Assembly: GCF_003010935.1 (NCBI RefSeq) | Contig: NZ_PGGN01000004.1 | Coordinates: 434,001-498,000, forward strand | Source: Phyllobacterium endophyticum | Lineage (GTDB): Bacteria; Pseudomonadota; Alphaproteobacteria; Rhizobiales; Rhizobiaceae | DNA length: 64,000 nt | Direction of reading: 5' to 3' | In this document: piece by piece, positions 1 through 64,000 of the stretch | Layout: every line of letters starts with the position of its first letter | Numbering within the stretch: the first letter of the stretch is position 1 | Translations under genes and position numbers: made by a program | The notes under the pieces: generated by a model | What the model was told of the DNA's origin: nothing | Seen by the model: only the letters and a program-made list of their open reading frames with translations | Databases searched by the model: none

Positions 1-1
1 C

Positions 2-1210
2 CGTGATACACTCGACTATACGGCTGCCCAAAATGGCAGCATGATCGATCTCGCCGCAGGAACTGCCTCCAGTGAGGAGATCGGTGAAGATACGTTCTCG
101 CCCTTCGAGGTTCTGCGGGCCGGGTCAGGACAGGACGACATCAAGGGCAGTGATGGCGCCGATGAAATTTACGGCAACGGCGGCAATGACCGTATCGATG
201 GCGCCAGCGGCGCAGACGTCGTGTCGGGCGGCGAGGGCGATGATCAGCTATCGGATGGGGCAGGGGCGGATACTGTAAGCGGAAACAATGGTGATGATAC
301 CGTCACCGCCGCCATGGACAGTGAAGTAGACACATATGATGGCGGTGCCGACATCGACACGCTGGACTATTCGGCTGCACTGATGGACGTGGTTGTCGAT
401 CTGGTCGCTGCAAATGCTAGCGGCACGGAAATTGGCGAGGACAGCATAGTTAATTTCGAAGTAATCAAGACAGGAGATGGTGACGATAAGATCACCGGCG
501 GTGCCGAAGATGAGACGCTGATAGCTTGCTGCGGTGATGATGTGGTTTCGGGCGGCGGCGGGGACGACATCCTCTGCGGTGGCGAAGGCCACGACGTGCT
601 AAGCGATGGCGAAGGCGCGGATGTCGTACTGGCTGGCGCAGGCGACGATTCCGTGCTCGCCGCGGCGGACGCCGCCAACGACAGATACGAGGGAGAGGAA
701 GGCTTCGACACCCTCGACTATTCGCAGGCTGCGCAGGGCGTGCTTGTCGACCTGAACACCGGCACGGCGACTGGATTCGACATCGGCCAAGATGTGATTT
801 CCGGTTTCGAACAGGTAGTCGGAAGCACTTCCAACGATCAGATAAATGTGGGTACGACCGCCATGATCCTGGAAGGCAATGGTGGCGCTGACACATTCCA
901 GTTCGCGATACCCGAAGGCAGTTCCAGCGCCGAGGTCATCCACCAAATCCTCGACTTCATGGTGGGGGATCGCATCGAGATGTCGAGATACGAGATATTC
1001 GAAGACGTCATCGATACGCTGGAAGACCGGTTCGAGGATACTTATGGGGAGGAAGCTGGCGCGCAACCGCTGCCTATCCGGGTTCGACATGAGGGAACGG
1101 ACGAACTTCAGAAGACACTGATCGAAGTCGATATGGACCGCGATGAACACTATGAAATGACGATTAATCTAACAGGCCATCACATGTTGATGGTCGTCGA
1201 AAATACTTGA
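2..1210 (+). CDS. RTX-type calcium-binding repeat protein (5' end outside window)
   Basis: The reading frame is open from base 2, upstream of the first ATG at 41, so the gene is truncated by the window edge and only about 402 C-terminal residues are seen. They contain many glycine/aspartate nonapeptides of the RTX type (for example GNGGNDRID, SGGEGDDQL, SGGGGDDIL, CGGEGHDVL), which bind calcium and fold as a beta roll. A motif DTLDY...VDL...IGED/IGQD recurs three times, at bases 5, 356 and 707, an exact 117-residue period. The last 120 residues lack repeats and probably carry the type I secretion signal. A secretion adaptor gene follows 33 bases downstream, so export by a type I system is likely. 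No catalytic domain is visible in this part. Confidence 0.85.
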   Translation, partial: RDTLDYTAAQNGSMIDLAAGTASSEEIGEDTFSPFEVLRAGSGQDDIKGSDGADEIYGNGGNDRIDGASGADVVSGGEGDDQLSDGAGADTVSGNNGDDTVTAAMDSEVDTYDGGADIDTLDYSAALMDVVVDLVAANASGTEIGEDSIVNFEVIKTGDGDDKITGGAEDETLIACCGDDVVSGGGGDDILCGGEGHDVLSDGEGADVVLAGAGDDSVLAAADAANDRYEGEEGFDTLDYSQAAQGVLVDLNTGTATGFDIGQDVISGFEQVVGSTSNDQINVGTTAMILEGNGGADTFQFAIPEGSSSAEVIHQILDFMVGDRIEMSRYEIFEDVIDTLEDRFEDTYGEEAGAQPLPIRVRHEGTDELQKTLIEVDMDRDEHYEMTINLTGHHMLMVVENT

Positions 1211-1243
1211 AGAACACCATCTGGATGTGAGCGGGAGTGAAAT

Positions 1244-2587
1244 ATGTTCGGCCGACAAAAACACAAAAACAATGCCAGCGGCTCTACAAGCCTGATCGAG
1301 GGCGACAATAGTTTTCCAGTTGGGCCGCGCGTCTTTGCGGGGATCACCCTCGGTATGCTTCTCTTTGTGGGAGCAGGAGGTTGGGCCGCAACGGCCCAGC
1401 TCACCGGGGCGATCATTGCTCCGGGAATGGTCAAGGTAGATCAGAACTTGAAATCAATTCAGCACCGGGATGGCGGCATCATCAGCGAGATCGCCGTCAG
1501 AGAGGGTGATTTTGTCACAAAGGGACAAGTTATGCTGCGGCTGGACGACGCCGAAACGCGCGCAGAACTTTCGATCGTTCGGACCCAACTTGTTGAGCTA
1601 ATGGCAAAACAGGCCCGGCTCATGGCGGAGCGCGATAATCGCGATTCAATAGAATTCTCGCCCGAACTGACGTCCAGGGTAAAGGATTTCCCACACGTCT
1701 TTTTCGGCGAGAACCGCATGTTTGATGGCAATCGGCAGAACCGCAAAAGCCAGAAGGAACAACTTACACTGGGTATCGATCAGCTCGGCGAGGAGATAAA
1801 AGGGCTGCAATCGCAGCGCGATGCCAAAATCGATGAGATTGCGCTGGTGACGACCGAACATGGCAAGATAAAGGGGCTGACAGACAAGCGGCTGATCGAA
1901 ACGTCACGCAAATATATCATTGATCGAGAAATGGCCAAGCTACTGGGCGAACGCGGCGAGGTGGAGGCCAATATTGCCAGGGCCAAGGCCCGCATGGGTG
2001 AAATCCGCCTGCAGATACTAGCCATTGACGAGACGGCACGGACGGAAGCACAACGCGAACTGAGTTCGATCGAACCGAAACTCTCAGAACTCAGGGAGCG
2101 GCGGGTGGCAATCGAAGACCGTCTGGCGCGCGCGGATATAAGAGCGCCGCTCTCCGGCACGGTCAACGAACTGTCTGTACATACGATTGGCGGCGTCATC
2201 ACGCCTGCCGAGAAGCTGGTCACGCTCGTTCCGGAAGACGCGGCACTGAAGATCGAGGCCAAGCTGGCGCCAACCGATATCGACCAGGTTTTCGTCGGCC
2301 AGCCGGCAAAGCTGCGTTTTTCGGCCTTCAACCAGCGCACAACACCTGAACTCTTTGGCCGTATTGCCTATGTCTCCGCCGCAACCAGCAGCGATCCCGC
2401 GACTGGTCAGGTATTCTACCTGGCGGACGTGGTTGTGCCGTCAGACGAACTTGAAAAGCTTGGAGGAAGTACGCTCCTGCCAGGCATGCCAGTAGAAGTC
2501 TTCGTTTCGACAGAACAGCGCACCGCCATGTCGTTCCTCTCCAAACCTCTGGCTGATCAATTCAACCGTGCATTCCGCGAGCAATAA
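1244..2587 (+). CDS. HlyD/PrsE-type membrane fusion protein of a type I secretion system
   Basis: This 447-residue protein has the classic adaptor layout: a short cytoplasmic N-terminus, one membrane helix (about residues 27-50), a first lipoyl/barrel half (GGIISEIAVREGDFVTKGQ), a long alpha-helical coiled coil (about 110-290), and a second barrel half with ADIRAPLSGTVNEL and a C-terminal beta barrel. It would bridge an inner-membrane ABC exporter and an outer-membrane TolC-like channel to secrete the RTX protein encoded just upstream. ATG 1244 has a GAGCGGGAG ribosome site. No ABC ATPase or TolC gene follows, so the exporter ATPase must lie upstream of the window or elsewhere. Confidence 0.92.
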   Translation: MFGRQKHKNNASGSTSLIEGDNSFPVGPRVFAGITLGMLLFVGAGGWAATAQLTGAIIAPGMVKVDQNLKSIQHRDGGIISEIAVREGDFVTKGQVMLRLDDAETRAELSIVRTQLVELMAKQARLMAERDNRDSIEFSPELTSRVKDFPHVFFGENRMFDGNRQNRKSQKEQLTLGIDQLGEEIKGLQSQRDAKIDEIALVTTEHGKIKGLTDKRLIETSRKYIIDREMAKLLGERGEVEANIARAKARMGEIRLQILAIDETARTEAQRELSSIEPKLSELRERRVAIEDRLARADIRAPLSGTVNELSVHTIGGVITPAEKLVTLVPEDAALKIEAKLAPTDIDQVFVGQPAKLRFSAFNQRTTPELFGRIAYVSAATSSDPATGQVFYLADVVVPSDELEKLGGSTLLPGMPVEVFVSTEQRTAMSFLSKPLADQFNRAFREQ

Positions 2588-2615
2588 CGCTCGTAATCCA
2601 ATACGAATTAATCTA

Positions 2616-2642
2616 TCGCGCCGGACAAATTCCCCGGCGCGA
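2616..2642 (+). terminator. Hairpin after the secretion adaptor gene
   Basis: CGCGCCGG (2617-2624) pairs with CCGGCGCG (2634-2641) around a 9-base loop, 30 bases after the adaptor stop. A pyrimidine-rich stretch with TTTT follows. It is probably a rho-independent terminator that separates the secretion genes from the regulator downstream. Confidence 0.6.
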
Positions 2643-2858
2643 CTTCCTTCGTTTTGATATTGACTTAGAAGCTGAAGTCGTGCCCCATGTTGCGCTTCCA
2701 AGATCGGTCACGAGGATATACCAGTTCGGCCTCTATTTTTATGGCTATCCCCGAATTTAGACCTTCAACGGGACGTTAACCTCGCTGTGCGATGAAGGCA
2801 CGTCGGGTTTACTCATCGTACGACAGGAAAACCGGTTTCCGTTGTCAGGAGGATAGAT

Positions 2859-4034
2859 TTGCCAGACGCCAGAAAAGGCAAACAGCTGTCACAACCGCTC
2901 GCGTCACCGGATGATACAGGAGGCGATGCCCCGCCAGTGCATGGAGAACGACGCCGTTGGCCCCGGTCCGCAAGACCTGTCGAGGATGCGGTTGCGGCCA
3001 CGTTCCCCGCCCTCCAACCCTTGAAATTCACCACCCGCGATTTGCCCCCTAGCGATCAGTTTGCCGCTTGGCAGACGTATTTGGCGCCGCTCGTCGACAT
3101 CAAATTGCCGGAAGGTGCCGGTACGGAGAGCGGGTTTCCCGCGGATCATACAGCTTGGAATCTTGGCAGCATGCTTGTCGTGCAGCAGGACGCCCCCGCC
3201 CACAGTTATCTAAGATCATCCGCAAGACTGCGGTCCAATACAATTGACCATTGGCACGTCGTCGTGCTGCGCTCCGGCCGGACATGGACGGAAGTGGACG
3301 GACTTGTTTGCGAGGGAGAACCGGGCAAAGTCGAGTTCAGATCGCTCGGGTACCCATTTCGAGGCCGCACGACCGACGCAAAAAGTATGTCTGTATTCCT
3401 GCCACGCGAGTTGTTTACTGAAATCGGCAAAGATATAAAGAACAACACGAGCATATCCGGAAACTATACCAAGTTGCTGATCGAATACCTCGACAGTATC
3501 GAAACCAATCTTGCCAGTCTGACCGCGAAGGATCTTCCTCAGATAGTGCAGACGACGAGGGATATGATCATTACTTGCGTCTCATCATCCACCGACACAT
3601 CCGGTACAACTGAAACGCAGGGCAATCTGGCGCTTATGGAGCGAGTTCGCCGCCACGTGCAGCGAAATCTGAATTCACCCGATCTCACACCGGATACGCT
3701 GTGCCGCGAACTTGGGATTTCGCGGACACGGCTTTACCAGTTGTTCGAGCCAAGCGGCGGTGTTCTTCACTACATACAAAAGCGGCGCCTCTTGTCGGCG
3801 CACGCGGCACTTAGCAATTCGGCCAACCGGCAGCAGATCATCGAAATAGCGGCCGCCGTAGGCTACACGTCCGCAGCCCATTTCAGTCGGGCATTCAGCA
3901 AGGAATTCGGCTACAGCCCGCGCGAGGCGCGCAGCGTTGCGGTGCCGCCATATTTTGCGCATGCTGTTTCACCGGCGGAAATCGGCGAGACCGGACATTC
4001 TTTCGACGAGTGGCTTAAATCGCTCGGCCATTGA
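2859..4034 (+). CDS. cuxR: AraC-family regulator resembling the c-di-GMP-responsive activator CuxR
   Basis: The start is TTG 2859, chosen because AGGAGG lies 6 bases upstream; no ATG in frame is as well placed. The 391-residue product has a disordered N-terminus (1-50), a cupin-like sensory domain (about 55-220) and a C-terminal double helix-turn-helix (about 262-358, with GYTSAAHFSRAFSKEFGYSP). An RxxxR pattern, RSSAR (R119/R123), followed by R125, sits in the sensory domain and resembles the PilZ c-di-GMP signature. In Sinorhizobium meliloti the AraC-like c-di-GMP receptor CuxR is encoded directly upstream of uxs1 and activates that polysaccharide operon. The same gene order here supports the assignment. 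Ligand binding is inferred, not shown. Confidence 0.72.
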   Translation: MPDARKGKQLSQPLASPDDTGGDAPPVHGERRRWPRSARPVEDAVAATFPALQPLKFTTRDLPPSDQFAAWQTYLAPLVDIKLPEGAGTESGFPADHTAWNLGSMLVVQQDAPAHSYLRSSARLRSNTIDHWHVVVLRSGRTWTEVDGLVCEGEPGKVEFRSLGYPFRGRTTDAKSMSVFLPRELFTEIGKDIKNNTSISGNYTKLLIEYLDSIETNLASLTAKDLPQIVQTTRDMIITCVSSSTDTSGTTETQGNLALMERVRRHVQRNLNSPDLTPDTLCRELGISRTRLYQLFEPSGGVLHYIQKRRLLSAHAALSNSANRQQIIEIAAAVGYTSAAHFSRAFSKEFGYSPREARSVAVPPYFAHAVSPAEIGETGHSFDEWLKSLGH

Positions 4035-4356
4035 GGGTGAACGGAACGCCGGCATTCCCACGCGTATCCGCAACAATCCAGAATATCGTCTGAGCCCCGT
4101 AGCCGCCGCAACGGGCGAGGGCAGCGACGCCCGCCATATTCTGCCGATACGCGTTTTTTCTATCAAACTCCGGCTGTGCAGCCCAAATATGGACGGAGCG
4201 GCAAGTTCCCGGATGCGCATCTAACGACAGTCCAAGGGCAAGAAAGTATACCAAAAACAAGAACGACGACGGCGTCAAAACAAATTCGACGGTTCGGATT
4301 GAAGAAAAACGGACGCCGCCGATCGAAAAGAAAAACAAGTTTTTGGGGTCAGATCA
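4035..4356 (+). promoter_or_regulatory. Intergenic region upstream of the polysaccharide operon
   Basis: These 322 bases hold no convincing gene: short open frames on both strands lack ribosome sites and recognisable products. It is the only sizeable gap before the six-gene operon, so it should contain the operon promoter and the activator site of the CuxR-like protein. I could not pick out an operator. A GGAAC at 4041-4045 is not followed by CGTT at the right distance. The last part is A-rich, and GGGG at 4346-4349 is the best ribosome site for ATG 4357. Confidence 0.45.
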
Positions 4357-5406
4357 ATGAAAACAATGCGCCCGCTATCTTCCCGTCCAAATGTGAACGC
4401 ACTCTTCGGTGATGTGCGAGTGGTCCGCTCAAAACAACGGCCGCGCCATGTTCTCGTAACCGGCGGCGCTGGTTTTCTCGGGTCGCATCTTTGCGAACGG
4501 CTTCTCAAGGCCGGCCACACTGTTATCTGCGTCGATAATTTTTCGACGGGGCTCGAGCGCAACATTCGTCATCTGCGCAATTTCGATCGCTTTAGTGTTT
4601 TGAAGCATGACGTGGTCGATCCGATCGATATCGAAGTTGACGAGATCTACAATCTTGCTTGCCCGGCATCGCCTCCGCATTACCAGGCAGATCCGGTACA
4701 CACGATGAAGACGTGCGTTCTGGGAGCGCTCAATCTGCTGGAGTTGGCGGCGCGCACCGGAGCACGCATTTTCCAGGCGTCGACATCCGAAATATACGGC
4801 GATCCACTGGTTCACCCACAGGTCGAGGGATATTGGGGTAACGTCAACTCATTCGGCCCACGTTCCTGCTATGACGAAGGCAAGCGTAGCGCCGAAACGC
4901 TGTTCTTCGATTTCAACAAGAAGCATCACGTCGAGATCAAGGTAGCGCGGATATTCAATACGTATGGACCGCATATGCGTCCCGATGATGGCCGGGTCGT
5001 CTCCAACTTCATCGTGCAGGCGTTAAAGGGCCAGGACATTACCATTTATGGTGATGGCTCGCAGACACGCTCGTTCTGCTTTGTTAACGATCTCATTGAT
5101 GGGTTCCAGCAATTAATGGCAACCGAGCCATCGTTCACCGGACCGGTCAATCTCGGAAATCCGGTTGAATTTACCATTCTTGAACTTGCAGAGATGGTAA
5201 TCCAGATGACAGGCTCCCGTTCGAAGACCATTCGCAATCCTTTGCCGACAGATGATCCGCGCCAGCGCCGCCCAGACATTTCTCTGGCTCAGCGTGAGTT
5301 GGGGTGGCAGCCCATGGTGCCACTCGCCACCGGCCTTGAAAAGACGATCCATTACTTCGACCGACTTCTCTCCGAGGAAGCACATGAACTTGCGGAGATT
5401 GCATAA
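4357..5406 (+). CDS. uxs1: UDP-xylose synthase (UDP-glucuronate decarboxylase)
   Basis: This 349-residue extended short-chain dehydrogenase converts UDP-glucuronate to UDP-xylose and CO2 with bound NAD. The sequence shows the Rossmann motif GGAGFLGS (36-43), STSE (142-145) with the catalytic Ser/Glu, and the Tyr/Lys pair in YDEGK (Y172, K176). The stretch [10 protein letters not shown] is typical of the Uxs family. It opens an operon whose genes overlap by 1-4 bases, and the next gene would epimerise its product. The first 25 residues are an extension before the Rossmann fold. A dTDP-glucose dehydratase is less likely given this motif set. Confidence 0.88.
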
Positions 5407-6392
5407 TGTCTCCGCGCAGAGTTCTCGTTGCGGGCGGTGCCGGCTATATCGGTAGTCATACCGCCAAGCTGTTGCACGCGAACGGCCTTGAGCCGATCGT
5501 CTTTGATAATCTGGTTACCGGAAATCATTCGTCAGTGCGCTGGGGACCGTTCGTGCACGGCGACATCCTCGACACGAGCAGCCTAGCCCGGACACTCGCA
5601 CAGTATGAGCCGGATGCAGTAGTGCACTTTGCAGCATCGGCCTATGTTGGCGAGTCCGTAGAGGACCCTGCGAAATACTATCGCAACAACGTGGCCGGGA
5701 CGCTGTCCCTTCTGGATGCCTGCCGCCACGCAGCAATCGACAAGGTTATCTTCTCGTCGAGCTGTGCCACATATGGTGTGCCGGACGTACTGCCTATCAC
5801 CGAGGATACACCTCAGCGACCGATTAATCCGTACGGTAGGACCAAGCTGATTGCGGAGCAAATTCTCCAGGACTATGCAGCGGCCTATGCACTGAGGTAC
5901 GTGGCACTGCGGTATTTCAATGCCTGTGGTGCCGATCCTGAAGGGGAACTCGGCGAGTGGCACGAGCCCGAAACGCATCTGATCCCGCGAGCACTGCTCG
6001 CTGCGGGAGGATCGATCGGGCACCTGAGTGTTTACGGTGACGATTATGCCACTGATGATGGCACCTGCGTTCGCGATTACATTCATGTGACGGACCTCGC
6101 ACGTGCACATGTGCAGGCGTTGGATCATCTCCTTGCCGGGGGCGAAAACCTCGCCGTCAATCTCGGAACGGGCCGCGGCTCTTCGATAGGGGAAATCATC
6201 GAAACAATTGGGCGCGTTACGAAACGCGAAGTGCCTGTCGAAATGCACCCCAGGCGCGCCGGCGATCCGCCAGCGCTCTATGCGGACCCGACCTTTGCTC
6301 GCAGCGCGCTTGGGTTTGCACCTGAATATTCCGATCTGGAAACGATTGTCCGCACCGCCGCTCCATTCTTTGGACTGGAGTCACGGGCATGA
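5406..6392 (+). CDS. uxe1: UDP-xylose 4-epimerase (GalE-like)
   Basis: This 328-residue GalE-family epimerase has the NAD-binding motif GGAGYIGS (10-17), SSSCATYG around 117-124 and the catalytic Tyr/Lys in NPYGRTK (Y143, K147). Alone it would be called UDP-glucose 4-epimerase. Its ATG overlaps the stop of the UDP-xylose synthase gene and it lies behind a CuxR-like regulator, as Uxe1 does in S. meliloti, so interconversion of UDP-xylose and UDP-arabinose is the better prediction. The substrate preference (pentose versus hexose) is inferred from context. Confidence 0.8.
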   Translation: MSPRRVLVAGGAGYIGSHTAKLLHANGLEPIVFDNLVTGNHSSVRWGPFVHGDILDTSSLARTLAQYEPDAVVHFAASAYVGESVEDPAKYYRNNVAGTLSLLDACRHAAIDKVIFSSSCATYGVPDVLPITEDTPQRPINPYGRTKLIAEQILQDYAAAYALRYVALRYFNACGADPEGELGEWHEPETHLIPRALLAAGGSIGHLSVYGDDYATDDGTCVRDYIHVTDLARAHVQALDHLLAGGENLAVNLGTGRGSSIGEIIETIGRVTKREVPVEMHPRRAGDPPALYADPTFARSALGFAPEYSDLETIVRTAAPFFGLESRA

Positions 6393-8257
6393 GCGAAATA
6401 CAAGAAAGTAGCGTAGAGCAGGAGCCATTTCTGGTACCGGTTCTGACGGGATCCAGGAAGACGGAATACCTCGTTGGTGCAGCGATCTGGCTGGCCTTCC
6501 TCGTCTATTTCTGGTCTTGGTGGCTGCAGCCGGAGCACTATATCGGCTTTTGGGGCTTCGTCTCCGTTACTGCCATTCTCGCTTGGGTAACACTGTTGCC
6601 AGGCTACTTCATGGCCATTTTCTATCGTGCGAGGAAGCCGAACGGAGCGCTCAGGTTGCCAGCCGGTAGCCGGGTCGCCATGGTTGTGACGAAAGCGCCC
6701 TCTGAACCTTTTTCCATAGTGGCAACAACCCTGAAGGCGATGCTAGCCCAGGAGTTCCCCCATGACGTGTGGCTTGCGGACGAAGATCCGACACTCGAAA
6801 CACTGAGATGGTGCAAGCAGCACGGCGTTTTCGTTTCCACGCGAAAGAACCGACCGGACTATCATCTATCCACCTGGCCACGCCGCACGCGCTGCAAGGA
6901 AGGCAATCTCGCGTTTTTCTACGATCACTACGGCTATGACAGGTATGATTTCGTTGTGCAGCTAGACGCCGATCATGTCCCCGAGGCGGGATATCTCATC
7001 GAGATGCTGCGCCCGTTTGCCGATCCTGGTGTTGGCTACGTATCGGCACCGAGCATTTGCGATCAAAATGCTTCGAAAAGCTGGTCCGCACGGGGAAGAC
7101 TCTATGCCGAAGCTAACATGCATGGCTCGCTTCAGGCGGGCTACACCGGAGGCCTGGCCCCACTTTGCATCGGATCGCATTACGCCGTGCGGACGGCTGC
7201 ACTCAAGCAAATTGGGGGCCTTGGGCCGGAACTAGCCGAAGATCACTCCACGACCTTGATCATGAGCGCTTATGGCTGGCGCGGTGTGCATGCGCTTGAC
7301 GCCATTGCCCATGGAGACGGCCCGAGCACATTCGCCGATCTTGTTACACAGGAATTCCAGTGGTCTCGCAGCTTAGTCATGCTGCTCCTGCAGTATTCGC
7401 CAATCTACGTCCCGCGCCTGTCATTGAAGCTGAAATTCTCGTTTCTGTTTGCTCAGCTTTGGTATCCGCTTTTTGCCTTCTTCATGGCACTGATGTTCGC
7501 AATGCCGATCTTGGCTCTCCTTAGCAAACAAAACTTTGTAGCCGTGACCTATGTAGATTTTCTTGCTCACTTCACGCCGCTCTACATTGCATTGATGGTA
7601 TTGGTCTATCGTTGGCGCGCCACCGGCTCGTTTCGGCCGTTCGATTCAAAAATCCTGTGCTGGGAAACGATGTTTTTTCTATTTGCACGTTGGCCGTGGG
7701 CGCTGGTGGGAACCGTTGCTGCTGTCCGCGACTGGATCACGGGTTCACACGTCGATTTTCGCATTACACCTAAAGGTGCGTCCGAAGTCGATCCGTTACC
7801 TTCGCGGGTTCTCATGCCCTATGGGCTTCTGTCGATAGCGTCCGTTCTGCCAGTTTTACTGGTGCAGGATGCGGGGGAAACACGCGGGTTCTATATCTTC
7901 GCGATCGTCAATGCTGTGCTCTATACGCTCCTGTTTCTGACCATTGTCGTCCAGCATGCAAGAGAGAATATCGTTAGATTCCGGACAAGGACCTATCGTC
8001 CGGCTATGGCCGCGAGCCTCCTCGCTCTCATCGTCCTGCCAGGATTTGCAACTTTTGAACGCGGGAAAGAAGGACTGGATTCACTCGCGTGGGGTGCAGG
8101 CAGATTGCAACTCTACGAGACGAGGTACGCAGTGTCAGGCGCCGGAATCGGGAGCGGAGAGCTGCGGAGCCTGACATTCAAGCCACGGTGGCTGCCAGTA
8201 GCGCCTACCAACAACTTCTCACAAGAAGAAGGGCTCGAGGAGAGCGACACAAAATGA
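6389..8257 (+). CDS. Processive family-2 glycosyltransferase (cellulose-synthase-like)
   Basis: This 622-residue membrane protein has two N-terminal helices (about 28-80), a cytoplasmic GT-A catalytic domain (about 95-335) and several C-terminal helices (about 340-560). The catalytic motifs are visible: LADED (129-133), the metal-binding DAD (193-195), ED (284-285) as probable catalytic base, and QEFQW (321-325) in place of the usual Q-x-x-R-W of cellulose and hyaluronan synthases. Such enzymes polymerise a sugar nucleotide and extrude the chain through their own channel. Its start overlaps the epimerase stop (ATGA), so UDP-arabinose or UDP-xylose is a plausible donor. No PilZ domain is present; c-di-GMP control would be through the upstream regulator. 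Confidence 0.85.
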   Translation: MSEIQESSVEQEPFLVPVLTGSRKTEYLVGAAIWLAFLVYFWSWWLQPEHYIGFWGFVSVTAILAWVTLLPGYFMAIFYRARKPNGALRLPAGSRVAMVVTKAPSEPFSIVATTLKAMLAQEFPHDVWLADEDPTLETLRWCKQHGVFVSTRKNRPDYHLSTWPRRTRCKEGNLAFFYDHYGYDRYDFVVQLDADHVPEAGYLIEMLRPFADPGVGYVSAPSICDQNASKSWSARGRLYAEANMHGSLQAGYTGGLAPLCIGSHYAVRTAALKQIGGLGPELAEDHSTTLIMSAYGWRGVHALDAIAHGDGPSTFADLVTQEFQWSRSLVMLLLQYSPIYVPRLSLKLKFSFLFAQLWYPLFAFFMALMFAMPILALLSKQNFVAVTYVDFLAHFTPLYIALMVLVYRWRATGSFRPFDSKILCWETMFFLFARWPWALVGTVAAVRDWITGSHVDFRITPKGASEVDPLPSRVLMPYGLLSIASVLPVLLVQDAGETRGFYIFAIVNAVLYTLLFLTIVVQHARENIVRFRTRTYRPAMAASLLALIVLPGFATFERGKEGLDSLAWGAGRLQLYETRYAVSGAGIGSGELRSLTFKPRWLPVAPTNNFSQEEGLEESDTK

Positions 8258-8889
8258 AACTAAGAACAATACTAACTAACCAATTTGAGCGCCGGGGAGC
8301 TACGCAAGGAAACATTCAGCCAAGGCTGAGCGCCAAAGGATTACGCCGTGCCGTTCTCGTGTCGCTCTGTCTGCCGGCTTTCGCCTTCATTCATGGCGCT
8401 TATGCCGAGGAGAGTGCCGTTCCGTCGGCGGATGCAAAGCCAATGACAGGTGTTGAGCTTTACATGCTGTACCGCGACAGGTCGTGGGCTTGGGCCGACG
8501 GTGCCGGCCGCTTTGACGATGCTGGACGTCGTTTCACGGCAAGCACCGGTGCAGGAGATACAACCGCATGGGCACAAGGCCGGTGGGTGGTAACCGACGA
8601 CGGCCGCCTATGCCTCAATGCCGAATGGCACACCGTTTCCGGGGTTCATCCCAATACAATCTGTTTCAGCCATAAGCGCGCTGGTGAAACCATCTATCAA
8701 AAGAAGGAGCCGTCCGGCTCCTGGTACATCTTCCGGCATGCCGTGCCGGCTGAAACTGACGAGTTCAAAAAGCTCGTGAAGGAAAATCTTGTGTCTGCGG
8801 ACATAGGAACAATCAAATCCGATCTTCAAAATCAAAAAAGACTAGCAGGCAACACGTTGACGAATGCTAGCAGGAGGACAAGACCATGA
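8254..8889 (+). CDS. DUF995 family exported protein (first copy)
   Basis: ATG 8254 overlaps the glycosyltransferase stop (ATGA) and has GAGGAG upstream; the frame stays open further upstream, but that part overlaps the glycosyltransferase gene. The 211-residue product has a basic N-terminus, a hydrophobic segment ending GAYAEE (about 33-53) that looks like a signal peptide or anchor, then a compact domain with SWAWADGAGRF, GRWVVTDDGRLC, CFSHKRAG and YQKKEP. The second copy, two genes downstream, shares these signatures, including the two cysteines (LC and CFSH). DUF995 proteins are known from rhizobia without an assigned activity. Position suggests a periplasmic or envelope role in making or exporting the polysaccharide. 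Confidence 0.82.
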   Translation: MKLRTILTNQFERRGATQGNIQPRLSAKGLRRAVLVSLCLPAFAFIHGAYAEESAVPSADAKPMTGVELYMLYRDRSWAWADGAGRFDDAGRRFTASTGAGDTTAWAQGRWVVTDDGRLCLNAEWHTVSGVHPNTICFSHKRAGETIYQKKEPSGSWYIFRHAVPAETDEFKKLVKENLVSADIGTIKSDLQNQKRLAGNTLTNASRRTRP

Positions 8890-9848
8890 ACAATAACAAA
8901 ACACGCACAGCAATCGCAGTTTCATTTGCATCATTGCTGTTAACTGGAACGGTGCTCGCGGCCAGTGTGCCCCGAGGGATACCCACCAACATCAAGCCGA
9001 ATGCGAATCATGCTTTAGACAAGCGGCCGATCATCGGCCCCAACTCGGTAACGTTTGGTGCGTATGATCCGCATGCCGACTTTAGCGCCGATCCGAACTC
9101 CAAGATCGAGCACCTCTTTCTGCCATGGGAAGACGTCGACCTTTCATCCTTGTCCATCGCCGACGATTATGCCCAGCAACGCGGAAGAAAGCTTTTCATC
9201 ACGGTCGAGCCGTGGTCTTGGGCCGTTGACTGGAGATCATCGCCGGAACAACTGATCAGCGGTATTCTGGCCGGCAAGTACGATGCCAATATGGCTGCGG
9301 TCTGTTCGACTGCGGCGGGGCTCAAGAGCGATGTCACCATCCGCTGGGCACAGGAAATGGATGCGACAGACAACCAGTTCACCTGGTCGCACTGGAAGGC
9401 TGCTGATTACGCCTCGGCCTACAGGCGGATGGTGACAGTCTGCCGCCAGCATAACAAGACGGCGAAATACATGTGGTCGCCTAAGGGTGAGCCTGATCTT
9501 GCGGCCTTCTATCCCGGCGATGACGTCGTCGACCTCATCGGTCTGTCGGTGTTCGGGTTGCAGCAATACGACGTCGACAAGTTCGGAAAAGAAAGAACTT
9601 TCGCCGAAATACTTGCGCCCGGCTACCGCCTTGCCGCCGCCTTTGGGAAACCAATTGTCGTAGCCGAGTTGGGCTATGAGGGCGATGCCGACTACGTCCG
9701 CAACTGGGCCGACAATGCAGCCAAACAATATCCGGAATTCCCGGACCTGACGGCTGTCGTCTACTTCAACGACAAGGAAGTTTACCCTTGGCCGAAGCCT
9801 TACGGGCTGCCTAACTGGCGCGTCGTCAGCGACGAAGTCGTAAACTAG
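8886..9848 (+). CDS. GH26-like secreted glycoside hydrolase
   Basis: This 320-residue protein has a signal peptide (1-26, ending VLAAS) and a TIM-barrel domain resembling family 26 mannanases/endoglucanases. RWAQEMD (154-160; E157) matches the family acid/base region, and VVAELGYEGD (E261) the nucleophile strand; WSPKG (197-201) is also typical. It sits between two DUF995 genes and overlaps the first by 4 bases, so it belongs to the polysaccharide operon. Like the hydrolases found in cellulose and alginate loci, it may trim or release the polymer rather than degrade food. The linkage cleaved cannot be read from sequence. Confidence 0.78.
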   Translation: MNNNKTRTAIAVSFASLLLTGTVLAASVPRGIPTNIKPNANHALDKRPIIGPNSVTFGAYDPHADFSADPNSKIEHLFLPWEDVDLSSLSIADDYAQQRGRKLFITVEPWSWAVDWRSSPEQLISGILAGKYDANMAAVCSTAAGLKSDVTIRWAQEMDATDNQFTWSHWKAADYASAYRRMVTVCRQHNKTAKYMWSPKGEPDLAAFYPGDDVVDLIGLSVFGLQQYDVDKFGKERTFAEILAPGYRLAAAFGKPIVVAELGYEGDADYVRNWADNAAKQYPEFPDLTAVVYFNDKEVYPWPKPYGLPNWRVVSDEVVN

Positions 9849-9882
9849 CGCATTGATCAATCCCGTTCAGGAGGACGAACAA

Positions 9883-10398
9883 ATGAAAAAGATAAGAACA
9901 CTATCGCTTCTGTGCGCGATCATTGCTGCCATGGGTGCAGTTGCCTTTGACGCCGATGCCGCACAGACCAAGATGACGAAGCCACCGGCGATGTCCGAAC
10001 CCCTGACCAGCAATGAATTGGTCAAGCTCTATGGCAATCGATCCTGGCTATGGAAGGATGGTGCTGGCTATTTTGCCGTGAAACAGCGCGAGTTCAGGGC
10101 TTGGACGGGTGAGGGGTCTGGATCATACGGCGCGGGCCGGTGGTTCGTTACCGATCCTGGGAAACTTTGCTTCAAAGCTATGTGGTATGCAAAGACCGGT
10201 AAAGCCGATGCTTTGACTTGCTTCAGCCACCGCAAGAAGGGAAACGCGATATTTCAGAAGCGCGAACCCGATGGGGAATGGTATGCATTTAAAACCAGCC
10301 CCGCGGGTTCGGGCGACGAATATCGCAAATTGCAGCCTGGTGATTATGCTACCGCGCGTTTCGACCGGATGCGGGCGAAATTTTCAACTGTGAAGTAG
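9883..10398 (+). CDS. DUF995 family exported protein (second copy)
   Basis: ATG 9883 follows CAGGAGG at 9868-9874 and is preferred over a TTG 30 bases earlier. The 171-residue product has a signal peptide (about 1-27, ending DADAA) and the DUF995 core: SWLWKDGAGYF, GRWFVTDPGKLC, CFSHRKKG and FQKREPDGEWYAF. It is a clear but diverged paralogue of the first copy in the same operon. Keeping two copies around a glycosidase suggests separate roles, for example as partners in a periplasmic complex. The molecular function is unknown. Confidence 0.82.
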   Translation: MKKIRTLSLLCAIIAAMGAVAFDADAAQTKMTKPPAMSEPLTSNELVKLYGNRSWLWKDGAGYFAVKQREFRAWTGEGSGSYGAGRWFVTDPGKLCFKAMWYAKTGKADALTCFSHRKKGNAIFQKREPDGEWYAFKTSPAGSGDEYRKLQPGDYATARFDRMRAKFSTVK

Positions 10399-10405
10399 GA
10401 CGTTC

Positions 10406-10439
10406 GTTGAAGCCGTCCGGATTGCCGGCCGGCTTCAAC
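10406..10439 (+). terminator. Strong hairpin ending the polysaccharide operon
   Basis: GTTGAAGCCG (10406-10415) is perfectly complementary to CGGCTTCAAC (10430-10439). An inner CCGG/CCGG pair and an ATTG loop extend the stem. It begins 8 bases after the last stop codon of the operon. There is no long T-run, so it could be a terminator or a 3'-protecting structure. Confidence 0.6.
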
Positions 10440-10480
10440 TATTCACCTGCTGGCGGCATGCGGCGGATACGCCCGGCGGC

Positions 10481-10795
10481 TCAGCGTGCGAAGCAAGATG
10501 ATTTCTGGCCAAAACCGCTTGGTGTGCAAATAAAGGGGGCGCGGCCTAGAAAAGATGCCTTGATAGCCAGCTTTCTGGTCTTGACTACCTTCGCCGTTTT
10601 GACCGAATTTTTCAGGTTCCGGGCATAGGAAATCTCAAGCGAAGATGATTGTGCTTGGGCAGCTTCGGTGAACCCAACCGCACCCATCAGAACGGCCGCT
10701 AGCGCAATTTTCGCCAGTCTTGACGTAAATAGTGACAAAACATTCTTGCGCTGTGTAGAAAACGAGATTTCGGTTACTTCGGTTGCGATAATCAT
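10481..10795 (-). CDS. Small exported protein of unknown function
   Basis: ATG 10795 has AAGGAG about 9 bases upstream; the frame runs 20 codons further but without a ribosome site. The 104-residue product has a hydrophobic stretch ALAAVLMGAVG (about 32-42) followed by AAQAQS, a probable signal peptidase site, then a basic mature part with SARNLKN-like positive residues, many Lys/Arg and two cysteines near the end (FICTP, SSCFAR). I do not recognise the family. It converges on the polysaccharide operon, so it is probably expressed on its own. Confidence 0.5.
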   Translation of the reverse strand: MIIATEVTEISFSTQRKNVLSLFTSRLAKIALAAVLMGAVGFTEAAQAQSSSLEISYARNLKNSVKTAKVVKTRKLAIKASFLGRAPFICTPSGFGQKSSCFAR

Positions 10796-10981
10796 CTTTA
10801 GGAACTCTCCTTGTCTTGATGTAAAGACGTTTACCACGGGGAGATTTCCCGCCATTTAAGCAATTAAGTACAATTAGAACGACCTGTATATTATACCTTC
10901 GTCCTGCAAATTGAAACAACCTGATCCTGCCCGCTAATGGATTGGCCATGCCGAGGCGGTGCATCCGAACTGTACACGAGG

Positions 10982-11554
10982 TCAGCTGCTTGTTCTTAGT
11001 TCGCGGAAGGTGATGGAATATCGCAAGCGATCCACTGGCGGAATGGAGTGTTCCCACTCTGTCCGCGCCGATCCGCTCATCAAATATGCAGAACCGGGTT
11101 CGGCGATGATCGACACACGCTCCCATTTTCCATTGATTTTTCGCCGTAACCGGAATGTACACGCAGAAAGCAGGGATATTCCAACGACGACGCCGAAGAC
11201 AGCCTTGTCCTTATGCCAGCCGATAGGAGCGCCTGGGCTATACTCTGTGATCAGGGCGTGCTGGAGTTGCTCGGATGATAGGCCTGCGAAGCGCGCGGCC
11301 ACCCTCCGTACAGGAAATAGAAAGCGCGGTATCTCAGGGCCGGCCCCCAGCTTCTCGGCATCGAAATCATACTTCCAGCCATAGGAAACCACACGCCGTC
11401 TACCCTTGAAGCCGTGAAAGTCAAAGGCCTCGAAGGGCAGCTTGGGAAGCTCCTGCAACAAAGATTGCTGCAAGGCGGAGGACACTACATCAGGAGCGTA
11501 TTTAAATCCTTCTGGAAGCTCTGTCGGCAATTTTCCAAAGAGATCTGTTTGCAT
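10982..11554 (-). CDS. AlkB-like 2-oxoglutarate/Fe(II) dioxygenase
   Basis: Translated from ATG 11554 this is a 190-residue AlkB-superfamily protein. The iron ligands are visible as WHKD (H114, D116) and EHSI (H169), and RYSITFR (R178, R184) supplies the 2-oxoglutarate-binding arginine of the family. Such enzymes oxidatively remove methyl groups from nucleic acid bases, releasing formaldehyde. The length fits the short bacterial group annotated as alpha-ketoglutarate-dependent dioxygenase AlkB. It is unlinked to an ada gene here. The exact substrate (DNA, RNA or other) is not evident. Confidence 0.85.
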   Translation of the reverse strand: MQTDLFGKLPTELPEGFKYAPDVVSSALQQSLLQELPKLPFEAFDFHGFKGRRRVVSYGWKYDFDAEKLGAGPEIPRFLFPVRRVAARFAGLSSEQLQHALITEYSPGAPIGWHKDKAVFGVVVGISLLSACTFRLRRKINGKWERVSIIAEPGSAYLMSGSARTEWEHSIPPVDRLRYSITFRELRTSS

Positions 11555-11699
11555 CGTCGGTAGGGCCGTTAGTTTGCGGAGTGTGGTGCGAATGTGTCGT
11601 CGGATATATACATGAGGAGGGCTGCACACACATGCAAATCAATATTTGAGATAACGCTCTTTTCGGCGCACTTCATAAAACACGTGGCGGGGCCTGATG

Positions 11700-11719
11700 A
11701 GTTCTCTAGCTAGAGAACT
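11700..11719. repeat. Perfect 20-base palindrome
   Basis: AGTTCTCTAGCTAGAGAACT reads the same on both strands with no loop. It lies between the divergent dioxygenase gene (start 11554) and the small protein gene at 11788. A loop-free perfect palindrome in a divergent intergenic region is more like an operator for a dimeric regulator than a terminator. I cannot name the regulator. Confidence 0.5.
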
Positions 11720-11787
11720 TTGTAAATCCGCCGTTCAGCTTGCGCTGATACAATGACTGTGTTCACTTTGAACCGATCGGAGATGAA

Positions 11788-11973
11788 ATGCCTGAAAATG
11801 ATAAAGCCGCTGGTGCCGGAAGTTCTCTCCTGCAGCTTGAGGACCAGCTAAAGGCACTTGGCAAAATGATCGCGCAGGAGCCGGTTGATCCCAAGATCCG
11901 CATGCTATGGAAGACCTTCGAAAAGCGGTTCCTCGAACACGTAAAAGAGGTAAACAGGAGCGTCGAGTCATAG
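11788..11973 (+). CDS. Small protein with a NepR-like segment
   Basis: This 61-residue protein starts at ATG 11788 behind CGGAGATGA. It is predicted helical, with LEDQLKALGKMIAQEPVD (about 17-34) followed by KIRMLWKTFEKRF. The L-x-x-L...EPV pattern recalls NepR anti-sigma factors, 50-70 residue proteins that hold the stress sigma factor EcfG until PhyR binds them. An EcfG-type promoter and an HWE kinase lie just downstream, but no ecfG or phyR gene is in view and the match is weak. It could equally be an unrelated small cytosolic protein. Confidence 0.45.
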   Translation: MPENDKAAGAGSSLLQLEDQLKALGKMIAQEPVDPKIRMLWKTFEKRFLEHVKEVNRSVES

Positions 11974-12048
11974 GGAGGGCATGATCGTCGAACTGCTGCA
12001 AAGTAAATCGTTAGCACTCGATTGCAACGGCTGCTAACCTGCTGTAAT

Positions 12049-12073
12049 GGAACAATAAACTGTTTACATCGTT
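12049..12073 (+). promoter_or_regulatory. EcfG-type general stress promoter
   Basis: GGAAC (12049-12053), 16 bases, then CGTT (12070-12073) is an exact match to the -35/-10 consensus used by the alphaproteobacterial general stress sigma factor EcfG. Transcription would start near 12080. That rules out the TTG at 12072 as start of the usg gene and leaves ATG 12120, which has its own ribosome site. Confidence 0.65.
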
Positions 12074-12119
12074 GTCGAACAACTACATGCTGCAGAAAGT
12101 GTCTACGATGGAGAATCTC

Positions 12120-12392
12120 ATGCGACTTTCCTCAGATATGGAACGACAGCTTCATGGCTACGGATTGACTACGGCTCACATCCTTTACCGCATGCCGAAT
12201 TTCAAGTCCGTGCTCCAGACGTTCATTTGGCAGGAATACGATCTTGCTCCCGACTTTCCGGAGATGACGCGGTTCTTGGAGTTCTGGCAACGCAAGCTGG
12301 ATGGACCGCTGCATTCCGTCCGATACACGCACCAGCGATTGATCGGACCGAGCGAATGGCGTCAGGTAGAGGGTGAGTTCAGGCTTCATTGA
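12120..12392 (+). CDS. usg: Usg family protein
   Basis: Start ATG 12120 is preceded by GGAGAATCTC; earlier in-frame starts lie at or before the predicted transcription start. The 90-residue product matches the Usg family in length and in its core: QLHGYGLTTAHILY, LQTFIWQEYDLAPDFP, FLEFWQRKLDGPLHSVR and GEFRLH. Usg proteins are small and conserved in alphaproteobacteria, named from a gene upstream of a tryptophan-type gene, and have no established activity. Here the gene stands alone behind an EcfG-type promoter, which suggests induction in the general stress response. Confidence 0.88.
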   Translation: MRLSSDMERQLHGYGLTTAHILYRMPNFKSVLQTFIWQEYDLAPDFPEMTRFLEFWQRKLDGPLHSVRYTHQRLIGPSEWRQVEGEFRLH

Positions 12393-12415
12393 AATATCGG
12401 AAAGGTCGCGTCCGA

Positions 12416-12799
12416 TCAACGTTCCGAACCGAGTCTGGCGATGAGGGTTGCCACTAGGTTCTCGTCGATAGGCTTCTCGCAACGAGGAACGTCCTCATAT
12501 ACATCGGGAACAGTGAATGCGTCGTAGCCGGTAGTAAATACGAAAGGCACGCCACGATTAGCCAAGGCGTCCGCGACAGGGAACACCCGCCCGCCACGAA
12601 GATTGATATCAAGAATCGCACCATCTAGTGCGTCGTACGATTCCACGAGCTTTAGCGCGTCCTCGATCGAACCGGCGGGGCCGACGATTTTGGCACCGAG
12701 CTTCTCGAGAAAATGAGAAAGGTCCATCGCTATCAGATATTCGTCTTCGACGACTAGAAGCCGTTTGCCTTCAAGATTTACCGTGTCAGCATCAACCAT
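12416..12799 (-). CDS. Single-domain response regulator
   Basis: ATG 12799 is favoured because GGAGG sits 5 bases upstream; an earlier ATG overlaps that site. The 127-residue product is a stand-alone receiver: acidic pocket E18/D19, phospho-acceptor D64 (AILDINL), T89/T90 and K109 (CEKP). There is no output domain, so it probably passes phosphate on or acts by protein contact. It lies 12 bases downstream of the HWE kinase gene on the same strand, so the kinase is its likely phosphodonor. Such kinase/receiver pairs often feed the PhyR-NepR-EcfG stress pathway. Confidence 0.9.
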   Translation of the reverse strand: MVDADTVNLEGKRLLVVEDEYLIAMDLSHFLEKLGAKIVGPAGSIEDALKLVESYDALDGAILDINLRGGRVFPVADALANRGVPFVFTTGYDAFTVPDVYEDVPRCEKPIDENLVATLIARLGSER

Positions 12800-12811
12800 A
12801 CTGCCCTCCAT

Positions 12812-14182
12812 TCAAGATTGACCAGCGGAAACTGTTATTGCGCACCGGACACCGTCGGTCGCAAATTCAAGCTTGGTTTCAGCGTTGAGCTGATATGGCA
12901 ATGCGCGTTCGATCAATTCACTGCCATAACCTTTACGCTTTGGCCGCTCCTTGTTTGGCATATTCACGCCGCTCTCGTTCCAATTCAGCGTGACTCGTCC
13001 GTCTGGTGATACTTTCCAGACCACGTCAAGCTTTCCATCGTCCTGAGCGAGCGCGCCGTGCTTTACCGCATTTGTTGCAAGCTCATGCAGCGCGAGACCC
13101 AGTGCCTGGGCAGAAGCTGCTGGCAGCGCTACCGACTGGCCTTCAATGCGGATATTATCCTCTTTGGACGAATTTACATGTGCCGCAAGCTCGGAATTGA
13201 CGATGTCGCGCAGGTCGACATTTGCCTCGGCTCGGGCAAGAAGACCCTGCACGCGGCCAAGAGCACGCAACCGGCTTGAATATTCCGAACCGAATGTCTC
13301 CAGCGATGTACTCGTGCGGAGCGTTTGATTGGCGATCGACTGGACGACGGCAAGCAGGTTGCGTGTGCGGTGCTGAAGCTCTGCCATCAACATCTGCTGC
13401 CGGTCCTTCAGGCCACGTAGATCGTGAACGTCCGTCATGGTGCCAACCCAGTCTCCGCTCATGATCTCATCGCCCTCGACGCGGCGCGCACGCGTTTGAT
13501 GCCATCGAAATTCGCCGTCTGACTGTCGGCGTACGCGATGTTCCACATAGTAGTCACCAGTTGTTGCAGCATCTCGCCAAGCCGAGTGTGTCAGTTCGTG
13601 GTCGTCGGGGTGAATGGCATCAAGCCAACCGAAGCCGACACTTTCCTTAAGGCTGAGCCCGGTAAATTCAACCCATTGCGGGCTGCCCCATGTCCTGTTG
13701 CCATCGCCGCGTGAGCGGAATACGAGTTGCGGAATGCTGGTTGCGAGGATCCGAAAGCGCTCTTCGTTTTCCCTCAGGCGTGCTTCTGCCTGATGCTGTT
13801 CCGTTCTGTCGCGTAAGATTTTAACGAACCCGAGACTCCTGTCCTCCAGTGGCATGGTCAGGCCCGAGGCGAAGAGATATGAGCCATCGCTGCGCACCTG
13901 CCAACGGTCATCCTCGGCCCGACCGTGTACTTGGGCGTGCATCCGCTCCTCGTCCGGAACGCCCGCCTCCCTGTCTTCGGGTGTGAAAATAACGTCAGCC
14001 GAGTGACCGATCATTTCCTCGTCGCTATAGCCGAGCACCCGCTCTGCGCCGGAATTCCAGCTTGTGACTATTCCGTTGGGATCCATGGAAAAGATCGCGT
14101 AGTCCTTGGCGCTCTCGATGACCAGCCGCAGCAGCTCATCGCTGCTCGGAGTCCCTTGAGGACTTTGTCTATTTGCGACCAC
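12812..14182 (-). CDS. HWE-family sensor histidine kinase with two PAS domains
   Basis: The start is GTG 14182, with a perfect AGGAGGT about 6 bases upstream. The 456-residue soluble protein has two PAS domains (about 18-130 and 140-255), a phosphorylation helix ELQHRTRNLLAVVQ (H271) and an HWE-type ATPase domain. The family-defining residues are present: H366 and N371 in HELATNAVKHG, and W401/E403 in WNE. No membrane segment is seen, so it senses a cytoplasmic cue. PAS1 resembles redox/light/ligand-binding PAS domains (YAIFSMDPNGIVTSWN). The receiver gene follows in the same operon. Confidence 0.92.
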   Translation of the reverse strand: MVANRQSPQGTPSSDELLRLVIESAKDYAIFSMDPNGIVTSWNSGAERVLGYSDEEMIGHSADVIFTPEDREAGVPDEERMHAQVHGRAEDDRWQVRSDGSYLFASGLTMPLEDRSLGFVKILRDRTEQHQAEARLRENEERFRILATSIPQLVFRSRGDGNRTWGSPQWVEFTGLSLKESVGFGWLDAIHPDDHELTHSAWRDAATTGDYYVEHRVRRQSDGEFRWHQTRARRVEGDEIMSGDWVGTMTDVHDLRGLKDRQQMLMAELQHRTRNLLAVVQSIANQTLRTSTSLETFGSEYSSRLRALGRVQGLLARAEANVDLRDIVNSELAAHVNSSKEDNIRIEGQSVALPAASAQALGLALHELATNAVKHGALAQDDGKLDVVWKVSPDGRVTLNWNESGVNMPNKERPKRKGYGSELIERALPYQLNAETKLEFATDGVRCAITVSAGQS

Positions 14183-14271
14183 GAATACCTCCTGTCAGGA
14201 ACTTGCGGCGATCAGCGCGTTATCGCTTGGCGCAAAAGGGCGCCGTCTGCTCCGGCGCCAACCACTTCTCT

Positions 14272-14296
14272 AACCCCGGTGCCTTGCTTAAGTTCC
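14272..14296 (-). promoter_or_regulatory. Near-consensus EcfG promoter for the HWE kinase operon
   Basis: Read on the minus strand, GGAAC (14296-14292), 16 bases, then GGTT (14275-14272) differs from the EcfG consensus GGAAC-N16-CGTT at one base. It lies 90 bases upstream of the kinase start in the correct orientation. One mismatch in the -10 makes this tentative. Confidence 0.35.
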
Positions 14297-14529
14297 TTAA
14301 TTTCAACGCCCTTCTGGGCACGAGAGAATACTGGCGCAATCTTCCGTGGAAGCTCAACAAATCTCTTGGGCAGGGACGACGGGGACGGCCATGGCGATTG
14401 TTGATTCTTGGATACTTTCACTGCCCGAGGCACCCTTTTTACCTGGCGGTGTCGCCACGACTTGGCCAAGAGGTGTTGGAATGTTAGGGTAATGCGCAGT
14501 GGTGCTGGGCGGTGCAGGGCTGGGATAAG

Positions 14530-15123
14530 ATGAAGAATGCGAAATTGACGCGTCGTGGTTTGGTTTTGTCTGGACTGGTTCTGATGGTGGCTGGCTGTTC
14601 CCCAGCCCGTGAAACTTGGCAGCCGTTCTCGTTTGGCTTGGGAGGACGCCCCTACCTGGATCGTCGTCTGCGACGGCAGCGCGTTGCTTATACCGGATCC
14701 GAGGCGCCCGGTACGATTGTCGTTAACACCTATGAGCGGTTCCTTTACGCCGTTGAGGAAAACGGTTCGGCAACCCGATATGGCATATCGGTCGGCGAGG
14801 AGGGGCTGACGATGAAGGGCAGGGCGACCATTGGGCGGAAGGAAGAATGGCCCTCATGGACACCAACGACACGTATGATCCAGCGAAAGCCGCACCTCGC
14901 GCAGTATGCAGGAGGCGTACCGGGAGGGCCCAATAATCCGCTGGGTGCTTGTGCCCTCTATCTCTATCGGAATGGGCGCGACACGATGTTCCGTCTTCAC
15001 GGCACAAACCAGCCTTGGCTGATCGGTCAAGCTGTTTCCAACGGATGCATCCGGCTCACCAACGAAGATGCCCTTTACCTTTACGAACGTACGCCGCTGG
15101 GGACGCCAGTCCTGATCATATAA
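14530..15123 (+). CDS. L,D-transpeptidase (YkuD) lipoprotein
   Basis: From ATG 14530 the 197-residue product has a lipoprotein signal ending LMVAGC (C23), so it should be lipid-anchored in the envelope. A YkuD domain follows (about 60-197) with the catalytic HGTNQPW (H157) and SNGCIRL (S170, C173, R175). These enzymes make 3-3 crosslinks in peptidoglycan or attach proteins to it. A GTG six codons upstream is possible but would spoil the signal peptide. Two more lipoprotein genes follow on the same strand. Rhizobia usually carry many such paralogues. Confidence 0.9.
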   Translation: MKNAKLTRRGLVLSGLVLMVAGCSPARETWQPFSFGLGGRPYLDRRLRRQRVAYTGSEAPGTIVVNTYERFLYAVEENGSATRYGISVGEEGLTMKGRATIGRKEEWPSWTPTTRMIQRKPHLAQYAGGVPGGPNNPLGACALYLYRNGRDTMFRLHGTNQPWLIGQAVSNGCIRLTNEDALYLYERTPLGTPVLII

Positions 15124-15276
15124 CAACCAGCATGTACAGATTTTCCGTGGCAAGAGCAGGATTGTGACAAATGTGACACGATCCGTGTGTTTCCGCCCAG
15201 CGGGTATTAGCAACAACTACTATTTGTGGTAGTCTGCGGTTGTTAGGCCTACTTAACTTGAGGAAAGGAATATCTG

Positions 15277-15405
15277 ATGAAGAGAATTCTGATCACCGTA
15301 GCTGCCGTACTTTCAGTTTTCAGTTTGAGCGCCTGCGGATCGATTGGTAAGGGGAAAGCTCCCCCGCCGATGGAAGAACCGGCAGCGGCGCCAGTCTATA
15401 AATAA
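15277..15405 (+). CDS. Very small lipoprotein (42 residues)
   Basis: ATG 15277 is preceded by GAGGAAAGG about 8 bases upstream. The translation begins MKRILITVAAVLSVFSLSAC with lipobox LSAC (C20), then GSIGKGKAPPPMEEP and a C-terminal PVYK. After lipidation and signal removal only about 23 residues remain, rich in proline and alanine. The pattern resembles the small entericidin/YgdI-like or LptM-like lipoproteins common in proteobacteria. No function can be assigned. Confidence 0.6.
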   Translation: MKRILITVAAVLSVFSLSACGSIGKGKAPPPMEEPAAAPVYK

Positions 15406-15533
15406 TACCCCTTTCTGTGCTGTGGGAAAGTATTTGCTTTCCTGTCTCCGTCGAACAAAGTCGCCGGCACCTATGGGTGTCATCGGCCGCCGTCAATTGG
15501 CGCTGATAAAGCGCTCAAGGTGGTGAGGATGGT

Positions 15534-16184
15534 ATGATGTTGTTGAATGGCCGGTTGTGGTTGCTCGCATTGGGAATGGTTGTGCTTGCTGGATGTGCGC
15601 CGAACGCGCAAATAAAACCCAATGTAGTGTCTTACAACAACCAGGGTTCAGGGCATGTAACGGCGACGTCGCGGGCTCGCACCAGTACACAAGCATTGCA
15701 GCAAGCGGGAGAGGGGCGGTATTTCATTGAGTTCCGCTCCCGCTATGCTCTCACCTATGGCCATTCATATGTAATGTTTGGCCGGCTCAATAAAGCCGGT
15801 CAGATGATCGACAAGGACGTGGCTGGACTCCACCCCGCCTCAAACAGCCCAGTTCCCTACGTTCTAGGTCATTATATACCCGTACCAGCCGAGACCGGGG
15901 CAAGTGACGGTGATCTGGAGGACCGTTACAAGTCGGCAAGCTGGCGGGTCATGTTGAACGAAACCGAATATCGTACAGTCGTTGCATATATACGCAAGTT
16001 GCAGGCGCGATCCCGTTTCTGGCAAGCGACCGTTTACAATTGCAATGCTTTCGTCGGGGAGATCGCGCGCTCGATGGGCTACAAGACCCCGGGTCACTTG
16101 ATGCGCCCCCAACAGTATATAACGAAACTTAGACAGATGAACGGCGGGCCAAATGCGATCGGTTATACGGGTCCTGCAGGTTAA
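15534..16184 (+). CDS. Lipoprotein with possible NlpC/P60-like (permuted) fold
   Basis: This 216-residue product has a lipoprotein signal ending VLAGC (C21) and a linker to about residue 58. The mature domain contains YALTYGHSYVMFGR (H77) and, about 90 residues later, VYNCNAFVGEIARSMG (C170). A conserved His preceding the Cys in the order H...C is the arrangement of permuted NlpC/P60-type cysteine peptidases and acyltransferases. It follows an L,D-transpeptidase and a tiny lipoprotein, which fits an envelope role. The fold assignment is my inference; otherwise it is a hypothetical lipoprotein. Confidence 0.6.
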   Translation: MMLLNGRLWLLALGMVVLAGCAPNAQIKPNVVSYNNQGSGHVTATSRARTSTQALQQAGEGRYFIEFRSRYALTYGHSYVMFGRLNKAGQMIDKDVAGLHPASNSPVPYVLGHYIPVPAETGASDGDLEDRYKSASWRVMLNETEYRTVVAYIRKLQARSRFWQATVYNCNAFVGEIARSMGYKTPGHLMRPQQYITKLRQMNGGPNAIGYTGPAG

Positions 16185-16252
16185 CGGCTTCAGCTTTTCG
16201 TCGAGTGGTCTCGGGAAGGAGCAACCCGTCCGTGGCCTGCCTAATGGAAGAG

Positions 16253-16627
16253 TCAAGCCTCGGGTTTGTGGCAAACCACTTCGATGTTGTGCCCATCTGG
16301 ACCAATGACGAAAGCCGCATAGTAGTTCGCGTGGTAGTGTGGGCGCAGACCTGGCGCGCCATTATCGTTACCTCCCGCCTCCAGAGCCGCGCGGTAGAAA
16401 GCTTCCACTTGCTGACGATCCTCAGCGGTGAACGCAAGGTGAAGGTGCGCCGGTTTCTCCTCGGTTTTGTACAGGCACAACGAGGCCTTGCCCTGTGGGC
16501 TAAGCTCGACACCGTATGTCGGCGTCCCCTCCGAGACAACGGCTACTCCGAGCGGTTCTAGTGCTTTGAGGAAAAACGCTTTGCTCGCCGAATAGTCGCT
16601 GACTCCGAATTTGACGTGGTCAAACAT
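16253..16627 (-). CDS. VOC family (glyoxalase/bleomycin-resistance-like) protein
   Basis: This 124-residue protein begins MFDHVKFGVSDYSASKAFF, the usual first beta-alpha-beta-beta unit of the vicinal oxygen chelate fold. The second unit has AHLHLAFTAEDRQQVEAFY, and the C-terminus has YYAAFVIGPDGHNIEVV, the typical last strand with its metal-ligand glutamate. AGGAG-like sequence (AAGGAGAACTG) precedes the ATG. VOC proteins of this size can be dioxygenases, glyoxalases or resistance proteins; no specific substrate is indicated. The gene stands alone. Confidence 0.85.
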   Translation of the reverse strand: MFDHVKFGVSDYSASKAFFLKALEPLGVAVVSEGTPTYGVELSPQGKASLCLYKTEEKPAHLHLAFTAEDRQQVEAFYRAALEAGGNDNGAPGLRPHYHANYYAAFVIGPDGHNIEVVCHKPEA

Positions 16628-16823
16628 CAGTTCTCCTTGATTGTATAACCTTGCTTGCGCGCGTTTCGAGGCTGAATTTTGTCTTGGATGTTAATGCCAT
16701 GTCTGCCAGCGCCGCTAGGTGGCTCCTAAAAACTGGTCCGGGCAAATGACGCGTTCTGTAAATTATCCGTGCGACCACCTCCGTCCGGCACCCTTCCGAT
16801 CCCTCAGAGCCAGCAATATCTAC

Positions 16824-17207
16824 TTATCTCTCGCGATAGAAGATCATTCCGCCATGATGGAGCTCGTCCTGGCCAACGAACGTGCCGTCGGCGGTGAAGC
16901 CAGTATCATCCCAGTAGTCGATGCGGTTTCCTCTGATTTCGTATCGTCCCTGATATGAGCTCTTGCGTGTTCCGCGCGCTTCATCGTATCGCCCGTTACT
17001 TAGTAGTTCCTGCCTGATAATGCCGTCGGCAGTGACCCACATGCCGACATAGGTGTGGTGTTTCATCTTCTTGTCCTGTGCTGTTGTTGCGAACTGGTCA
17101 GCGCTCGCCGCGCCCAACTGCGTGAGCGGGGCGACACCGAAGGCGGCGGTGAAAGTCACTCCGGCGAGCGCCGCAAGCCGGCGTGCCAAAATCAGATTGT
17201 CTGTCAT
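16824..17207 (-). CDS. Atu4866-domain exported protein
   Basis: This 127-residue protein has an N-terminal hydrophobic segment (about 8-36, ending GAASA) likely to be a signal peptide. The mature part, from YVGMWVTADG through RYDEARG, YQGRYEIRGNRIDYWDD and TGFTADGTF to the end, matches the Atu4866 family, small beta-barrel proteins first described from Agrobacterium with a known structure but no known activity. Its ATG overlaps the stop of the NTF2-like gene (4 bases), so it is the last gene of the operon that starts with the aldo/keto reductase. Confidence 0.8.
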   Translation of the reverse strand: MTDNLILARRLAALAGVTFTAAFGVAPLTQLGAASADQFATTAQDKKMKHHTYVGMWVTADGIIRQELLSNGRYDEARGTRKSSYQGRYEIRGNRIDYWDDTGFTADGTFVGQDELHHGGMIFYRER

Positions 17208-17746
17208 TGCGCGCCTTCTTCCCCGGGTGCCGGGATGCGCCGTAGCACGTCGTCATAAGGCGCGAGGTCAAGGAACGCGTTGACCTCGGTGGCCTTGCCT
17301 CCTGCCATGCGGAATATCCACACATAGCGGTTTCGATATGGGCGACCGTCTTGGGCGATGGCTTCGCCTTCCCAATTGATGATGACATGATCGCCATCTG
17401 CCCAAAGCCGTTTGGACAACGGACGCACCGGTATACGCAAGCGACTGACGAAGGGGCGTACTGCGCCTGACATGAATGCCTCACGACCCCGGTAAGTGGC
17501 CGCGTTCGGCCCTGATCCTTCAACCGTCCATTCGATGTCTGGCGCGAGCATCTCGTTGAAGAAGTCCGAGCTGCCATCCGCCCAGCGATCGAACGCTGCA
17601 GTGACTATTTGTTTGTTGCGCTTCGCCTGCACTTCTTGCGAGTTCGTAGTCGACTCAGCCTGCGATGTTGCCGGGTGGGATGTTAAGCAAAACAGAGTGC
17701 CAACGACGAGAATGGTCCTTCCCTTGGTGAGAATGGTAAATATCAT
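17204..17746 (-). CDS. Exported SnoaL/NTF2-like protein
   Basis: The start ATG 17746 has AGGAG 8 bases upstream; the longer frame would run into the reductase stop. The 180-residue product has a signal peptide (about 1-30, ending ATSQA) and an NTF2-like domain: QIVTAAFDRWADGSSDFFNEMLAPDIEWTVEG-type helices and strands, then VIINWEGEAIAQDGRPYRNRYVWIF split over the last strands. This cone-shaped fold hosts isomerases, cyclases and binding proteins. It lies in an operon with an aldo/keto reductase and an Atu4866 protein. The periplasmic location of both is notable beside a cytosolic reductase. Confidence 0.8.
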   Translation of the reverse strand: MIFTILTKGRTILVVGTLFCLTSHPATSQAESTTNSQEVQAKRNKQIVTAAFDRWADGSSDFFNEMLAPDIEWTVEGSGPNAATYRGREAFMSGAVRPFVSRLRIPVRPLSKRLWADGDHVIINWEGEAIAQDGRPYRNRYVWIFRMAGGKATEVNAFLDLAPYDDVLRRIPAPGEEGAQ

Positions 17747-17750
17747 GGCG

Positions 17751-18821
17751 TCATCTCCTGCTTTCGACCGTAGACGTGCCAAAGATCAACTGCTGACCCA
17801 TCGGCCTGCCGATGAAGTTCTCCGGGAAAATTGGCGGAACCGCGCTCGCCCGATTCAGTCGATCGAGGTGATCGTCGGTAAACGCAACGCTCAGCGCTCC
17901 GAAATTGTCCTCAGCCTGCTTCAGGGTGCGCGCTCCCATGACTGGTGAGACTACAGCTGGATTTTGCAATGTCCAGGCAAGCGCGACCTGCGAGCACGAG
18001 GCGCCGAGTTCTTTGGCGACGTCGCCTACGATGTCTGCGACCAGCAAGGAGTGTTCATTAAGATGGCCCGAAGAGGCGATTACCCCCTTGCGCGTCGCGG
18101 AGACGTTCGCATTATTGTCATCCGACAGGTCGGCGCGGCTGTACTTGCCGGTAAGGATACCGCCGCCGAGGGGTGACCACGGGAGAACCCCAAGTCCCAT
18201 CGCCTGCGCCATTGGCAGCAACTCGTGCTCGACGGTCCGCTCGACTAGGCTGTATCCGATCTGCAGGGCGACAAAGGGCGACCACCCGCGCAGGTCAGCT
18301 AGCGTCTGCATTTGCGCTACCCGCCATGCAGGCGTGTTGCAGATGCCGACATAGAGGATTTTACCGGATCGGACGAGATCATCAAGCGCCCGCAGGACCT
18401 CCTCAGGTGTCGTCGTGAAGTCCCAGACGTGGAGGTAGAAAAGATCGATGCGATCTGTGTCGAGCTGGCGAAGGCTAGTTTCAACGGAGCGCACGAGATT
18501 GAGACGGTGATTGCCGCCGGAATTCACATTGGCGGGATCGCGTGCCATGGTGAACTTGGTGGCAATGACGGTGCGCTCGCTCTTGTCCTTGACGAGGCTG
18601 CCGAGGATGCGCTCCGACGCGCCATTGGTGTAGTTGACGGACGTATCGACGAAGTTACCACCGCGATCGCTATAGGCGTCGAAGATGCGCTTGGCCTCGC
18701 ACGGATCGGCGCCCCAGCCCCAATCCTGACCAAAGGTCATGGTGCCGAGCGCCAGTGGCGAAACGCGTAGGCCGGACCGGCCAAGCAGCCGGTAGTGGTC
18801 TAGAGAAGATGGTGCAGTCAT
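17751..18821 (-). CDS. Aldo/keto reductase
   Basis: This 356-residue NADPH-dependent oxidoreductase has the AKR catalytic tetrad in view: D59 (NFVDTS), Y64 (VNYTNG), K89 (VIATKF) and H131 (FYLHVWD). The C-terminal NADPH-binding part includes SPVMGARTLKQAEDN. It resembles the YajO/Tas-type group acting on small aldehydes and ketones. It is first in an operon with the NTF2-like and Atu4866 genes (5-base gap, then overlap) and faces an AraC regulator across 150 bases, so that regulator probably controls it, likely in response to a reactive carbonyl or aromatic compound. Confidence 0.93.
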   Translation of the reverse strand: MTAPSSLDHYRLLGRSGLRVSPLALGTMTFGQDWGWGADPCEAKRIFDAYSDRGGNFVDTSVNYTNGASERILGSLVKDKSERTVIATKFTMARDPANVNSGGNHRLNLVRSVETSLRQLDTDRIDLFYLHVWDFTTTPEEVLRALDDLVRSGKILYVGICNTPAWRVAQMQTLADLRGWSPFVALQIGYSLVERTVEHELLPMAQAMGLGVLPWSPLGGGILTGKYSRADLSDDNNANVSATRKGVIASSGHLNEHSLLVADIVGDVAKELGASCSQVALAWTLQNPAVVSPVMGARTLKQAEDNFGALSVAFTDDHLDRLNRASAVPPIFPENFIGRPMGQQLIFGTSTVESRR

Positions 18822-18974
18822 ATTGAGACGCTCCTTGTAATGTCGTTCGATGCACCCCTATTTGCTGCTGATCAGTGCGAGAGAGGTAGTCAACGTTTCC
18901 AAAATTCTTGCACGATCATCCGATTGTCGCCGCTCAACTCTTTTTTGCGACTGGGGTCTGTGGGATAAAAGGAA

Positions 18975-19868
18975 ATGACCAGACTAAAGATGTTAATCGA
19001 TATAATCGCTCGGCATGCACCGCACGATGGAACGTTCGATGGCGCGATTCCGGGCGTGAAGCTTCTTCGATCGTCCACGCCGACGATGCCTATGCCTGTG
19101 ATTTATGAGCCGACAGTCTGCTTCGTCGCACAAGGGCGCAAGCAGGCGGCACTGGGAACGACAGCCTACATTTATGATCCGGCAAGATATCTTGTTGCTT
19201 CCGTCGGCCTGCCGGTCATGGGATCTGTGATCGAAGCCACCAAAGCGGAGCCGTATCTCAGCCTCCAACTCGACCTTGACTTGCCAGTGCTCGGGGAACT
19301 CGCTGCTCGGCATCCGCTCGCCCCAGACGAACCCGTCGCCCTTGCAATGGGCTTGACGCTCAATCAAACCAATCCAGCCATGCTGGACGCGGTCGTTCGG
19401 CTGGCGAGCCTGCTCGACGAGCCACGCGACATCGAGGCGCTGGCCCCGCTTACGATCAGCGAAATCCTGTATCGGCTTCTGACCGGGTCCGGAGGCATTG
19501 TCATCCGGCACATGACACAGGCCGACAGCCGACTTAGCCAAGTCGCGCGCGCCATCGTGTGGCTCCGAAAGCATTTTCAGGAAGCCTGCCGCATCGAGGA
19601 GGCTGCGGAGATTGCGGGGATGAGCCGCTCTTCTTTCCACCAGCACTTCAGGGCTGTCACCGCAATGAGCCCGATCGAGTTCCGAACCCAGTTGCGCATA
19701 CAGGAAGCGCGCCGGCTGATGGTGAGCAGCGCCATGGACGCAGCCAGTGCCGGCTTCCACGTCGGGTATGACAGTCCCTCGCAGTTCAGTCGCGACTATT
19801 CACGCATCTTTGGAATTCCTCCGGCGAAACACGCCAGGCGGTTGCGTATTGTGACCACTGATCGATGA
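18975..19868 (+). CDS. AraC-family regulator (AraC_N type)
   Basis: This 297-residue protein has an N-terminal cupin-type domain of the AraC_N family (PTVCFVAQGRKQAAL, YLVASVGLPVMG, about 35-185) and a C-terminal double helix-turn-helix (about 195-290; EEAAEIAGMSRSSFHQHF and GYDSPSQFSRDYSRIFG). Regulators of this type are commonly divergent from oxidoreductases and activate them when they bind a small molecule. Here it is divergent from the aldo/keto reductase operon, the obvious target. ATG 18975 has AAAGGAA close upstream. Confidence 0.9.
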   Translation: MTRLKMLIDIIARHAPHDGTFDGAIPGVKLLRSSTPTMPMPVIYEPTVCFVAQGRKQAALGTTAYIYDPARYLVASVGLPVMGSVIEATKAEPYLSLQLDLDLPVLGELAARHPLAPDEPVALAMGLTLNQTNPAMLDAVVRLASLLDEPRDIEALAPLTISEILYRLLTGSGGIVIRHMTQADSRLSQVARAIVWLRKHFQEACRIEEAAEIAGMSRSSFHQHFRAVTAMSPIEFRTQLRIQEARRLMVSSAMDAASAGFHVGYDSPSQFSRDYSRIFGIPPAKHARRLRIVTTDR

Positions 19869-19884
19869 TGTGGACAATGTCTCT

Positions 19885-19923
19885 ATTGAATGGACGAGGA
19901 TCGTAGTAATTCGACCATTCAAT
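19885..19923. repeat. Hairpin after the AraC regulator gene
   Basis: ATTGAATGG (19885-19893) pairs perfectly with CCATTCAAT (19915-19923), and three more pairs follow an A-A mismatch. It starts 17 bases after the regulator stop, between two converging genes. There is no T-run, so terminator function is uncertain. Confidence 0.4.
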
Positions 19924-20027
19924 GTGTGATATCTGACATCATTTCCACAAACCGCGGAGCGAATAATGAACGTGACCGTCACGATCTCATTGCAGCCGCG
20001 CAAAGATGGCAGAAGGCGTGCTCCAAT

Positions 20028-20240
20028 CTATGCTTTGCGTAGAATTTGGCCCTCTTTCATCTCGAAAATACCTTCCTGTCCGCCTTGACGGTCAAAATCC
20101 CGCGACAACTCCCCCCAGTAGCCAAGGAATTGGCCACACAAGGTACATTCAATCGGCGTGATGAGGCGCACCTCATCGGGAATCTTGAGATAGATAGTAC
20201 CGCAGGACTTACAGTCGAGCTTGTGATCCAGGCGCTCCAT
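20028..20240 (-). CDS. Small zinc-ribbon protein
   Basis: This 70-residue protein has two CxxC pairs, DCKSCGTIY (C10/C13) and ECTLCGQFLG (C32/C35), spaced as in a zinc ribbon. ATG 20240 follows GGGGAC. It is soluble, and a charged C-terminal tail (EGIFEMKEGQILRKA) follows the ribbon. No family can be named; similar proteins are annotated as hypothetical in rhizobia. About 270 bases with no recognisable feature separate it from the next gene. Confidence 0.6.
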   Translation of the reverse strand: MERLDHKLDCKSCGTIYLKIPDEVRLITPIECTLCGQFLGYWGELSRDFDRQGGQEGIFEMKEGQILRKA

Positions 20241-20508
20241 CGACGTCCCCGTGTCATCGGCAAAATATAACTAACCATTATCACACATTGTTCGTGCACA
20301 CCTCCGCGGCGAATTGCCCGAATCGTATGGACTGTTCACACCTTGCGCGGGGACTGAATGGCGACAGTATGACTTACGAGTGGATACGACGAAAGGCCAA
20401 ACGACAGCGTTGCCCATTGACCATAAGCTATCAAGTTGCACTTCATCCTTGAACCCATCCCGCTTGACGCAGATTGAGGCATAACGTCGGTTATGGAACT
20501 TCCCTAAC

Positions 20509-21543
20509 TTACCAGCTCAGGACAACTTTGCCGGAGCTTCCGGAGCGCATCGCGTCAAAGCCGGTCTGAAAATCGTCGATTGGCAGCCTGTGTGTGATAA
20601 TGGGTGACAGATCAAGGCCGCCTTGGACAAACGCGATCATCTTGTACCAGGTCTCGAACATTTCGCGGCCATAGATGCCTTTGAGATTTAGCATCTTGAA
20701 GATTACCTTGTTCCAGTCAATCTCGAAACCGGTCGGTGCGATGCCGAGAATGGCGATCTTGCCGCCATTGTTCATCTTGTCGATCATGTCCCGAAATGCT
20801 GGTGCTGCCCCTGACATTTCAAGACCGACATCGAAACCTTCAGTCATGCCGATGTCCTTCATGACATCGGCGAGATTTTGCACCGATGCATCGACCACAT
20901 GATCTATCCCGAGTTTGCGCGCGAGGGCGAGGCGCGCCGGGTTGATATCGGTGATGACAACCTTGCGGGCTCCTGATCGCTTTGCGACCAGTGCCCCCAT
21001 GATACCGATTGGGCCCGCACCGGTAACGAGCACATCTTCTCCAACAAGATCGAAGCTCAGAGCTGTATGCACGGCATTGCCGAAAGGATCGAATATTGCG
21101 GCGATTTCATCCGAAATATCATCTGGAATCGGCACTACATTGTCTTCCGGAATGCAGACATACTCGCCAAAGGAACCAGGACGATGTACGCCGACACCAA
21201 GCGTGTTGCGGCAAAGATGTCCCCTGCCTGCGCGGCAATTGCGGCAAATGCCGCAAACGATATGACCTTCTCCCGATACACGCTGTCCCACGTTGTATTT
21301 GGTCACCGACGAGCCGATCTCGGCGATTTCGCCGCTGAACTCGTGACCCACGACCATCGGCACCGGGATCGTAGCTTCAGCCCATTTGTCCCAGTTGTAG
21401 ATATGGACGTCAGTGCCGCAAATGGCAGACTTTTTAACTCGTATCAGCACGTCGTTAGGACCAGGCTCCGGGACCGGAACGCGTTGCATCCAGATTCCAG
21501 GTTCGGCCTTCGCCTTGACCAGTGCCTTCATCATGTTCGACAT
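20509..21543 (-). CDS. tdh: L-threonine 3-dehydrogenase
   Basis: This 344-residue medium-chain dehydrogenase oxidises L-threonine to 2-amino-3-ketobutyrate with NAD. Catalytic zinc ligands are seen in [14 protein letters not shown] (C42) and GHEFSGE (H67/E68); structural zinc cysteines are in [15 protein letters not shown] (C97, C100, C103, C111). The NAD fold begins [22 protein letters not shown] is characteristic of Tdh. The kbl gene ends 9 bases upstream, and the two enzymes act in sequence to give glycine and acetyl-CoA, so this is a threonine-degradation operon. Confidence 0.97.
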
Positions 21544-21552
21544 GGTTCTATC

Positions 21553-22743
21553 CTATTTTATGACGCCGAGATCACGCCCGACTTCAGCAAAAACCTCGAT
21601 CACGCGAGCGACGTCTTCGGTGGTATGGGCGGCAGACATTTGCGTGCGAATGCGAGCTTGGCCTTTCGGCACCACCGGAAAGGCAAAACCGATGACATAG
21701 ACGCCCTTCTCCAGCATGCGTGAAGCCATCTCCTGCGCCAGCGTGGCTTCGCCAAGCATCACCGGAATAATGGGGTGATCAGCACCGGCCAAATTGAAGC
21801 CAAGCCTTGTCATATCACGACGAAAATGGGCGGCATTGGCGCTGAGACGAGCGCGCAGGTCCGCGCCCTGCTCAATCAGATCAAACACTTTCAGCGATGC
21901 TGCTGCAATTACGGGAGCGAGGGTGTTCGAAAAAAGATAGGGCCGCGAGCGCTGACGCAGCCAGTCGACCACCTCGCGCTTGCCGGACGTGTAGCCGCCC
22001 GACGCGCCGCCAAGCGCCTTACCCAACGTGCCGGTAATAATATCGACGCGACCTTCGACGCCGCAATGCTCGGCAGAGCCGCGACCGTTTTCGCCGACGA
22101 AACCGACCGCATGGCTATCGTCCACCATGACCAAGGCGCCATATTTTTCGGCAAGATCACAGACTCCCTGCAAATTCGCAATGATACCGTCCATCGAAAA
22201 TACGCCGTCGGTAGCGATCATCTTGAAGCGGCTACTCTCGGCTTTCTTCAGTTCTTCCTCCAGCGCTGCCATGTCATTATTGGCGTACCGGAAGCGTTTC
22301 GCCTTGGACAGACGCACGCCGTCGATGATCGAGGCGTGATTGAGTGCATCGGAAATGATTGCATCTTCTTCGGCAAGCAACGTTTCGAACAGACCGCCAT
22401 TGGCATCGAAGCAGCTGGAATAAAGAATGGTGTCGTCGAGGCCGAGGAAGCTGGAGATGCGGGCTTCGAGCTGCTTATGTTCTTCCTGGGTGCCGCAGAT
22501 GAACCGCACCGAGGCCATCCCATAGCCATAACGGTCGAGTGCTGCCTTGCCCGCTGCTGCAAGTTCTTCGTTGTCGGCAAGCCCAAGATAATTGTTGGCG
22601 CAGAAGTTGAGTACCTTTGCGCCTGAATCTACAACGATCTGTCCCGCTTGTTTCGAAGTTATGACGCGCTCGGTCTTGTAAAGCCCGGACTGTTTCAGTC
22701 CCGCGAGTTCGGAAGAAAGGTGGTCGATGAAAGCCTTGGTCAT
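21553..22743 (-). CDS. kbl: 2-amino-3-ketobutyrate CoA ligase (glycine C-acetyltransferase)
   Basis: This 396-residue PLP enzyme of the alpha-oxoamine synthase family splits 2-amino-3-ketobutyrate with CoA into glycine and acetyl-CoA. The family signatures [39 protein letters not shown] and the PLP lysine region [18 protein letters not shown] are present and the length is normal. It is the first gene of the kbl-tdh operon; the 79-base gap to the ABC ATPase gene upstream leaves room for a promoter. No dedicated regulator is adjacent. Confidence 0.97.
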
Positions 22744-22822
22744 GACGAATCCTGCTCTATGCTGCGGGCAACTCTGGCAGTGTCATCTCACGATCGGATG
22801 AATGTCTCAAGCCCGGATCAAA

Positions 22823-24637
22823 TCAGATCTGAACCAGATGCCCTGACGCGACTTCGGCGTAGTGGCGGAGCGGAACCACGTAGTCCGGAGCCCGGACGGG
22901 GCTTTTAATCTCGTCACTGGAGGCAGGCCGCTTGACACCCCTTCGCGAAGGATCTGGAACGGGTACGGCTGCAATCAGCCTTTTGGTATAGGGATGTTGC
23001 GGATTTTCAAAGATCGCGGCGCGGGGCCCGATCTCGACGATTTCGCCCAGATACATGACGGCGATACGGTGACTGACGCGTTCGACCACGGCGATATCAT
23101 GCGAGATGAACAGATAAGCGAGGTTGAGGCTTGCCTGGAGGTCGAGCAGAAGGTTGATGACTTGCGCCTTGATCGAAACGTCGAGCGCCGAAACAGACTC
23201 ATCCGCAACGATGATCTTTGGGTCAAGCGCCAATGCGCGGGCGATACAGACGCGCTGGCGCTGACCGCCGGAAAATTCATGCGGATAGCGGCTCGCCATG
23301 TCTGCGGCAAGACCCACTCGCTCGAGCAGATCGGCAACGCGCTCACGTGCTTCGGCACGGGTTCCAAGTTTGTGTTCCAGATACGGCTCTGCAATGGCCG
23401 CGCCGACGGTCATGCGCGGATTTAAACTGGCGAACGGGTCCTGGAATATCATCTGCATGGTCCGGCGCATGTCACGCAACTGCTTCGCGTCCATGGTCAG
23501 GATGTCCTGACCATTGAGGAGCACTTCGCCGGCCTGGGCCTGAACAAGGCGCATGATCGAGCGCCCTGTCGTCGACTTGCCACAGCCGGACTCGCCGACA
23601 AGTGACAAGGTTTCACCGGGCTGCAGTGTGAAGGACAGGTTTTCGACAGCGTGCACTCTGCCCTCGAGCTGGCCGAACATACCGGAATGGATGTTGAAAC
23701 GCGTCGTAAGATTGCGTACTTCGAGCAGCGGCTGGACCCCCGCTTGCACCGTATCGGCCGCTTCGACCGGCGTGTCGGATGTGCCGGTAGCGCGATCGAC
23801 CACCGGAAATCGCAAAGGCCGCTCGTGCCCTTTCATCGAGCCCAGAACCGGAACTGCCGACAACAGCGAACGCGTGTACGGATGCTGCGGCCGCGCGAAG
23901 ATGTCTTCGGTCTTGCCGGTTTCGACCGCCTCGCCATTATACATGACCACGGTCCGGTCGGCGATCTCCGCCACTACGCCCATATCGTGGGTGATAAAGA
24001 GAACAGAGGTACCCTCCTCGTCCTGCAACAATTTTATAAGATCGAGGATCTGGCCCTGAATGGTCACGTCCAGAGCTGTGGTCGGTTCATCGGCGATAAG
24101 CAGTTTTGGTTTGCTTGCCAGCGCCATCGCAATCATCACGCGCTGGCGCATTCCGCCCGAGAAGCGATGTGGATACTCATTGGATCGCGATTTCGCGGCA
24201 GGTATCCGCACCTTTTCGAGGAGCCGGATTGTCTCCGCCTTCGCTTCGGCGCGCGACATGGCGTGATGGCAAAGCAGTGCTTCGCTGATCTGTTGGCCAA
24301 CTGTGAACAGCGGGTTGAGACTTGTCATGGGTTCCTGGAAGATCATGGCGACGTCATTGCCGCGTACGCCGCGCATCTGGTTCTCCGGCAAGGCGAGTAT
24401 GTCCTTTCCGCCCAGCATGATCTTCCCCTCGATGCGGCTCTTGTCTCCCTGGAGAAGTCGCATGATAGAAAGCGACGTGACGCTCTTGCCCGATCCGGAC
24501 TCACCCACAATTGCCACGGTTTCTCCGGGCCTGACATCAAAAGAGACATCACGCACCACAGGGCGCCACTTGCCGTCGGTCAGAAACGATGTGGTTAGGT
24601 TTGAAACCGAAAGAACCGGGGCGACGTAGTTTTCCAT
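22823..24637 (-). CDS. Fused double-ATPase of a peptide-type ABC importer
   Basis: This 604-residue protein carries two complete ABC ATPase domains, equivalent to DppD and DppF in one chain. Walker A motifs are GESGSGKS (45-52) and GESGCGKS (348-355); signatures are FSGGMRQRV (159-167) and FSGGQRQRV; both domains have Walker B IADEP/VADES and the C-terminal oligopeptide-transporter tail (QHPYTRSLLSAVP, QHPYTKRLIAAVP). It would power the permeases encoded at 28530-30340, which lack another ATPase. It follows the SelA-like gene by 15 bases, so transporter and enzyme genes are mixed in one regulon. Confidence 0.94.
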   Translation of the reverse strand: MENYVAPVLSVSNLTTSFLTDGKWRPVVRDVSFDVRPGETVAIVGESGSGKSVTSLSIMRLLQGDKSRIEGKIMLGGKDILALPENQMRGVRGNDVAMIFQEPMTSLNPLFTVGQQISEALLCHHAMSRAEAKAETIRLLEKVRIPAAKSRSNEYPHRFSGGMRQRVMIAMALASKPKLLIADEPTTALDVTIQGQILDLIKLLQDEEGTSVLFITHDMGVVAEIADRTVVMYNGEAVETGKTEDIFARPQHPYTRSLLSAVPVLGSMKGHERPLRFPVVDRATGTSDTPVEAADTVQAGVQPLLEVRNLTTRFNIHSGMFGQLEGRVHAVENLSFTLQPGETLSLVGESGCGKSTTGRSIMRLVQAQAGEVLLNGQDILTMDAKQLRDMRRTMQMIFQDPFASLNPRMTVGAAIAEPYLEHKLGTRAEARERVADLLERVGLAADMASRYPHEFSGGQRQRVCIARALALDPKIIVADESVSALDVSIKAQVINLLLDLQASLNLAYLFISHDIAVVERVSHRIAVMYLGEIVEIGPRAAIFENPQHPYTKRLIAAVPVPDPSRRGVKRPASSDEIKSPVRAPDYVVPLRHYAEVASGHLVQI

Positions 24638-24652
24638 GTTCCTATCCTTCGA

Positions 24653-25864
24653 TCAATCGGGCCAGCGCATCATGCCGGCAATACGGCGGGCGTAGCGTTC
24701 TTCCAATGGCGTCGCGATGATATCATTCGAGGCTCGGGCCTTGCCAAGCTCCTCTTCAAGACGCCTTGCCACGATCTTCTCCTCACCCGGATGCAGGTTG
24801 CACGGATCCATGTAAAAAAAGCCATGCTCGGCTTCGTGATCCCGCACAATGATGGGCTGTGCACCCTTCGCTAGTGCATCGGCGAAATCCCAAGCTGTAA
24901 TATGGGCTTCTTCTGGAATGACTGTCACTTTTAGACGGTCAAGCGGATTGTGGGTCGGGTCCGGTTCAATCTCGGCGGCGATACCGCGCTTGCCGGATAG
25001 CGTCTGCTTCCATAAATTCAGATATCCGGTTTCTTTTGCGCGGATACCGGCATGATCGCGCTTTTCCCAAGCTTCAAGTGCCGCGATGGTACCAAGGATG
25101 CTTTCCTTGCCCAGTTTCATACCCCGACCAATGCCCATATTCTGAAGGAAGGCATTTCGAACCAGGTCCTTGCGTCCGGCAACAATGCCGCCAGTCGGGC
25201 CGCCAAGAAATTTATGCGAAGAATAAAGCGCAATGTCGGCGCCCTGGGCGAGAAATATCTTCAGGTCGTACTCCGACGCAGCATCAACGATGACCGGAAC
25301 GCCGTGCGCATGACAGATTTCGGCGAACGTCCTCAGGGCGATCAAACCATACTGGACTGTGTGGTGCGAAACCACGAAGACGGCTGCGGCTGTTCGTTCA
25401 TTGATGGCACCCTCTAGGTGGTAGGGATGGCACGAGGTGGCTTGGCCGATGAGAACTGGCTTGGCTCCTGGAAGCCGGATGCCCTGGTCAACCGGCGCCC
25501 CGTAGCTGACAACATGGCCCATCTGTATGATGACCTCACTCTTCAGCCCAGTTGTGTCCGGCAGCCGTTCGATAGCTGCGAGGTCGCTTCCCGTCATTGT
25601 TGCAGCCACGGCGAGACTGATCCCCGCCGAACAGGACGCTGTCACAAAGCCTGCCTCGCCCCCGGTCAGGCGTGCTATCACGGGGCTCGCCTTTTTATGG
25701 AGATCGTTGATTTCCACAAATTGCGGGAGTATGGCATTCATCGCCGTAATGGCCTCCGGCACAACGATGGACGCCCCGAGTGATGTCATCGTTCCCGAGA
25801 CATTGATAACCGGCCTTAGTCCAAGCGACTGGCGGATGTCGGGCGACGTATGAGAGTCGGTCAT
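24653..25864 (-). CDS. SelA-like PLP-dependent lyase/transferase
   Basis: This 403-residue fold-type I PLP enzyme resembles the selenocysteine-synthase-like family that includes D-glucosaminate-6-phosphate ammonia-lyase. Visible features are [16 protein letters not shown] near the N-terminus, a glycine/Ser-rich cofactor loop TASCSAGIS (76-83), D194 in VIVDAA contacting the PLP ring, and K218 in [12 protein letters not shown] as the Schiff-base lysine. It is too short for a true SelA and no selenium genes are near. Relatives are often linked to COG3964 amidohydrolases, as here. A dehydrating or deaminating lyase is the best guess; the substrate is unknown. Confidence 0.78.
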
Positions 25865-25882
25865 GATATTCTCCTCAAAAGG

Positions 25883-25917
25883 TATTCCGCTTGCTTGGCA
25901 TATATGCCGCTATAATG
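25883..25917. promoter_or_regulatory. Candidate IclR operator between the SelA-like and iclR genes
   Basis: The 99-base divergent spacer contains the perfect palindrome GGCATATATGCC (25898-25909) and CCGCTATAATG (25907-25917). The second is almost identical to CCACTATAATG in front of the substrate-binding protein gene at 31975-31985. TATTCC also precedes the motif in both places. The sharing suggests one regulator, most likely the IclR protein, controls both promoters. Confidence 0.45.
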
Positions 25918-25963
25918 TAATAATGCGCCAGAGAACTTCATCGATTGTACCAGGAGCCTGAAA

Positions 25964-26791
25964 GTGGACGCGAAGGCATCAGACATGGACGCATCCGACG
26001 GCATTCAGCAATCGGCTGATGCGCCCGCTAGGCGCTCGCGCGTCAGCGGTATCGATCGCGCCCTGCAGGTTCTGGATTATCTCTATGAAACAGGAAGTCC
26101 GGCCGGCGTCTACGCGATAGCCAAGGCTATAGGCGCACCGCTGTCGACGGTTTACGTGATCATTGACGATCTCGTGGAAAAGAACCTTCTGTCGCGCAAC
26201 GGCGACAGCACTGTCTGGCTCGGAGCGCGCCTTTATCACTACGGTCTTGCCTATGCGCGCTCGCTGGATTTTCTCAATGTGGCCAATCACGAGATGCATA
26301 ATCTCAGCCGCGTTTCGGGCGAAACGGTGCAGGTCTGTGGCCGCGATGGTGATCATATGATGGTGCTCGCGATGGCTGATGGGCCAGGTCATTTCCAGGT
26401 GACGTCGCGTGTCGGCACCCGCGTCCCACTCAATTGGACGGCATCCGGCCGCCTGCTCGTTGGACATCTCCCGGAACAGGAACGGCTGGATCTGTTCGAG
26501 CATTGCGCGAAATCTTCCCCGACAGGACGTGCCGTTATTGATCCCTCCGTCTTGTCGCAATCGGCCAAACAAGCCCTGCAGGCACGCATTTCCATACAGG
26601 CGGGCGAATCCGATTATGCCGTCGCGTGCGTTGCCTCTCCAATCTGCGACGACAAGGGCGCCTGTATCGCGACCATTTCCATTGTTCTTCCCGAGCAGAA
26701 AATCGCCGAGAATCCCGACCGCTATACGGCCGAGGTAAAAGCCTCGGCGGAACGGATCGAAACGGTGATGGGTTGGCGCAGTCATTCCTGA
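25964..26791 (+). CDS. IclR-family transcriptional regulator
   Basis: Start GTG 25964 has AGGAG 7 bases upstream. The 275-residue protein has an N-terminal winged helix-turn-helix (about 25-90: GIDRALQVLDYLYE, GAPLSTVYVIIDDLVEKNLL) and an IclR effector domain (about 100-270) with VPLNWTASGRLLVGHLP and DYAVACVASPICD. IclR proteins usually repress, or sometimes activate, neighbouring catabolic genes and are relieved by a pathway metabolite. It sits in the middle of the amidohydrolase/ABC cluster, divergent from the SelA-like gene and convergent with the RidA-like gene. Confidence 0.93.
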   Translation: MDAKASDMDASDGIQQSADAPARRSRVSGIDRALQVLDYLYETGSPAGVYAIAKAIGAPLSTVYVIIDDLVEKNLLSRNGDSTVWLGARLYHYGLAYARSLDFLNVANHEMHNLSRVSGETVQVCGRDGDHMMVLAMADGPGHFQVTSRVGTRVPLNWTASGRLLVGHLPEQERLDLFEHCAKSSPTGRAVIDPSVLSQSAKQALQARISIQAGESDYAVACVASPICDDKGACIATISIVLPEQKIAENPDRYTAEVKASAERIETVMGWRSHS

Positions 26792-26792
26792 T

Positions 26793-27290
26793 CTAATCCT
26801 TCAAAGATATGATTGCCTCGATTTCCACGGTGATATTGCCAGGCAGAGAACTGAACCCGACGGCTGAACGGGCATGGTTGCCGGCCTCCCCGAACACATT
26901 GATCAGCAAGTCCGAGCATCCGTTGATGACGGATGGGTGATCGGCAAAATCAGGTACTGCATTGACCATGCCCAGAAGCTTCACCACGCGTTTGACGCGC
27001 CGCAAATCTCCTAGCGCCGAATGCATGACCGCAAGCAGGTTGATACCAGTGAGACGTGCGTGCTTGTAGGCCTCTTCGACGCTTACATAGGCGCCGACCT
27101 TACCGGTGTGCATGTACCCGTCCTCTTCCCGCGGTCCCTGCCCCGACAGGTACAGCATATTGCCTTCCTGAATGTGGGTGACGAAATTCGCGATCGGGCT
27201 CGGGGCCGGGGGAAGAACTATGCCCAGCGCCTTGAGACGATCATAGGGGGAAACGTCGGCATCGATTGCCGGACTTGGTAGGTCACTCAA
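26793..27290 (-). CDS. RidA (YjgF/YER057c) family protein
   Basis: The frame is open for 68 codons upstream, but that part lies inside the amidohydrolase gene. TTG 27290 is chosen because GAGGA precedes it by about 8 bases and it falls 11 bases after the amidohydrolase stop. The 165-residue product begins with YDRLKALGIVLPPAPSPIANF and has LYLSGQGP, ALGDLRRVKRVVKLLGMVNA and ARSAVGFSSLPGNITVEIEA, as in the longer RidA subfamily. RidA proteins hydrolyse reactive enamine/imine products of PLP enzymes to keto acids and ammonia. The SelA-like PLP enzyme in the same cluster could be the source. Confidence 0.88.
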   Translation of the reverse strand: MSDLPSPAIDADVSPYDRLKALGIVLPPAPSPIANFVTHIQEGNMLYLSGQGPREEDGYMHTGKVGAYVSVEEAYKHARLTGINLLAVMHSALGDLRRVKRVVKLLGMVNAVPDFADHPSVINGCSDLLINVFGEAGNHARSAVGFSSLPGNITVEIEAIISLKD

Positions 27291-27300
27291 GGCGAATTCC

Positions 27301-28527
27301 TCAACGGTATGAATAGGGCGCAATGGCGCCGGATGTTTCAGGCTTGACGGGCTGGTAGCGGCTGGCGGCGATTGGCTCATTACCGAGGACTGCCCAGTGT
27401 GGTTCGAACAACTTGTCGAGCCTTGCTTCGTAACCCATGGAGTCGATGACTGTGAGATCGGAATCGGCGAGTTCGAAGATGGTGAAATCGGCACGCGTCC
27501 CGACCGACAGGAGGTTCTCCGTCGGCAGATTGATCGCCGATGCCGGAGAGATCGTCACTGCTTCCACCACCTTGTCGAATGGCATGCCTACGCTCAGCAG
27601 CTTGGACATGGTGGTGCCTAGGTCCCACACTGCGAAGTTCAAGCTACGCAGATGAATATCGGTCGAGATCGAAAATGGCAGGAGTCCGCGCTGGATCGCG
27701 ACTTCCGCCACGCGGAACGAGAACGAGGCGCCGCCGTGTCCGATGTCGAGACGTATCCCCTCACCCGCACAACGTGCCGCCAGTTCAAACAGATCATCGT
27801 CCTCGATGATGCTGCTGCCGACCTTGCCGTTGAAGCAATGGGTGATGATGTCTCCCGGACCGAGGATTTCCAGCACCTCGTCGTAGAGCGCCGGCGGTTC
27901 GCCAACATGCACCATCATCGGGATCTTCAGGATTTTTGCGAGCTTCTTACCGACTTTGACCGGCGTCACTCCCCAGGAGCCGGTAATCACATGGCTGGCA
28001 CGCACCTTCAGTCCAACGATGTGATCGCGGTTTTCATTAACGCAGGCAACAGTACGATCGATGTCGATCGACTTGATGTCGCTGAGTTCGCTTACCCGAT
28101 TGCAGGCTACGAGCCCGATCGAGCCCAGGTTTAGAAACGCCTTGATACGTTCACGTGCCGGATCAATGATGTATTCACGAAATCCGTGGAAGTTGGCTTC
28201 ACCCGCCGAACCTGCGTCAACGATGGTGGTGACGCCCCGCTCGGCGCCGCAGAGTTGCGGGCGCACCGAAATATCCGTGCCGCCATGCCAGATGTGTGTG
28301 TGCAGATCGACCCAGCCCGGGGAAATCCATGCGCCCTTGCCGTCGACACGGCGCACATCGCCATGGACATTCAGCGAAGGCCCAAACTCGGCAATCCTGC
28401 CGTCAGCGTCGATCAGGATATCGATGGCGGACGAAGGCGTATTCGGTCCGAACGAAACCGGTTTGATATTGGTCAGCAGCAAGCGCCCTTCGATTGGAGA
28501 ATTGGCGGTTGCAGAAGAGGCAGGCAT
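27301..28527 (-). CDS. COG3964-type amidohydrolase/deacetylase
   Basis: ATG 28527 is two bases after the permease stop and follows AAGGATCT; the longer frame lies within the permease gene. The 408-residue TIM-barrel metallohydrolase shows DLHTHIW (H76, H78), a lysine in GLKVRASH for the bridging carboxylate, MVHVGEPP, THCFNG and DIGHGGASFS. It is widely misannotated as dihydroorotase. Relatives in Agrobacterium (Atu3266) and Ochrobactrum (Oant2987) were shown to deacetylate acetylated alpha-hydroxy acids. Here it is flanked by permease and RidA genes, so it probably deacylates the imported compound. Confidence 0.85.
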   Translation of the reverse strand: MPASSATANSPIEGRLLLTNIKPVSFGPNTPSSAIDILIDADGRIAEFGPSLNVHGDVRRVDGKGAWISPGWVDLHTHIWHGGTDISVRPQLCGAERGVTTIVDAGSAGEANFHGFREYIIDPARERIKAFLNLGSIGLVACNRVSELSDIKSIDIDRTVACVNENRDHIVGLKVRASHVITGSWGVTPVKVGKKLAKILKIPMMVHVGEPPALYDEVLEILGPGDIITHCFNGKVGSSIIEDDDLFELAARCAGEGIRLDIGHGGASFSFRVAEVAIQRGLLPFSISTDIHLRSLNFAVWDLGTTMSKLLSVGMPFDKVVEAVTISPASAINLPTENLLSVGTRADFTIFELADSDLTVIDSMGYEARLDKLFEPHWAVLGNEPIAASRYQPVKPETSGAIAPYSYR

Positions 28528-28529
28528 AA

Positions 28530-29399
28530 TCAGAGATCCTTTCTGAGACGGGGGTCGAGAAGGTCGCGGAAACCGTCGCCAACCATCTGCAGGGAAAGTA
28601 CGGCAAGCACGATGGCAATCCCGGGGAATAGCGTCATCCAATCGGCCGTTCCGATATACTGACGGCCTGAGGCGATCATCGTGCCCCACGTGGGGACTTC
28701 CGGGCTGACCCCGAGGCCGAGGAATGAAAGACCTGCTTCGGCTAGCATGGCATTGGCAAAAAGGAACGTGCCCTGTACCAAAATGGGCGAGAGCAGGTTT
28801 CGCAGGATATGCCGCGTCATGATGTGCGACGTTGAAATTCCGAGCGATGTGGCGGCTTCGACATAGGGTAGTTCCCGGATGACCAGTGTCGAGGCGCGAA
28901 CGATACGAGCGAGGCGTGGTGCGTAGACGATGCTTAGGGCGACGATAACCGTTGTCAATGACGGCCCGAGCGCTGCAACGAGCGCTATCGCCAGCAGAAT
29001 GTCCGGGAAGGCCATCATCGCATCTATCAGGCGGGTGATCGGCGCATCCAGCTTATGGAAATATCCAGCAAGTATACCGAGGGTCACACCGATCAGCGAT
29101 GCAAGCACGACCACGGCGAAACCGACCAATAGGGATAACCGCGCCGAAAAGATCGTCCGCGAGAATACGTCGCGGCCGAATTCGTCCGTGCCGAAGAACC
29201 ACTTCATGCTCGGCGGCTTCAGACGGTTGACGATGGACAATTTGCTGGGCGAATAGGGTGTGATCAGGGGCGCGAAGACCGCAAGGAGCACGAAGATGGC
29301 GAGAACGATCAGGCCGAACAGAACGGTCTTGCGCCGTATCAAAATCCGGAAAAACTTCGAGCGCTCGCTTGTCGGGATGTTGGTTGCAATATCGGCCAT
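28530..29399 (-). CDS. Peptide-type ABC permease (DppC family)
   Basis: This 289-residue inner-membrane protein has about six helices. It has the DppC/OppC hallmarks: LKPPSMKWFFGTDEFGRDVFSR after the first helix (given here in part as FGTDEFGRD), and the cytoplasmic EAA loop LGISTSHIMTRHILRN that docks with the ATPase. It overlaps the DppB-type gene by one base, so the two are co-translated and form the transmembrane pore of one importer. The amidohydrolase gene follows almost immediately. Confidence 0.93.
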   Translation of the reverse strand: MADIATNIPTSERSKFFRILIRRKTVLFGLIVLAIFVLLAVFAPLITPYSPSKLSIVNRLKPPSMKWFFGTDEFGRDVFSRTIFSARLSLLVGFAVVVLASLIGVTLGILAGYFHKLDAPITRLIDAMMAFPDILLAIALVAALGPSLTTVIVALSIVYAPRLARIVRASTLVIRELPYVEAATSLGISTSHIMTRHILRNLLSPILVQGTFLFANAMLAEAGLSFLGLGVSPEVPTWGTMIASGRQYIGTADWMTLFPGIAIVLAVLSLQMVGDGFRDLLDPRLRKDL

Positions 29400-30340
29400 C
29401 AGTAGCGCACCCTTGGATCGACGACGAGGTAGAGCATATCAATGGCAAAGTTGATGAGGACGTAGAGCGCAGCGATGATCAACAGAGCGCCTTGGATGAC
29501 TGGGTAGTCCCGCCTCAACACCGCCGACACGACGAGACTGCCGACACCGGGAAGACCAAATACAGTTTCTGTGACAACAGCACCCGAGATCAGCACGGCA
29601 GCTGTCAAACCCAGCACGGTGAGGATCGGAATCAGCGCGTTTTTGAAGGCATGTTTTAGGACGACCCGGCGCTCATCCACACCCTTGGCACGTGCTGTGC
29701 GAATATAGTCGTCGCCAAGCACATCCAACATAGAGGCGCGGGTGAAACGCATGATGAGCGCGGAGGAAACGATGCCGAGCGCAAACGCCGGTAGCACCAG
29801 GTATCCAAGTCGTTCCATCAACGATGTTCCCGGCCCGCCATAGCCGGATACCGGAAACAGCCCAAATCGTACGGCGAATATCTGCATCAAGATGAGTCCC
29901 AGCCAGAAGCTTGGGATGCTTGCGGCAAGCATCGCTACCGCTGTTGCTGCCTGATCGAAGAATGACCCGCGCCGGTATGCAGCATAGATGCCGATCGGAA
30001 TGGCGATGACGCTGGCAATCAACAGTGAGAAGATTGTGAGAAAGAAGGTCGGTTCGGCGCGCTGGGCCAGCGCCTGGAGTACGGGCTGGTTGAGAAAGAT
30101 GGACTGTCCCAGATCGCCCTTGAACAGATTGCCGATGAAATAGAGATATTGCAGCAGGATGGATTGATCGAGCCCTAGTTGCTGACGGAGCGCCGTAATG
30201 TCCGCCGCAGTCGCCTCCGGCCCGAGCATCACGGCAGCGGGATCACCCGGCGTGACGCGTACGATGACGAAAACTATCGTCACCACCAGGAACATCACGA
30301 TGATCATGCCGATAAAGCGTTGGAGTATGTAGCGGAGCAT
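29399..30340 (-). CDS. Peptide-type ABC permease (DppB family)
   Basis: This 313-residue permease has about six membrane helices. It begins with the DppB signature MLRYILQRFIGMIIVMFLV and RVTPGDPAAVMLG. The EAA loop is ARAKGVDERRVVLKHAFKN and GLPGVGSLVV follows. With the DppC-type partner it makes the channel for uptake of the solute delivered by the substrate-binding protein encoded 85 bases upstream. The gene order (binding protein, B, C) is standard for this transporter class. Confidence 0.94.
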   Translation of the reverse strand: MLRYILQRFIGMIIVMFLVVTIVFVIVRVTPGDPAAVMLGPEATAADITALRQQLGLDQSILLQYLYFIGNLFKGDLGQSIFLNQPVLQALAQRAEPTFFLTIFSLLIASVIAIPIGIYAAYRRGSFFDQAATAVAMLAASIPSFWLGLILMQIFAVRFGLFPVSGYGGPGTSLMERLGYLVLPAFALGIVSSALIMRFTRASMLDVLGDDYIRTARAKGVDERRVVLKHAFKNALIPILTVLGLTAAVLISGAVVTETVFGLPGVGSLVVSAVLRRDYPVIQGALLIIAALYVLINFAIDMLYLVVDPRVRY

Positions 30341-30425
30341 ATGGTCGAATCGTTTTCTCTTGCAGTTTTACTGAAGAATGGTCGCAGGAGTGGAAAGTCC
30401 CTGCCCGCGACTGTTGCACTCTGCG

Positions 30426-31955
30426 CTATTGCTTCAGCGAGACGTTCCAGAAATAAGGCCACGGCGCCGGCGTAAAGCCCTCGAGCTTGGATGATTTTGC
30501 CGATAGCGCGTTGAAATCACCGATCTTGATGATCGGGACTTCAGCATAGATCACCTTCTGTACTTCGGCCCAAAGTGCGACGCGCTTCTTTGGATCGACC
30601 TCAGAATTGAAGGCATCGACGGCCGTCTTGCGAGCGGGGGTATCCCAATTGCCGGGCGCGCTGGTCGACATGGCGCCAATCAAAGCGGGTTCCGGCAGGA
30701 AGGGGCTGTGACTGATATAAATGTCCCAAAGCTTCGGGTCGGCGCGTCGCTGGGTCAGCGTTGCCCAGTCCACGACCTGCATATCCACCGTGAAGCCCGC
30801 AGCCTTCAGATACTCGGCGGCAACCTGCGCCATCTTGTAGTGGAACTCATATTGGCGGCTGGTCAGGATGCGAATCGGTTCGCCATTGTAGCCGGCCTTC
30901 TTCATCAGCTCGGCAGCCTTTTCCGGATCGGCGACATTATAAGCGTTTTCGGTGCCCGCATCCGTCTTCCAGCTATATCCGTCGGGGTACATAGACGCAT
31001 TGAGCGAATAGAAATCGGTACTGCCGAAGGCCGCGGCCATCATGTCTTCCATGCTGAGCGAATCTCGAATTGCCAGTCTGATATCCTGGTTCTTGGTGAT
31101 TCCCGTACTGGTGTTCATGACGAAGACCGGCCAGCCGAATGGCTTGAGCAAAACGGCTTCAGTCGTTTTCTGGTCCTTCAGCCGATCATAGGCTTCAACT
31201 GGAAGGCTGTCGACGTAGTCGAACTGACCCGAAACCGCACCTTCGACACGTGTATTGGCATCCGGCACAGGAACAAAGCGGATTTCATCGAGATATTGAT
31301 GACGCGCACCACCATAGCCATTTTCGTCACCCTCGGGTGATTTGTAGCCGTCGAAACGCGCCAGCTGGATGTATTGGTCAGCCTTGCGTTCCTTCAGCAT
31401 ATATGGGCCCGTACCAACCGGATCGGTCATCGGGTTCTGCTGCTTCTCGCTCGGGAGGATGATCGCGGCGGCATTGTTGAAAGCCAGCAGCGAAACGAGC
31501 GGGGCATAAGGTGCGTTGAGAGAGATTTTCAAAGTCACAGGATCGGCAGCTTCGATCGAAGCGATCATCGAGGCTGTCTGCTTGCCGCGCGAGGCAACTT
31601 CCGTCCAGCGCTTCAACGAGGCGACGACGTCGGTCGAATCCATATCCGTGCCGTCATGGAACTTGACGCCGGTGCGAAGTTTTATGGTGTAGACTTTGCC
31701 GTCGCCCGAAACTTCGGGAAGACTGGCAGCGAGAAGTGGTGTGACGTTCCAGCTTTTGTCGAACGTGTAGAGAGTTTCGAAAATATGCTGCGAGACAATG
31801 CCGACAAGATCCGCCGTCGAGGCCATAGCATCGAGCGTGGGCGGCTCGCCGATCGTGGCGACGTTGATGACCCCGCCTTTTGTCTGAGCGAAAGCGGAGG
31901 GGCTAACAGCAATCAGCGCTGAACCAAGAAGGAGTGCGAGCTTCAGTGATTTCAT
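30426..31955 (-). CDS. Periplasmic substrate-binding protein of the peptide-type importer
   Basis: ATG 31955, behind AAAGGGAACC, gives a 509-residue protein with signal peptide (1-23, ending PSAFAQ). It is a family 5 extracellular solute-binding protein: GEPPTLDAMAST, LRTGVKFHDGTDMDSTDVV and YSWKTDAGTENAYN mark the cluster-C fold. Such proteins bind di/oligopeptides, nickel, or other compounds such as opines and glycosides; the ligand cannot be told here. Its promoter region holds an inverted repeat shared in part with the SelA-like gene promoter. It is first in the transporter operon. Confidence 0.94.
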   Translation of the reverse strand: MKSLKLALLLGSALIAVSPSAFAQTKGGVINVATIGEPPTLDAMASTADLVGIVSQHIFETLYTFDKSWNVTPLLAASLPEVSGDGKVYTIKLRTGVKFHDGTDMDSTDVVASLKRWTEVASRGKQTASMIASIEAADPVTLKISLNAPYAPLVSLLAFNNAAAIILPSEKQQNPMTDPVGTGPYMLKERKADQYIQLARFDGYKSPEGDENGYGGARHQYLDEIRFVPVPDANTRVEGAVSGQFDYVDSLPVEAYDRLKDQKTTEAVLLKPFGWPVFVMNTSTGITKNQDIRLAIRDSLSMEDMMAAAFGSTDFYSLNASMYPDGYSWKTDAGTENAYNVADPEKAAELMKKAGYNGEPIRILTSRQYEFHYKMAQVAAEYLKAAGFTVDMQVVDWATLTQRRADPKLWDIYISHSPFLPEPALIGAMSTSAPGNWDTPARKTAVDAFNSEVDPKKRVALWAEVQKVIYAEVPIIKIGDFNALSAKSSKLEGFTPAPWPYFWNVSLKQ

Positions 31956-31969
31956 GACGGTTCCCTTTG

Positions 31970-32011
31970 TTATTCCACTATAATGGATCATAGTGTTTTA
32001 TAGTAGAATAA
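31970..32011. promoter_or_regulatory. Operator-like inverted repeats upstream of the transporter operon
   Basis: TTATTCCACTATA (31970-31982) and TATAGTAGAATAA (31999-32011) are inverted copies matching at 12 of 13 positions. A nested repeat, CACTAT-N8-ATAGTG (31976-31995), shares the left arm. The site begins 15 bases upstream of the binding-protein start, a position suited to repression. The IclR protein encoded 6 kb away in the same cluster is the natural candidate to bind it. Confidence 0.55.
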
Positions 32012-32040
32012 GAACAAATGGCGGCGGGACTGTCAATTCA

Positions 32041-32082
32041 AAAAAGAAAAGGGCCGCGCGATGAAGCGCCGCCCTTTTGTTT
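32041..32082 (-). terminator. Terminator of the rhaDI operon
   Basis: AAAAGGGCCGCGC (32047-32059) pairs with GCGCCGCCCTTTT (32066-32078) with one internal C-C mismatch and a 6-base loop. T-rich sequence follows on both strands (CTTTT then TCTTTTT on the minus strand). It lies 20-60 bases past the rhaI stop and is a convincing rho-independent terminator. Confidence 0.75.
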
Positions 32083-32099
32083 TAACAGAGGTACGTCGA

Positions 32100-33392
32100 T
32101 TAAATTATCCCGCCGCCGCCAGCGGCAGTTAGCGGTCGTTCCTTGCCGACCAATTCGCGGTAACCACTCTTGCGGTAAGTGGCGACAGGATCGATCGCTC
32201 CGGCTGATCGCCGGCGTGCCTCCGCGAGGATCGGTTCGACATCCGTGCGATAGGCGCGCTTCAACGCGTCTGAAGCCATCAGAGCATCGTTCTCATCCTG
32301 GTAAGCGCTCAATGCCTTTCGATCCACCAGCAAAGCCTGAGCGTAAGCCCGGCGAATTTCATTGGCGCTTGAGATCAGGCTTTCGATCGGATCCGTGACA
32401 TTGTGCGACTGATCAATCATGTGAGCGGGATGGAAGTTCTCTACGCCGCGATCTTCCGCGTCGACCAGTTCATTGAAGACAAGAAACAGGCGATAGGGAT
32501 CGATCGAACCCGCATCGAGATCGTCATCGCCATATTTGGAATCATTGAAATGGAAGCCGCCTAGTTTCTTGAACTGGATCAGCCGCGAAACGATCATCTC
32601 TATATTGGTATTCGCCGCATGGTGGCCCAGATCGACAAGGCAATAGGCTTTCGGCCCCAATGTCTGCGCGATCAGATAGTTTGTCCCCCAATCCTGCACT
32701 ACCGTGGAATAGAAGGCCGGCTCATACATTTTGTGCTCGGAGAAAATGCGCCAATTATCAGGCAGCGCTTTATATATCTCCGTCATCGATCCGAGATAAC
32801 GCTCGAAGGCTTTGGCGAAATTGCTCTGCCCCGGAAAATTGGAACCATCGCCAATCCACACAGTCAGGGCTTTCGAGCCAATCGCCGCACCGATCTCGAT
32901 ACATTCGATGTTGTGCTCGATTGCCTGTGTCCGCGTCGCCGCATTCACATGGCTGAGCGATCCATATTTGTAGGAGTGCGCCTGATCGGGCGCATCGGAG
33001 AATGTGTTCGAATTCATTGCATCGAAACCAAGTCCGTGCGCATCGGCATGGGCCTTCAGATGTTTCGGATCCGCCTTGTCCCAAGGGATATGCAACGACA
33101 CATTCGGGGTTGTCCGCGTCAATTGCTGGATCACCGCACAGTCGTCGAGCTTATCGAAGATGCCGCGCGGCTCGCCTATGCCGGGAAAGCGCGCAAACCG
33201 TGTTCCACCCGTGCCAACACCCCAGGACGGTATTGCGACGAAAAATTCCGCAACCTTGTTGGTGATTGCATCGATATCGATGTTGCGTCGCGCGAGATGA
33301 GCGCCCAGCGCCTCGTAGTCGCTCTTGTGTGCAGCGAGCAGCCGGTCGTTTTCGGCCGCAATCAGTTCACCGGAAATATGTAACTCAGCCAT
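32100..33392 (-). CDS. rhaI: L-rhamnose isomerase (RhaI type)
   Basis: ATG 33392 has GGGAGAACG upstream; upstream codons of the frame overlap the end of rhaD. The 430-residue TIM-barrel isomerase converts L-rhamnose to L-rhamnulose. Metal and substrate residues are suggested by SLHIPWDKAD, EHKMYEPAFYSTVVQDWG, LVDLGHHAANTN and GFHFNDSKYGDDDLD. This is the Pseudomonas/rhizobial RhaI type, unrelated in detail to E. coli RhaA. It is the second gene of a rhaD-rhaI operon divergent from the regulator and transporter genes. Confidence 0.95.
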   Translation of the reverse strand: MAELHISGELIAAENDRLLAAHKSDYEALGAHLARRNIDIDAITNKVAEFFVAIPSWGVGTGGTRFARFPGIGEPRGIFDKLDDCAVIQQLTRTTPNVSLHIPWDKADPKHLKAHADAHGLGFDAMNSNTFSDAPDQAHSYKYGSLSHVNAATRTQAIEHNIECIEIGAAIGSKALTVWIGDGSNFPGQSNFAKAFERYLGSMTEIYKALPDNWRIFSEHKMYEPAFYSTVVQDWGTNYLIAQTLGPKAYCLVDLGHHAANTNIEMIVSRLIQFKKLGGFHFNDSKYGDDDLDAGSIDPYRLFLVFNELVDAEDRGVENFHPAHMIDQSHNVTDPIESLISSANEIRRAYAQALLVDRKALSAYQDENDALMASDALKRAYRTDVEPILAEARRRSAGAIDPVATYRKSGYRELVGKERPLTAAGGGGII

Positions 33393-33417
33393 GACGTTCT
33401 CCCGAGACTGGACAGTA

Positions 33418-35514
33418 CTAACGCGTAAAGCTCTGCGCGTTGCCCGCATCAACGTTGATGATATTGCCAGTCGATTTGGCAGATGCATCCGAGGCAAGAA
33501 AATATACCGCTTCGGCGATGTCTTCCGGCAGCACATTAAGCTTCAGCAGTGAACGCTTGCGGTAGTGTTCCTCGAGTTCGTCAACCTGCAGATTGGAGGA
33601 GGCGGCGCGCTGCTCCCGCCACTCTCCGTTCCAGATTTTCGAACCCCGCAGCACCGCATCGGGATTGACCGTATTGACGCGAATGCCACCTTCCGCGCCT
33701 TCCAGCGCGAGACAGCGGGCGAGATGGATTTCCGCAGCCTTGGCAGCACAATAGGCGCTTGCATTGGGCGATGCGGCAAGGCCGTTCTTCGATGCAACGA
33801 AGACAACGTTACCGCCAATCTTCTGCCTGCGGAACAGCCGGAACGCCTCGCGTGAGACCAGAAAGTAGCCAGTTGCAAGAATGTCGATATTGCGCGTCCA
33901 CATCGAAAGCTCAGTCGTCTCGATTGGCGCCGAGGATGCGATGCCCGCATTGGAAACGAGAATGTCGACGCCGCCAAACTCCACGGAAGCTTCGGCGTAG
34001 CTCGCGATCACCCCCGCCTCATCCGTCACGTTCAACTGAACGCTGCGCACGGCGTCCGCCGTATAGCGTTTGGCGAAATCGTCATGCGCCGTCTTCAGTG
34101 CTTCAGCATCAATGTCGGCAAGCACCACACAGGCGCCCTCGCCCAAAAGCCGTTCCGCCGTCGCCCGGCCGATGCCGCCGGCGCCGCCGGTGACGAAAGC
34201 CACTCGGCCGGCCAATGACTTGGATTTCGGCATGCGCTGGAGCTTGGCTTCTTCGAGTAGCCAGTACTCGATGTCGAAGGCCTCCTGCTCGGGCAGGCCT
34301 TGATATTCGGAAACCAGGGAGGAGCCACGCATGACGTTGATCGCATTAACATAGAATTCGCCAGCAATCCGAGCGGTCGCCTTGTCTTTGGCGAATGACA
34401 GCATGCCGACGCCGGGAATGAGGAAAATCACGGGGTTTGGATCACGCATTGCCGGCGAATTGTTGTGCTTGCATTCATTGTAGTAGCGGGCGTAATCGGC
34501 GCGGTATGCTTGCAGAGCGTTGTCGAGCGATGCTGCTACCGCTTCGGCGTCCGGTTTGGCCGGATCGAGATCGAGCACAAGCGGCCGGATTTTCGTGCGA
34601 AGAAAATGGTCCGGGCAGCTGGTACCGAGAGCTGCGAGAGGGCGCAGATTGTTTGAGTTTACGAATTCGAGCACCGCCGGTTGATCATCGAAATGACCGA
34701 GCTTGCGCTCCGACACGCCGATTCTTCCACGAATTTCCGGCATCAATTTTGCTGCAAGAGCACGCCGTTCGGAGGCACTCAGACTCTTGGCAACCTCTCC
34801 GCCGAAGGCAGGTTTTCCCGCTGTTTTCCGATCGAACCAGATAATCGCCTTGTTGATGATGTCCAGCGTCAGTTCATAGCATTCCTTGGCATCATTGGCC
34901 CACGTGAATAGACCATGGCTTTCGAGCACAACACCTTTTGAATTTGGATGGTTAGCCGCATAGGCGCCAAGATCGAGACCAAGCTGGAAACCGGGTCGGC
35001 GCCACGGCAGCCAACCGATCTCGTCGCCGAAGATTTCCTGCGTCAATTCCCGGGAGTTTTTTGACGCGGCAATGGCGATGATCGCATCCGGATGCATGTG
35101 ATCGACATGTTTAAACGGCACCAATCCGTGCAGCGGCGTATCGATGGAAGCGGCACGGCTATTGAGGTTGAAGGTGCAGTGCGGCAGGAAGCCGACCATG
35201 CGATCCTCTTCCTCGACGCCCTTGTAGATGGACTTCAGCGATTCCAGCTTTTCCATATAAAGCGTGGCAAAACCATCGAGCTTGATCGTGCCGACATCGC
35301 CGCCCGATCCCTTGACCCACAGCACCTCGACCGGGTTTCCAGTCAGCGGATCGGTTTCCATGATTTTCGCAGAGGTATTGCCACCACCGTAATTGGTAAT
35401 GCGCTTGTCGGCACCCAGCAGATTGGAGCGGTAAAGCAGCTTGCCCGGCTCATCCAGATCAGCGGCCTTTTGATCATTCCAACGATTATCCAGAAGTTGG
35501 ACCTTGTCTGCCAT
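33418..35514 (-). CDS. rhaD: Bifunctional rhamnulose-1-phosphate aldolase/short-chain dehydrogenase
   Basis: ATG 35514 has GGGAGG upstream. The 698-residue protein is a fusion. Residues 1-425 form a class II aldolase domain with NYGGGNTSAK (41-50), the zinc-site HVDHMHPD (H139, H141) and ESHG (H200). Residues 435-698 form a short-chain dehydrogenase with TGGAGGIG (442-449) and YCAAK (Y588, K592). The aldolase splits L-rhamnulose-1-phosphate into dihydroxyacetone phosphate and L-lactaldehyde, and the dehydrogenase can oxidise the lactaldehyde to lactate. The fusion is normal for rhizobial RhaD. It opens the rhaDI operon. Confidence 0.95.
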   Translation of the reverse strand: MADKVQLLDNRWNDQKAADLDEPGKLLYRSNLLGADKRITNYGGGNTSAKIMETDPLTGNPVEVLWVKGSGGDVGTIKLDGFATLYMEKLESLKSIYKGVEEEDRMVGFLPHCTFNLNSRAASIDTPLHGLVPFKHVDHMHPDAIIAIAASKNSRELTQEIFGDEIGWLPWRRPGFQLGLDLGAYAANHPNSKGVVLESHGLFTWANDAKECYELTLDIINKAIIWFDRKTAGKPAFGGEVAKSLSASERRALAAKLMPEIRGRIGVSERKLGHFDDQPAVLEFVNSNNLRPLAALGTSCPDHFLRTKIRPLVLDLDPAKPDAEAVAASLDNALQAYRADYARYYNECKHNNSPAMRDPNPVIFLIPGVGMLSFAKDKATARIAGEFYVNAINVMRGSSLVSEYQGLPEQEAFDIEYWLLEEAKLQRMPKSKSLAGRVAFVTGGAGGIGRATAERLLGEGACVVLADIDAEALKTAHDDFAKRYTADAVRSVQLNVTDEAGVIASYAEASVEFGGVDILVSNAGIASSAPIETTELSMWTRNIDILATGYFLVSREAFRLFRRQKIGGNVVFVASKNGLAASPNASAYCAAKAAEIHLARCLALEGAEGGIRVNTVNPDAVLRGSKIWNGEWREQRAASSNLQVDELEEHYRKRSLLKLNVLPEDIAEAVYFLASDASAKSTGNIINVDAGNAQSFTR

Positions 35515-35605
35515 ACTCGCCTCCCGAAAAGTCAATTGCCAGCTCAGGACAGATCGTCCGGCCGTTGCTATTTGCACCTAGCTATGGAGCAGATCGCATT
35601 TTGTT

Positions 35606-35687
35606 GTCAATCATAAACGGTCAATTTCAATCATAAACTTACGATTGTGCAGTGCAATATGAAACTATTTGACTGAAGTTGATTGAC
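35606..35687. promoter_or_regulatory. Candidate RhaR operator in the rhaD-rhaR divergent region
   Basis: TCAATCATAAAC occurs twice in direct orientation, 20 bases apart (35607-35618, 35627-35638). The second copy is half of a near-palindrome, CAATCATAAACTTACGATTG (35628-35647). An inverted copy of GTCAATCA, TGATTGAC, lies at 35680-35687. Repeats phased by two helical turns between divergent operons fit binding by the DeoR-type RhaR to control both directions. Confidence 0.6.
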
Positions 35688-35734
35688 ACCAGCGCCGTTT
35701 TTGCGCCATAGATTATCACAAGAGGAGGATAAGC

Positions 35735-36544
35735 ATGCACGAGCGTGAGCGCCACCGCATCATTCTGAGCGCTGTTCAGGAAAAGCCGGTCATCACCATT
35801 CAGGACATTGCCGAACTGACGGAAGCGTCGGAAGCAACGATCCGTCGTGACATTGCCTCGCTCCATGTCAAAGGCAAGCTGCGCCGGGTGCGTGGGGGCG
35901 CCGAAGCCGTACATCCACCGCAACTGACGCCCCTCGCCGGACGGCACTTTCATGTTTCCGAATCGGAAAACGCCGACAAAAAGCGCGCCATCGCCCGCGA
36001 GGCCGTTGCGCTGTGCGAAGAAGGCGATGCCATCATCATCAATGGCGGCACGACAACATTCCAGATGGTTCATTTCCTTGCGTCGCGGCGGTTGCAGGTG
36101 ATGACCAATTCATTCGCGATTGCCGAGCATCTGGTGAAGAATTCCAAGAGTTCGGTCACTGTGCCGGGCGGGGCGATCTACCGCGAGCAAAGCATCATCC
36201 TTTCGCCCTTCGACAATGATGTGACGCGTAACTTCTACGGAAAGCGCATGTTCATGGGCTCGCAGGGCGTTGGCCCGTTTGGAGTCATGGAATCCGACGC
36301 GCTCATTATTCAAGGCGAGCAGAAACTGATCAATCAGGCCGATGAGCTTGTCCTGCTCGTCGATTCGACCAAGTTCGCTCGCCGCTCGAGTCTCATCCTC
36401 TGTCCGTTGCAGCGCGTTGCTACCATCATCACCGATGACGGCATTTTGGATGCGGACCGAAAAATGGTCGAGAATGCAGGCGTTAAACTCATCATCGCAA
36501 GCGTAAGTCAGGAAAAATCAAGGAATTCCGTTTCCGTCGCATGA
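35735..36544 (+). CDS. rhaR: DeoR-family regulator of rhamnose genes
   Basis: This 269-residue protein has a DeoR helix-turn-helix at the N-terminus (ERHRIILSAVQEKP, ELTEASEATIRRDIASL) and a sugar-phosphate-sensing DeoR C-terminal domain (INGGTTTFQMVHFL, DALIIQGEQKLINQADE). In Rhizobium leguminosarum RhaR is a DeoR-type negative regulator of the rha operons. The start ATG 35735 follows GAGGAGG. It is the first gene of the rhaRSTPQUK operon and overlaps the longer frame of rhaS by a few bases. Confidence 0.94.
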   Translation: MHERERHRIILSAVQEKPVITIQDIAELTEASEATIRRDIASLHVKGKLRRVRGGAEAVHPPQLTPLAGRHFHVSESENADKKRAIAREAVALCEEGDAIIINGGTTTFQMVHFLASRRLQVMTNSFAIAEHLVKNSKSSVTVPGGAIYREQSIILSPFDNDVTRNFYGKRMFMGSQGVGPFGVMESDALIIQGEQKLINQADELVLLVDSTKFARRSSLILCPLQRVATIITDDGILDADRKMVENAGVKLIIASVSQEKSRNSVSVA

Positions 36545-36594
36545 TCGAAACGGTGAAGACCAACAATATAGCTCAATCTCTGGGAGGACAGACA

Positions 36595-37590
36595 ATGAAA
36601 CTTTTGAAGCAACTCGCTTTGGGATCGGCATTCGCCTTTGCCATGCTCGCATCGCAGGCGCATGCCGATACCGTCAAGATCGGCCTCGTCGTCAAATCGC
36701 TTGGCAACGGCTTCTTCGAAGCGGCCAACAAGGGTGCGCAGGAGGCTGCGAAAGAGCTCGGGGACGTTGAGGTCATCTATACCGGCCCGACATCGACGAC
36801 GGCAGAGGGCCAGATCGAGGTGATCAACGCTCTGATCGCGCAGAACGTCAATGCAATCGCGATTTCCGCTAATGACCCCGACGCTGTCATTCCGGCGCTG
36901 AAGAAGGCCATGGCGCGCGGGATCAAGGTCATTTCGTGGGATTCCGCCGTCGCCAAGGATGGCCGCATCATGCACCTCAATCCATCATCCAACGAACTGA
37001 TCGGCAAGATGTGCCTGCAGCTTGCCGCCGATCATCTGAAGGACGGCAAGGGTGATTTCGCCATTCTTTCCGCTACGACTACCTCGACCAACCAAAATAC
37101 CTGGATCGAGGAAATGAAGAAGCAACTGCCGAATTTCCCGGGCCTCAATCTCGTGACGACCGTCTATGGTGACGACCTTTCCGACAAGAGTTACCGCGAA
37201 GCACAGGGCTTGCTGACCTCGCAGCCGAATGTGAAGGTCATCGTCGCGCCGACGACTGTCGGCGTCCTTGCCGCGTCGCAAGCCGTGGCCGATGCCAAGA
37301 AGATCGGCGACGTCTATGTAACTGGTCTTGGTCTTCCTTCTGAAATGGCCGGCGCGATCAAGTCGGGTGCGACCAAGGAATTCGCTATCTGGAACCCGAT
37401 CGATCTCGGCTATTCGGCAACCCAGATCGCCTATCGCCTGGTCAAGGGTGAGACGGACGGTGCTCCCGGCAGCGAAATTGCAGCCGGACGCATGGGCAAG
37501 ATCAAGGTCGGCGACAATGGCGAAGCCGCCATGGCCGATCCCTTCGTATATGACGCCAAAAATATCGATCAGTTCTCCAAGATGTTCTAA
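36595..37590 (+). CDS. rhaS: Rhamnose-binding periplasmic protein
   Basis: ATG 36595 follows GGGAGGACAGAC; an earlier in-frame ATG at 36541 overlaps the rhaR stop and would bury the signal peptide. The 331-residue product has a signal peptide (1-22, ending SQAHA) and a Peripla_BP_4 sugar-binding domain (VKIGLVVKSLGNGFFEAAN, DAVIPALKKAMARGIKVISWDS). RhaS delivers L-rhamnose to the RhaTPQ importer. A strong hairpin directly after the gene should make its transcript more abundant than those of the membrane components. Confidence 0.95.
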   Translation: MKLLKQLALGSAFAFAMLASQAHADTVKIGLVVKSLGNGFFEAANKGAQEAAKELGDVEVIYTGPTSTTAEGQIEVINALIAQNVNAIAISANDPDAVIPALKKAMARGIKVISWDSAVAKDGRIMHLNPSSNELIGKMCLQLAADHLKDGKGDFAILSATTTSTNQNTWIEEMKKQLPNFPGLNLVTTVYGDDLSDKSYREAQGLLTSQPNVKVIVAPTTVGVLAASQAVADAKKIGDVYVTGLGLPSEMAGAIKSGATKEFAIWNPIDLGYSATQIAYRLVKGETDGAPGSEIAAGRMGKIKVGDNGEAAMADPFVYDAKNIDQFSKMF

Positions 37591-37609
37591 TCCGCACGTC
37601 TCGTGGCCA

Positions 37610-37639
37610 GCCCGGCAGATTTTCTGCCGGGCATTTTTT
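37610..37639 (+). terminator. Intra-operon hairpin (attenuator) between rhaS and rhaT
   Basis: GCCCGGCAGA (37610-37619) and TCTGCCGGGC (37623-37632) form a perfect 10-bp stem with a 3-base loop, followed by ATTTTTTC. By structure this is a textbook rho-independent terminator. Inside the operon it would act as a partial terminator or a 3'-end stabiliser that favours rhaS mRNA. Confidence 0.8.
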
Positions 37640-37656
37640 CCCTTCCGGTATATTTG

Positions 37657-39177
37657 ATGAACAAGATTACCTCGCCCGAGCCAATGTCAGAGACGCCTCT
37701 TCTCGAGATGCGTGGCATCTCGAAGTCGTTCCCTGGCGTGAAGGCGTTGAACGATGTCAACATCTCGTTGTTCCCCGGCAAAGTGACGGCGCTGATCGGC
37801 GAGAATGGTGCGGGAAAGTCGACGCTCGTCAAAATCCTCACCGGCATTTACGCATCCGAGGAGGGCGAAATTCAGGTCGATGGCAAGCCGGTAGCCTTTG
37901 CAAATGCGCAGGACGCAATGGATTTCGGTGTCACCGCGATCCATCAGGAGACTGTGCTTTTTGACGAATTGTCGGTCGCCGAGAATATCTTTCTCGGGCA
38001 TGCACCGAAAACCAGGCTAGGCTTGGTCAACTGGAAAGCTGTCAACGCGCGGGCGCTGGCCTTGCTCCATTCACTTGAGAGCAATATAGATCCGCGTGTC
38101 CGTCTGAAGGATCTCTCGATTGCGCAGCGCCATCTTGTGGCCATTGCCCGGGCACTGTCCGTCGATGCGCGGATTGTCATCATGGATGAGCCCACCGCCG
38201 CTCTCTCACGCAAGGAAGTCGACGATTTATTCCAGATCGTCAAACGCCTGAAAGCCCAGGGCAAGGCCATCCTGTTTATCAGTCACAAATTCGATGAGGT
38301 CTACGAGATAGCCGATCATTATGCGGTCTTCCGCGATGGCAAGGCGGTTGGCAGCGGCGCACTTGCAGGTGTTGGACAGGATGAGATCGTCAAGCTCATG
38401 GTCGGCCGTTCCATCGAACATGCCTTCCCAAAAGTGGACATTCCTCTCGGCGAGACGGTGCTTTCGGTTGAAAACTACACACATCCGACCGAGTTTCGCG
38501 ACATCAACTTTGCCCTCAGAAAGGGCGAGATTTTCGGGATCTACGGTCTGGTCGGCGCGGGCCGCTCCGAAATTTGCCAGTCTCTCTTTGGCGTCACAAG
38601 GCCCTCTGGAGGCAGCCTGAAACTCGACGGCAGGGAGATCGCAATCCACTCCCCAAGCGATGCCATCAAAGCCGGTATAGTCTACGTGCCTGAGGAACGT
38701 GGCCGCCATGGCGCGGTATTGCAGCTCCCGATCTACCAGAACATTTCGCTGCCCTCACTGACACGAACTTCTCGCTTGGGTTTATTGCGCGCGGCGGAGG
38801 AGTTTGCCCTCGCACGGAAGTATGCGGAGCGTTTCGACTTGCGCGCTGCCGCACTTTCCGTGCCCGTGGGTACCTTGTCCGGGGGCAATCAACAAAAGGT
38901 CGTCATCGGCAAATGGCTGGCGACGCAGCCGAAAATTCTCATTCTCGATGAACCGACCAAGGGCATCGATATCGGGTCAAAGGCTGCGGTCCACGCCTTC
39001 ATCAGTGAACTCGCCAGCGAAGGCCTCAGCATCATCATGGTCTCGTCGGAGTTGCCGGAGATTCTCGGCATGTCGGATCGGGTGCTGGTCATGCGTGAAG
39101 GATTGTCGGCCGGTATCTTCGAGCGTTCGCACCTGAATGCTGAAACTCTGGTCCGCGCCGCTACAGGCAATGCGTAA
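37657..39177 (+). CDS. rhaT: Rhamnose ABC importer ATPase (double domain)
   Basis: Translated from ATG 37657 this is a 506-residue sugar-type ATPase with two ABC domains. The first has Walker A GENGAGKST and DEPTAALS; the second, degenerate half has GLVGAGRSE with SGGNQQKVVIGKWLA and DEPTKGID. This architecture is that of RbsA/XylG-type sugar importers. An ATG nine codons later (37684) is an alternative start; neither has a strong ribosome site because the preceding hairpin occupies the spacer. It works with RhaS, RhaP and RhaQ. Confidence 0.93.
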   Translation: MNKITSPEPMSETPLLEMRGISKSFPGVKALNDVNISLFPGKVTALIGENGAGKSTLVKILTGIYASEEGEIQVDGKPVAFANAQDAMDFGVTAIHQETVLFDELSVAENIFLGHAPKTRLGLVNWKAVNARALALLHSLESNIDPRVRLKDLSIAQRHLVAIARALSVDARIVIMDEPTAALSRKEVDDLFQIVKRLKAQGKAILFISHKFDEVYEIADHYAVFRDGKAVGSGALAGVGQDEIVKLMVGRSIEHAFPKVDIPLGETVLSVENYTHPTEFRDINFALRKGEIFGIYGLVGAGRSEICQSLFGVTRPSGGSLKLDGREIAIHSPSDAIKAGIVYVPEERGRHGAVLQLPIYQNISLPSLTRTSRLGLLRAAEEFALARKYAERFDLRAAALSVPVGTLSGGNQQKVVIGKWLATQPKILILDEPTKGIDIGSKAAVHAFISELASEGLSIIMVSSELPEILGMSDRVLVMREGLSAGIFERSHLNAETLVRAATGNA

Positions 39178-39186
39178 AGGTTATAA

Positions 39187-40188
39187 ATGATCAGGCAATT
39201 GTTCAAATTTCGCGAGATGCTGCTGGTGATCATCATCGCCATTCTGCTTGCCGTGTTTTCAACCCGTTCGCAGGGCTTTGCCACGCCGGGCAACCTTGCG
39301 AATATCTTCAATGACACGTCGATCCTGATCATTCTTGCACTTGGACAGATGACGGTGATCCTGACGAAATCCATCGATCTTTCCGTCGCAGCCAATGTGG
39401 CGTTTACCGGCATGGCGGTTGGTATGTTGAATGCCGCCCAGCCGGAACTGCCACTCATGCTCATCCTCGTTGTCGCTCTCGGCATCGGTGGCGTTCTCGG
39501 CGCAATCAACGGAATGTTCGTGTGGAAGCTCAATATTCCTTCCATTGTCGTCACGCTCGGAACACTCACCATATATCGAGGCATGGCGTTCGTTCTCTCT
39601 GGGGGAGCCTGGGTGAATGCGCACCAGATGACAGCGCCCTTCCTGCAGACGCCGCGCCAGCTCTTCCTTGGCCTGCCCATCCTTGGCTGGACGGCCATCG
39701 TGATTGTTGCCGTAATGTATCTCGTCATGTCGCGCACGTTTCTTGGCCGGGCGATCTATGCCTCTGGCGGCAACCCGACAGCGGCGGTCTATGCCGGCAT
39801 CGATGTCGGGCGCACCCGCTTTTTCGCGTTCGTCATCTCCGGAACCCTCGCGGGTCTCTGCGGCTATCTCTGGGTGTCGCGCTACGCGGTCGGCTATGTT
39901 GATATCGCAGCAGGCTTCGAGCTCGATACCGTTGCCGCCTGTGTCATTGGCGGTATCTCGACGCTTGGCGGCATTGGTTCGGTCGCCGGCGCCGTCCTCG
40001 GTGCGCTGTTTCTTGGCGTCATCAAGAATGCGCTGCCAGTTATCAACATCTCGCCCTTTGCACAGATGGCGATATCAGGCTCAGTGATCATTACCGCGGT
40101 GATCTTCAATGCCCGTCAGGAACGGCGGCGCGGCCGTATCATCCTGCGTGATCGCGGCGCATCGGAACAGATCGAGGTGGCAGCATGA
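39187..40188 (+). CDS. rhaP: Rhamnose ABC importer permease
   Basis: This 333-residue permease of the ribose/xylose (BPD_transp_2) family has 8-10 hydrophobic segments. Signatures include ILALGQMTVILTKSIDLSV near the N-terminus and the C-terminal VAACVIGGISTLGGIGSVAGA. It forms the channel with RhaQ, with which its gene overlaps by four bases. The spacing of 9 bases from rhaT indicates tight co-expression. Confidence 0.94.
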   Translation: MIRQLFKFREMLLVIIIAILLAVFSTRSQGFATPGNLANIFNDTSILIILALGQMTVILTKSIDLSVAANVAFTGMAVGMLNAAQPELPLMLILVVALGIGGVLGAINGMFVWKLNIPSIVVTLGTLTIYRGMAFVLSGGAWVNAHQMTAPFLQTPRQLFLGLPILGWTAIVIVAVMYLVMSRTFLGRAIYASGGNPTAAVYAGIDVGRTRFFAFVISGTLAGLCGYLWVSRYAVGYVDIAAGFELDTVAACVIGGISTLGGIGSVAGAVLGALFLGVIKNALPVINISPFAQMAISGSVIITAVIFNARQERRRGRIILRDRGASEQIEVAA

Positions 40189-41186
40189 GCGCGATACCTG
40201 AAAAGCGGTTTATCCCGGACCGGCTTGGCACATCGGCAACGCGTCTGTTTGGGAGTTGGGAAGCACTCCTTTTTGCCGTCGCCGTGCTGATCTTCATCGC
40301 CAATTCCCTCGCCTCGCCCTATTTCCTGAATGCGTGGAATCTTTCCGACGCCACGTTCAATTTTACTGAAAAGGCCATGGTAGCGTTTGCCATGGCGCTG
40401 CTGATCATCTCCGGGGAGATCGATCTCTCGGTCGCGGCGATCATAGCGCTGGCATCCACCGCCATGGGCGCAGCAGCGCAGGTGGGCATCGGTACGCCTG
40501 GCCTCGTTGCTATCGGGATCGGCGTTGGTGTCGGTTGCGGCGTGGCAAACGGCATCCTCGTTGCAGGACTTCGTCTGCCTTCCATCGTCGTCACGATCGG
40601 CACGATGAGCCTGTTTCGCGGCATCGCTTATATCGTCCTTGGCGACAAGGCCTATGGGGGCTATCCGGCTTCCTTTGCCTATTTCGGCCAAGGCTATGTC
40701 TTCTGGGTGTTTTCCTTCGAGTTCGTGCTCTTCGCCGTGCTGTCGATCGTCTTCGCGATCCTGCTGCATGCGACAAATTTTGGCCGCCGGATCTATGCCA
40801 TCGGCAATAATGAATTTGCCGCACGCTTCTCCGGTATTCGTGTCGAACGCATCAAATTCACGCTGTTTCTCCTGACCGGCCTGATGTCCGGCATCGCGGC
40901 CGTCTGCCTCACCTCGCGCCTCGGGTCCACCCGGCCGTCGATCGCACAGGGCTGGGAGCTCGAGATCGTCACCATGGTCGTCCTTGGCGGTGTGTCGATC
41001 CTTGGCGGTGCCGGAACCATCGGCGGCGTGGTTATTGCTGCCTTCGTCATGGGGCTCGTTACCTTCGGACTGGGCCTCCTGAACGTTCCCGGTATTGTCA
41101 TGTCGATCTTCATCGGCCTGCTTTTGATCGTCACCATTACACTGCCGGTCGTCATTCGTCAGTTCCGTCACAGGAAGTCCGCATGA
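40185..41186 (+). CDS. rhaQ: Rhamnose ABC importer permease
   Basis: This 333-residue permease is paralogous to the preceding one and belongs to the same family: [38 protein letters not shown] and [18 protein letters not shown] are recognisable. It completes the heteromeric RhaPQ pore. Its start overlaps the rhaP stop and its stop overlaps the rhaU start (ATGA), so translation is coupled throughout. Confidence 0.94.
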
Positions 41187-41506
41187 GCGCGATGGAAAAA
41201 TATGCTTTCACGATGACACTCAATCCCGGGATGGAAGCCGAATACAGGCGCCGTCACAACGAAATCTGGCCGGAACTCGTGGATCTCCTACAACAGCATG
41301 GCGTAAGCGATTATTCAATTCATTTGGACCGTGTCACCAATACGCTTTTTGGCGTGTTGACCCGACCCGTTGGTCACACGATGCAAACTCTGCCCGATCA
41401 TCCGCTCATGAAGATATGGTGGGCCTATATGGCAGATATCATGGCCACCAATCCAGACAATTCTCCAGTCCAGACAGATCTCGAAATGCTCTTCCATCTG
41501 CTATGA
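41183..41506 (+). CDS. rhaU: L-rhamnose mutarotase
   Basis: This 107-residue protein interconverts the alpha and beta anomers of L-rhamnose so that the isomerase is not limited by slow spontaneous mutarotation. The RhaM/RhaU family signatures are present: [17 protein letters not shown] (with the conserved His/Glu), DYSIHLD, and WWAYMADIM. The gene overlaps rhaQ and rhaK by four bases each. The name rhaU is used in rhizobia; rhaM is the enterobacterial name. Confidence 0.95.
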
Positions 41507-42870
41507 GCGATAATCGCCGGATAGCCGTCATCGATGTCGGTAAGACCAACGCCAAGGTCGTTGTCGTCGATGCGATGACTGGTGCCGAGATTGCCGCGCG
41601 CAGTATGGCGAACCGTGTTATCCAGAACGGGCTGTATCCGCATTATGACATTGAGGCGCTGTGGGCTTTTTTTGTCGATACACTGACAATCTTTGCCCAA
41701 TCGCCGGGCTTCGATGCAATTTCTGTCACCGCACATGGCGCGGCAGCCGCATTGCTGGGCGACAATGATCTGGCGATGCCGGTCATCGACTACGAGCATG
41801 TCTATCCTGGCGAGGTGCGCGCAGCCTATGCTGCCTTGCGGCCGGATTTCGCGGAGACCCGCTCGCCGCTTCTCTCCGGGGGCCTCAATGTCGGTGCGCA
41901 AATCCATTACCAGAAGACGCAGTTTCCGGCTGAATTTTCCGCAGCCAAGACCATCGTCACCTACGCACAATACTGGGTTTGGCGCCTGACCGGCGTTGCC
42001 GCGAACGAAGTTACCTCCCTTGGTTGCCATACGGATCTATGGAACCCGCAAGAGGGTAAATATTCCAGTCTTGTCGATACGCTTGAGCTTCGTCCTTTGA
42101 TGGCGCCGATACGCTCTGCGTTCGACCGTATCGGTGATCTTCGTGAGCCGCTCGCCAGCCAGATCGGTGTGGTGAAGGCAATTCCGGTTCATTGCGGCAT
42201 CCATGACTCCAACGCGTCGCTGCTGCCGCATCTGATCAGCCGTACATCGCCCTTCTCCGTCGTATCGACCGGAACCTGGGTGGTGTCTTTTGCGGTCGGC
42301 GGAAGGTTGGATCAGCTCGACCCGGCACGGGATACGCTTGCCAATGTCGATGCCTATGGGAAGGCGGTGCCATCGGCACGGTTCATGGGCGGACGCGAAT
42401 TCGATCTCTTGACCGGCGGCAGTGCTCTCGAACCGGATGCTGATACGCTGAACCGGGTGATCCGAAATCAGTTTATGATACTGCCGAGTGTCGTACAGGG
42501 GTCCGGGCCGTACCCTACGTTGCAATCTATCTGTCTGAATGATGGATCGAGGTCAGCCACCGACCTCAATGCTGCTGCCTCGCTTTATACGGCGTTGATG
42601 ACAGATACCTGCCTTGAGTTGATCGGTGCATCCGGCACGACGATCGTTGAAGGGCCGTTTTCCCGCAACAGAACCTACCTGTCCGCGTTGCGGTCTCTGA
42701 CCGGTCGCGAGGTCATTGCTCTTCCCGGCACAACAGGAACCAGCCTCGGCGCGGCCTTGCTTGCCGGAGCTCAGTATCCACTTAACATCACCACGCAGGA
42801 TGTAGCCCCTTTGAGTGGCACGTTTGATATCTATGTACAGAGTTGGCGGGATAACCTCGCTCGCAAATGA
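41503..42870 (+). CDS. rhaK: Rhamnulokinase-type FGGY kinase
   Basis: ATG 41503 overlaps the rhaU stop (ATGA); the longer frame lies inside rhaU. The 455-residue sugar kinase has the FGGY-family phosphate loop [31 protein letters not shown], the substrate/catalytic region [26 protein letters not shown] and EGPFSRN. In Rhizobium leguminosarum RhaK is needed both for catabolism and for rhamnose transport by the ABC system, which explains its place in the transporter operon. A terminator follows. Confidence 0.93.
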
Positions 42871-42873
42871 AGA

Positions 42874-42910
42874 CGCGAGCCTGAGGCCCAACCGCTCGCG
42901 GGTCCTTTTT
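42874..42910 (+). terminator. Terminator of the rhaRSTPQUK operon
   Basis: CGCGAGC (42874-42880) pairs with GCTCGCG (42894-42900) around a 13-base loop, followed by GGTCCTTTTT. It begins 4 bases after the rhaK stop. This is a likely rho-independent terminator. Confidence 0.65.
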
Positions 42911-43055
42911 ACGTTTTCCTCACTTTTGACGCTGCTCTGACGACCGCAAAGCGATCGGGAGACGCCTCTACCTTAGTATCCCAACAATGGTCCCGTACCT
43001 GAGAACGAGACTGGAATAGAACGTTCATGGAACTCAGTGGATTTAGGAGGAAACG

Positions 43056-43286
43056 ATGTCACAAGGTCTCACAGCATTTGCAAACCTGATCAACCAGCCG
43101 ATTTCACCAGCCAACTGGCGCTTTGATTGCAAGGGCTTCAAGGCGTTTATGGGGAAGGAGATCGGGGTCATCCACGCCTTGATTCTGGCTCCATTGCTCA
43201 AGCCAACTTTTGTGCCGTGTCCAATCATGAACAGCTTGGTGCAGCGATATCCTAAGCAGCGCGGCAGCTCGCGCAATTTTCGATGA
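43056..43286 (+). CDS. Possible small protein (76 residues), family unknown
   Basis: The main support is a strong ribosome site, TTAGGAGG, 6 bases before ATG 43056. The predicted product is moderately hydrophobic in the middle (GVIHALILAPLLKPTFVP) and basic at the C-terminus (RYPKQRGSSRNFR). I see no known motif. An overlapping frame on the other strand has no ribosome site. It precedes another small gene and a LuxR-type regulator on the same strand, which might form a short operon. Confidence 0.35.
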   Translation: MSQGLTAFANLINQPISPANWRFDCKGFKAFMGKEIGVIHALILAPLLKPTFVPCPIMNSLVQRYPKQRGSSRNFR

Positions 43287-43331
43287 GCGCACAGGCATCA
43301 CTTAACAACTTGCGATCGGAGCTCGAGGGAC

Positions 43332-43568
43332 ATGGTTCGAATGAGTGAACTCTCCATAGATGAATGGAATGCACTGAACCGCCTGTCGCGGGGCGAAACA
43401 ATCCGGCGAATAGACGGCCAAACGGTCAAACGCCTGACAGACATCGGCGCACTTCGAAGCAGCGGAGGAGTAATCAAACTCTCCTATCCCGCAATGCAGC
43501 TCTTGATAGAACGCTCGGCGAGAATCGGCCGCGCCCGAAACGGCAACAGCCAAACTTGGTGCAGCTAA
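43332..43568 (+). CDS. Possible small protein (78 residues), family unknown
   Basis: ATG 43332 has GAGGGA close upstream; ATG 43341 is an alternative. The product has a helix-rich, soluble composition (SELSIDEWNALNRLSRGE, TVKRLTDIGALRSSGG) and looks like a compact winged-helix-type fold, with VIKLSYPAMQLL possibly the wing and last helix. That fold reading is a guess. It sits directly upstream of a LuxR-type gene. Confidence 0.4.
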   Translation: MVRMSELSIDEWNALNRLSRGETIRRIDGQTVKRLTDIGALRSSGGVIKLSYPAMQLLIERSARIGRARNGNSQTWCS

Positions 43569-43608
43569 ATATGTGAGCCAACTCATTAGGCTTTTTGGGA
43601 GTAAGGAA

Positions 43609-44358
43609 ATGTCGGGAACTGTATACGAACGAATAGCAAACGCCGTTATCAATGGAGGTGCTGGAAGGGGCCGCTCAGAGTTCGGTATTGCATCAACCGA
43701 GCTTCGTCCACAGCGACGCCTTGCCATCATCGATGGGCGAATCCTTGCTCGACAGAACCTTCAATGGGGGCTTCTATCGCACCGGCTAGGGCTGCGCACG
43801 TGCACATACGGTTCGATAGAAGAGATTGAACCGCGCGAGGCGGCGGAGCTTTCAGTCATTCTTGTCTGCACCGACGAGATCAGTTCGGGAGACAATTTGA
43901 TTTCTTGCGATATCGAAGCTTTGGTCCAAAGATTTCCCGAAGTCCCGGTACTAATTAGAGCAGAAGGATGCGGGCTTCAACAAGTCCAGAGTTTTCTTGA
44001 GCAAGGTGCATGTGGTTGCCTGCCTGCCAATGCCGGATTGTCCGTGTGTATGGAAGCTATATCGATGGCTCTCTCCGGAGGCGTTTTCATCGCCGCTGAA
44101 AGCCTGCAAGATATGCAACGTTTGCTGGGAACCAGGCGCCGCCAGCCCAAGCGAAAGCTGATGTTCACACCACGCGAACAAGACGTTATCGAGGCCCTGC
44201 GACAGGGGAAGGCAAACAAGACGATTGCATATGCTCTCAACCTCGCTCCGAATACGGTGAAAGTTCACGTAGGTCATATACTCAAAAAGCTTCGGGCAAC
44301 GAACCGGACAGAAGCAATTTACAAGATCAACGCCGCCATGTTTGACGAAATGGTTTAG
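43609..44358 (+). CDS. LuxR-family regulator with degenerate receiver domain
   Basis: ATG 43609 has GGGAG 7 bases upstream and is preferred over GTG 43573. The 249-residue protein has a C-terminal LuxR helix-turn-helix (185-242: FTPREQDVIEALRQGKANKT, NTVKVHVGHILKKL). The N-terminal part (about 35-170) follows a receiver-like pattern (RRLAIIDGRILARQNL, VPVLIRAEG, QGACGCLPANA). However, the strand that should end in the phospho-accepting aspartate reads LSVILVCTDE, and the lysine is not apparent, so phosphorylation is doubtful. It may respond to a ligand or partner protein. Confidence 0.8.
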   Translation: MSGTVYERIANAVINGGAGRGRSEFGIASTELRPQRRLAIIDGRILARQNLQWGLLSHRLGLRTCTYGSIEEIEPREAAELSVILVCTDEISSGDNLISCDIEALVQRFPEVPVLIRAEGCGLQQVQSFLEQGACGCLPANAGLSVCMEAISMALSGGVFIAAESLQDMQRLLGTRRRQPKRKLMFTPREQDVIEALRQGKANKTIAYALNLAPNTVKVHVGHILKKLRATNRTEAIYKINAAMFDEMV

Positions 44359-44412
44359 CGCGCCTTCCGGCGATCGAATAACGTAGGGGCGACGGGGGCC
44401 GTTCCTGCATCT

Positions 44413-44440
44413 GGCCCTCCCACTAGTGGGAGGGCCTTTC
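44413..44440 (+). terminator. Perfect 24-base palindrome, probable terminator
   Basis: GGCCCTCCCACT (44413-44424) and its exact complement AGTGGGAGGGCC (44425-44436) form a 12-bp inverted repeat with no spacer, followed by TTTC. It lies 55 bases after the LuxR-type gene. As RNA it would form a GC-rich hairpin with a small loop. Confidence 0.6.
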
Positions 44441-44643
44441 GATGGCCAACACCGCATGCGTTAGTCGTACCCGATTGGGCCGGGATCGTGAAAGAAGATC
44501 AGCCGAACGAACCAGTCAAGCAGCGCAGCTTTCGCACCCTGTGTAAACTAGGAGGGCGGGAAGAGAATTCCTACGCACCGAACTGTGAGTAGCTGAAGTT
44601 GCCGTTAAGTAGTATCCTTGGGCGCGGAGTATGAGGGTCGAAC

Positions 44644-46557
44644 GTGGAACGGAAGCTCGCTGCAATCATAGCCGGCGACATTGCTGGGTATAGCCGCCTC
44701 ATGGCCGAGGATGAGGCAGCGACCTATGCGGAACTGTGCTCAGTCCTCGAGGACGTAATCAAACCATCGGTCGAGCGTCACGGTGGGCGGATTTTCAAGA
44801 GTACGGGAGATGGGTTTCTCGCAGCATTTCCAAGTGTGAACGAAGCCCTTGATGCCGCCATTGGTATTCAGTCCGGCTTTGCCAAGAGACGTTTCCGTCT
44901 GCGTCTGGGTATAAATCTTGGAGACGTGATCGAAGACAATGGCGACGTGTTTGGCGATGGCGTCAACGTCGCATCGCGGCTGGAAACCATTGCGGAGCCC
45001 GGAAGTATTTTTGTGAGTGAGGCGGTCGTGCGAAGCGCGGACCGAAGCCGTAGTGAGCATTTTTGCAAAATCGGACGCCGGCACGTCAAAAACATTCCTC
45101 AGGAACTTGAAGTTTATACAGTTAAGTTATCTGGCAACGAGGCTCTAGCATTGAGCCGGTCCCCGCGCGTGCGGCATCTGCTGCGGAGGCTGATGCCCTA
45201 CGCGCTTGGAACGGCCGCTCTTTTGCTCGTGATGGCGGCGATCCAAGCGCCTGGATTTGTGGGGATGACAGGCGCCATCGCCGATAAGGTCGCATGGCTT
45301 TCCGGTACGACAAGCGTGGATGGGCGTCCATCGGTTGCTGTGCTCCCGTTCGACAATTTGAGCGGTGATGCCGAGCAGAACTATTTTGCCGATGGGCTTA
45401 CGGAGGATGTCATAACGGAATTGGCACGAACTCCCGAACTCCAGGTGATCGCTCGCAATTCCACATTTGCGTTACGCGGCCAAGCGACCGATATTCGCGA
45501 AGTGGGGCAAAAGTTGGGTGCTGGCTACGTCGTAGAAGGTAGCGCGCGGCGAGTGGGCGACCAGCTTCGGGTCGTGGCACAGTTGATCGATACCCGCAGT
45601 GGGGCCCATCTTTGGTCCCGCAGTTATGATCGCGATGTTGCTGATGTCTTTGCAGTCCAGACCGAACTCACTAGCGAGATCGTCTCGCACCTCGTCTCGT
45701 ATGTTCGCGAATCCGAAGTTGCTGAAGCTGCCCAGCGGCCTCCGCAAAATCTGCAAGCCTATGATCTCGTTCTCCAGGCACGAAACCGATACAAACATGG
45801 GGCGAAAGATGCCGAAGCGCTTCTTGCCGCACGGCTGCTTTACCACCGTGCGCTAGAGTTGGATCCAGGATACGCGGTGGCGCGAGCTAATCTCGCGATG
45901 ACTTACATTGTGGATATGATGCAAACCGTCAGCGGTCGTGCCACGATGGCCGACGTAGAAATGGGATTGAGCGAGGCGCGGCAAGCAATCCGTCTCGATC
46001 CTAATCTGGCTATCGGCTACCAGGTATTGAGCTTCGGTCTCTCGGCCAGCGGTGATTATTCCGGCGCCATGCAGGCTGCGCGTCGGGCGGTGGAGTTGAA
46101 TCCCAACGATCCCGACAGTTTGATGGCGCTCGCAAAGGCTCAAGTCCGGTTCGGAGACTATCGCGACGCTGTCAGTCATGCCGAGCGGGCGCGGCGCCTG
46201 CATCCTATTGCACCGGACTACTACACTTACGTTCACGGTCAGGCGCTTTATGCCGCTGGTCGCCTTGATGAGGCCGACAACGTCATCAGGGAGTGCCTGT
46301 TACGTGCGCCACAGGAGGTGAACTGCCTCCTCATCCGCACCGCATTGTTGGCCGGTCGGGGCGAGGTGGCGCAAGCGCAAGTCGCGATGGCGCGATTGGT
46401 GCAGAGCAATCCTAAGTTTTCGCTGGCAGCCGAACGCGACTACCGGCGCTTCGGAACCTCACCCCTCATGGACCGCTTCCTGCAAGACCTCGCCCGTGCC
46501 AAGGCGCCGGAAACCGCTGCCAGATCGAATCTTACACGTGAGCGAACACCATCATGA
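44644..46557 (+). CDS. Class III adenylate/guanylate cyclase with TolB-like and TPR regions
   Basis: The start is GTG 44644 behind GAGGG. The 637-residue protein has a cyclase catalytic domain (about 1-165) with metal aspartates D12 (GDIAGYSRL) and D56 (KSTGDGFLAAF), and DVFGDGVNVASRLE. A membrane helix follows (about 185-203), then a TolB-like domain (SVAVLPFDNLSGDAEQNYF, about 232-370) and TPR-type repeats (about 400-600). Rhizobia encode many such proteins with various sensory C-termini. It should make cAMP in response to a signal read by the periplasmic TolB/TPR part. A terminator isolates it from upstream genes. Confidence 0.93.
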   Translation: MERKLAAIIAGDIAGYSRLMAEDEAATYAELCSVLEDVIKPSVERHGGRIFKSTGDGFLAAFPSVNEALDAAIGIQSGFAKRRFRLRLGINLGDVIEDNGDVFGDGVNVASRLETIAEPGSIFVSEAVVRSADRSRSEHFCKIGRRHVKNIPQELEVYTVKLSGNEALALSRSPRVRHLLRRLMPYALGTAALLLVMAAIQAPGFVGMTGAIADKVAWLSGTTSVDGRPSVAVLPFDNLSGDAEQNYFADGLTEDVITELARTPELQVIARNSTFALRGQATDIREVGQKLGAGYVVEGSARRVGDQLRVVAQLIDTRSGAHLWSRSYDRDVADVFAVQTELTSEIVSHLVSYVRESEVAEAAQRPPQNLQAYDLVLQARNRYKHGAKDAEALLAARLLYHRALELDPGYAVARANLAMTYIVDMMQTVSGRATMADVEMGLSEARQAIRLDPNLAIGYQVLSFGLSASGDYSGAMQAARRAVELNPNDPDSLMALAKAQVRFGDYRDAVSHAERARRLHPIAPDYYTYVHGQALYAAGRLDEADNVIRECLLRAPQEVNCLLIRTALLAGRGEVAQAQVAMARLVQSNPKFSLAAERDYRRFGTSPLMDRFLQDLARAKAPETAARSNLTRERTPS

Positions 46558-46663
46558 GCGCATCCTGACATTCATGGAATTATCTCTCAGCGGTATGTTG
46601 GTCGCGGAGCTGCTGCAGTGGGAGGAGTTAGACATTATGACTTCCCCGCCGACCCTACCGAAT

Positions 46664-47536
46664 TCAGGGCACGAAAACTGGAACGGCGTTCTCACGAATC
46701 CTAAATCTTACCGGGGTCTCGGTCTTCAATTCGCCATCCAGGTTCACAGCACGTGGTTTGCTTGTGTGGATTGTAAGATCCTTGGTGGAAAAAGCTCGGA
46801 CGTCGTCCCATTCACCATGGGTCCCTTTGCGCAAACTCGGAAGGAGCCTAAGAAGCTTCCCCCAATGGTCGACTTCCAAGCTGTAGAAGTCGAGCATTCC
46901 GTCGGTCGCAGTGGCATCCGCTTGAACAGTCATTCCCCCGCCATAGAAACGGCCGTTACCAACTGCTACCTGTAACGTCCGCAGTTCCTCGATTTTTCCG
47001 TCATGATCCAATGTTGCGGTAAAAAGTCGAGAGCTTGCGAGGAGCTTGGCAGCCACCAGCGCATATCCAAGCTTGCCCCATCGCTTTTTGGCTTTATCGG
47101 TAAGCGACATTGCCAGATCGGCGCTGAAGCCAATACTGGCGACATTGAAAAAGGGGTGACCGTTCGCTTCGCCAAGATCGATGGTTGCCGTTTTGCCTTT
47201 GGCAATGACGTCTACGGCAGTCGCGAGGTCTAAGGGAAGACCGATGGTTCGTGCAAAATCGTTTGCAGTCCCCAGCGGAAGAACACCGAGTGGAAGCCCT
47301 GTATCGAGCAGCCCTTTCGCAGCTGAGTTCAAGCTGCCGTCCCCCCCACCAACGATAACACTGTTCACACGACCGGCGAGACGGGCTATTGCGTTGGAAG
47401 GAAGTTCTGCGCTTTCGGGTGGCAGTTCAAGATAGGCGACACCCGCTCGTGATAGATGTTGGCGAACAACCGGGAGACTTTCCTTGCCTCGCCTTGAGTT
47501 CGGATTGACCAGAAGGAGCGCGCTACTTGTATTCAT
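46664..47536 (-). CDS. YegS/DagK-type lipid kinase
   Basis: This 290-residue protein has the diacylglycerol kinase catalytic domain: VNPNSRRGKESLP, the nucleotide loop VIVGGGDGSLNSAAKGLL, and GVLPLGTANDFARTIGLPLD. The C-terminal beta domain includes VAVGNGRFYGGGM and a VNLDGEL strand. Members phosphorylate diacylglycerol or related lipids at the inner face of the membrane; some act on phosphatidylglycerol or sphingosine. It stands alone and converges with the cyclase gene. Confidence 0.93.
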   Translation of the reverse strand: MNTSSALLLVNPNSRRGKESLPVVRQHLSRAGVAYLELPPESAELPSNAIARLAGRVNSVIVGGGDGSLNSAAKGLLDTGLPLGVLPLGTANDFARTIGLPLDLATAVDVIAKGKTATIDLGEANGHPFFNVASIGFSADLAMSLTDKAKKRWGKLGYALVAAKLLASSRLFTATLDHDGKIEELRTLQVAVGNGRFYGGGMTVQADATATDGMLDFYSLEVDHWGKLLRLLPSLRKGTHGEWDDVRAFSTKDLTIHTSKPRAVNLDGELKTETPVRFRIRENAVPVFVP

Positions 47537-47881
47537 GCCACTCTCCTCGCCTCAAAGGCTTTAGACAAGGAGCGACAGATAGCAAAAGACGGTGTAACGG
47601 GATTAATGTCATCGCCACTATATGTGCGCCGCAACATAAACATTCAACGCCAATCCTGTTCAACATGAGCTGCATTTCGAGCCGGCGGAGTTTCTCGATG
47701 AGAAAGCAGTCATTCGGGGCAGGCACAACGCATATGGCGGGTTTAGCGCATTGCTCATCCGGAACATGACCACAGTGAGGTCGATCGAACTATTGAAGAC
47801 ATTGCCGTGTGTCGGCACATTGGTAGGTGTTGTTAGGCAAAGCTACACCTTGTCTCAGTCAAGTACCCGGTGGAGAATCTC
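47537..47881. other. Intergenic region between the lipid kinase and an NTF2-like gene
   Basis: These 345 bases separate divergent genes and should carry their promoters. Short frames on both strands lack ribosome sites and homology. GGAAC at 47760-47764 is followed after 16 bases by CGAT, one base off the EcfG -10, which is not enough to call. I see no repeat or RNA structure. Confidence 0.4.
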
Positions 47882-48274
47882 ATGACCACAGACGATCTTG
47901 CTGCCATCTATCGCGACTACATTTCCTGTCTCAACACGAAGGATTGGGCGTCACTTGGCCGCTTCGTTCACGAGGAGGTACGGCACAATGGCCGACGGTT
48001 GGCCCTGCAAGGCTATCGCAGGATGATCGAGGACGACTTCGAGCGAATTCCCGACCTGCATTTCGACATTCAGATACTCGTCTCCGAACCGCCCCGTATC
48101 GCGAGCAGGCTTCTATTCGACGTTACGCCCAAAGGCGAGTTTCTCGGTCTGCCCGTGAATGGCCGTAAGGTCGTTTTTTGCGAGAATGTCTTCTATGACT
48201 TCCAGGATCAGCGGATCAACGAGGTTTGGTCGGTGATAGACAAAGCCGCCATCGAAATTCAACTTCGACCATGA
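47882..48274 (+). CDS. SnoaL-like ester cyclase/NTF2-fold protein
   Basis: ATG 47882 follows GGAGAATCTC, the same arrangement as the usg gene. The 130-residue protein has the SnoaL polyketide-cyclase-like pattern: IYRDYISCLNTKDWASLGRF, a middle helix LQGYRRMIEDDFERIPDLHF, and strands with GEFLGLPVNGRKVVF and INEVWSVIDKAAIE. These are small barrel enzymes or binding proteins annotated as ester cyclases. No partner gene indicates the substrate. Confidence 0.82.
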   Translation: MTTDDLAAIYRDYISCLNTKDWASLGRFVHEEVRHNGRRLALQGYRRMIEDDFERIPDLHFDIQILVSEPPRIASRLLFDVTPKGEFLGLPVNGRKVVFCENVFYDFQDQRINEVWSVIDKAAIEIQLRP

Positions 48275-48490
48275 CCCTCCAGGTCCGGCAGCGCGAGCTA
48301 TGGCAATAGCTGCTAAGCAACGACATTCCCCAGCATCCATAAGAGTAGAGGTTAGGGGCAAAGCGTGGTCAGCGAGCGAGACCCGGATCAGCGGATTGCA
48401 GTGATGAAGATAGTTCGGAAATCAAGAACGGTGTCTTTGCTGACGTGACAGCGCCTTCGTCCGTCAATCAAAAGCAGGCATGATTCTTCG

Positions 48491-48538
48491 GTCGTCGCCG
48501 GTCGAACCGGTGGGGGCGGCCGAACGACCGGCGACGAC
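48491..48538 (-). terminator. Long stem-loop at the 3' end of the DUF5666 gene
   Basis: GTCGTCGCCGGTCG (48491-48504) and CGACCGGCGACGAC (48525-48538) are perfect 14-base inverted repeats with a 20-base loop. The stem begins 5 bases beyond the stop of the minus-strand gene ending at 48544. No T-run follows at once, so it may stabilise the mRNA end as well as terminate. Confidence 0.5.
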
Positions 48539-48543
48539 GTGGC

Positions 48544-49170
48544 TCACATGGGCGGAACCACGCCGTTCTTGCCGACAAGGACCTGGTGAGCAATCGTCCC
48601 GGTTGCAGTCTTCTCGGCAGGCACGAAGACCGCGGCGCCGGAAACAAGATCATCTTTTGTCGCCGGAGCAAAGGTCACTATGGGCGTGCCGTCAGGAATC
48701 GAAATCTCTTTTTCCTTTCCGTGATACGAAACAGTGACCGCGCGGCCGTCGACGTTCTTGACCGCATTTGCAACGGTAGCATTGGTCATGCTGCTGTTGG
48801 GTTTAAGGTCCCAGCCATAGCTGCCCTCCCCTGTGCCCTTCAGTTCCGGCGGGAAGATGAGCACTTCGAGTGCGCCGTCACCGCCGCCTGCTTTCGGCAG
48901 GGAGGCTATCCCAACGAAGTCGCCGGGCTTGATGTCGGTCACCTTTGCGTTTGCCACACTGGAGAGTTTCCAACCATTGACGAGGGCAATCCCAACGATA
49001 TCTCCCTCGCGCGTCTTCACCTTGAGAGTGGACCCATCAAAGCTGGCTATGCTGCCCCGGATGTGGACCTGCTCGTCCGGCTTGTTCTCGGCATATGTTG
49101 TCGACGGCAGGGTAGCCGCTGACATAGCGGATAGCCCCAAGATAAGTGTGGTCATAAAGTTCTTAGTCAT
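48544..49170 (-). CDS. Periplasmic DUF5666-like protein under TetR control
   Basis: This 208-residue protein has a signal peptide (1-27, ending STTYAEN). The mature part begins VHIRGSIASFDGSTLKVKTR, a small beta-barrel repeat seen in DUF5666 proteins, with VTDIKPGDFVGIASLP following, and a second repeat near GRAVTVSYHGKEKEISIPDG. Such domains are found in exported proteins of unknown role, often metal-related. A palindromic site in its promoter is repeated in front of the TetR gene upstream, so it is the likely target of that repressor. Confidence 0.75.
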   Translation of the reverse strand: MTKNFMTTLILGLSAMSAATLPSTTYAENKPDEQVHIRGSIASFDGSTLKVKTREGDIVGIALVNGWKLSSVANAKVTDIKPGDFVGIASLPKAGGGDGALEVLIFPPELKGTGEGSYGWDLKPNSSMTNATVANAVKNVDGRAVTVSYHGKEKEISIPDGTPIVTFAPATKDDLVSGAAVFVPAEKTATGTIAHQVLVGKNGVVPPM

Positions 49171-49182
49171 TTTGCGTTCTTC

Positions 49183-49196
49183 CTACTAGTTGGTAG
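49183..49196. promoter_or_regulatory. TetR operator, copy 1
   Basis: CTACTAGTTGGTAG (49183-49196) has CTAC/GTAG dyad ends and lies 13 bases upstream of the DUF5666-like start. Its sequence matches, at 12 of 14 positions, the complement of the site before the TetR gene. CTAC...GTAG sites of this length are typical for TetR-family repressors. Confidence 0.65.
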
Positions 49197-49240
49197 TTTA
49201 AATCCGAGCGATCATTCCGACAAAGCTGATTGGTCCGATT

Positions 49241-49831
49241 TTAGTGAGTGACGCTCGTAGACAGCCGCGTCAGGGTGGGCGCCAGAATGGTGGCGAAGAC
49301 TTTCGGAGTTCCGTATGCTCGCGCCGATAGCATGGCCCCGTGCACCGACGCCATGAATGCTTCAGCTTCGACCCGAGGTTCGTTTGACAGATACAGGCCC
49401 TCCTCTTTGGAGCCCCGTTCCATGACTGAAGTCAGCCAGTTTGACGCAAAACAAAAAAAGGCCTTTACCTCGGCTGCGACTTCCGGCGGCAATACGGGTA
49501 GCTCACTCGCAAGGAGAGCGCATACGCAAAAAGGCCTACTCGCGTCTTCGATACACTGGGCCCAGTGGTCCGCGTAAGTTCTTAGGAGATCGAGCGGATT
49601 TTGAATGTTCTGTTCCAGACTCGACACGGCACTCTCGGCATCACAACGATATTGTTTTACAAGGGTGCGGACCAGATCGACTTTGGTTGGGAAGTGGTGA
49701 TGGATGCTGGCCTTACGGATACCGACGGCGTCAGCAATGTCGGCGTAGCTAAAGCCGTTATACCCTCCGCTCGTTATCAATGATCGCGCAGAAGCCAGGA
49801 TTGCATCAGATGTAGTCAAGAGATTGCTCAT
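49241..49831 (-). CDS. TetR-family repressor
   Basis: This 196-residue protein has the TetR DNA-binding helices (AILASARSLITSGGYNGFSY, DIADAVGIRKASIHHHFPTK, about 9-56) and a ligand domain with LLRTYADHWAQCIEDASRPF. Identical-looking operator sites lie in its own promoter and in that of the DUF5666-like gene, so it probably represses both until a ligand binds. The cysteines in the ligand domain (C126, C128 region: FCVCALLASELP) might sense a reactive compound, but this is speculative. Confidence 0.93.
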   Translation of the reverse strand: MSNLLTTSDAILASARSLITSGGYNGFSYADIADAVGIRKASIHHHFPTKVDLVRTLVKQYRCDAESAVSSLEQNIQNPLDLLRTYADHWAQCIEDASRPFCVCALLASELPVLPPEVAAEVKAFFCFASNWLTSVMERGSKEEGLYLSNEPRVEAEAFMASVHGAMLSARAYGTPKVFATILAPTLTRLSTSVTH

Positions 49832-49839
49832 AATTGTGT

Positions 49840-49853
49840 CTACCTTCTAGTAG
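49840..49853. promoter_or_regulatory. TetR operator, copy 2
   Basis: CTACCTTCTAGTAG (49840-49853) lies 9 bases upstream of the TetR start. Its complement, CTACTAGAAGGTAG, differs from copy 1 only at the two central bases. The position suggests autorepression. Confidence 0.65.
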
Positions 49854-49922
49854 GAAGGAAGTCAAACCAAAAATCCGAACGACGCACTTGCTTGCCGGAT
49901 GATCGGCATCTATCTTGGCTAA

Positions 49923-50912
49923 ATGCTTGACCATTCGTCCAGACATTCTTCGTCGTCACGTATCCCGATAGATGCACTAAGCGAGGTCCTACAGGACTTT
50001 CGCTTAAGTGGCGTCAACTATGGCCGCTGCGAGCTCCGACACCCATGGAGCATTATTTTCCCGCAGCAACCGTTGCTTCGTTTTCACTTTGTTAGCCAAG
50101 GTCCATGCTGGATCCATACAGAAGTAGAAGGCTGGCAGCAGTTGCAAGATGGCGATCTGGTGCTCCTGCCGCAAGGGATCGGTCACCGGTTGGCTAGTGC
50201 GCCGGATGTCGTTGGTGACTCGCTTGAAGGGTGTCAGGTGACCAAGTTGGGGAGCAACGTCTGCGAGGTCGTGCGGGAGGGAACGGGCGCGACCAGCACC
50301 TTGTTCTGTGGCTCCATGGCCTTGGGCGCCTGTGCACTTAACCCCCTGATCAGTTTGATGCCGCCAATCATCAGGGGCTGCGACGTTGCCGGAAATGACC
50401 CGATCGTTCGGCCCTTGCTCGCCGCTATGACTGCTGAGGCCGCGCAACCGCAGGTGGGCAGCGCCACCATCTTGTCACGAATGGCGGACCTGCTCACAGC
50501 GCGGCTCATCCGCTGTTGGGTCAATTGCACTGGAGCCACGACGACGGGTTGGTTGGCGGCCATCCGCGACCCGCATATAGGCCGCGCCCTGGCAGCCATG
50601 CACCGGGACCCCGGCCATAACTGGACCCTTGAAAGCCTCGCCGGCCTGGCAGGCCAATCGCGTTCTATTTTCGCCGAGCGTTTCAGTGCAGTTTTAGGGG
50701 AAGGCGCGGCTCGATACCTCGCCCGCCTGCGCATGCAGCTCGCTCGCGACCTGTTGGGGCAAAGCGGCATGTCGGTTGCCGAGGTCGCCACCCGTTTGGG
50801 CTATGAGTCCGAGGCGTCGTTCGCTCGCGCGTTCAAACGCATCACCAATGTGTCGCCTGGCGTTGTGCGACGCACAATTCCCGGACGATCAGACATAGAT
50901 TTCGGATTTTAA
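49923..50912 (+). CDS. AraC-family regulator (cupin_6 type)
   Basis: This 329-residue protein has an N-terminal cupin domain (about 18-190: FRLSGVNYGRCELRHPW, LLRFHFVSQGPCWIH, LQDGDLVLLPQGIGHRL) and an AraC helix-turn-helix pair (about 215-315: SLAGLAGQSRSIFAERFSAV, GYESEASFARAFKRITNVSP). AraC proteins with this cupin_6 domain are commonly linked to transporters or oxidoreductases. An MFS exporter gene follows 62 bases later on the same strand and is the likely target. Confidence 0.88.
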   Translation: MLDHSSRHSSSSRIPIDALSEVLQDFRLSGVNYGRCELRHPWSIIFPQQPLLRFHFVSQGPCWIHTEVEGWQQLQDGDLVLLPQGIGHRLASAPDVVGDSLEGCQVTKLGSNVCEVVREGTGATSTLFCGSMALGACALNPLISLMPPIIRGCDVAGNDPIVRPLLAAMTAEAAQPQVGSATILSRMADLLTARLIRCWVNCTGATTTGWLAAIRDPHIGRALAAMHRDPGHNWTLESLAGLAGQSRSIFAERFSAVLGEGAARYLARLRMQLARDLLGQSGMSVAEVATRLGYESEASFARAFKRITNVSPGVVRRTIPGRSDIDFGF

Positions 50913-50973
50913 GATACATATCATCCGGTACGAGTCGTCTATGAATATTCTCCAGAACCTTGGAGATAGCGCA

Positions 50974-52179
50974 ATGACGGACACAACATTACAGTTGCAT
51001 GATCAGACAAAAGACCTTGATGCTGCGCCAGTTGCATGGAACTCGACGACCTGGTTCGCGGTCCTTTCAATGGCGGCCACCAGCTTTGCGCTTGTGTCAG
51101 CGGAGTTTTTGCCAGCAGGCCTATTGACGCCAATGGCGCGCGATCTCGGAATCAGCGAGGGGACTGCCGGACAAGTCGTCACGGCCACCGCGTCGGTCGG
51201 AGCCGTGACGGCCATGTTGAGCAATGTTCTCATCGGTCGGCTTGATCGCAAGACGGTGCTGGTAGGTCTCAGCGCCTTGGCAATTGGTTCCAATATTCTT
51301 GCTGCGGTGGCAACCGATTTCTGGCTGTTATTGTTAGGCCGGGCCGGGTTGGGCATCGCCCTCAGTGCCTTTTGGGCACTTTCGGTTGCCGTCGTGGCCA
51401 GGCTGGTGGGCGCCAGTGCGACCGGCAGAGGCATGGCGATCGTTACCCTCGGCGTCTCGCTCGCCACCATTGCCGCGCCTTCGATGGGTGCATTGATCAG
51501 CGACTGGTTGGGTTGGCGCAGCGCCATGGCTATGACAGCTGGGCTCGCCGCCCTTGCTATGCTCCTGCAGTTACTCAGTCTGCCGACTTTGCCTGCTACG
51601 ACAAGCAACAGTCTTGCCGATGTCCTTCGGTTGACACGGCGGCGTGGCATTCAACTGGGCATGCTTGCAATCCTTTTGCTCATGACGGGGCATTTTGCTG
51701 GCTCGGTTTATGTGCGCCCCTTCCTGGAACAGGTTACGCTCCTTACGACTGGTCCGATTGCCTTGGCGCTGCTCGGATTTGGTATCGCCGCAGTGATCGG
51801 TAATATTGCCGGTGGCCGCATGGCCGATGCCAATATCCGCATCGCCCTCGTGGCAACCGCCGTGTTGATGGCGTTTGCGGCGCTGGCTTTGGTACTTTGG
51901 GGCGTGCACATTGGCGTTGCCTTTGTCTTTGCTACGCTGTGGGGCTTCGCATTTGGCATGGCACCGGTGGTGCTGCCGACCAATCTTTCTCGCGCAGCGC
52001 CTGACGCCTTGGAAGCAGCGGGCAGCCTGATGGTCACCTCTTTTCAGGTCGCCATAACCATTGGCGCGGTACTCGGCGGCTATGTCGTCGACACCTATGG
52101 CGCGACGGGCCCCTTAACCCTTACTGCAATACTTGCCGCATCGACAGCAGTGCTGGCGCTGCTACAGCCCCGCAGCTAG
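50974..52179 (+). CDS. MFS efflux transporter (DHA1-like)
   Basis: ATG 50974 has TTGGAG upstream; an earlier ATG at 50941 lacks one. The 401-residue protein has about 12 membrane helices. The motif-A loop between helices 2 and 3 is LIGRLDRKTVLVG, and a proline/glycine-rich helix 5 reads MAIVTLGVSLATIAAPSMGA, as in drug/H+ antiporters and sugar or arabinose efflux proteins (AraJ/YdhP group). With the AraC regulator just upstream it may form a ligand-induced export unit. The exported compound is unknown. Confidence 0.9.
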   Translation: MTDTTLQLHDQTKDLDAAPVAWNSTTWFAVLSMAATSFALVSAEFLPAGLLTPMARDLGISEGTAGQVVTATASVGAVTAMLSNVLIGRLDRKTVLVGLSALAIGSNILAAVATDFWLLLLGRAGLGIALSAFWALSVAVVARLVGASATGRGMAIVTLGVSLATIAAPSMGALISDWLGWRSAMAMTAGLAALAMLLQLLSLPTLPATTSNSLADVLRLTRRRGIQLGMLAILLLMTGHFAGSVYVRPFLEQVTLLTTGPIALALLGFGIAAVIGNIAGGRMADANIRIALVATAVLMAFAALALVLWGVHIGVAFVFATLWGFAFGMAPVVLPTNLSRAAPDALEAAGSLMVTSFQVAITIGAVLGGYVVDTYGATGPLTLTAILAASTAVLALLQPRS

Positions 52180-52198
52180 GCCCATACTACTGTGCGGG

Positions 52199-52225
52199 CG
52201 GGCGACTTTGTGGAAAGGTCGCCCG
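52199..52225 (+). terminator. Hairpin after the MFS transporter gene
   Basis: CGGGCGAC (52199-52206) pairs with GTCGCCCG (52218-52225), and TTT/AAA extend the stem inside. It is 20 bases past the stop. There is no T-tail, so it is a weaker terminator candidate. Confidence 0.4.
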
Positions 52226-52310
52226 ACGCTCTCGAAAAATGCCTGCGTCCGCGTACTTGGAACGACTATTCTTCGTGGAACATCTTCAGCGCGACTTTAT
52301 TTTACCAGAC

Positions 52311-53288
52311 ATGAAAGTATTCGCCGTAATGTCAGCATTCTTCCTGATCGGTTCAGTCATCGTCGCTGAAGCCGTTGAGATCAAGCCCGACGCGATAAAT
52401 TCTGCGTCCCTAGCGACCATATCGGAGGAACACGCGGCCGAACCCTCAGCGGGTCCGGATCCTGCGATTGTCCGTCTTCAGGTTCTTCTAGACCGCGCCG
52501 GTATATCGCCGGGCGTGATCGATGGTGTTCATGGGAGGAACGTTACAAAGGCGGTGGCCAGCTTCGAAAAGATGAAGGGGTTGCCTGCCGACGGCGCAAT
52601 GGACCCCGATGTAGTCAGTAGGCTGGAGACGGGCGGCCCGATCATCGAAACCTATACGGTCACGGCCGACGACGCGAAAGGTCTAGTGGACCGCATCCCG
52701 GAAGACTACGGCGAAAAGGCAAGAATGCCCAGCTTGGGATACACCAGCGTTGCTGAAACAATTTCGGAGCGTTTTCACATGCATTCCAACTTGCTGAACG
52801 CACTGAATCCAGGTTCGGATTACGCCCCTGGGGCAACACTCCAGGTGACCATGCCGGGCGCGCCGCTCCAGGGAAAGGTGGCCCGCATCGAAGCCGACAA
52901 GTCGGCTGGGCTCGTTACCGCCTACGATGATCGGGGTGTTATCCTGGCGGCCTATCCCGCTACCGTGGGCAGCGAAGACAATCCTTCGCCTAGGGGTACG
53001 CACAAGGTGAAGGGCGTCGCACGTATGCCCGTTTTTAGGTACAACCCGATGGTCAACTTCAAGCAAGGGAAGAACAACAAGATCCTTACGATCCCCAAGG
53101 GCCCCAACGGACCGGTCGGAAGTGTCTGGATCGATTTAACCAAGCCAACATACGGCATTCACGGAACGCCTGATCCTGAGCTCATCGACAAGGTAGAATC
53201 ACATGGCTGCGTTCGCCTGACGAACTGGGACGCCGAGGAGTTGGCTGGAATGGTGAAGCCCGGGGTTATTGTGAGATTCACCAACTAG
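52311..53288 (+). CDS. L,D-transpeptidase with peptidoglycan-binding domain
   Basis: From ATG 52311 the 325-residue product has a signal sequence (about 1-20), a PG_binding_1 domain (about 50-108: RLQVLLDRAGISPGVIDGVH, ASFEKMKGLPADG), a LysM-like middle part (TSVAETISERFHMHSNLLNA, about 145-180) and a YkuD catalytic domain (about 195-325) with YGIHGTPDP (H284) and ESHGCVRL (H298, C300, R302). It would crosslink peptidoglycan at 3-3 bonds. It is unrelated in layout to the lipoprotein L,D-transpeptidase at 14530. A longer frame from 52239 has no better ribosome site. Confidence 0.88.
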   Translation: MKVFAVMSAFFLIGSVIVAEAVEIKPDAINSASLATISEEHAAEPSAGPDPAIVRLQVLLDRAGISPGVIDGVHGRNVTKAVASFEKMKGLPADGAMDPDVVSRLETGGPIIETYTVTADDAKGLVDRIPEDYGEKARMPSLGYTSVAETISERFHMHSNLLNALNPGSDYAPGATLQVTMPGAPLQGKVARIEADKSAGLVTAYDDRGVILAAYPATVGSEDNPSPRGTHKVKGVARMPVFRYNPMVNFKQGKNNKILTIPKGPNGPVGSVWIDLTKPTYGIHGTPDPELIDKVESHGCVRLTNWDAEELAGMVKPGVIVRFTN

Positions 53289-53451
53289 GCGTTGCTGCTT
53301 TTACAGCAATTTCTGCCGGCGGCAACGACCCCCGGAGCTTCTTCTTGCTACTGCTTGCTATCTGGACACGTTCCAAGAAGACACGGGTTGGTCATCTCTG
53401 TAGAAGGCAGAAAGAAATCCGCCAGCACGAGTGCCAGCGGATACAAGGGTC

Positions 53452-54159
53452 TCACGAAGCCTGCTGTCGCAGATGCAGAGCGTCTTTCAGGGAGACCTCG
53501 CCGCGAAACCCGCCGTTGGAGATGCTTTTTTCGCCTCGCTCAATGGCGTGTGCGAACCGCACGCCTGGATCGTCCTCAAGCCTTTCAAATAGATTCTGGA
53601 CAGCTGGATAGTCGCGGCGGTCAAGCACATCGTGGTACTTCGTCCACCGCGCGATCCCCGCGAAATAAGCATCAGCCAGGGTACGCCGCTCGCCCAACAG
53701 CCATTTCTTACCCCGAAGCATTTCCTCCAGATCAGCATGCGCCTTAGCTAGCAGGGTGGCGCCGTAGGTCCTCAACGCGTCTTTGGAGCTGCCATCGCTC
53801 TCATGTTCCAGCGCATACCAGAGTGGCGAAAAGCCGTTGAAGAGGCTGGTGTTAAGATAAGCCAACACTTGATTAAAAAGGTCAAATTGATCCGAACCCT
53901 GCGGAAATCCAAGTCCCTTCCCGATACCGAGCCAACCAAGATGATTCATGATCGCCATGCTCTCGCTGATGACTCGGCCGTTGCCGAGCATCAGTGCCGG
54001 AGTTTCGGCGACAGGGTTGATGCGACGATAAGTTTCGCTTGTCACATCGGCAGGCATTTCAACGCGCGACAGGCGGTAGGGTTCGCCTAACCATTCCAGC
54101 GCTACGATCGAGCCGAATGAGCATCCCGAAGGGACGCCGTAAAAGAGGGTGGGTATCAT
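53452..54159 (-). CDS. Glutathione S-transferase family protein
   Basis: ATG 54159 follows GGAGAACTG. The 235-residue protein has a thioredoxin-like N-terminal domain (MIPTLFYGVPSGCSFGSIVA with S/C in the usual active-site position; ETPALMLGNGRVISESMAIM binding the glutathione gamma-Glu) and an all-helical C-terminal domain (LEEMLRGKKWLLGERRTLAD). The class resembles beta/theta-like bacterial GSTs. It is divergent from a LysR regulator, which probably activates it under electrophile stress. Confidence 0.9.
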   Translation of the reverse strand: MIPTLFYGVPSGCSFGSIVALEWLGEPYRLSRVEMPADVTSETYRRINPVAETPALMLGNGRVISESMAIMNHLGWLGIGKGLGFPQGSDQFDLFNQVLAYLNTSLFNGFSPLWYALEHESDGSSKDALRTYGATLLAKAHADLEEMLRGKKWLLGERRTLADAYFAGIARWTKYHDVLDRRDYPAVQNLFERLEDDPGVRFAHAIERGEKSISNGGFRGEVSLKDALHLRQQAS

Positions 54160-54209
54160 ATCAGTTCTCCGTGCAACGTCTTGGTGAAGGGCAATTCCTT
54201 CGTTGGAGA

Positions 54210-54275
54210 AGATGCATGCATGGACTTTAGGTGAGAAGTCCGTTACATCCCACCCTAAAGTCCACATGCATGGAC
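54210..54275. promoter_or_regulatory. Large inverted repeat in the GST-LysR divergent promoter
   Basis: TGGACTTTAGGTG (54221-54233) and CACCCTAAAGTCCA (54251-54264) are inverted copies differing by one inserted base, with ATGCATG sequence flanking both outer ends. The core contains TGGAC-N-TTAG rather than the simple T-N11-A. It covers the space between the two start codons (54159 and 54270) and is the probable LysR binding region; it reaches the LysR start. Confidence 0.6.
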
Positions 54276-55178
54276 GGTGAGAACGTGCTTAACCTCAATG
54301 ACCTGAGAAATTTTGTGCGGGCCGTGGACAGCGGCGGTTTCGCAGCCGCAGCACGCCTGATCGGCTCTCCCAAATCGACGGTCAGCAAGCGGGTGGCCGA
54401 GCTTGAAGCCGATCTCGGCGCCCGCCTGATCCACCGAACGTCGCGTAGCTTTACGCTTACCGAGGTGGGGCAGGAGTTTTACGAGCACGCGAAGGCTTCG
54501 CTGATCGAGGCCGATGCGGCTGAAGAAGTGGTGCGGCGTCGGCTGGCGGAGCCTATCGGCAAGGTCAGAATCACAGCTTCGGTGCCGGTCGCTCAGTTCT
54601 TGATCGCCGAGCGGCTTCCTGCATTGATTGAAGCTTACCCCAGAATATATGTGGACCTTCATGTAACAGACCGGTTCGTCGACATCATCCACGAAGGCTT
54701 CGATATCGCGATACGCAGTCACATAACGCCCTTGCCCGACTCCACACTGATGCAAAGACGAATGTCCGTCGAACCGATCATCCTCGTGGCCTCGCCGGCA
54801 TATCTCGCGCAGCGCGGGCTACCGCAATACCCCATCGACCTAGCCAATCACGCGGGCATCGACTCCGGTTCCGCATCGGCGCTCTGGAGTCTTCGCAATG
54901 AGTCGGGACAGCAGGTCCAAATCGCACCGCGGACTTGCCTGAGCGCCAATGAGGCGGGCGTTCTGCTTCAGACAGCTAAGGCGGGGCTTGGGATCGCACG
55001 TCTGCCTGAATCCATCGCGGCCCCGAGCCTGAGACAAAATGAGTTGATTCATGTGCTCCCCGGCTGGACGGAAGGAGCAATCACCACGACGATCCTGACG
55101 CCGCACAGGCGTGGTCAATTACCCGCTGTGAAGGCCGTAGTCGGTATCCTGACAAAGGCTGTCTCCGTTATGCCATAG
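54270..55178 (+). CDS. LysR-family regulator
   Basis: This 302-residue protein (from ATG 54270; GTG 54285 nearby is possible) has the LysR helix-turn-helix (LNDLRNFVRAVDSGGFAAAA, PKSTVSKRVAELEADLGARL) and a periplasmic-binding-like effector domain (about 95-290: GKVRITASVPVAQFLIAE, IILVASPAYLAQRGLP, KAGLGIARLPE). It faces the GST gene across a large inverted repeat and most likely controls it and itself. The effector sequence resembles the common DhcR/aaeR-like group of LysR regulators acting on nearby oxidoreductases or transferases. Confidence 0.93.
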   Translation: MDGENVLNLNDLRNFVRAVDSGGFAAAARLIGSPKSTVSKRVAELEADLGARLIHRTSRSFTLTEVGQEFYEHAKASLIEADAAEEVVRRRLAEPIGKVRITASVPVAQFLIAERLPALIEAYPRIYVDLHVTDRFVDIIHEGFDIAIRSHITPLPDSTLMQRRMSVEPIILVASPAYLAQRGLPQYPIDLANHAGIDSGSASALWSLRNESGQQVQIAPRTCLSANEAGVLLQTAKAGLGIARLPESIAAPSLRQNELIHVLPGWTEGAITTTILTPHRRGQLPAVKAVVGILTKAVSVMP

Positions 55179-55376
55179 CCGTCTGCGCGCCAGGTTACGC
55201 TAACCTATTGGTCAACGATTGCTTCTCTTGGTCTTGGCAAAAAATCGCCTCGTAAATCCCGCGCCTGCTGCGCAGTGATTTTCGTGTTCTGCTCATGCCA
55301 CCGGCTTGCCGAGGCCTGGAGGAATGCCGGCCCCCTAATGTCCGGCCGACAGACACTCCTGTTCGGCTTTAAAAAC

Positions 55377-55964
55377 CTAGTTATGGCGAATTTCGGTACC
55401 GAGAACTTTCAGGCACTCCCGGATGAACGCGGCCAGCGCCGTCCAGCCCTTTGCCGAGACCATGGTGCCGTCCACATAGGCTTCCGTTGGAGAGAGGTCG
55501 ATGTAGGTACCACCCGCCAGCATCACTTCGGGCTCGCAAGCGCCAAGTGCCGCTACTTTTTTCCCACGAACGACGCCGTCGACGGCGATCAGTATCTGGA
55601 CTCCGTGACAGATCGTGAAGATGGGCTTTTTTGCCTCGTGGAAATGCCGCACCAACGCCTGAACGCGTTTGTCGGTGCGGATATACTCCGGCCCGCGACC
55701 ACCTGCGCAATAAACGGCGTCATATTGCTCAGGCTTCGCCTCGGAGAATGTCTTGTTGATGACGAAGTCGTGTCCCAGCTTTTCAGTGTAGGTTTGATGG
55801 CCCTCGAAATCGTGAAGGGATGTCTTGATGATGTCGCCTGCGTTCTTGTCAGGGCAAACGACGTGAACGGTGTGGCCGACGGCTTCCATGGCTTGCTGGA
55901 AGACAAAGATTTCATATTCTTCGGTAAATTCTCCGGTCAGCATCAGTATTTTTTTGGCTGGCAT
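55377..55964 (-). CDS. DJ-1/PfpI family protein
   Basis: This 195-residue protein has the class I glutamine amidotransferase-like fold. The nucleophile elbow FTICHGVQILI contains the conserved Cys-His, and AVYCAGGRGPEYIRTDK carries the conserved acidic/glycine region. Family members act as glyoxalase III/deglycases, proteases or chaperones. It follows the sugar-binding protein gene of an ABC operon on the same strand after 98 bases and may belong to that operon, perhaps to detoxify a reactive carbonyl product. Confidence 0.88.
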   Translation of the reverse strand: MPAKKILMLTGEFTEEYEIFVFQQAMEAVGHTVHVVCPDKNAGDIIKTSLHDFEGHQTYTEKLGHDFVINKTFSEAKPEQYDAVYCAGGRGPEYIRTDKRVQALVRHFHEAKKPIFTICHGVQILIAVDGVVRGKKVAALGACEPEVMLAGGTYIDLSPTEAYVDGTMVSAKGWTALAAFIRECLKVLGTEIRHN

Positions 55965-56062
55965 TTTCGTTCCTCTGCAGGTTTGTCTGGCTCCCTTTTA
56001 GGTCCAGTTCGATGAATGATAGGGCCAAGACAGCTCGTCGTGCTGCCTTGGCCGGGTAAGTT

Positions 56063-57013
56063 TTAGAAAGGAGAATCGGGAAAATAGTATTCCTTTGCAT
56101 TTGCCTGAGTAATTAGTGGAGCATCGAGTTTCACTGTTCCACGCACAGGTGCCTGACCGACGAACTGGGCCGCGGTCATATAGATTGCTGTCTTGATCAT
56201 GGATGGTGGGTAAGGTGTCTCAATCGGCGTGACCTTGTCGCCGGCAATAACCTTTTCAACGATTTCCTTCATGCCGTTGCCGCCGAGCGCGTATTTGATC
56301 TCAGTGCGGCCGGACTGCTTGATCGCCTCGAGAACGCCAAGCAACATGTCGTCATCGTTCGCCCAAACCGCATCAATATGCGGGTATTTGGCAAGATAGT
56401 CCTGCATCAATTTGAATGCTTCGTCACTGTTCCAGTTGGCATACTGGATATCGAGAATTTTAAGGTCCGATCCGGCGATGCCGTCCTGAAAACCCTTGAT
56501 ACGCTCGTCGTCGATGACCGTTGGAATGCCGCGTAGCACGACGAGGTTGCCTTTGCCTGCCAGTTTATCGACCAGGAATCTAGCCGTGGTGTGGCCAACG
56601 GCGATATTATCGCCTGCAACATAGAGATCCTGAATGCTCGCATCGCTCAGGCCACGATCGACCACAGTCACGAAGGCCCCGGTGTCCTTGATCGCCTTGA
56701 CGGGTGTCGTCAGTTCTTCCGAACTATGTGGAAGGATGACCAGTGCGTCGATCTTCCGACCGGCCGAGAGATCCTCGATGGCGCTCACTTGCGCGGCGGC
56801 TGAAGGTGATGTTTTGACGATAACATCGACGTCGGGAAACGCTGCCTTGATCTCCTTTGCCGCTGCGTTTGCATGGTAGACAACACCGGCCGTCCAGCCA
56901 TGATCGGCGGCTGGTATCGAAACCGCTATCGTTTTCTTTTCCTGCGTCAGTGCCGGAGTGGCCAAAAGAACCGAACCCAAGGCGAGCGCGGCGACCCATT
57001 TAGTTCTAAACAT
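56063..57013 (-). CDS. Sugar-type ABC substrate-binding protein
   Basis: ATG 57013 has GGGAGG 5 bases upstream. The 316-residue protein has a signal peptide (1-22, ending PALTQ) and the Peripla_BP_4 fold typical of ribose/xylose/autoinducer-2 binding proteins: IAVSIPAADHGWTAGVVYHA, DALVILPHSSEELTTPVKAI, TVVDRGLSD and AVWANDDDMLLGVLEAIK. It is the last transporter gene of the operon, after ATPase and permease, an unusual order. The ligand is probably a small sugar or polyol. Confidence 0.93.
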   Translation of the reverse strand: MFRTKWVAALALGSVLLATPALTQEKKTIAVSIPAADHGWTAGVVYHANAAAKEIKAAFPDVDVIVKTSPSAAAQVSAIEDLSAGRKIDALVILPHSSEELTTPVKAIKDTGAFVTVVDRGLSDASIQDLYVAGDNIAVGHTTARFLVDKLAGKGNLVVLRGIPTVIDDERIKGFQDGIAGSDLKILDIQYANWNSDEAFKLMQDYLAKYPHIDAVWANDDDMLLGVLEAIKQSGRTEIKYALGGNGMKEIVEKVIAGDKVTPIETPYPPSMIKTAIYMTAAQFVGQAPVRGTVKLDAPLITQANAKEYYFPDSPF

Positions 57014-57049
57014 ATTTTCCTCCCAGAAGTGGACCAAAAAGAACATACG

Positions 57050-57068
57050 CCGCGTGGTCCAGACGCGG
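57050..57068 (-). terminator. Hairpin between permease and binding-protein genes
   Basis: On the minus strand CCGCGT (57068-57063) pairs with ACGCGG (57055-57050) around a 7-base loop, and a stretch with TTCTTTTT lies about 8 bases beyond. It is in the 57-base spacer between the permease stop (57071) and the binding-protein start. It may be a processing or attenuation signal that sets the level of binding protein. Confidence 0.35.
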
Positions 57069-57070
57069 TG

Positions 57071-58063
57071 TTATCTTGATAAACGTTGGATGAGCATGGC
57101 GATGATAATGATGACGCCCTGAACGGCAGCTACGAGATATTCCGATACGAAATCTGAGAGCACCATCAGATTGGCAATCAGTTCGAGAATGACCGCCCCC
57201 GCAACAGTACCCCATATATGGCCCTTTCCACCCCGAAGTGCTGTTCCACCGATGACAACGGCGGTAATCACTTGCAATTCCCACAGCAGGCCAGTCGTCG
57301 GCGTCGCGGCACCAAGACGAGGAACGTAGCAGATCGCAGCAATGGCAACACAGGCGCCCTGGATAACGTAGGCGATCGTGCGCACTTTCGTCACCGAGAT
57401 ACCCGAATAGCGGGCCACATCTTCATTCGCTCCGACAGCGGCGCAGCGGCGACCATACTTTGTCTTGTAAAGGATGAATGATGCAGCCACCGCAACGACT
57501 ATGGAAATGACGATAGGAACAGGCACTCCGAGCAAACTACCAAAATAGACGGGGCGATAAGCATCGCGCAGGCTTCGGTCGATCGGAATTGAACCTCCGT
57601 CGGACAGGTAGGTGATCAGCGCACGAAAAATTCCCATGGTACCGAGCGTGGCGATAAATGGTTCAATTTTACCGACCGTCACGATCACACCATTGACCAA
57701 TCCACATAGAACGCCGGCAAGCATCACGATTCCGATGCCGGCAATTATTGCGCTGGTTCCAAGGTTTGCCGCCAAGGCATTCATGGAGAGGATCATTACA
57801 CCGGTCACGAATGCCGCCATGGAGCCGACGGAGAGATCCAGCCCACCGGAAGAGATAACGAACGTGGCACCAACGGCAATGATTGCGATGAAAGCGCTTC
57901 GCGTTACAACATTGGCGATGTTATTGGCCGAAAGAAACTCCGGGTTGACGAGAAAGCCGACAAGTAAAAGCGCCGCTAGGGCGATGAAGGGGCCAGCATC
58001 GACCCAGTTGATCTTGAATTGCGGTTCATGCTGGATCGAGCCGATTGCTGTCATGTCGGTCAT
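57071..58063 (-). CDS. Sugar-type ABC permease
   Basis: This 330-residue membrane protein belongs to the BPD_transp_2 family (ribose/xylose type). Signatures include FIAIIAVGATFVISSGGLDLS, KIEPFIATLGTMGIFRALIT, and the C-terminal ITAVVIGGTALRGGKGHIWG. Eight to ten helices are expected. It overlaps the ATPase gene by four bases. A single permease implies a homodimeric channel, unlike the RhaPQ heterodimer in this window. Confidence 0.93.
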   Translation of the reverse strand: MTDMTAIGSIQHEPQFKINWVDAGPFIALAALLLVGFLVNPEFLSANNIANVVTRSAFIAIIAVGATFVISSGGLDLSVGSMAAFVTGVMILSMNALAANLGTSAIIAGIGIVMLAGVLCGLVNGVIVTVGKIEPFIATLGTMGIFRALITYLSDGGSIPIDRSLRDAYRPVYFGSLLGVPVPIVISIVVAVAASFILYKTKYGRRCAAVGANEDVARYSGISVTKVRTIAYVIQGACVAIAAICYVPRLGAATPTTGLLWELQVITAVVIGGTALRGGKGHIWGTVAGAVILELIANLMVLSDFVSEYLVAAVQGVIIIIAMLIQRLSR

Positions 58064-59652
58064 GTGTGCCTCACCCCCTGGAATTCCTTGCTCATGCTGA
58101 CGTTGCTGGTGGCCAGAAGCGCGATTTTATTTTCGGTCATGTCCGCACCTGTGACTTCACCGCTGATGCGGCCTTCCCGCATCACAAGAATCCTGTCGCA
58201 AATGCCGATGAGTTCCTGCATTTCGGATGAAATGACGATGCAGGCTTTGCCTGTTTCCACCAACTTGTGAATGAAGCTGTAGATCTGCGCCTTGTTGGCG
58301 ATATCGATCCCACGTGTTGGCTCGTCGATGATAACGACGGATGGATTGGTCAGAAGAACTTTGGCCAGGAGAAGCTTCTGCTGATTGCCACCACTGAGTT
58401 GTCCAGCCTGAAGACTGTAGCTTTTGAGCCGGATGTCGTAGGTATCGACCGCATGGACCAAGGCTTCGCGATCCCTGCTTTTTCTTAGAAGGCGGTGAGG
58501 ATGAACCCGCGACAGGGCGGACAAGGTCAGGTTGGACGCAAGCTGTTCCCCGAGAAGCAACCCTTTGCCTTTGCGGTCTTCGGTGAGGTAGCCAATTCCT
58601 GCTTCAATGGCATCGAGCGGCTTTCTGATATGGATGGACTCTCCTCGCAGGCGGAGTTTCGCCGTGCCTGGGCGAAGTCCCAATATCCCTTCGAAAAGCT
58701 CGGTCCTGCCTGCACCGATCATGCCGCCAAATCCGAGTATCTCGCCCTTATGGACAGCAAAGGATATGTCGCTCACGAATCCCGGGACTGTTGCGCCACT
58801 TACTTCCAGCATTGGTTCGCTGATGCAGCGTATGCTCTTTTTTGGATAGAGAGTGGCGAGCTCGCGGCCGACCATGAGATTGGCCATGTCCATTTGGCTA
58901 AGCGTCCTGCCTGGATATGTGCCGATCATTTTGCCGTCACGCAGCACCGTGACACGGTCGGCAAGACGCTGGACTTCGTCGAGCCTGTGGCTGATGTAAA
59001 GGATGGCGATGCCTTGGTTCTTGAGCCGCACGATAATTGCCAGGAGGGTTTCGACCTCATCGCTCGTCAAAACCGCAGTGGGCTCATCGAAAATCACCAG
59101 GCGATAATTATCCAGCAGTGCACGGGCGATCTGAACCAGTTGCCGGTCCGCCAACGAAATGTCTCTTACCAGAGCCGATGGCGAGACCCTGCAGCCGATT
59201 TCAGCGAGCTTGGACGACGTAATCCTTTGCATGGTTCGGTCATCGATGATGCCATTGCGCGTCAGTTCACGGCCAAGAAACAGATTTTCGGCCACCGTCA
59301 AGGCCTCAGCAAGCAGGATCTCCTGATGGACGAGGACAATTCCGCTCGCCTGCGCCATGGCTGGCTTTGGAAAGACGACCTCAGCACTATCCATCCACAG
59401 GGAACCTGACGTCGGCTCCACATAGCCGGAAAGTAGCCGCATCAATGTGGACTTGCCAGCGCCGTTTTCCCCAATGATCGCATGTACTTCACCAGCCCGT
59501 ATATCGAGTGTGACATCTGAAAGGACGGAAACTTGCCCATATTTCTTGGCGAGACCCTTGGCTTCCAGTACTGGTCTTGGCATGGCCTCAACCACTAGAG
59601 AGTGAGGTGGGGCGACCGCCTCAGTTTTCCCATTCGCTACACCAGACATCAA
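58060..59652 (-). CDS. Sugar-type ABC ATPase (double domain)
   Basis: This 530-residue protein has two ABC domains as in RbsA/XylG: first half GENGAGKSTLMRLLSGYVEP with DEPTAVLTSDE, second half GMIGAGRTE with LSGGNQQKLLLAKVLLTNP and DEPTRGIDIANK. An N-terminal extension of about 30 residues precedes the first domain. The start overlaps the stop of the GntR gene by four bases, so regulator and transporter are translated together. Confidence 0.93.
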   Translation of the reverse strand: MMSGVANGKTEAVAPPHSLVVEAMPRPVLEAKGLAKKYGQVSVLSDVTLDIRAGEVHAIIGENGAGKSTLMRLLSGYVEPTSGSLWMDSAEVVFPKPAMAQASGIVLVHQEILLAEALTVAENLFLGRELTRNGIIDDRTMQRITSSKLAEIGCRVSPSALVRDISLADRQLVQIARALLDNYRLVIFDEPTAVLTSDEVETLLAIIVRLKNQGIAILYISHRLDEVQRLADRVTVLRDGKMIGTYPGRTLSQMDMANLMVGRELATLYPKKSIRCISEPMLEVSGATVPGFVSDISFAVHKGEILGFGGMIGAGRTELFEGILGLRPGTAKLRLRGESIHIRKPLDAIEAGIGYLTEDRKGKGLLLGEQLASNLTLSALSRVHPHRLLRKSRDREALVHAVDTYDIRLKSYSLQAGQLSGGNQQKLLLAKVLLTNPSVVIIDEPTRGIDIANKAQIYSFIHKLVETGKACIVISSEMQELIGICDRILVMREGRISGEVTGADMTENKIALLATSNVSMSKEFQGVRHT

Positions 59653-60356
59653 TCGAACGCCTCGAGCAGCCGGTCGCGTGAGTGAAGGATGTGATTCCGC
59701 ATGGCTTGCTCGGCACCGAAGGCGTCGCCGCTGGAAAGTGCCGTCACAATGGCATCGTGCTCGTCGAGCGCTTCTTCTGTCACACGGGAGTGGAACATCA
59801 GGCGAAAGATGTGAAAGTGCGTATGTTGATGCGCAAGCGTTTCGCGAATGAGCTGATTTCCGGCCAGATCCAGAATTTTGTCGTGGAATATTGCGTCTTG
59901 TCTGGCGAACGTCGAATAGCGAACCCGCTCGTCAGTGCCGTCACGGCGGAACATGACTCCGGCTGCCTCCTGGAGTTCCTTCATCCCCGTCTCACTCATG
60001 TTTGCGACGGCGCGTTTGGCTGCATCCGGTTCCAACAGCAGCCGCAGCTCGTACAGCTCGTCGAACTTGCGCCTCGAAATTTGCGGCGCAGCGCTATAGC
60101 CGACAAGATGCGCCTTGTTGACAAGGCCCTCCCCCTCCAAGCGACCGAGAGCCTCACGGATCGGTGTGTGCGAGACATTCAGTTCTCGCACTAGATTATC
60201 GACAGTAATGCGGGATCCAGGTGCGATCTTTAAGGCCATTAATTGCCCAAAAATCACATCATAGACTTCATCCGCCAGGCTTGGGGAACGCTGAATGGTG
60301 ATAGCCTCGCCCCCGCTACGCAATGGTTTGGTATTTGATGAAATCGTGCTGCGCAT
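59649..60356 (-). CDS. GntR-family regulator (FadR subfamily)
   Basis: ATG 60356 has AGAGG about 9 bases upstream. The 235-residue protein has an N-terminal winged helix (SLADEVYDVIFGQLMALKIA, HTPIREALGRLEGEGLVNKA) and a C-terminal FCD ligand domain (LYELRLLLEPDAAKRAVANM, DAIFHDKILDLAGNQLIRET, ..EEALDEHDAIVTAL) with the histidines that bind a metal and carboxylated ligand. As the first gene of the ABC operon and divergent from the dehydrogenase operon, it probably controls both through the inverted repeat between them. Confidence 0.92.
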   Translation of the reverse strand: MRSTISSNTKPLRSGGEAITIQRSPSLADEVYDVIFGQLMALKIAPGSRITVDNLVRELNVSHTPIREALGRLEGEGLVNKAHLVGYSAAPQISRRKFDELYELRLLLEPDAAKRAVANMSETGMKELQEAAGVMFRRDGTDERVRYSTFARQDAIFHDKILDLAGNQLIRETLAHQHTHFHIFRLMFHSRVTEEALDEHDAIVTALSSGDAFGAEQAMRNHILHSRDRLLEAFD

Positions 60357-60408
60357 GCTTTTGCCTCTTGACAATGGCCAAGCACTAGCACGATGCTTGA
60401 CCGAATAC

Positions 60409-60429
60409 AATCCTATATCCTATACGATT
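60409..60429. promoter_or_regulatory. 21-bp inverted repeat, candidate GntR operator
   Basis: AATCCTATA (60409-60417), TCC, TATACGATT (60421-60429): the arms match at 8 of 9 positions. The site lies centrally in the 130-base space between the divergent GntR/ABC and dehydrogenase operons. Its position and symmetry fit control of both by the GntR protein. Confidence 0.6.
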
Positions 60430-60486
60430 TTATATTCCAAGATGCAGACGCTGACGTGTCGTCGCAAGAGCGGAGGAAAACTTCTT

Positions 60487-61713
60487 ATGAGCCTTTTCGC
60501 AGCCATCCGCCTGCCCGGCGAAATCCTATTTGGCAAAGGACAGCGTATGGCGCTCGCGCGAGTAGCAGCACGTCTCGGCGCCCGTGCCCTTGTATGCACT
60601 GACGAAAGGTTTGCTGGAACGCGGCCGTTTTTGGAAATGATGGAAGGCCTACGAGAAGCGGGCCTGAAGGTTCTTGTTCACGACAAGGTTCTACCGGACG
60701 TGCCTCGCGATTCGGTCGCCACATGCGTTGCAGAGGCCCGCTCATTTCAGCCAGACCTTGTGATCGGCATGGGCGGAGGTAGCTGCCTCGACATGGCAAA
60801 ATGCGCCGCGCTCCTGCTCAGCCATGGCGGACAACTTCAAGACTATTATGGAGAGTTCAAGGTGCCCGGCCCCACCCTTCCGGTCATCGCCGTGCCCACG
60901 ACAGCCGGAACAGGATCTGAGGTTACTCCGGTTGCCGTCATATCTGATCCTGATCGGACCTTGAAGGTTGGCATATCGAGCCCGTATCTGATTCCCGCCA
61001 CTGCCATTTGCGACCCGGAACTGACCATGACATGTCCTGCGGGCCTGACAGCCATTGCCGGTGCCGACGCGCTGACCCACGCCATCGAGGCCTACACGGC
61101 GTTCCGGCGACCCGGCGATCCTGATCTTCCCCAAAACCACGTCTTCATTGGCAAAAGCGCACTGACGGATCATTTCGCACTGCTGGCCATCGAGCTTCTC
61201 GGCCGAAGTCTTGAGAAGGCTTGTGCGAACGGTGCTGACGAAGACGCACGCGCGGATGTGATGATGGGCGCCCTTGCCGCGGGCTGTGCTTTCGGAACTG
61301 CCGGAACAGCTGCTGCCCACGCCATCCAGTATCCGGCAGGCGCCTTGACCCACACCGCGCATGGAATGGGCGTTGCCACCATGATGCCTTACGTCATGAT
61401 GTACAACCGCTCCAGCTCAACCGACGAAATGTCAAAGATCGCTATTGCGCTCGGCGTTGATGCAACTGAAAAAACGACCGATGATCTTGCCGATGCGGCC
61501 ATCGCCGAAGTTGGCCGCCTTTTTTCGGCGATTGGCATAACTCCGACCCTGGCTGCGCTTGGCCTTGATGAAGACAGGCTTGACTGGACTGCCGAACAGG
61601 CTGTCGGCATCGAGCGGCTCATCAAGAATAATCCCCGCCCGATTGATCTTGCCTCCATGAAGCGGCTGATCAGGGCTTCTTTTAGCGGCGACCTATCGGC
61701 TGCCGCATTTTAA
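60487..61713 (+). CDS. Iron-containing alcohol dehydrogenase
   Basis: ATG 60487 follows CGGAGG; the longer frame overlaps the GntR gene and promoter. The 408-residue group III dehydrogenase has the NAD loop MGGGSCLDMAK, VPTTAGTGSEVTPVAVI, and the metal-ligand region ADALTHAIEAYTAF plus TAHGMGVATMMPYVM with its histidines. It oxidises an alcohol, or reduces an aldehyde, with NAD. It is followed 23 bases later by an aldehyde dehydrogenase, so the pair would turn an alcohol into a carboxylate. The substrate is unknown. Confidence 0.93.
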   Translation: MSLFAAIRLPGEILFGKGQRMALARVAARLGARALVCTDERFAGTRPFLEMMEGLREAGLKVLVHDKVLPDVPRDSVATCVAEARSFQPDLVIGMGGGSCLDMAKCAALLLSHGGQLQDYYGEFKVPGPTLPVIAVPTTAGTGSEVTPVAVISDPDRTLKVGISSPYLIPATAICDPELTMTCPAGLTAIAGADALTHAIEAYTAFRRPGDPDLPQNHVFIGKSALTDHFALLAIELLGRSLEKACANGADEDARADVMMGALAAGCAFGTAGTAAAHAIQYPAGALTHTAHGMGVATMMPYVMMYNRSSSTDEMSKIAIALGVDATEKTTDDLADAAIAEVGRLFSAIGITPTLAALGLDEDRLDWTAEQAVGIERLIKNNPRPIDLASMKRLIRASFSGDLSAAAF

Positions 61714-61736
61714 ACCCGCCTATCAGGATCGAAGCC

Positions 61737-63218
61737 ATGAATATAGCCACTACGACCAGTTCCATTCCATCAAACCTTGATCTAGCGACACTTTCGCAAG
61801 GGCTGTTCATCGACAACAAGTGGAGTCCCTCCGGGAGTGGAAATTCGATCACTGTGATTGATCCATCCACCGAAGCTGTGCTGGCGCACGTGCCGGATGC
61901 AACCGTGGCAGATGCGGCGCGGGCGGTAAGCGCCGCGTCGAATGCTGCTGGGGGATGGCGCGACACAGCACCGAGGATGCGCTCGGAGATATTGCGCCGT
62001 TGCTATGAATTGATGATCGAACGATCCGAAATGCTCGCTATGCTGATCTCGCTGGAGAACGGCAAGGCCTTGCGGGATGCGCGCTCCGAAGTCGCCTATG
62101 CCGCAGAATTTTTTCGCTGGAATTCGGAAGAAGCAGTCAGGATCAGCGGAGAATTCGGTATTGCTCCGGGAGGTGCCAATAGAATTGTTGTCGACTACCA
62201 GCCAATTGGCATTTGCGTGCTCATCACGCCGTGGAATTTTCCCGCCGCAATGGCGACGCGGAAGATAGCGCCGGCACTTGCCGCAGGCTGTACGGTCATC
62301 CTCAAACCAGCAAGCGAAACACCGTTGACAGCCTATGCCCTTGCTACACTTTATGAGGATGCGGGTGTGCCTGCCGGTGTGGTAAACGTCCTGACGACCT
62401 CCAATCCGGGGCCAGTCACGGCCGCCATGCTCGCAGATCCGCGTGTACGCAAGCTCTCGTTCACCGGATCAACTGCCGTGGGACGTCAATTGCTTGGGGA
62501 AGCGGCCAAAAGCGTCATCAATTGTTCGATGGAACTTGGCGGCAATGCACCGCTCATCGTGTTTGACGATGCTCAGCTTCAGACCGCACTCGACGGGACG
62601 ATGATAGCAAAAATGCGCAATGCTGGCGAAGCATGTACGGCCGCCAACCGCATCTATGTGCAGGCAGGGATATATGAGGCTTTCACCCGGGGATTGGTGG
62701 AGCGTATGTCGGCGCTTAAGGTCGGCAATGGCGTTGATCCGGCAACCGAGTGCGGACCGATGATCACCCCGGCCGCAGTCGAGAAAATTGAACGTTTGGT
62801 GGCAGATGCGGTAAAAGGCGGGGCACGCGTGCTTTGCGGCGGGATAAAGCCCAGTTCAAAGGGCTTCTTTTACCCACCGACAGTGCTTGCTGACGTTCCC
62901 TCACAGGCCGCAATGGCGCACGAAGAAATTTTTGGGCCTGTTGCTGCCATCACAAAATTCACGACTGAAGACGAGGTCGTGGCGAACGCCAACAATACAG
63001 AGTATGGACTTGCGGCGTATGTCTTTACCAGCGACCTAGCGAGGGGGCTGCGAATGGCACGGCAGATCGAAGCGGGTATGATCGCGCTCAATCGTGGGCT
63101 CGTCTCCGATCCTGCAGCCCCATTCGGGGGGGTCAAACAGAGTGGTCTCGGTCGCGAGGGCGGTCAACATGGAATTTTGGAATTTCTGGAGGCAAAGTAC
63201 ATCGCGGCCACATTCTGA
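61737..63218 (+). CDS. NAD(P)-dependent aldehyde dehydrogenase
   Basis: This 493-residue protein is a full-length member of the succinate-semialdehyde/glycolaldehyde dehydrogenase group. Visible motifs are [33 protein letters not shown], the catalytic glutamate in [14 protein letters not shown], the nucleophile cysteine in [13 protein letters not shown], and the late [14 protein letters not shown]. It acts after the Fe-alcohol dehydrogenase encoded just upstream, converting the aldehyde to an acid. The ATG at 61737 is preceded by GATCGAAGCC, a weak ribosome site. Confidence 0.95.
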
Positions 63219-63241
63219 GCGCCTGCAACAAGGATAAATCT

Positions 63242-64000
63242 ATGCACCTCGATCCGTTTCGCACGCGAGATCATGTACCTGACTTCGATGATCAGATGCG
63301 CGATTACATAGTAAGAAGCGACGCAAGCCGTTCCAGTCTGAGGATGATAGGCGACATTGCCTATGGCACCGATTCCTCTGAAAAGCTCGACCTGTTTTTT
63401 CCGAACGAAGATACTTTCAAAAGTCCGGTCCACATGTTCATCCATGGGGGCTATTGGCGCATGTTCTCGAAGGAAGATTTTTCCTTTATTGCTGAAACTG
63501 TAACAAAAACTGGGGCCATCGCAGTCATAATTAACTACGCCCTCATGCCGGCTGTTCGCATGGCAGCTATTGTCGATCAGGTACAAAGGGCAAAACTCTG
63601 GGTTCAGCAAAATATCGCTACCTATGGCGGAGATCCGCAGCACCTCACGATCAGCGGACATTCGGCCGGAGCGCATTTGTGCGCGTTCCTGTTCAACGAC
63701 GCCATGGCAAGTTCGGGTATATGCGGTGCTTTGCTCCTTAGCGGTCTATATGATCTAAAGCCGCTGCAATCGTCGTTCCTCCAGCCCGAGATAGCGATTA
63801 CAGCTGAAGAGGTCAGGGACTTCACGCCGCTAACCCACCGCTACGATCCGCGTGTCTCAGTTTCAATTCTTGTCGGAGAGCGCGAGACTGAGCCGTTTCA
63901 TCGTCAAGCTTCCAACTTTGCAAGTCTTCTCAGCGGCCAAGGCCTCTCGGTCGCATGTCATAAGCTTCACGATGCGAACCATATGAGCGGCGTGCGCGAC
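63242..64000 (+). CDS. Alpha/beta hydrolase, kynurenine-formamidase-like (3' end outside window)
   Basis: The frame is open from ATG 63242 to the window end, 253 codons, so the gene is truncated by the edge. The protein has the esterase oxyanion motif HGGYWRMFSKEDFS, the nucleophile elbow SGHSAGAHLC, a probable acid in the strand SILVGERETEPF, and ANHMS near the end for the catalytic histidine. This layout is that of kynurenine formamidase-like and carboxylesterase-like hydrolases. It is the third gene of the dehydrogenase operon and may open an ester, amide or lactone in the pathway. Confidence 0.88.
   Translation, partial: MHLDPFRTRDHVPDFDDQMRDYIVRSDASRSSLRMIGDIAYGTDSSEKLDLFFPNEDTFKSPVHMFIHGGYWRMFSKEDFSFIAETVTKTGAIAVIINYALMPAVRMAAIVDQVQRAKLWVQQNIATYGGDPQHLTISGHSAGAHLCAFLFNDAMASSGICGALLLSGLYDLKPLQSSFLQPEIAITAEEVRDFTPLTHRYDPRVSVSILVGERETEPFHRQASNFASLLSGQGLSVACHKLHDANHMSGVRD

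Follow-up and report, generated by a model that had tools for sequence, protein, structure and literature searches.

Positions 22823 to 31955 of the window (the whole 64,000-nucleotide stretch of Phyllobacterium endophyticum DNA analysed here) hold eight genes, and the set named in a preliminary description of this DNA, a peptide-type importer with a fused ATPase, a COG3964 deacetylase, a PLP enzyme, a Rid protein and an IclR regulator, is present there as intact open reading frames with Pfam or NCBIfam support. On the minus strand, a periplasmic binding protein of the SBP_bac_5 (peptide/opine) type (30426..31955; PF00496, 238 bits) is followed by ABC permease B (29399..30340; BPD_transp_1, 148.5 bits), permease C (28530..29399; BPD_transp_1, 102 bits, plus OppC_N), the metallo-deacetylase of the EF_0837/2OGJ type (27301..28527) and a Rid-family (RidA/YjgF) protein (26793..27380; PF14588, YjgF_endoribonc, 75.5 bits; PF01042, 50.1 bits). 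The start of the latter is uncertain, the candidates being an ATG at 27380, which overlaps the deacetylase, and a TTG near 27290. The start of the binding protein at 31955, as given earlier, is consistent with the sequence around its promoter. The IclR-family regulator (25964..26791, plus strand; IclR_C, 93 bits; HTH_IclR, 35 bits) is divergent from the PLP enzyme (24653..25864, minus strand), and the remaining genes thus form two minus-strand runs: binding protein, permeases B and C, deacetylase and RidA; and PLP enzyme and fused double ATPase (22823..24637, minus strand). This ATPase has two ABC_tran domains and matched PRK10261 with 841 bits, below the cut-off of 1077.

The deacetylase belongs to the COG3964/PRK09237 deacetylases (NF006689, 428.8 bits; cut-off, 371) and matched PDB 2OGJ over residues 5-395 (655 bits). 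It carries the HxH, K, H, H and D motifs, which we take to be those of the metal site, and falls outside the EF_0837 family (TIGR03583, 291.5 bits; cut-off, 432). PDB entry 9KB1 was missing from its 10 PDB matches at E≤1e-3, and the OngB-like 9G5M matched over residues 27-110 only (E=8e-4); a search of the window's own genome at E≤1e-60 found no OngB-like protein.

The PLP enzyme had been described as SelA-like. That it is a PLP enzyme stands, but a true SelA (selenocysteine synthase) could be rejected (TIGR00474, 46 bits; cut-off, 268), and DgaE-like ammonia-lyase appears to be the better name; DgaE-like enzymes frequently carry the annotation seryl-tRNA selenium transferase. By its profile match, the protein is a full-length homologue of the DgaE-family PLP ammonia lyases (TIGR01437, 312 bits over residues 12-371) that lies formally outside this subfamily (cut-off, 385). 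It also scored below the equivalog cut-off of NF047797 (DgaE, D-glucosaminate-6-phosphate ammonia lyase; 300 bits against 600), and since both scores are below their cut-offs, they count against the reading favoured below. Its closest characterised relative is PDB 7LC0, a D-glucosaminate-6-phosphate ammonia lyase (258 bits), and its PLP lysine is predicted at residue 218, the Lys within an aligned SSHK motif. With the putative OngC-like protein of locus L215 as query, no OngC-like match was found in the window's genome at E≤1e-20.

The module recurs in Rhizobiales. Among the best 80 of 103 confirmed lyase loci, 8 of which are shorter than 19 kb and ended by contig edges, all eight genes were present in 63; permease C and RidA were found in all 80, the binding protein, permease B and the fused ATPase in 79 each, the deacetylase in 75 and IclR in 65. 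The eight-gene grouping is no chance assembly, and the flanking genes are mostly unshared (kbl and tdh, 9/80; rhaD, 9/80; rhaI, 12/80). On these counts, a link to threonine through the neighbouring kbl-tdh genes was rejected and one to rhamnose through the neighbouring rha operon was set aside. The deacetylase and IclR genes of L182-184 also adjoin rha genes, which we regard as left over from an earlier gene order.

At a threshold of at least 52% identity for both proteins, the deacetylase was found in 50 and the lyase in 55 of 297 genomes, with both in 50 and the deacetylase alone in none. These counts omit 43 deacetylase rows (32-40%) and three lyase rows (30-36%) below the threshold and the second fragments of G546 and G665, and keep a partial lyase row of G438; G636 and G925, which have identical coordinates, are probably one genome. 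The two genes lie at most 10 kb apart in 47 of the 50 pairs and on one contig, 28-50 kb apart, in the other three. Since every genome with a close deacetylase (50/50) also has the lyase, the assignment of both enzymes to one pathway is supported. Only distant deacetylase homologues (32-40%) occurred in 36 more of the 297 genomes, and 34 of these 36 had no lyase; the wider COG3964 family is thus not tied to the lyase, which also weighs against the favoured reading.

An 18-bp palindrome precedes both operons, and its two copies (C7, positions 459904 and 465972) were the sole exact ones in the genome when a pattern built from the two window sites was used. The sites, at 25904..25921 in the divergent lyase/IclR promoter and at 31972..31989 before the binding-protein operon, had the best and second best scores in the window (21.9 and 20.1), although it should be noted that the training set of the matrix included both of them. 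When the 65 loci with IclR were reduced to 34 non-redundant ones, every one of the 34 had the palindrome at each of the two promoters. Over the 80 loci, sites lay before the binding protein (79), between lyase and IclR (59) or elsewhere (5). In two genomes in which the genes are separated, the palindrome is kept both at the deacetylase promoter (L182, L183) and at the importer-lyase operon (L132, L130). A less favourable result came from 18 diverged module loci: the binding protein had a site scoring at least 12 in 14 of the 17 tested, whereas the lyase had one in no more than 5 of the 18. The null of this comparison had a 99th percentile of 22.1, a value explained by the drawing of its windows from loci holding real sites. 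Because the operator-like palindrome is common to both operons, they are likely to be co-regulated, and the earlier view of these genes as one module agrees with this shared element and with the constant company of the close deacetylase and the lyase. The module's own IclR protein is the predicted binder, since the site lies at the divergent IclR promoter and is absent where another IclR or a LacI protein is present.

Four of the five sites found elsewhere precede an operon of GNAT, GH3 and importer genes, which is unlinked to the module in some genomes. For the second GH3 type (at least 83%), 13 genomes were listed and 10 fetched, and the site preceded the operon in all 10 fetched (scores 16.4-29.7). 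Two of the three unfetched genomes, G925 and G923, are those of L071 and L079, where the site is present, and the third (G924, L061) is absent from the list of loci with the site. The GH3 protein is NagZ-like (PRK05337, 180.7 bits, just below the cut-off of 207) and has a KHIPGHG..DSH motif, which we read as a NagZ-like signature. The window's genome has no copy of this operon, its only GH3 match being at 42%, and this counts against the favoured reading.

Further evidence came from related loci, for which gene maps spanned about 6 kb around the core genes, so that a missing deacetylase means none seen in that span; open reading frame calls were antisense or merged in places (the aldolase position of L120 and RidA of L133 and L178). 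In all 11 genomes (of 398) above the TIGR01437 cut-off, which are enterobacteria-like, a COG3964-type deacetylase, 35-38% identical to that of the window, lies directly upstream of the lyase. Locus L119 scored 575 bits for EF_0837, 610 bits for the DgaE family and 394 bits for 2-dehydro-3-deoxy-phosphogluconate aldolase (cut-off, 300), and of the eight loci of this kind that were fetched, seven showed the start of a KDPG-type aldolase after the deacetylase-lyase pair. This position of the aldolase supports the order proposed earlier, that is, acyl removal followed by PLP-dependent elimination.

The importer is interchangeable. At each of the seven loci whose flanks are complete, lyase, RidA and IclR adjoin a gluconate:H+ symporter (GntP) and a porin, and the GntP-associated lyase clade is nested within the deacetylase-bearing clade. 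The GntP of L137 scored 489 bits (cut-off, 293), and this type remained below the cut-offs of DsdX (320 bits) and of the gluconate transporter PRK14984 (405 bits). At seven loci, lyase and RidA stand beside an amino-acid-type ABC importer. Glucosaminate is both gluconate-like and amino-acid-like, and these two importer types therefore point to it, with the reservation that GntP-family permeases also carry D-serine. At L136, the deacetylase, another peptide-type importer and the lyase occur, but the mapped stretch has no Rid gene, which counts against the reading favoured below. At one locus with a related lyase, L193, an OngB-like deacetylase adjoins RidA. It has seven of the eight residues of the GlcNAc1A site of PpOngB and four of the five site residues missing from a BbDam-like contrast; against the favoured reading, it has Thr in place of the diagnostic Ser292, a change that lowers kcat/Km of PpOngB to 1.3%.

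Three other candidates were discarded. The D-aminoacylase-type neighbour in L181 was rejected as an OngB, as OngB-type residues were missing by eye and D-aminoacylase was the better match. Displacement of OngC in G694 was set aside, since an OngC-like gene is kept elsewhere in that genome, and OngB-like genes were rejected as a marker of GntP genomes because they occurred in 10 of 10 genomes of the family tested, including two without the GntP cluster. The OngB-like gene of G712 is partial.

We consider it reasonably probable that the genes of the module form a regulon for the catabolism of a 2-amino sugar acid bearing an N-acyl group, with N-acetyl-D-glucosaminate (GlcNAc1A; 2-acetamido-2-deoxy-D-gluconate) as the likeliest candidate. 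The acylated amino compound of the preliminary description would thus be retained, and it would no longer be wholly unknown. We infer the substrate and each step, including the kinase, as follows. The SBP5/ABC importer would take up either the acid itself or a short oligomer with this acid as its terminal unit, and the COG3964 enzyme would cleave off acetate to give D-glucosaminate. The DgaE-like enzyme would then catalyse a beta-elimination in which the C3 hydroxyl and the amine are lost, with the Rid protein aiding hydrolysis of the enamine/imine to 2-keto-3-deoxygluconate and ammonia, and a KDG kinase and a KDPG aldolase encoded elsewhere would complete the route. The IclR protein would control both operons through the 18-bp palindrome. 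The substrate might come from oxidative chitin breakdown as an oxidised amino sugar. In favour of this scheme, the genome encodes two proteins of the KDPG-aldolase family PF01081; against it, neither a KDG kinase nor an aldolase was found within the module, and no AA10 LPMO in the window's genome. The enzyme of 2OGJ, which we take to be Atu3266, also fits it poorly: its best substrate is reportedly O-acetyl-(R)-mandelate, with N-acetyl-D-serine hydrolysed weakly, and we know of no report on GlcNAc1A.

The ong lyase, OngC, accepts D-Ser and D-Thr for deamination as well, so that the substrate might instead be a smaller N-acyl-D-amino acid. In this case, N-acetyl-D-serine or N-acetyl-D-threonine would be deacetylated and undergo D-serine-type dehydration to 2-aminoacrylate, the classic substrate of RidA, which would yield pyruvate; the amino-acid-type importer at seven lyase loci and the presence of DsdX among the GntP-family relatives would suit such a substrate. 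It nevertheless appears unlikely, given that the closest characterised lyase acts on D-glucosaminate-6-phosphate, that a 2-keto-3-deoxy-phosphogluconate aldolase follows the enteric pair, that the palindrome also precedes the NagZ-like hexosaminidase operon of other rhizobia, and that the 2OGJ enzyme is said to hydrolyse N-acetyl-D-serine very poorly. A low probability is likewise given to the same chemistry acting on another amino sugar acid, the candidates being an acid of the muramic or galactosaminic type, a derivative with a longer N-acyl group and the aminogluconate unit found in the lipid A of rhizobia. Rhizobial lipid A does contain 2-aminogluconate, the operon of L181 includes a GH1 glucosidase, and the NagZ-like glycosidase and second importer in the putative regulon make a beta-linked N-acyl hexosamine disaccharide acid plausible; however, the module has no acyl-chain-specific genes, and such acids cannot be distinguished from GlcNAc1A at the sequence level. 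Finally, the deacetylase could act as an esterase on an O-acetyl hydroxy acid similar to acetyl-(R)-mandelate, as the reported activity of Atu3266 and Oant2987 and the match of their family to the window's enzyme (2OGJ, 655 bits) would allow, with the lyase acting on another amino compound brought in by the same importer, but this is very improbable in view of the 50 of 50 genomes in which the lyase accompanies a close deacetylase, the adjacency of the pair in 11 of 11 enterobacteria-like genomes and the palindrome kept at both promoters after separation (L182 and L183; L132 and L130).

The GlcNAc1A reading suggests what DgaE-like enzymes, and an orphan deacetylase family of solved structure, may act on in nature; if true, it would give the orphan enzyme Atu3266/2OGJ a natural role. 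The ability to use oxidised sugars from chitin, described in the literature mainly for Gammaproteobacteria, would then extend to a large plant-associated group through enzymes that searches with ong genes miss. The chances appear about even that rhizobia and related soil bacteria degrade oxidised amino sugars by a second route that was assembled independently, with a COG3964 deacetylase in place of OngB and a DgaE-like lyase in place of OngC. Its importers (peptide-type ABC, GntP or amino-acid ABC) would be interchangeable, and the one IclR palindrome that controls it would in several genomes also govern a NagZ-like hexosaminidase operon. That operon would serve beta-linked disaccharide acids, which might stem from the oxidative cleavage of chitin or from the rhizobia's own aminogluconate lipid A. 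TIGR03581 is named for EF_0839/AHA_3917, the prefix AHA presumably denoting Aeromonas hydrophila, which makes the COG3964 deacetylase/DgaE-like pair a candidate in Aeromonas as well. In the available passages of a 2024 Aeromonas study, matches to OngB/OngC were distant or absent and other deacetylases/deaminases were left possible (PMC11653859).

Several known systems resemble the module in part. Atu3266 and Oant2987 (cog3964; 2OGJ), close homologues of the window deacetylase, have reportedly been studied as isolated acetyl-(R)-mandelate deacetylases with no pathway assigned. The EF_0837/EF_0838/EF_0839 cluster (TIGR03583, TIGR01437, TIGR03581), for which we know of no established function, has a homologous deacetylase-lyase pair, with DUF4310/DUF4311/SFCGS genes and an aldolase in place of the ABC importer, RidA and IclR. 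The dga operon (DgaE 7LC0/7LCE, DgaF; loci L127 and L128) serves the use of D-glucosaminate via a PTS, with a phosphorylated substrate. Its lyase is homologous (36-37% identical), whereas the import genes at both loci look PTS-like by eye and no deacetylase was seen next to the lyase; L127 has a DgaF-family aldolase. The literature passages available on D-glucosaminic acid in Sinorhizobium and Ensifer give no gene names. The ong pathway of GlcNAc1A catabolism in Pseudoalteromonas prydzensis ACAM 620, as described in the available parts of PMC9537276, shares with the module import, deacetylation without phosphorylation and PLP-dependent deamination; it also has an essential Rid-family gene, OngD, whose role is given there as still unknown, a dedicated repressor and a hexosaminidase. 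A Rid protein, a dedicated regulator and an importer are all present in the module, the latter two being of other families. According to the same source, OngB is subtype V D-aminoacylase-like, OngC is a fold-type III PLP enzyme, the importer is an SSS symporter and the regulator is of the MurR/RpiR family, whereas the module has a COG3964 deacetylase, a DgaE-like PLP enzyme, an ABC importer and an IclR regulator, and lacks kdgK. The earlier statement that no described pathway with this exact set was known holds for the enzyme families but not for the logic, which has its precedent in the ong pathway (PMC9537276). The same logic appears to be carried out here by enzymes that are not orthologous to those of ong, in an IclR regulon with an ABC importer.

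The eight genes of the module lie at 22823-31955, exactly as placed in the preliminary description, including the start of the binding-protein gene at 31955. Within these limits, one minus-strand run contains the family-5 binding protein, two permeases, the COG3964 deacetylase and a Rid protein, and a second the PLP enzyme together with the fused double ATPase, from which the IclR gene is divergent. The surrounding genome comprises 5.5 Mb, and the closest named relatives of the lyase among the matches listed were found in Phyllobacterium (P. trifolii, 91% identity). The module is bordered at 32100-36544 by genes for rhamnose catabolism, judged RhaI- and RhaD-like by eye, and by a gene for a DeoR-like regulator; a kbl-tdh pair for threonine degradation lies immediately downstream (20509-22743) and was present at 9 of 80 loci (the best 80 of 103).

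The deacetylase is closely related to the solved protein 2OGJ (655 bits across residues 5-395), whose PDB entry is titled 'dihydroorotase' and which we take to be Atu3266. The latter is reported to deacetylate acetyl-(R)-mandelate and, weakly, N-acetyl-D-serine. The PLP enzyme, labelled SelA-like earlier, is not a selenocysteine synthase, the best solved relative being 7LC0, a D-glucosaminate-6-phosphate ammonia lyase (258 bits), in whose alignment Lys218 falls in an SSHK motif. Since its scores were below the DgaE cut-offs (312 versus 385 bits and 300 versus 600 bits), this enzyme should be considered a DgaE homolog and not a formal member.

When conservation was measured on the best 80 of 103 lyase loci, all eight genes were found in 63 of the 80, with mostly different flanking genes, and such gene content argues that they form one functional unit. 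Among 297 genomes of the same family as the window, examined at a threshold of at least 52% identity for both proteins, the deacetylase occurred in 50 and the lyase in 55; 50 had both and none had the deacetylase without the lyase. The two genes were at most 10 kb apart in 47 of the 50 pairs and 28-50 kb apart on the same contig in three, in which (L182-184) the deacetylase and IclR genes adjoin rhamnose genes. It should be noted that 36 further genomes contained only a distant deacetylase homolog (32-40%), the lyase being missing from 34 of them, and these speak against too wide a claim of coupling.

The motif ATTACATTATTATGGCAT, learned from the lyase/IclR promoters of 34 non-redundant loci, was present upstream of the binding-protein gene in all 34, exceeding the 95th percentile of both controls. 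With a symmetrised matrix (24 sites), the two predicted operators of the window (25904..25921 and 31972..31989), both members of the training set, ranked first and second in 64 kb with scores of 21.9 and 20.1 (next, 11.4). A degenerate pattern derived from them matched exactly at these two positions only in 5.5 Mb, and two mismatches gave four matches genome-wide versus two in the reversed control. Outside the training set, sites were retained by the separated deacetylase and IclR genes of L182-184 (18.4-22.1) and were found in all eight GntP-type loci (13.5-23.1). No site of at least 12 could be observed anywhere in seven of seven amino-acid-importer loci with another IclR, nor was any site present at the promoters tested of L136, which has a LacI-like gene, or of enteric and DgaE loci. 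Among 18 diverged module loci, sites of at least 12 were found at 14 of the 17 binding-protein promoters tested and at 5 of the 18 lyase promoters; the lyase and importer genes form one run in several of these loci and not in others. Dual control is thus not universal. Across the best 80 of 103 loci, 79 sites of at least 15 were at the binding protein, 59 at the lyase/IclR promoter and five elsewhere, and the module appears to be one putative IclR regulon. An isolated operator-like site (17.0) was seen at L082:4553-4570, distant from any module gene start.

Four of the five sites elsewhere precede an operon encoding a GNAT protein, a NagZ-type GH3 enzyme (180.7 bits against PRK05337, cut-off 207) and a second family-5 importer; KHIPGHGRATLDSH was present in all four GH3 proteins checked. 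A site preceded the GNAT gene in all 10 fetched genomes with this operon (L262-L271; 16.4-29.7). It scored 26.6 in G265, where operon and module lie on different contigs, and 29.7 in G529, about 85 kb from the module; the weaker sites of G603, G656 and G543 (16.4-16.7) may answer to another IclR. The module regulon may be one that reaches a NagZ-like hexosaminidase operon, and a beta-N-acetylhexosaminidase and importer sharing this control would be reminiscent of OngA in the ong pathway. The GNAT site of L265 and L266 is flanked on its other side by a divergent gene, tryptophan 2,3-dioxygenase-like by eye. This GH3 type was found in 13 of 24 genomes searched. Because the window's genome has neither this type (best match, 42%) nor an AA10 LPMO, its bacterium would be a scavenger.

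Importers appear to be interchangeable across lyase loci. The lyase was found in 10 of 249 genomes of family f66 (probably Burkholderiaceae), and all seven loci with full flanks contained RidA, IclR, lyase, porin and GntP permease genes together; none showed a COG3964 deacetylase within the stretch displayed. The remaining loci were L195, which was truncated, L190, where the ABC and deacetylase set is complete, and L196 (lyase 44%), which was different. The L137 GntP scored 489 bits (gluconate:H+ symporter cut-off, 293), the other GntP permeases were 86-98% identical to it, and the GntP clade was nested within the deacetylase-bearing clade with strong support. Seven further loci combined RidA and the lyase with an amino-acid-type ABC importer, no deacetylase being seen nearby; this label, confirmed by an SBP_bac_3 HMM match in one of the seven, L134, requires three changes on the tree, explicable by repeated gains or by a single gain with two losses. 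L136 carried a deacetylase, another peptide-type importer and the lyase, and no Rid gene was seen. Judging from these combinations, D-glucosaminate would fit a gluconate-type or amino-acid-type carrier, and its N-acyl form a peptide-type carrier, D-serine being the principal alternative. In L181, a GH1 beta-glucosidase gene (L181:15633-16979) has importer genes on both sides, and the lyase adjoins a gene of D-aminoacylase type (L181:6153-7754), which suggests a glycosylated substrate there. A DUF1349 gene adjoins the binding-protein gene in Rhizobium phaseoli/etli-type loci (L055:5058-5642, L132:4421-5005).

In family f49, inferred from gene content to be enterobacteria, 11 of 398 genomes exceeded the TIGR01437 cut-off, and the deacetylase was directly upstream of the lyase in all 11. 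The L119 deacetylase matched EF_0837 (575 bits) and its lyase the DgaE family (610 bits); next comes a 2-dehydro-3-deoxy-phosphogluconate aldolase gene (394 bits against a cut-off of 300), whose start was visible in seven of eight fetched f49-type loci. The deacetylase-lyase pair is an old one, pointing to sugar acids. The DgaE-type loci L127 and L128 had PTS-like genes (by eye) and no deacetylase adjacent to the lyase; the DgaE equivalog score was 711 bits in L128, the one DgaE-type locus scored.

We consider the mechanism class, namely deacylation, PLP beta-elimination and a Rid step in one IclR regulon, to be highly probable. An amino sugar acid is the likely substrate, and N-acetyl-D-glucosaminate (GlcNAc1A) itself has an even to slightly better than even chance. 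No published description of the COG3964-DgaE-RidA-ABC set was found in the literature searched, which included few subscription papers. The L193 locus has, next to RidA, a gene of the D-aminoacylase family that scored higher for PpOngB than for D-aminoacylase (568 and 479 bits). PMC12017989 lists eight residues that touch GlcNAc1A or line the cavity of OngB, of which the L193 protein has seven, with Thr in place of Ser292. Three of the eight are common even to L213 and L214, two further members of this protein family in genome G836, which resemble BbDam in having R298 and T292; the informative score is therefore four of five. This gene supports, without proving, a link between lyase/RidA loci and a known GlcNAc1A deacetylase.

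According to PMC9537276, the ong pathway converts GlcNAc1A to 2-keto-3-deoxygluconate, acetate and ammonia via OngB and OngC, the Rid protein OngD is essential with its role left open there, and the complete pathway is named in one betaproteobacterium. An ong-like core of an OngB-like gene, an OngC-like PLP enzyme and an RpiR-like regulator (Pfam domains from L215 alone) was also seen in L215-L219, probably Burkholderiaceae, with a Rid gene in three of the five. Since the window's genome had no OngB-like or OngC-like genes at the search thresholds used, the module would work like ong without being a member of it.
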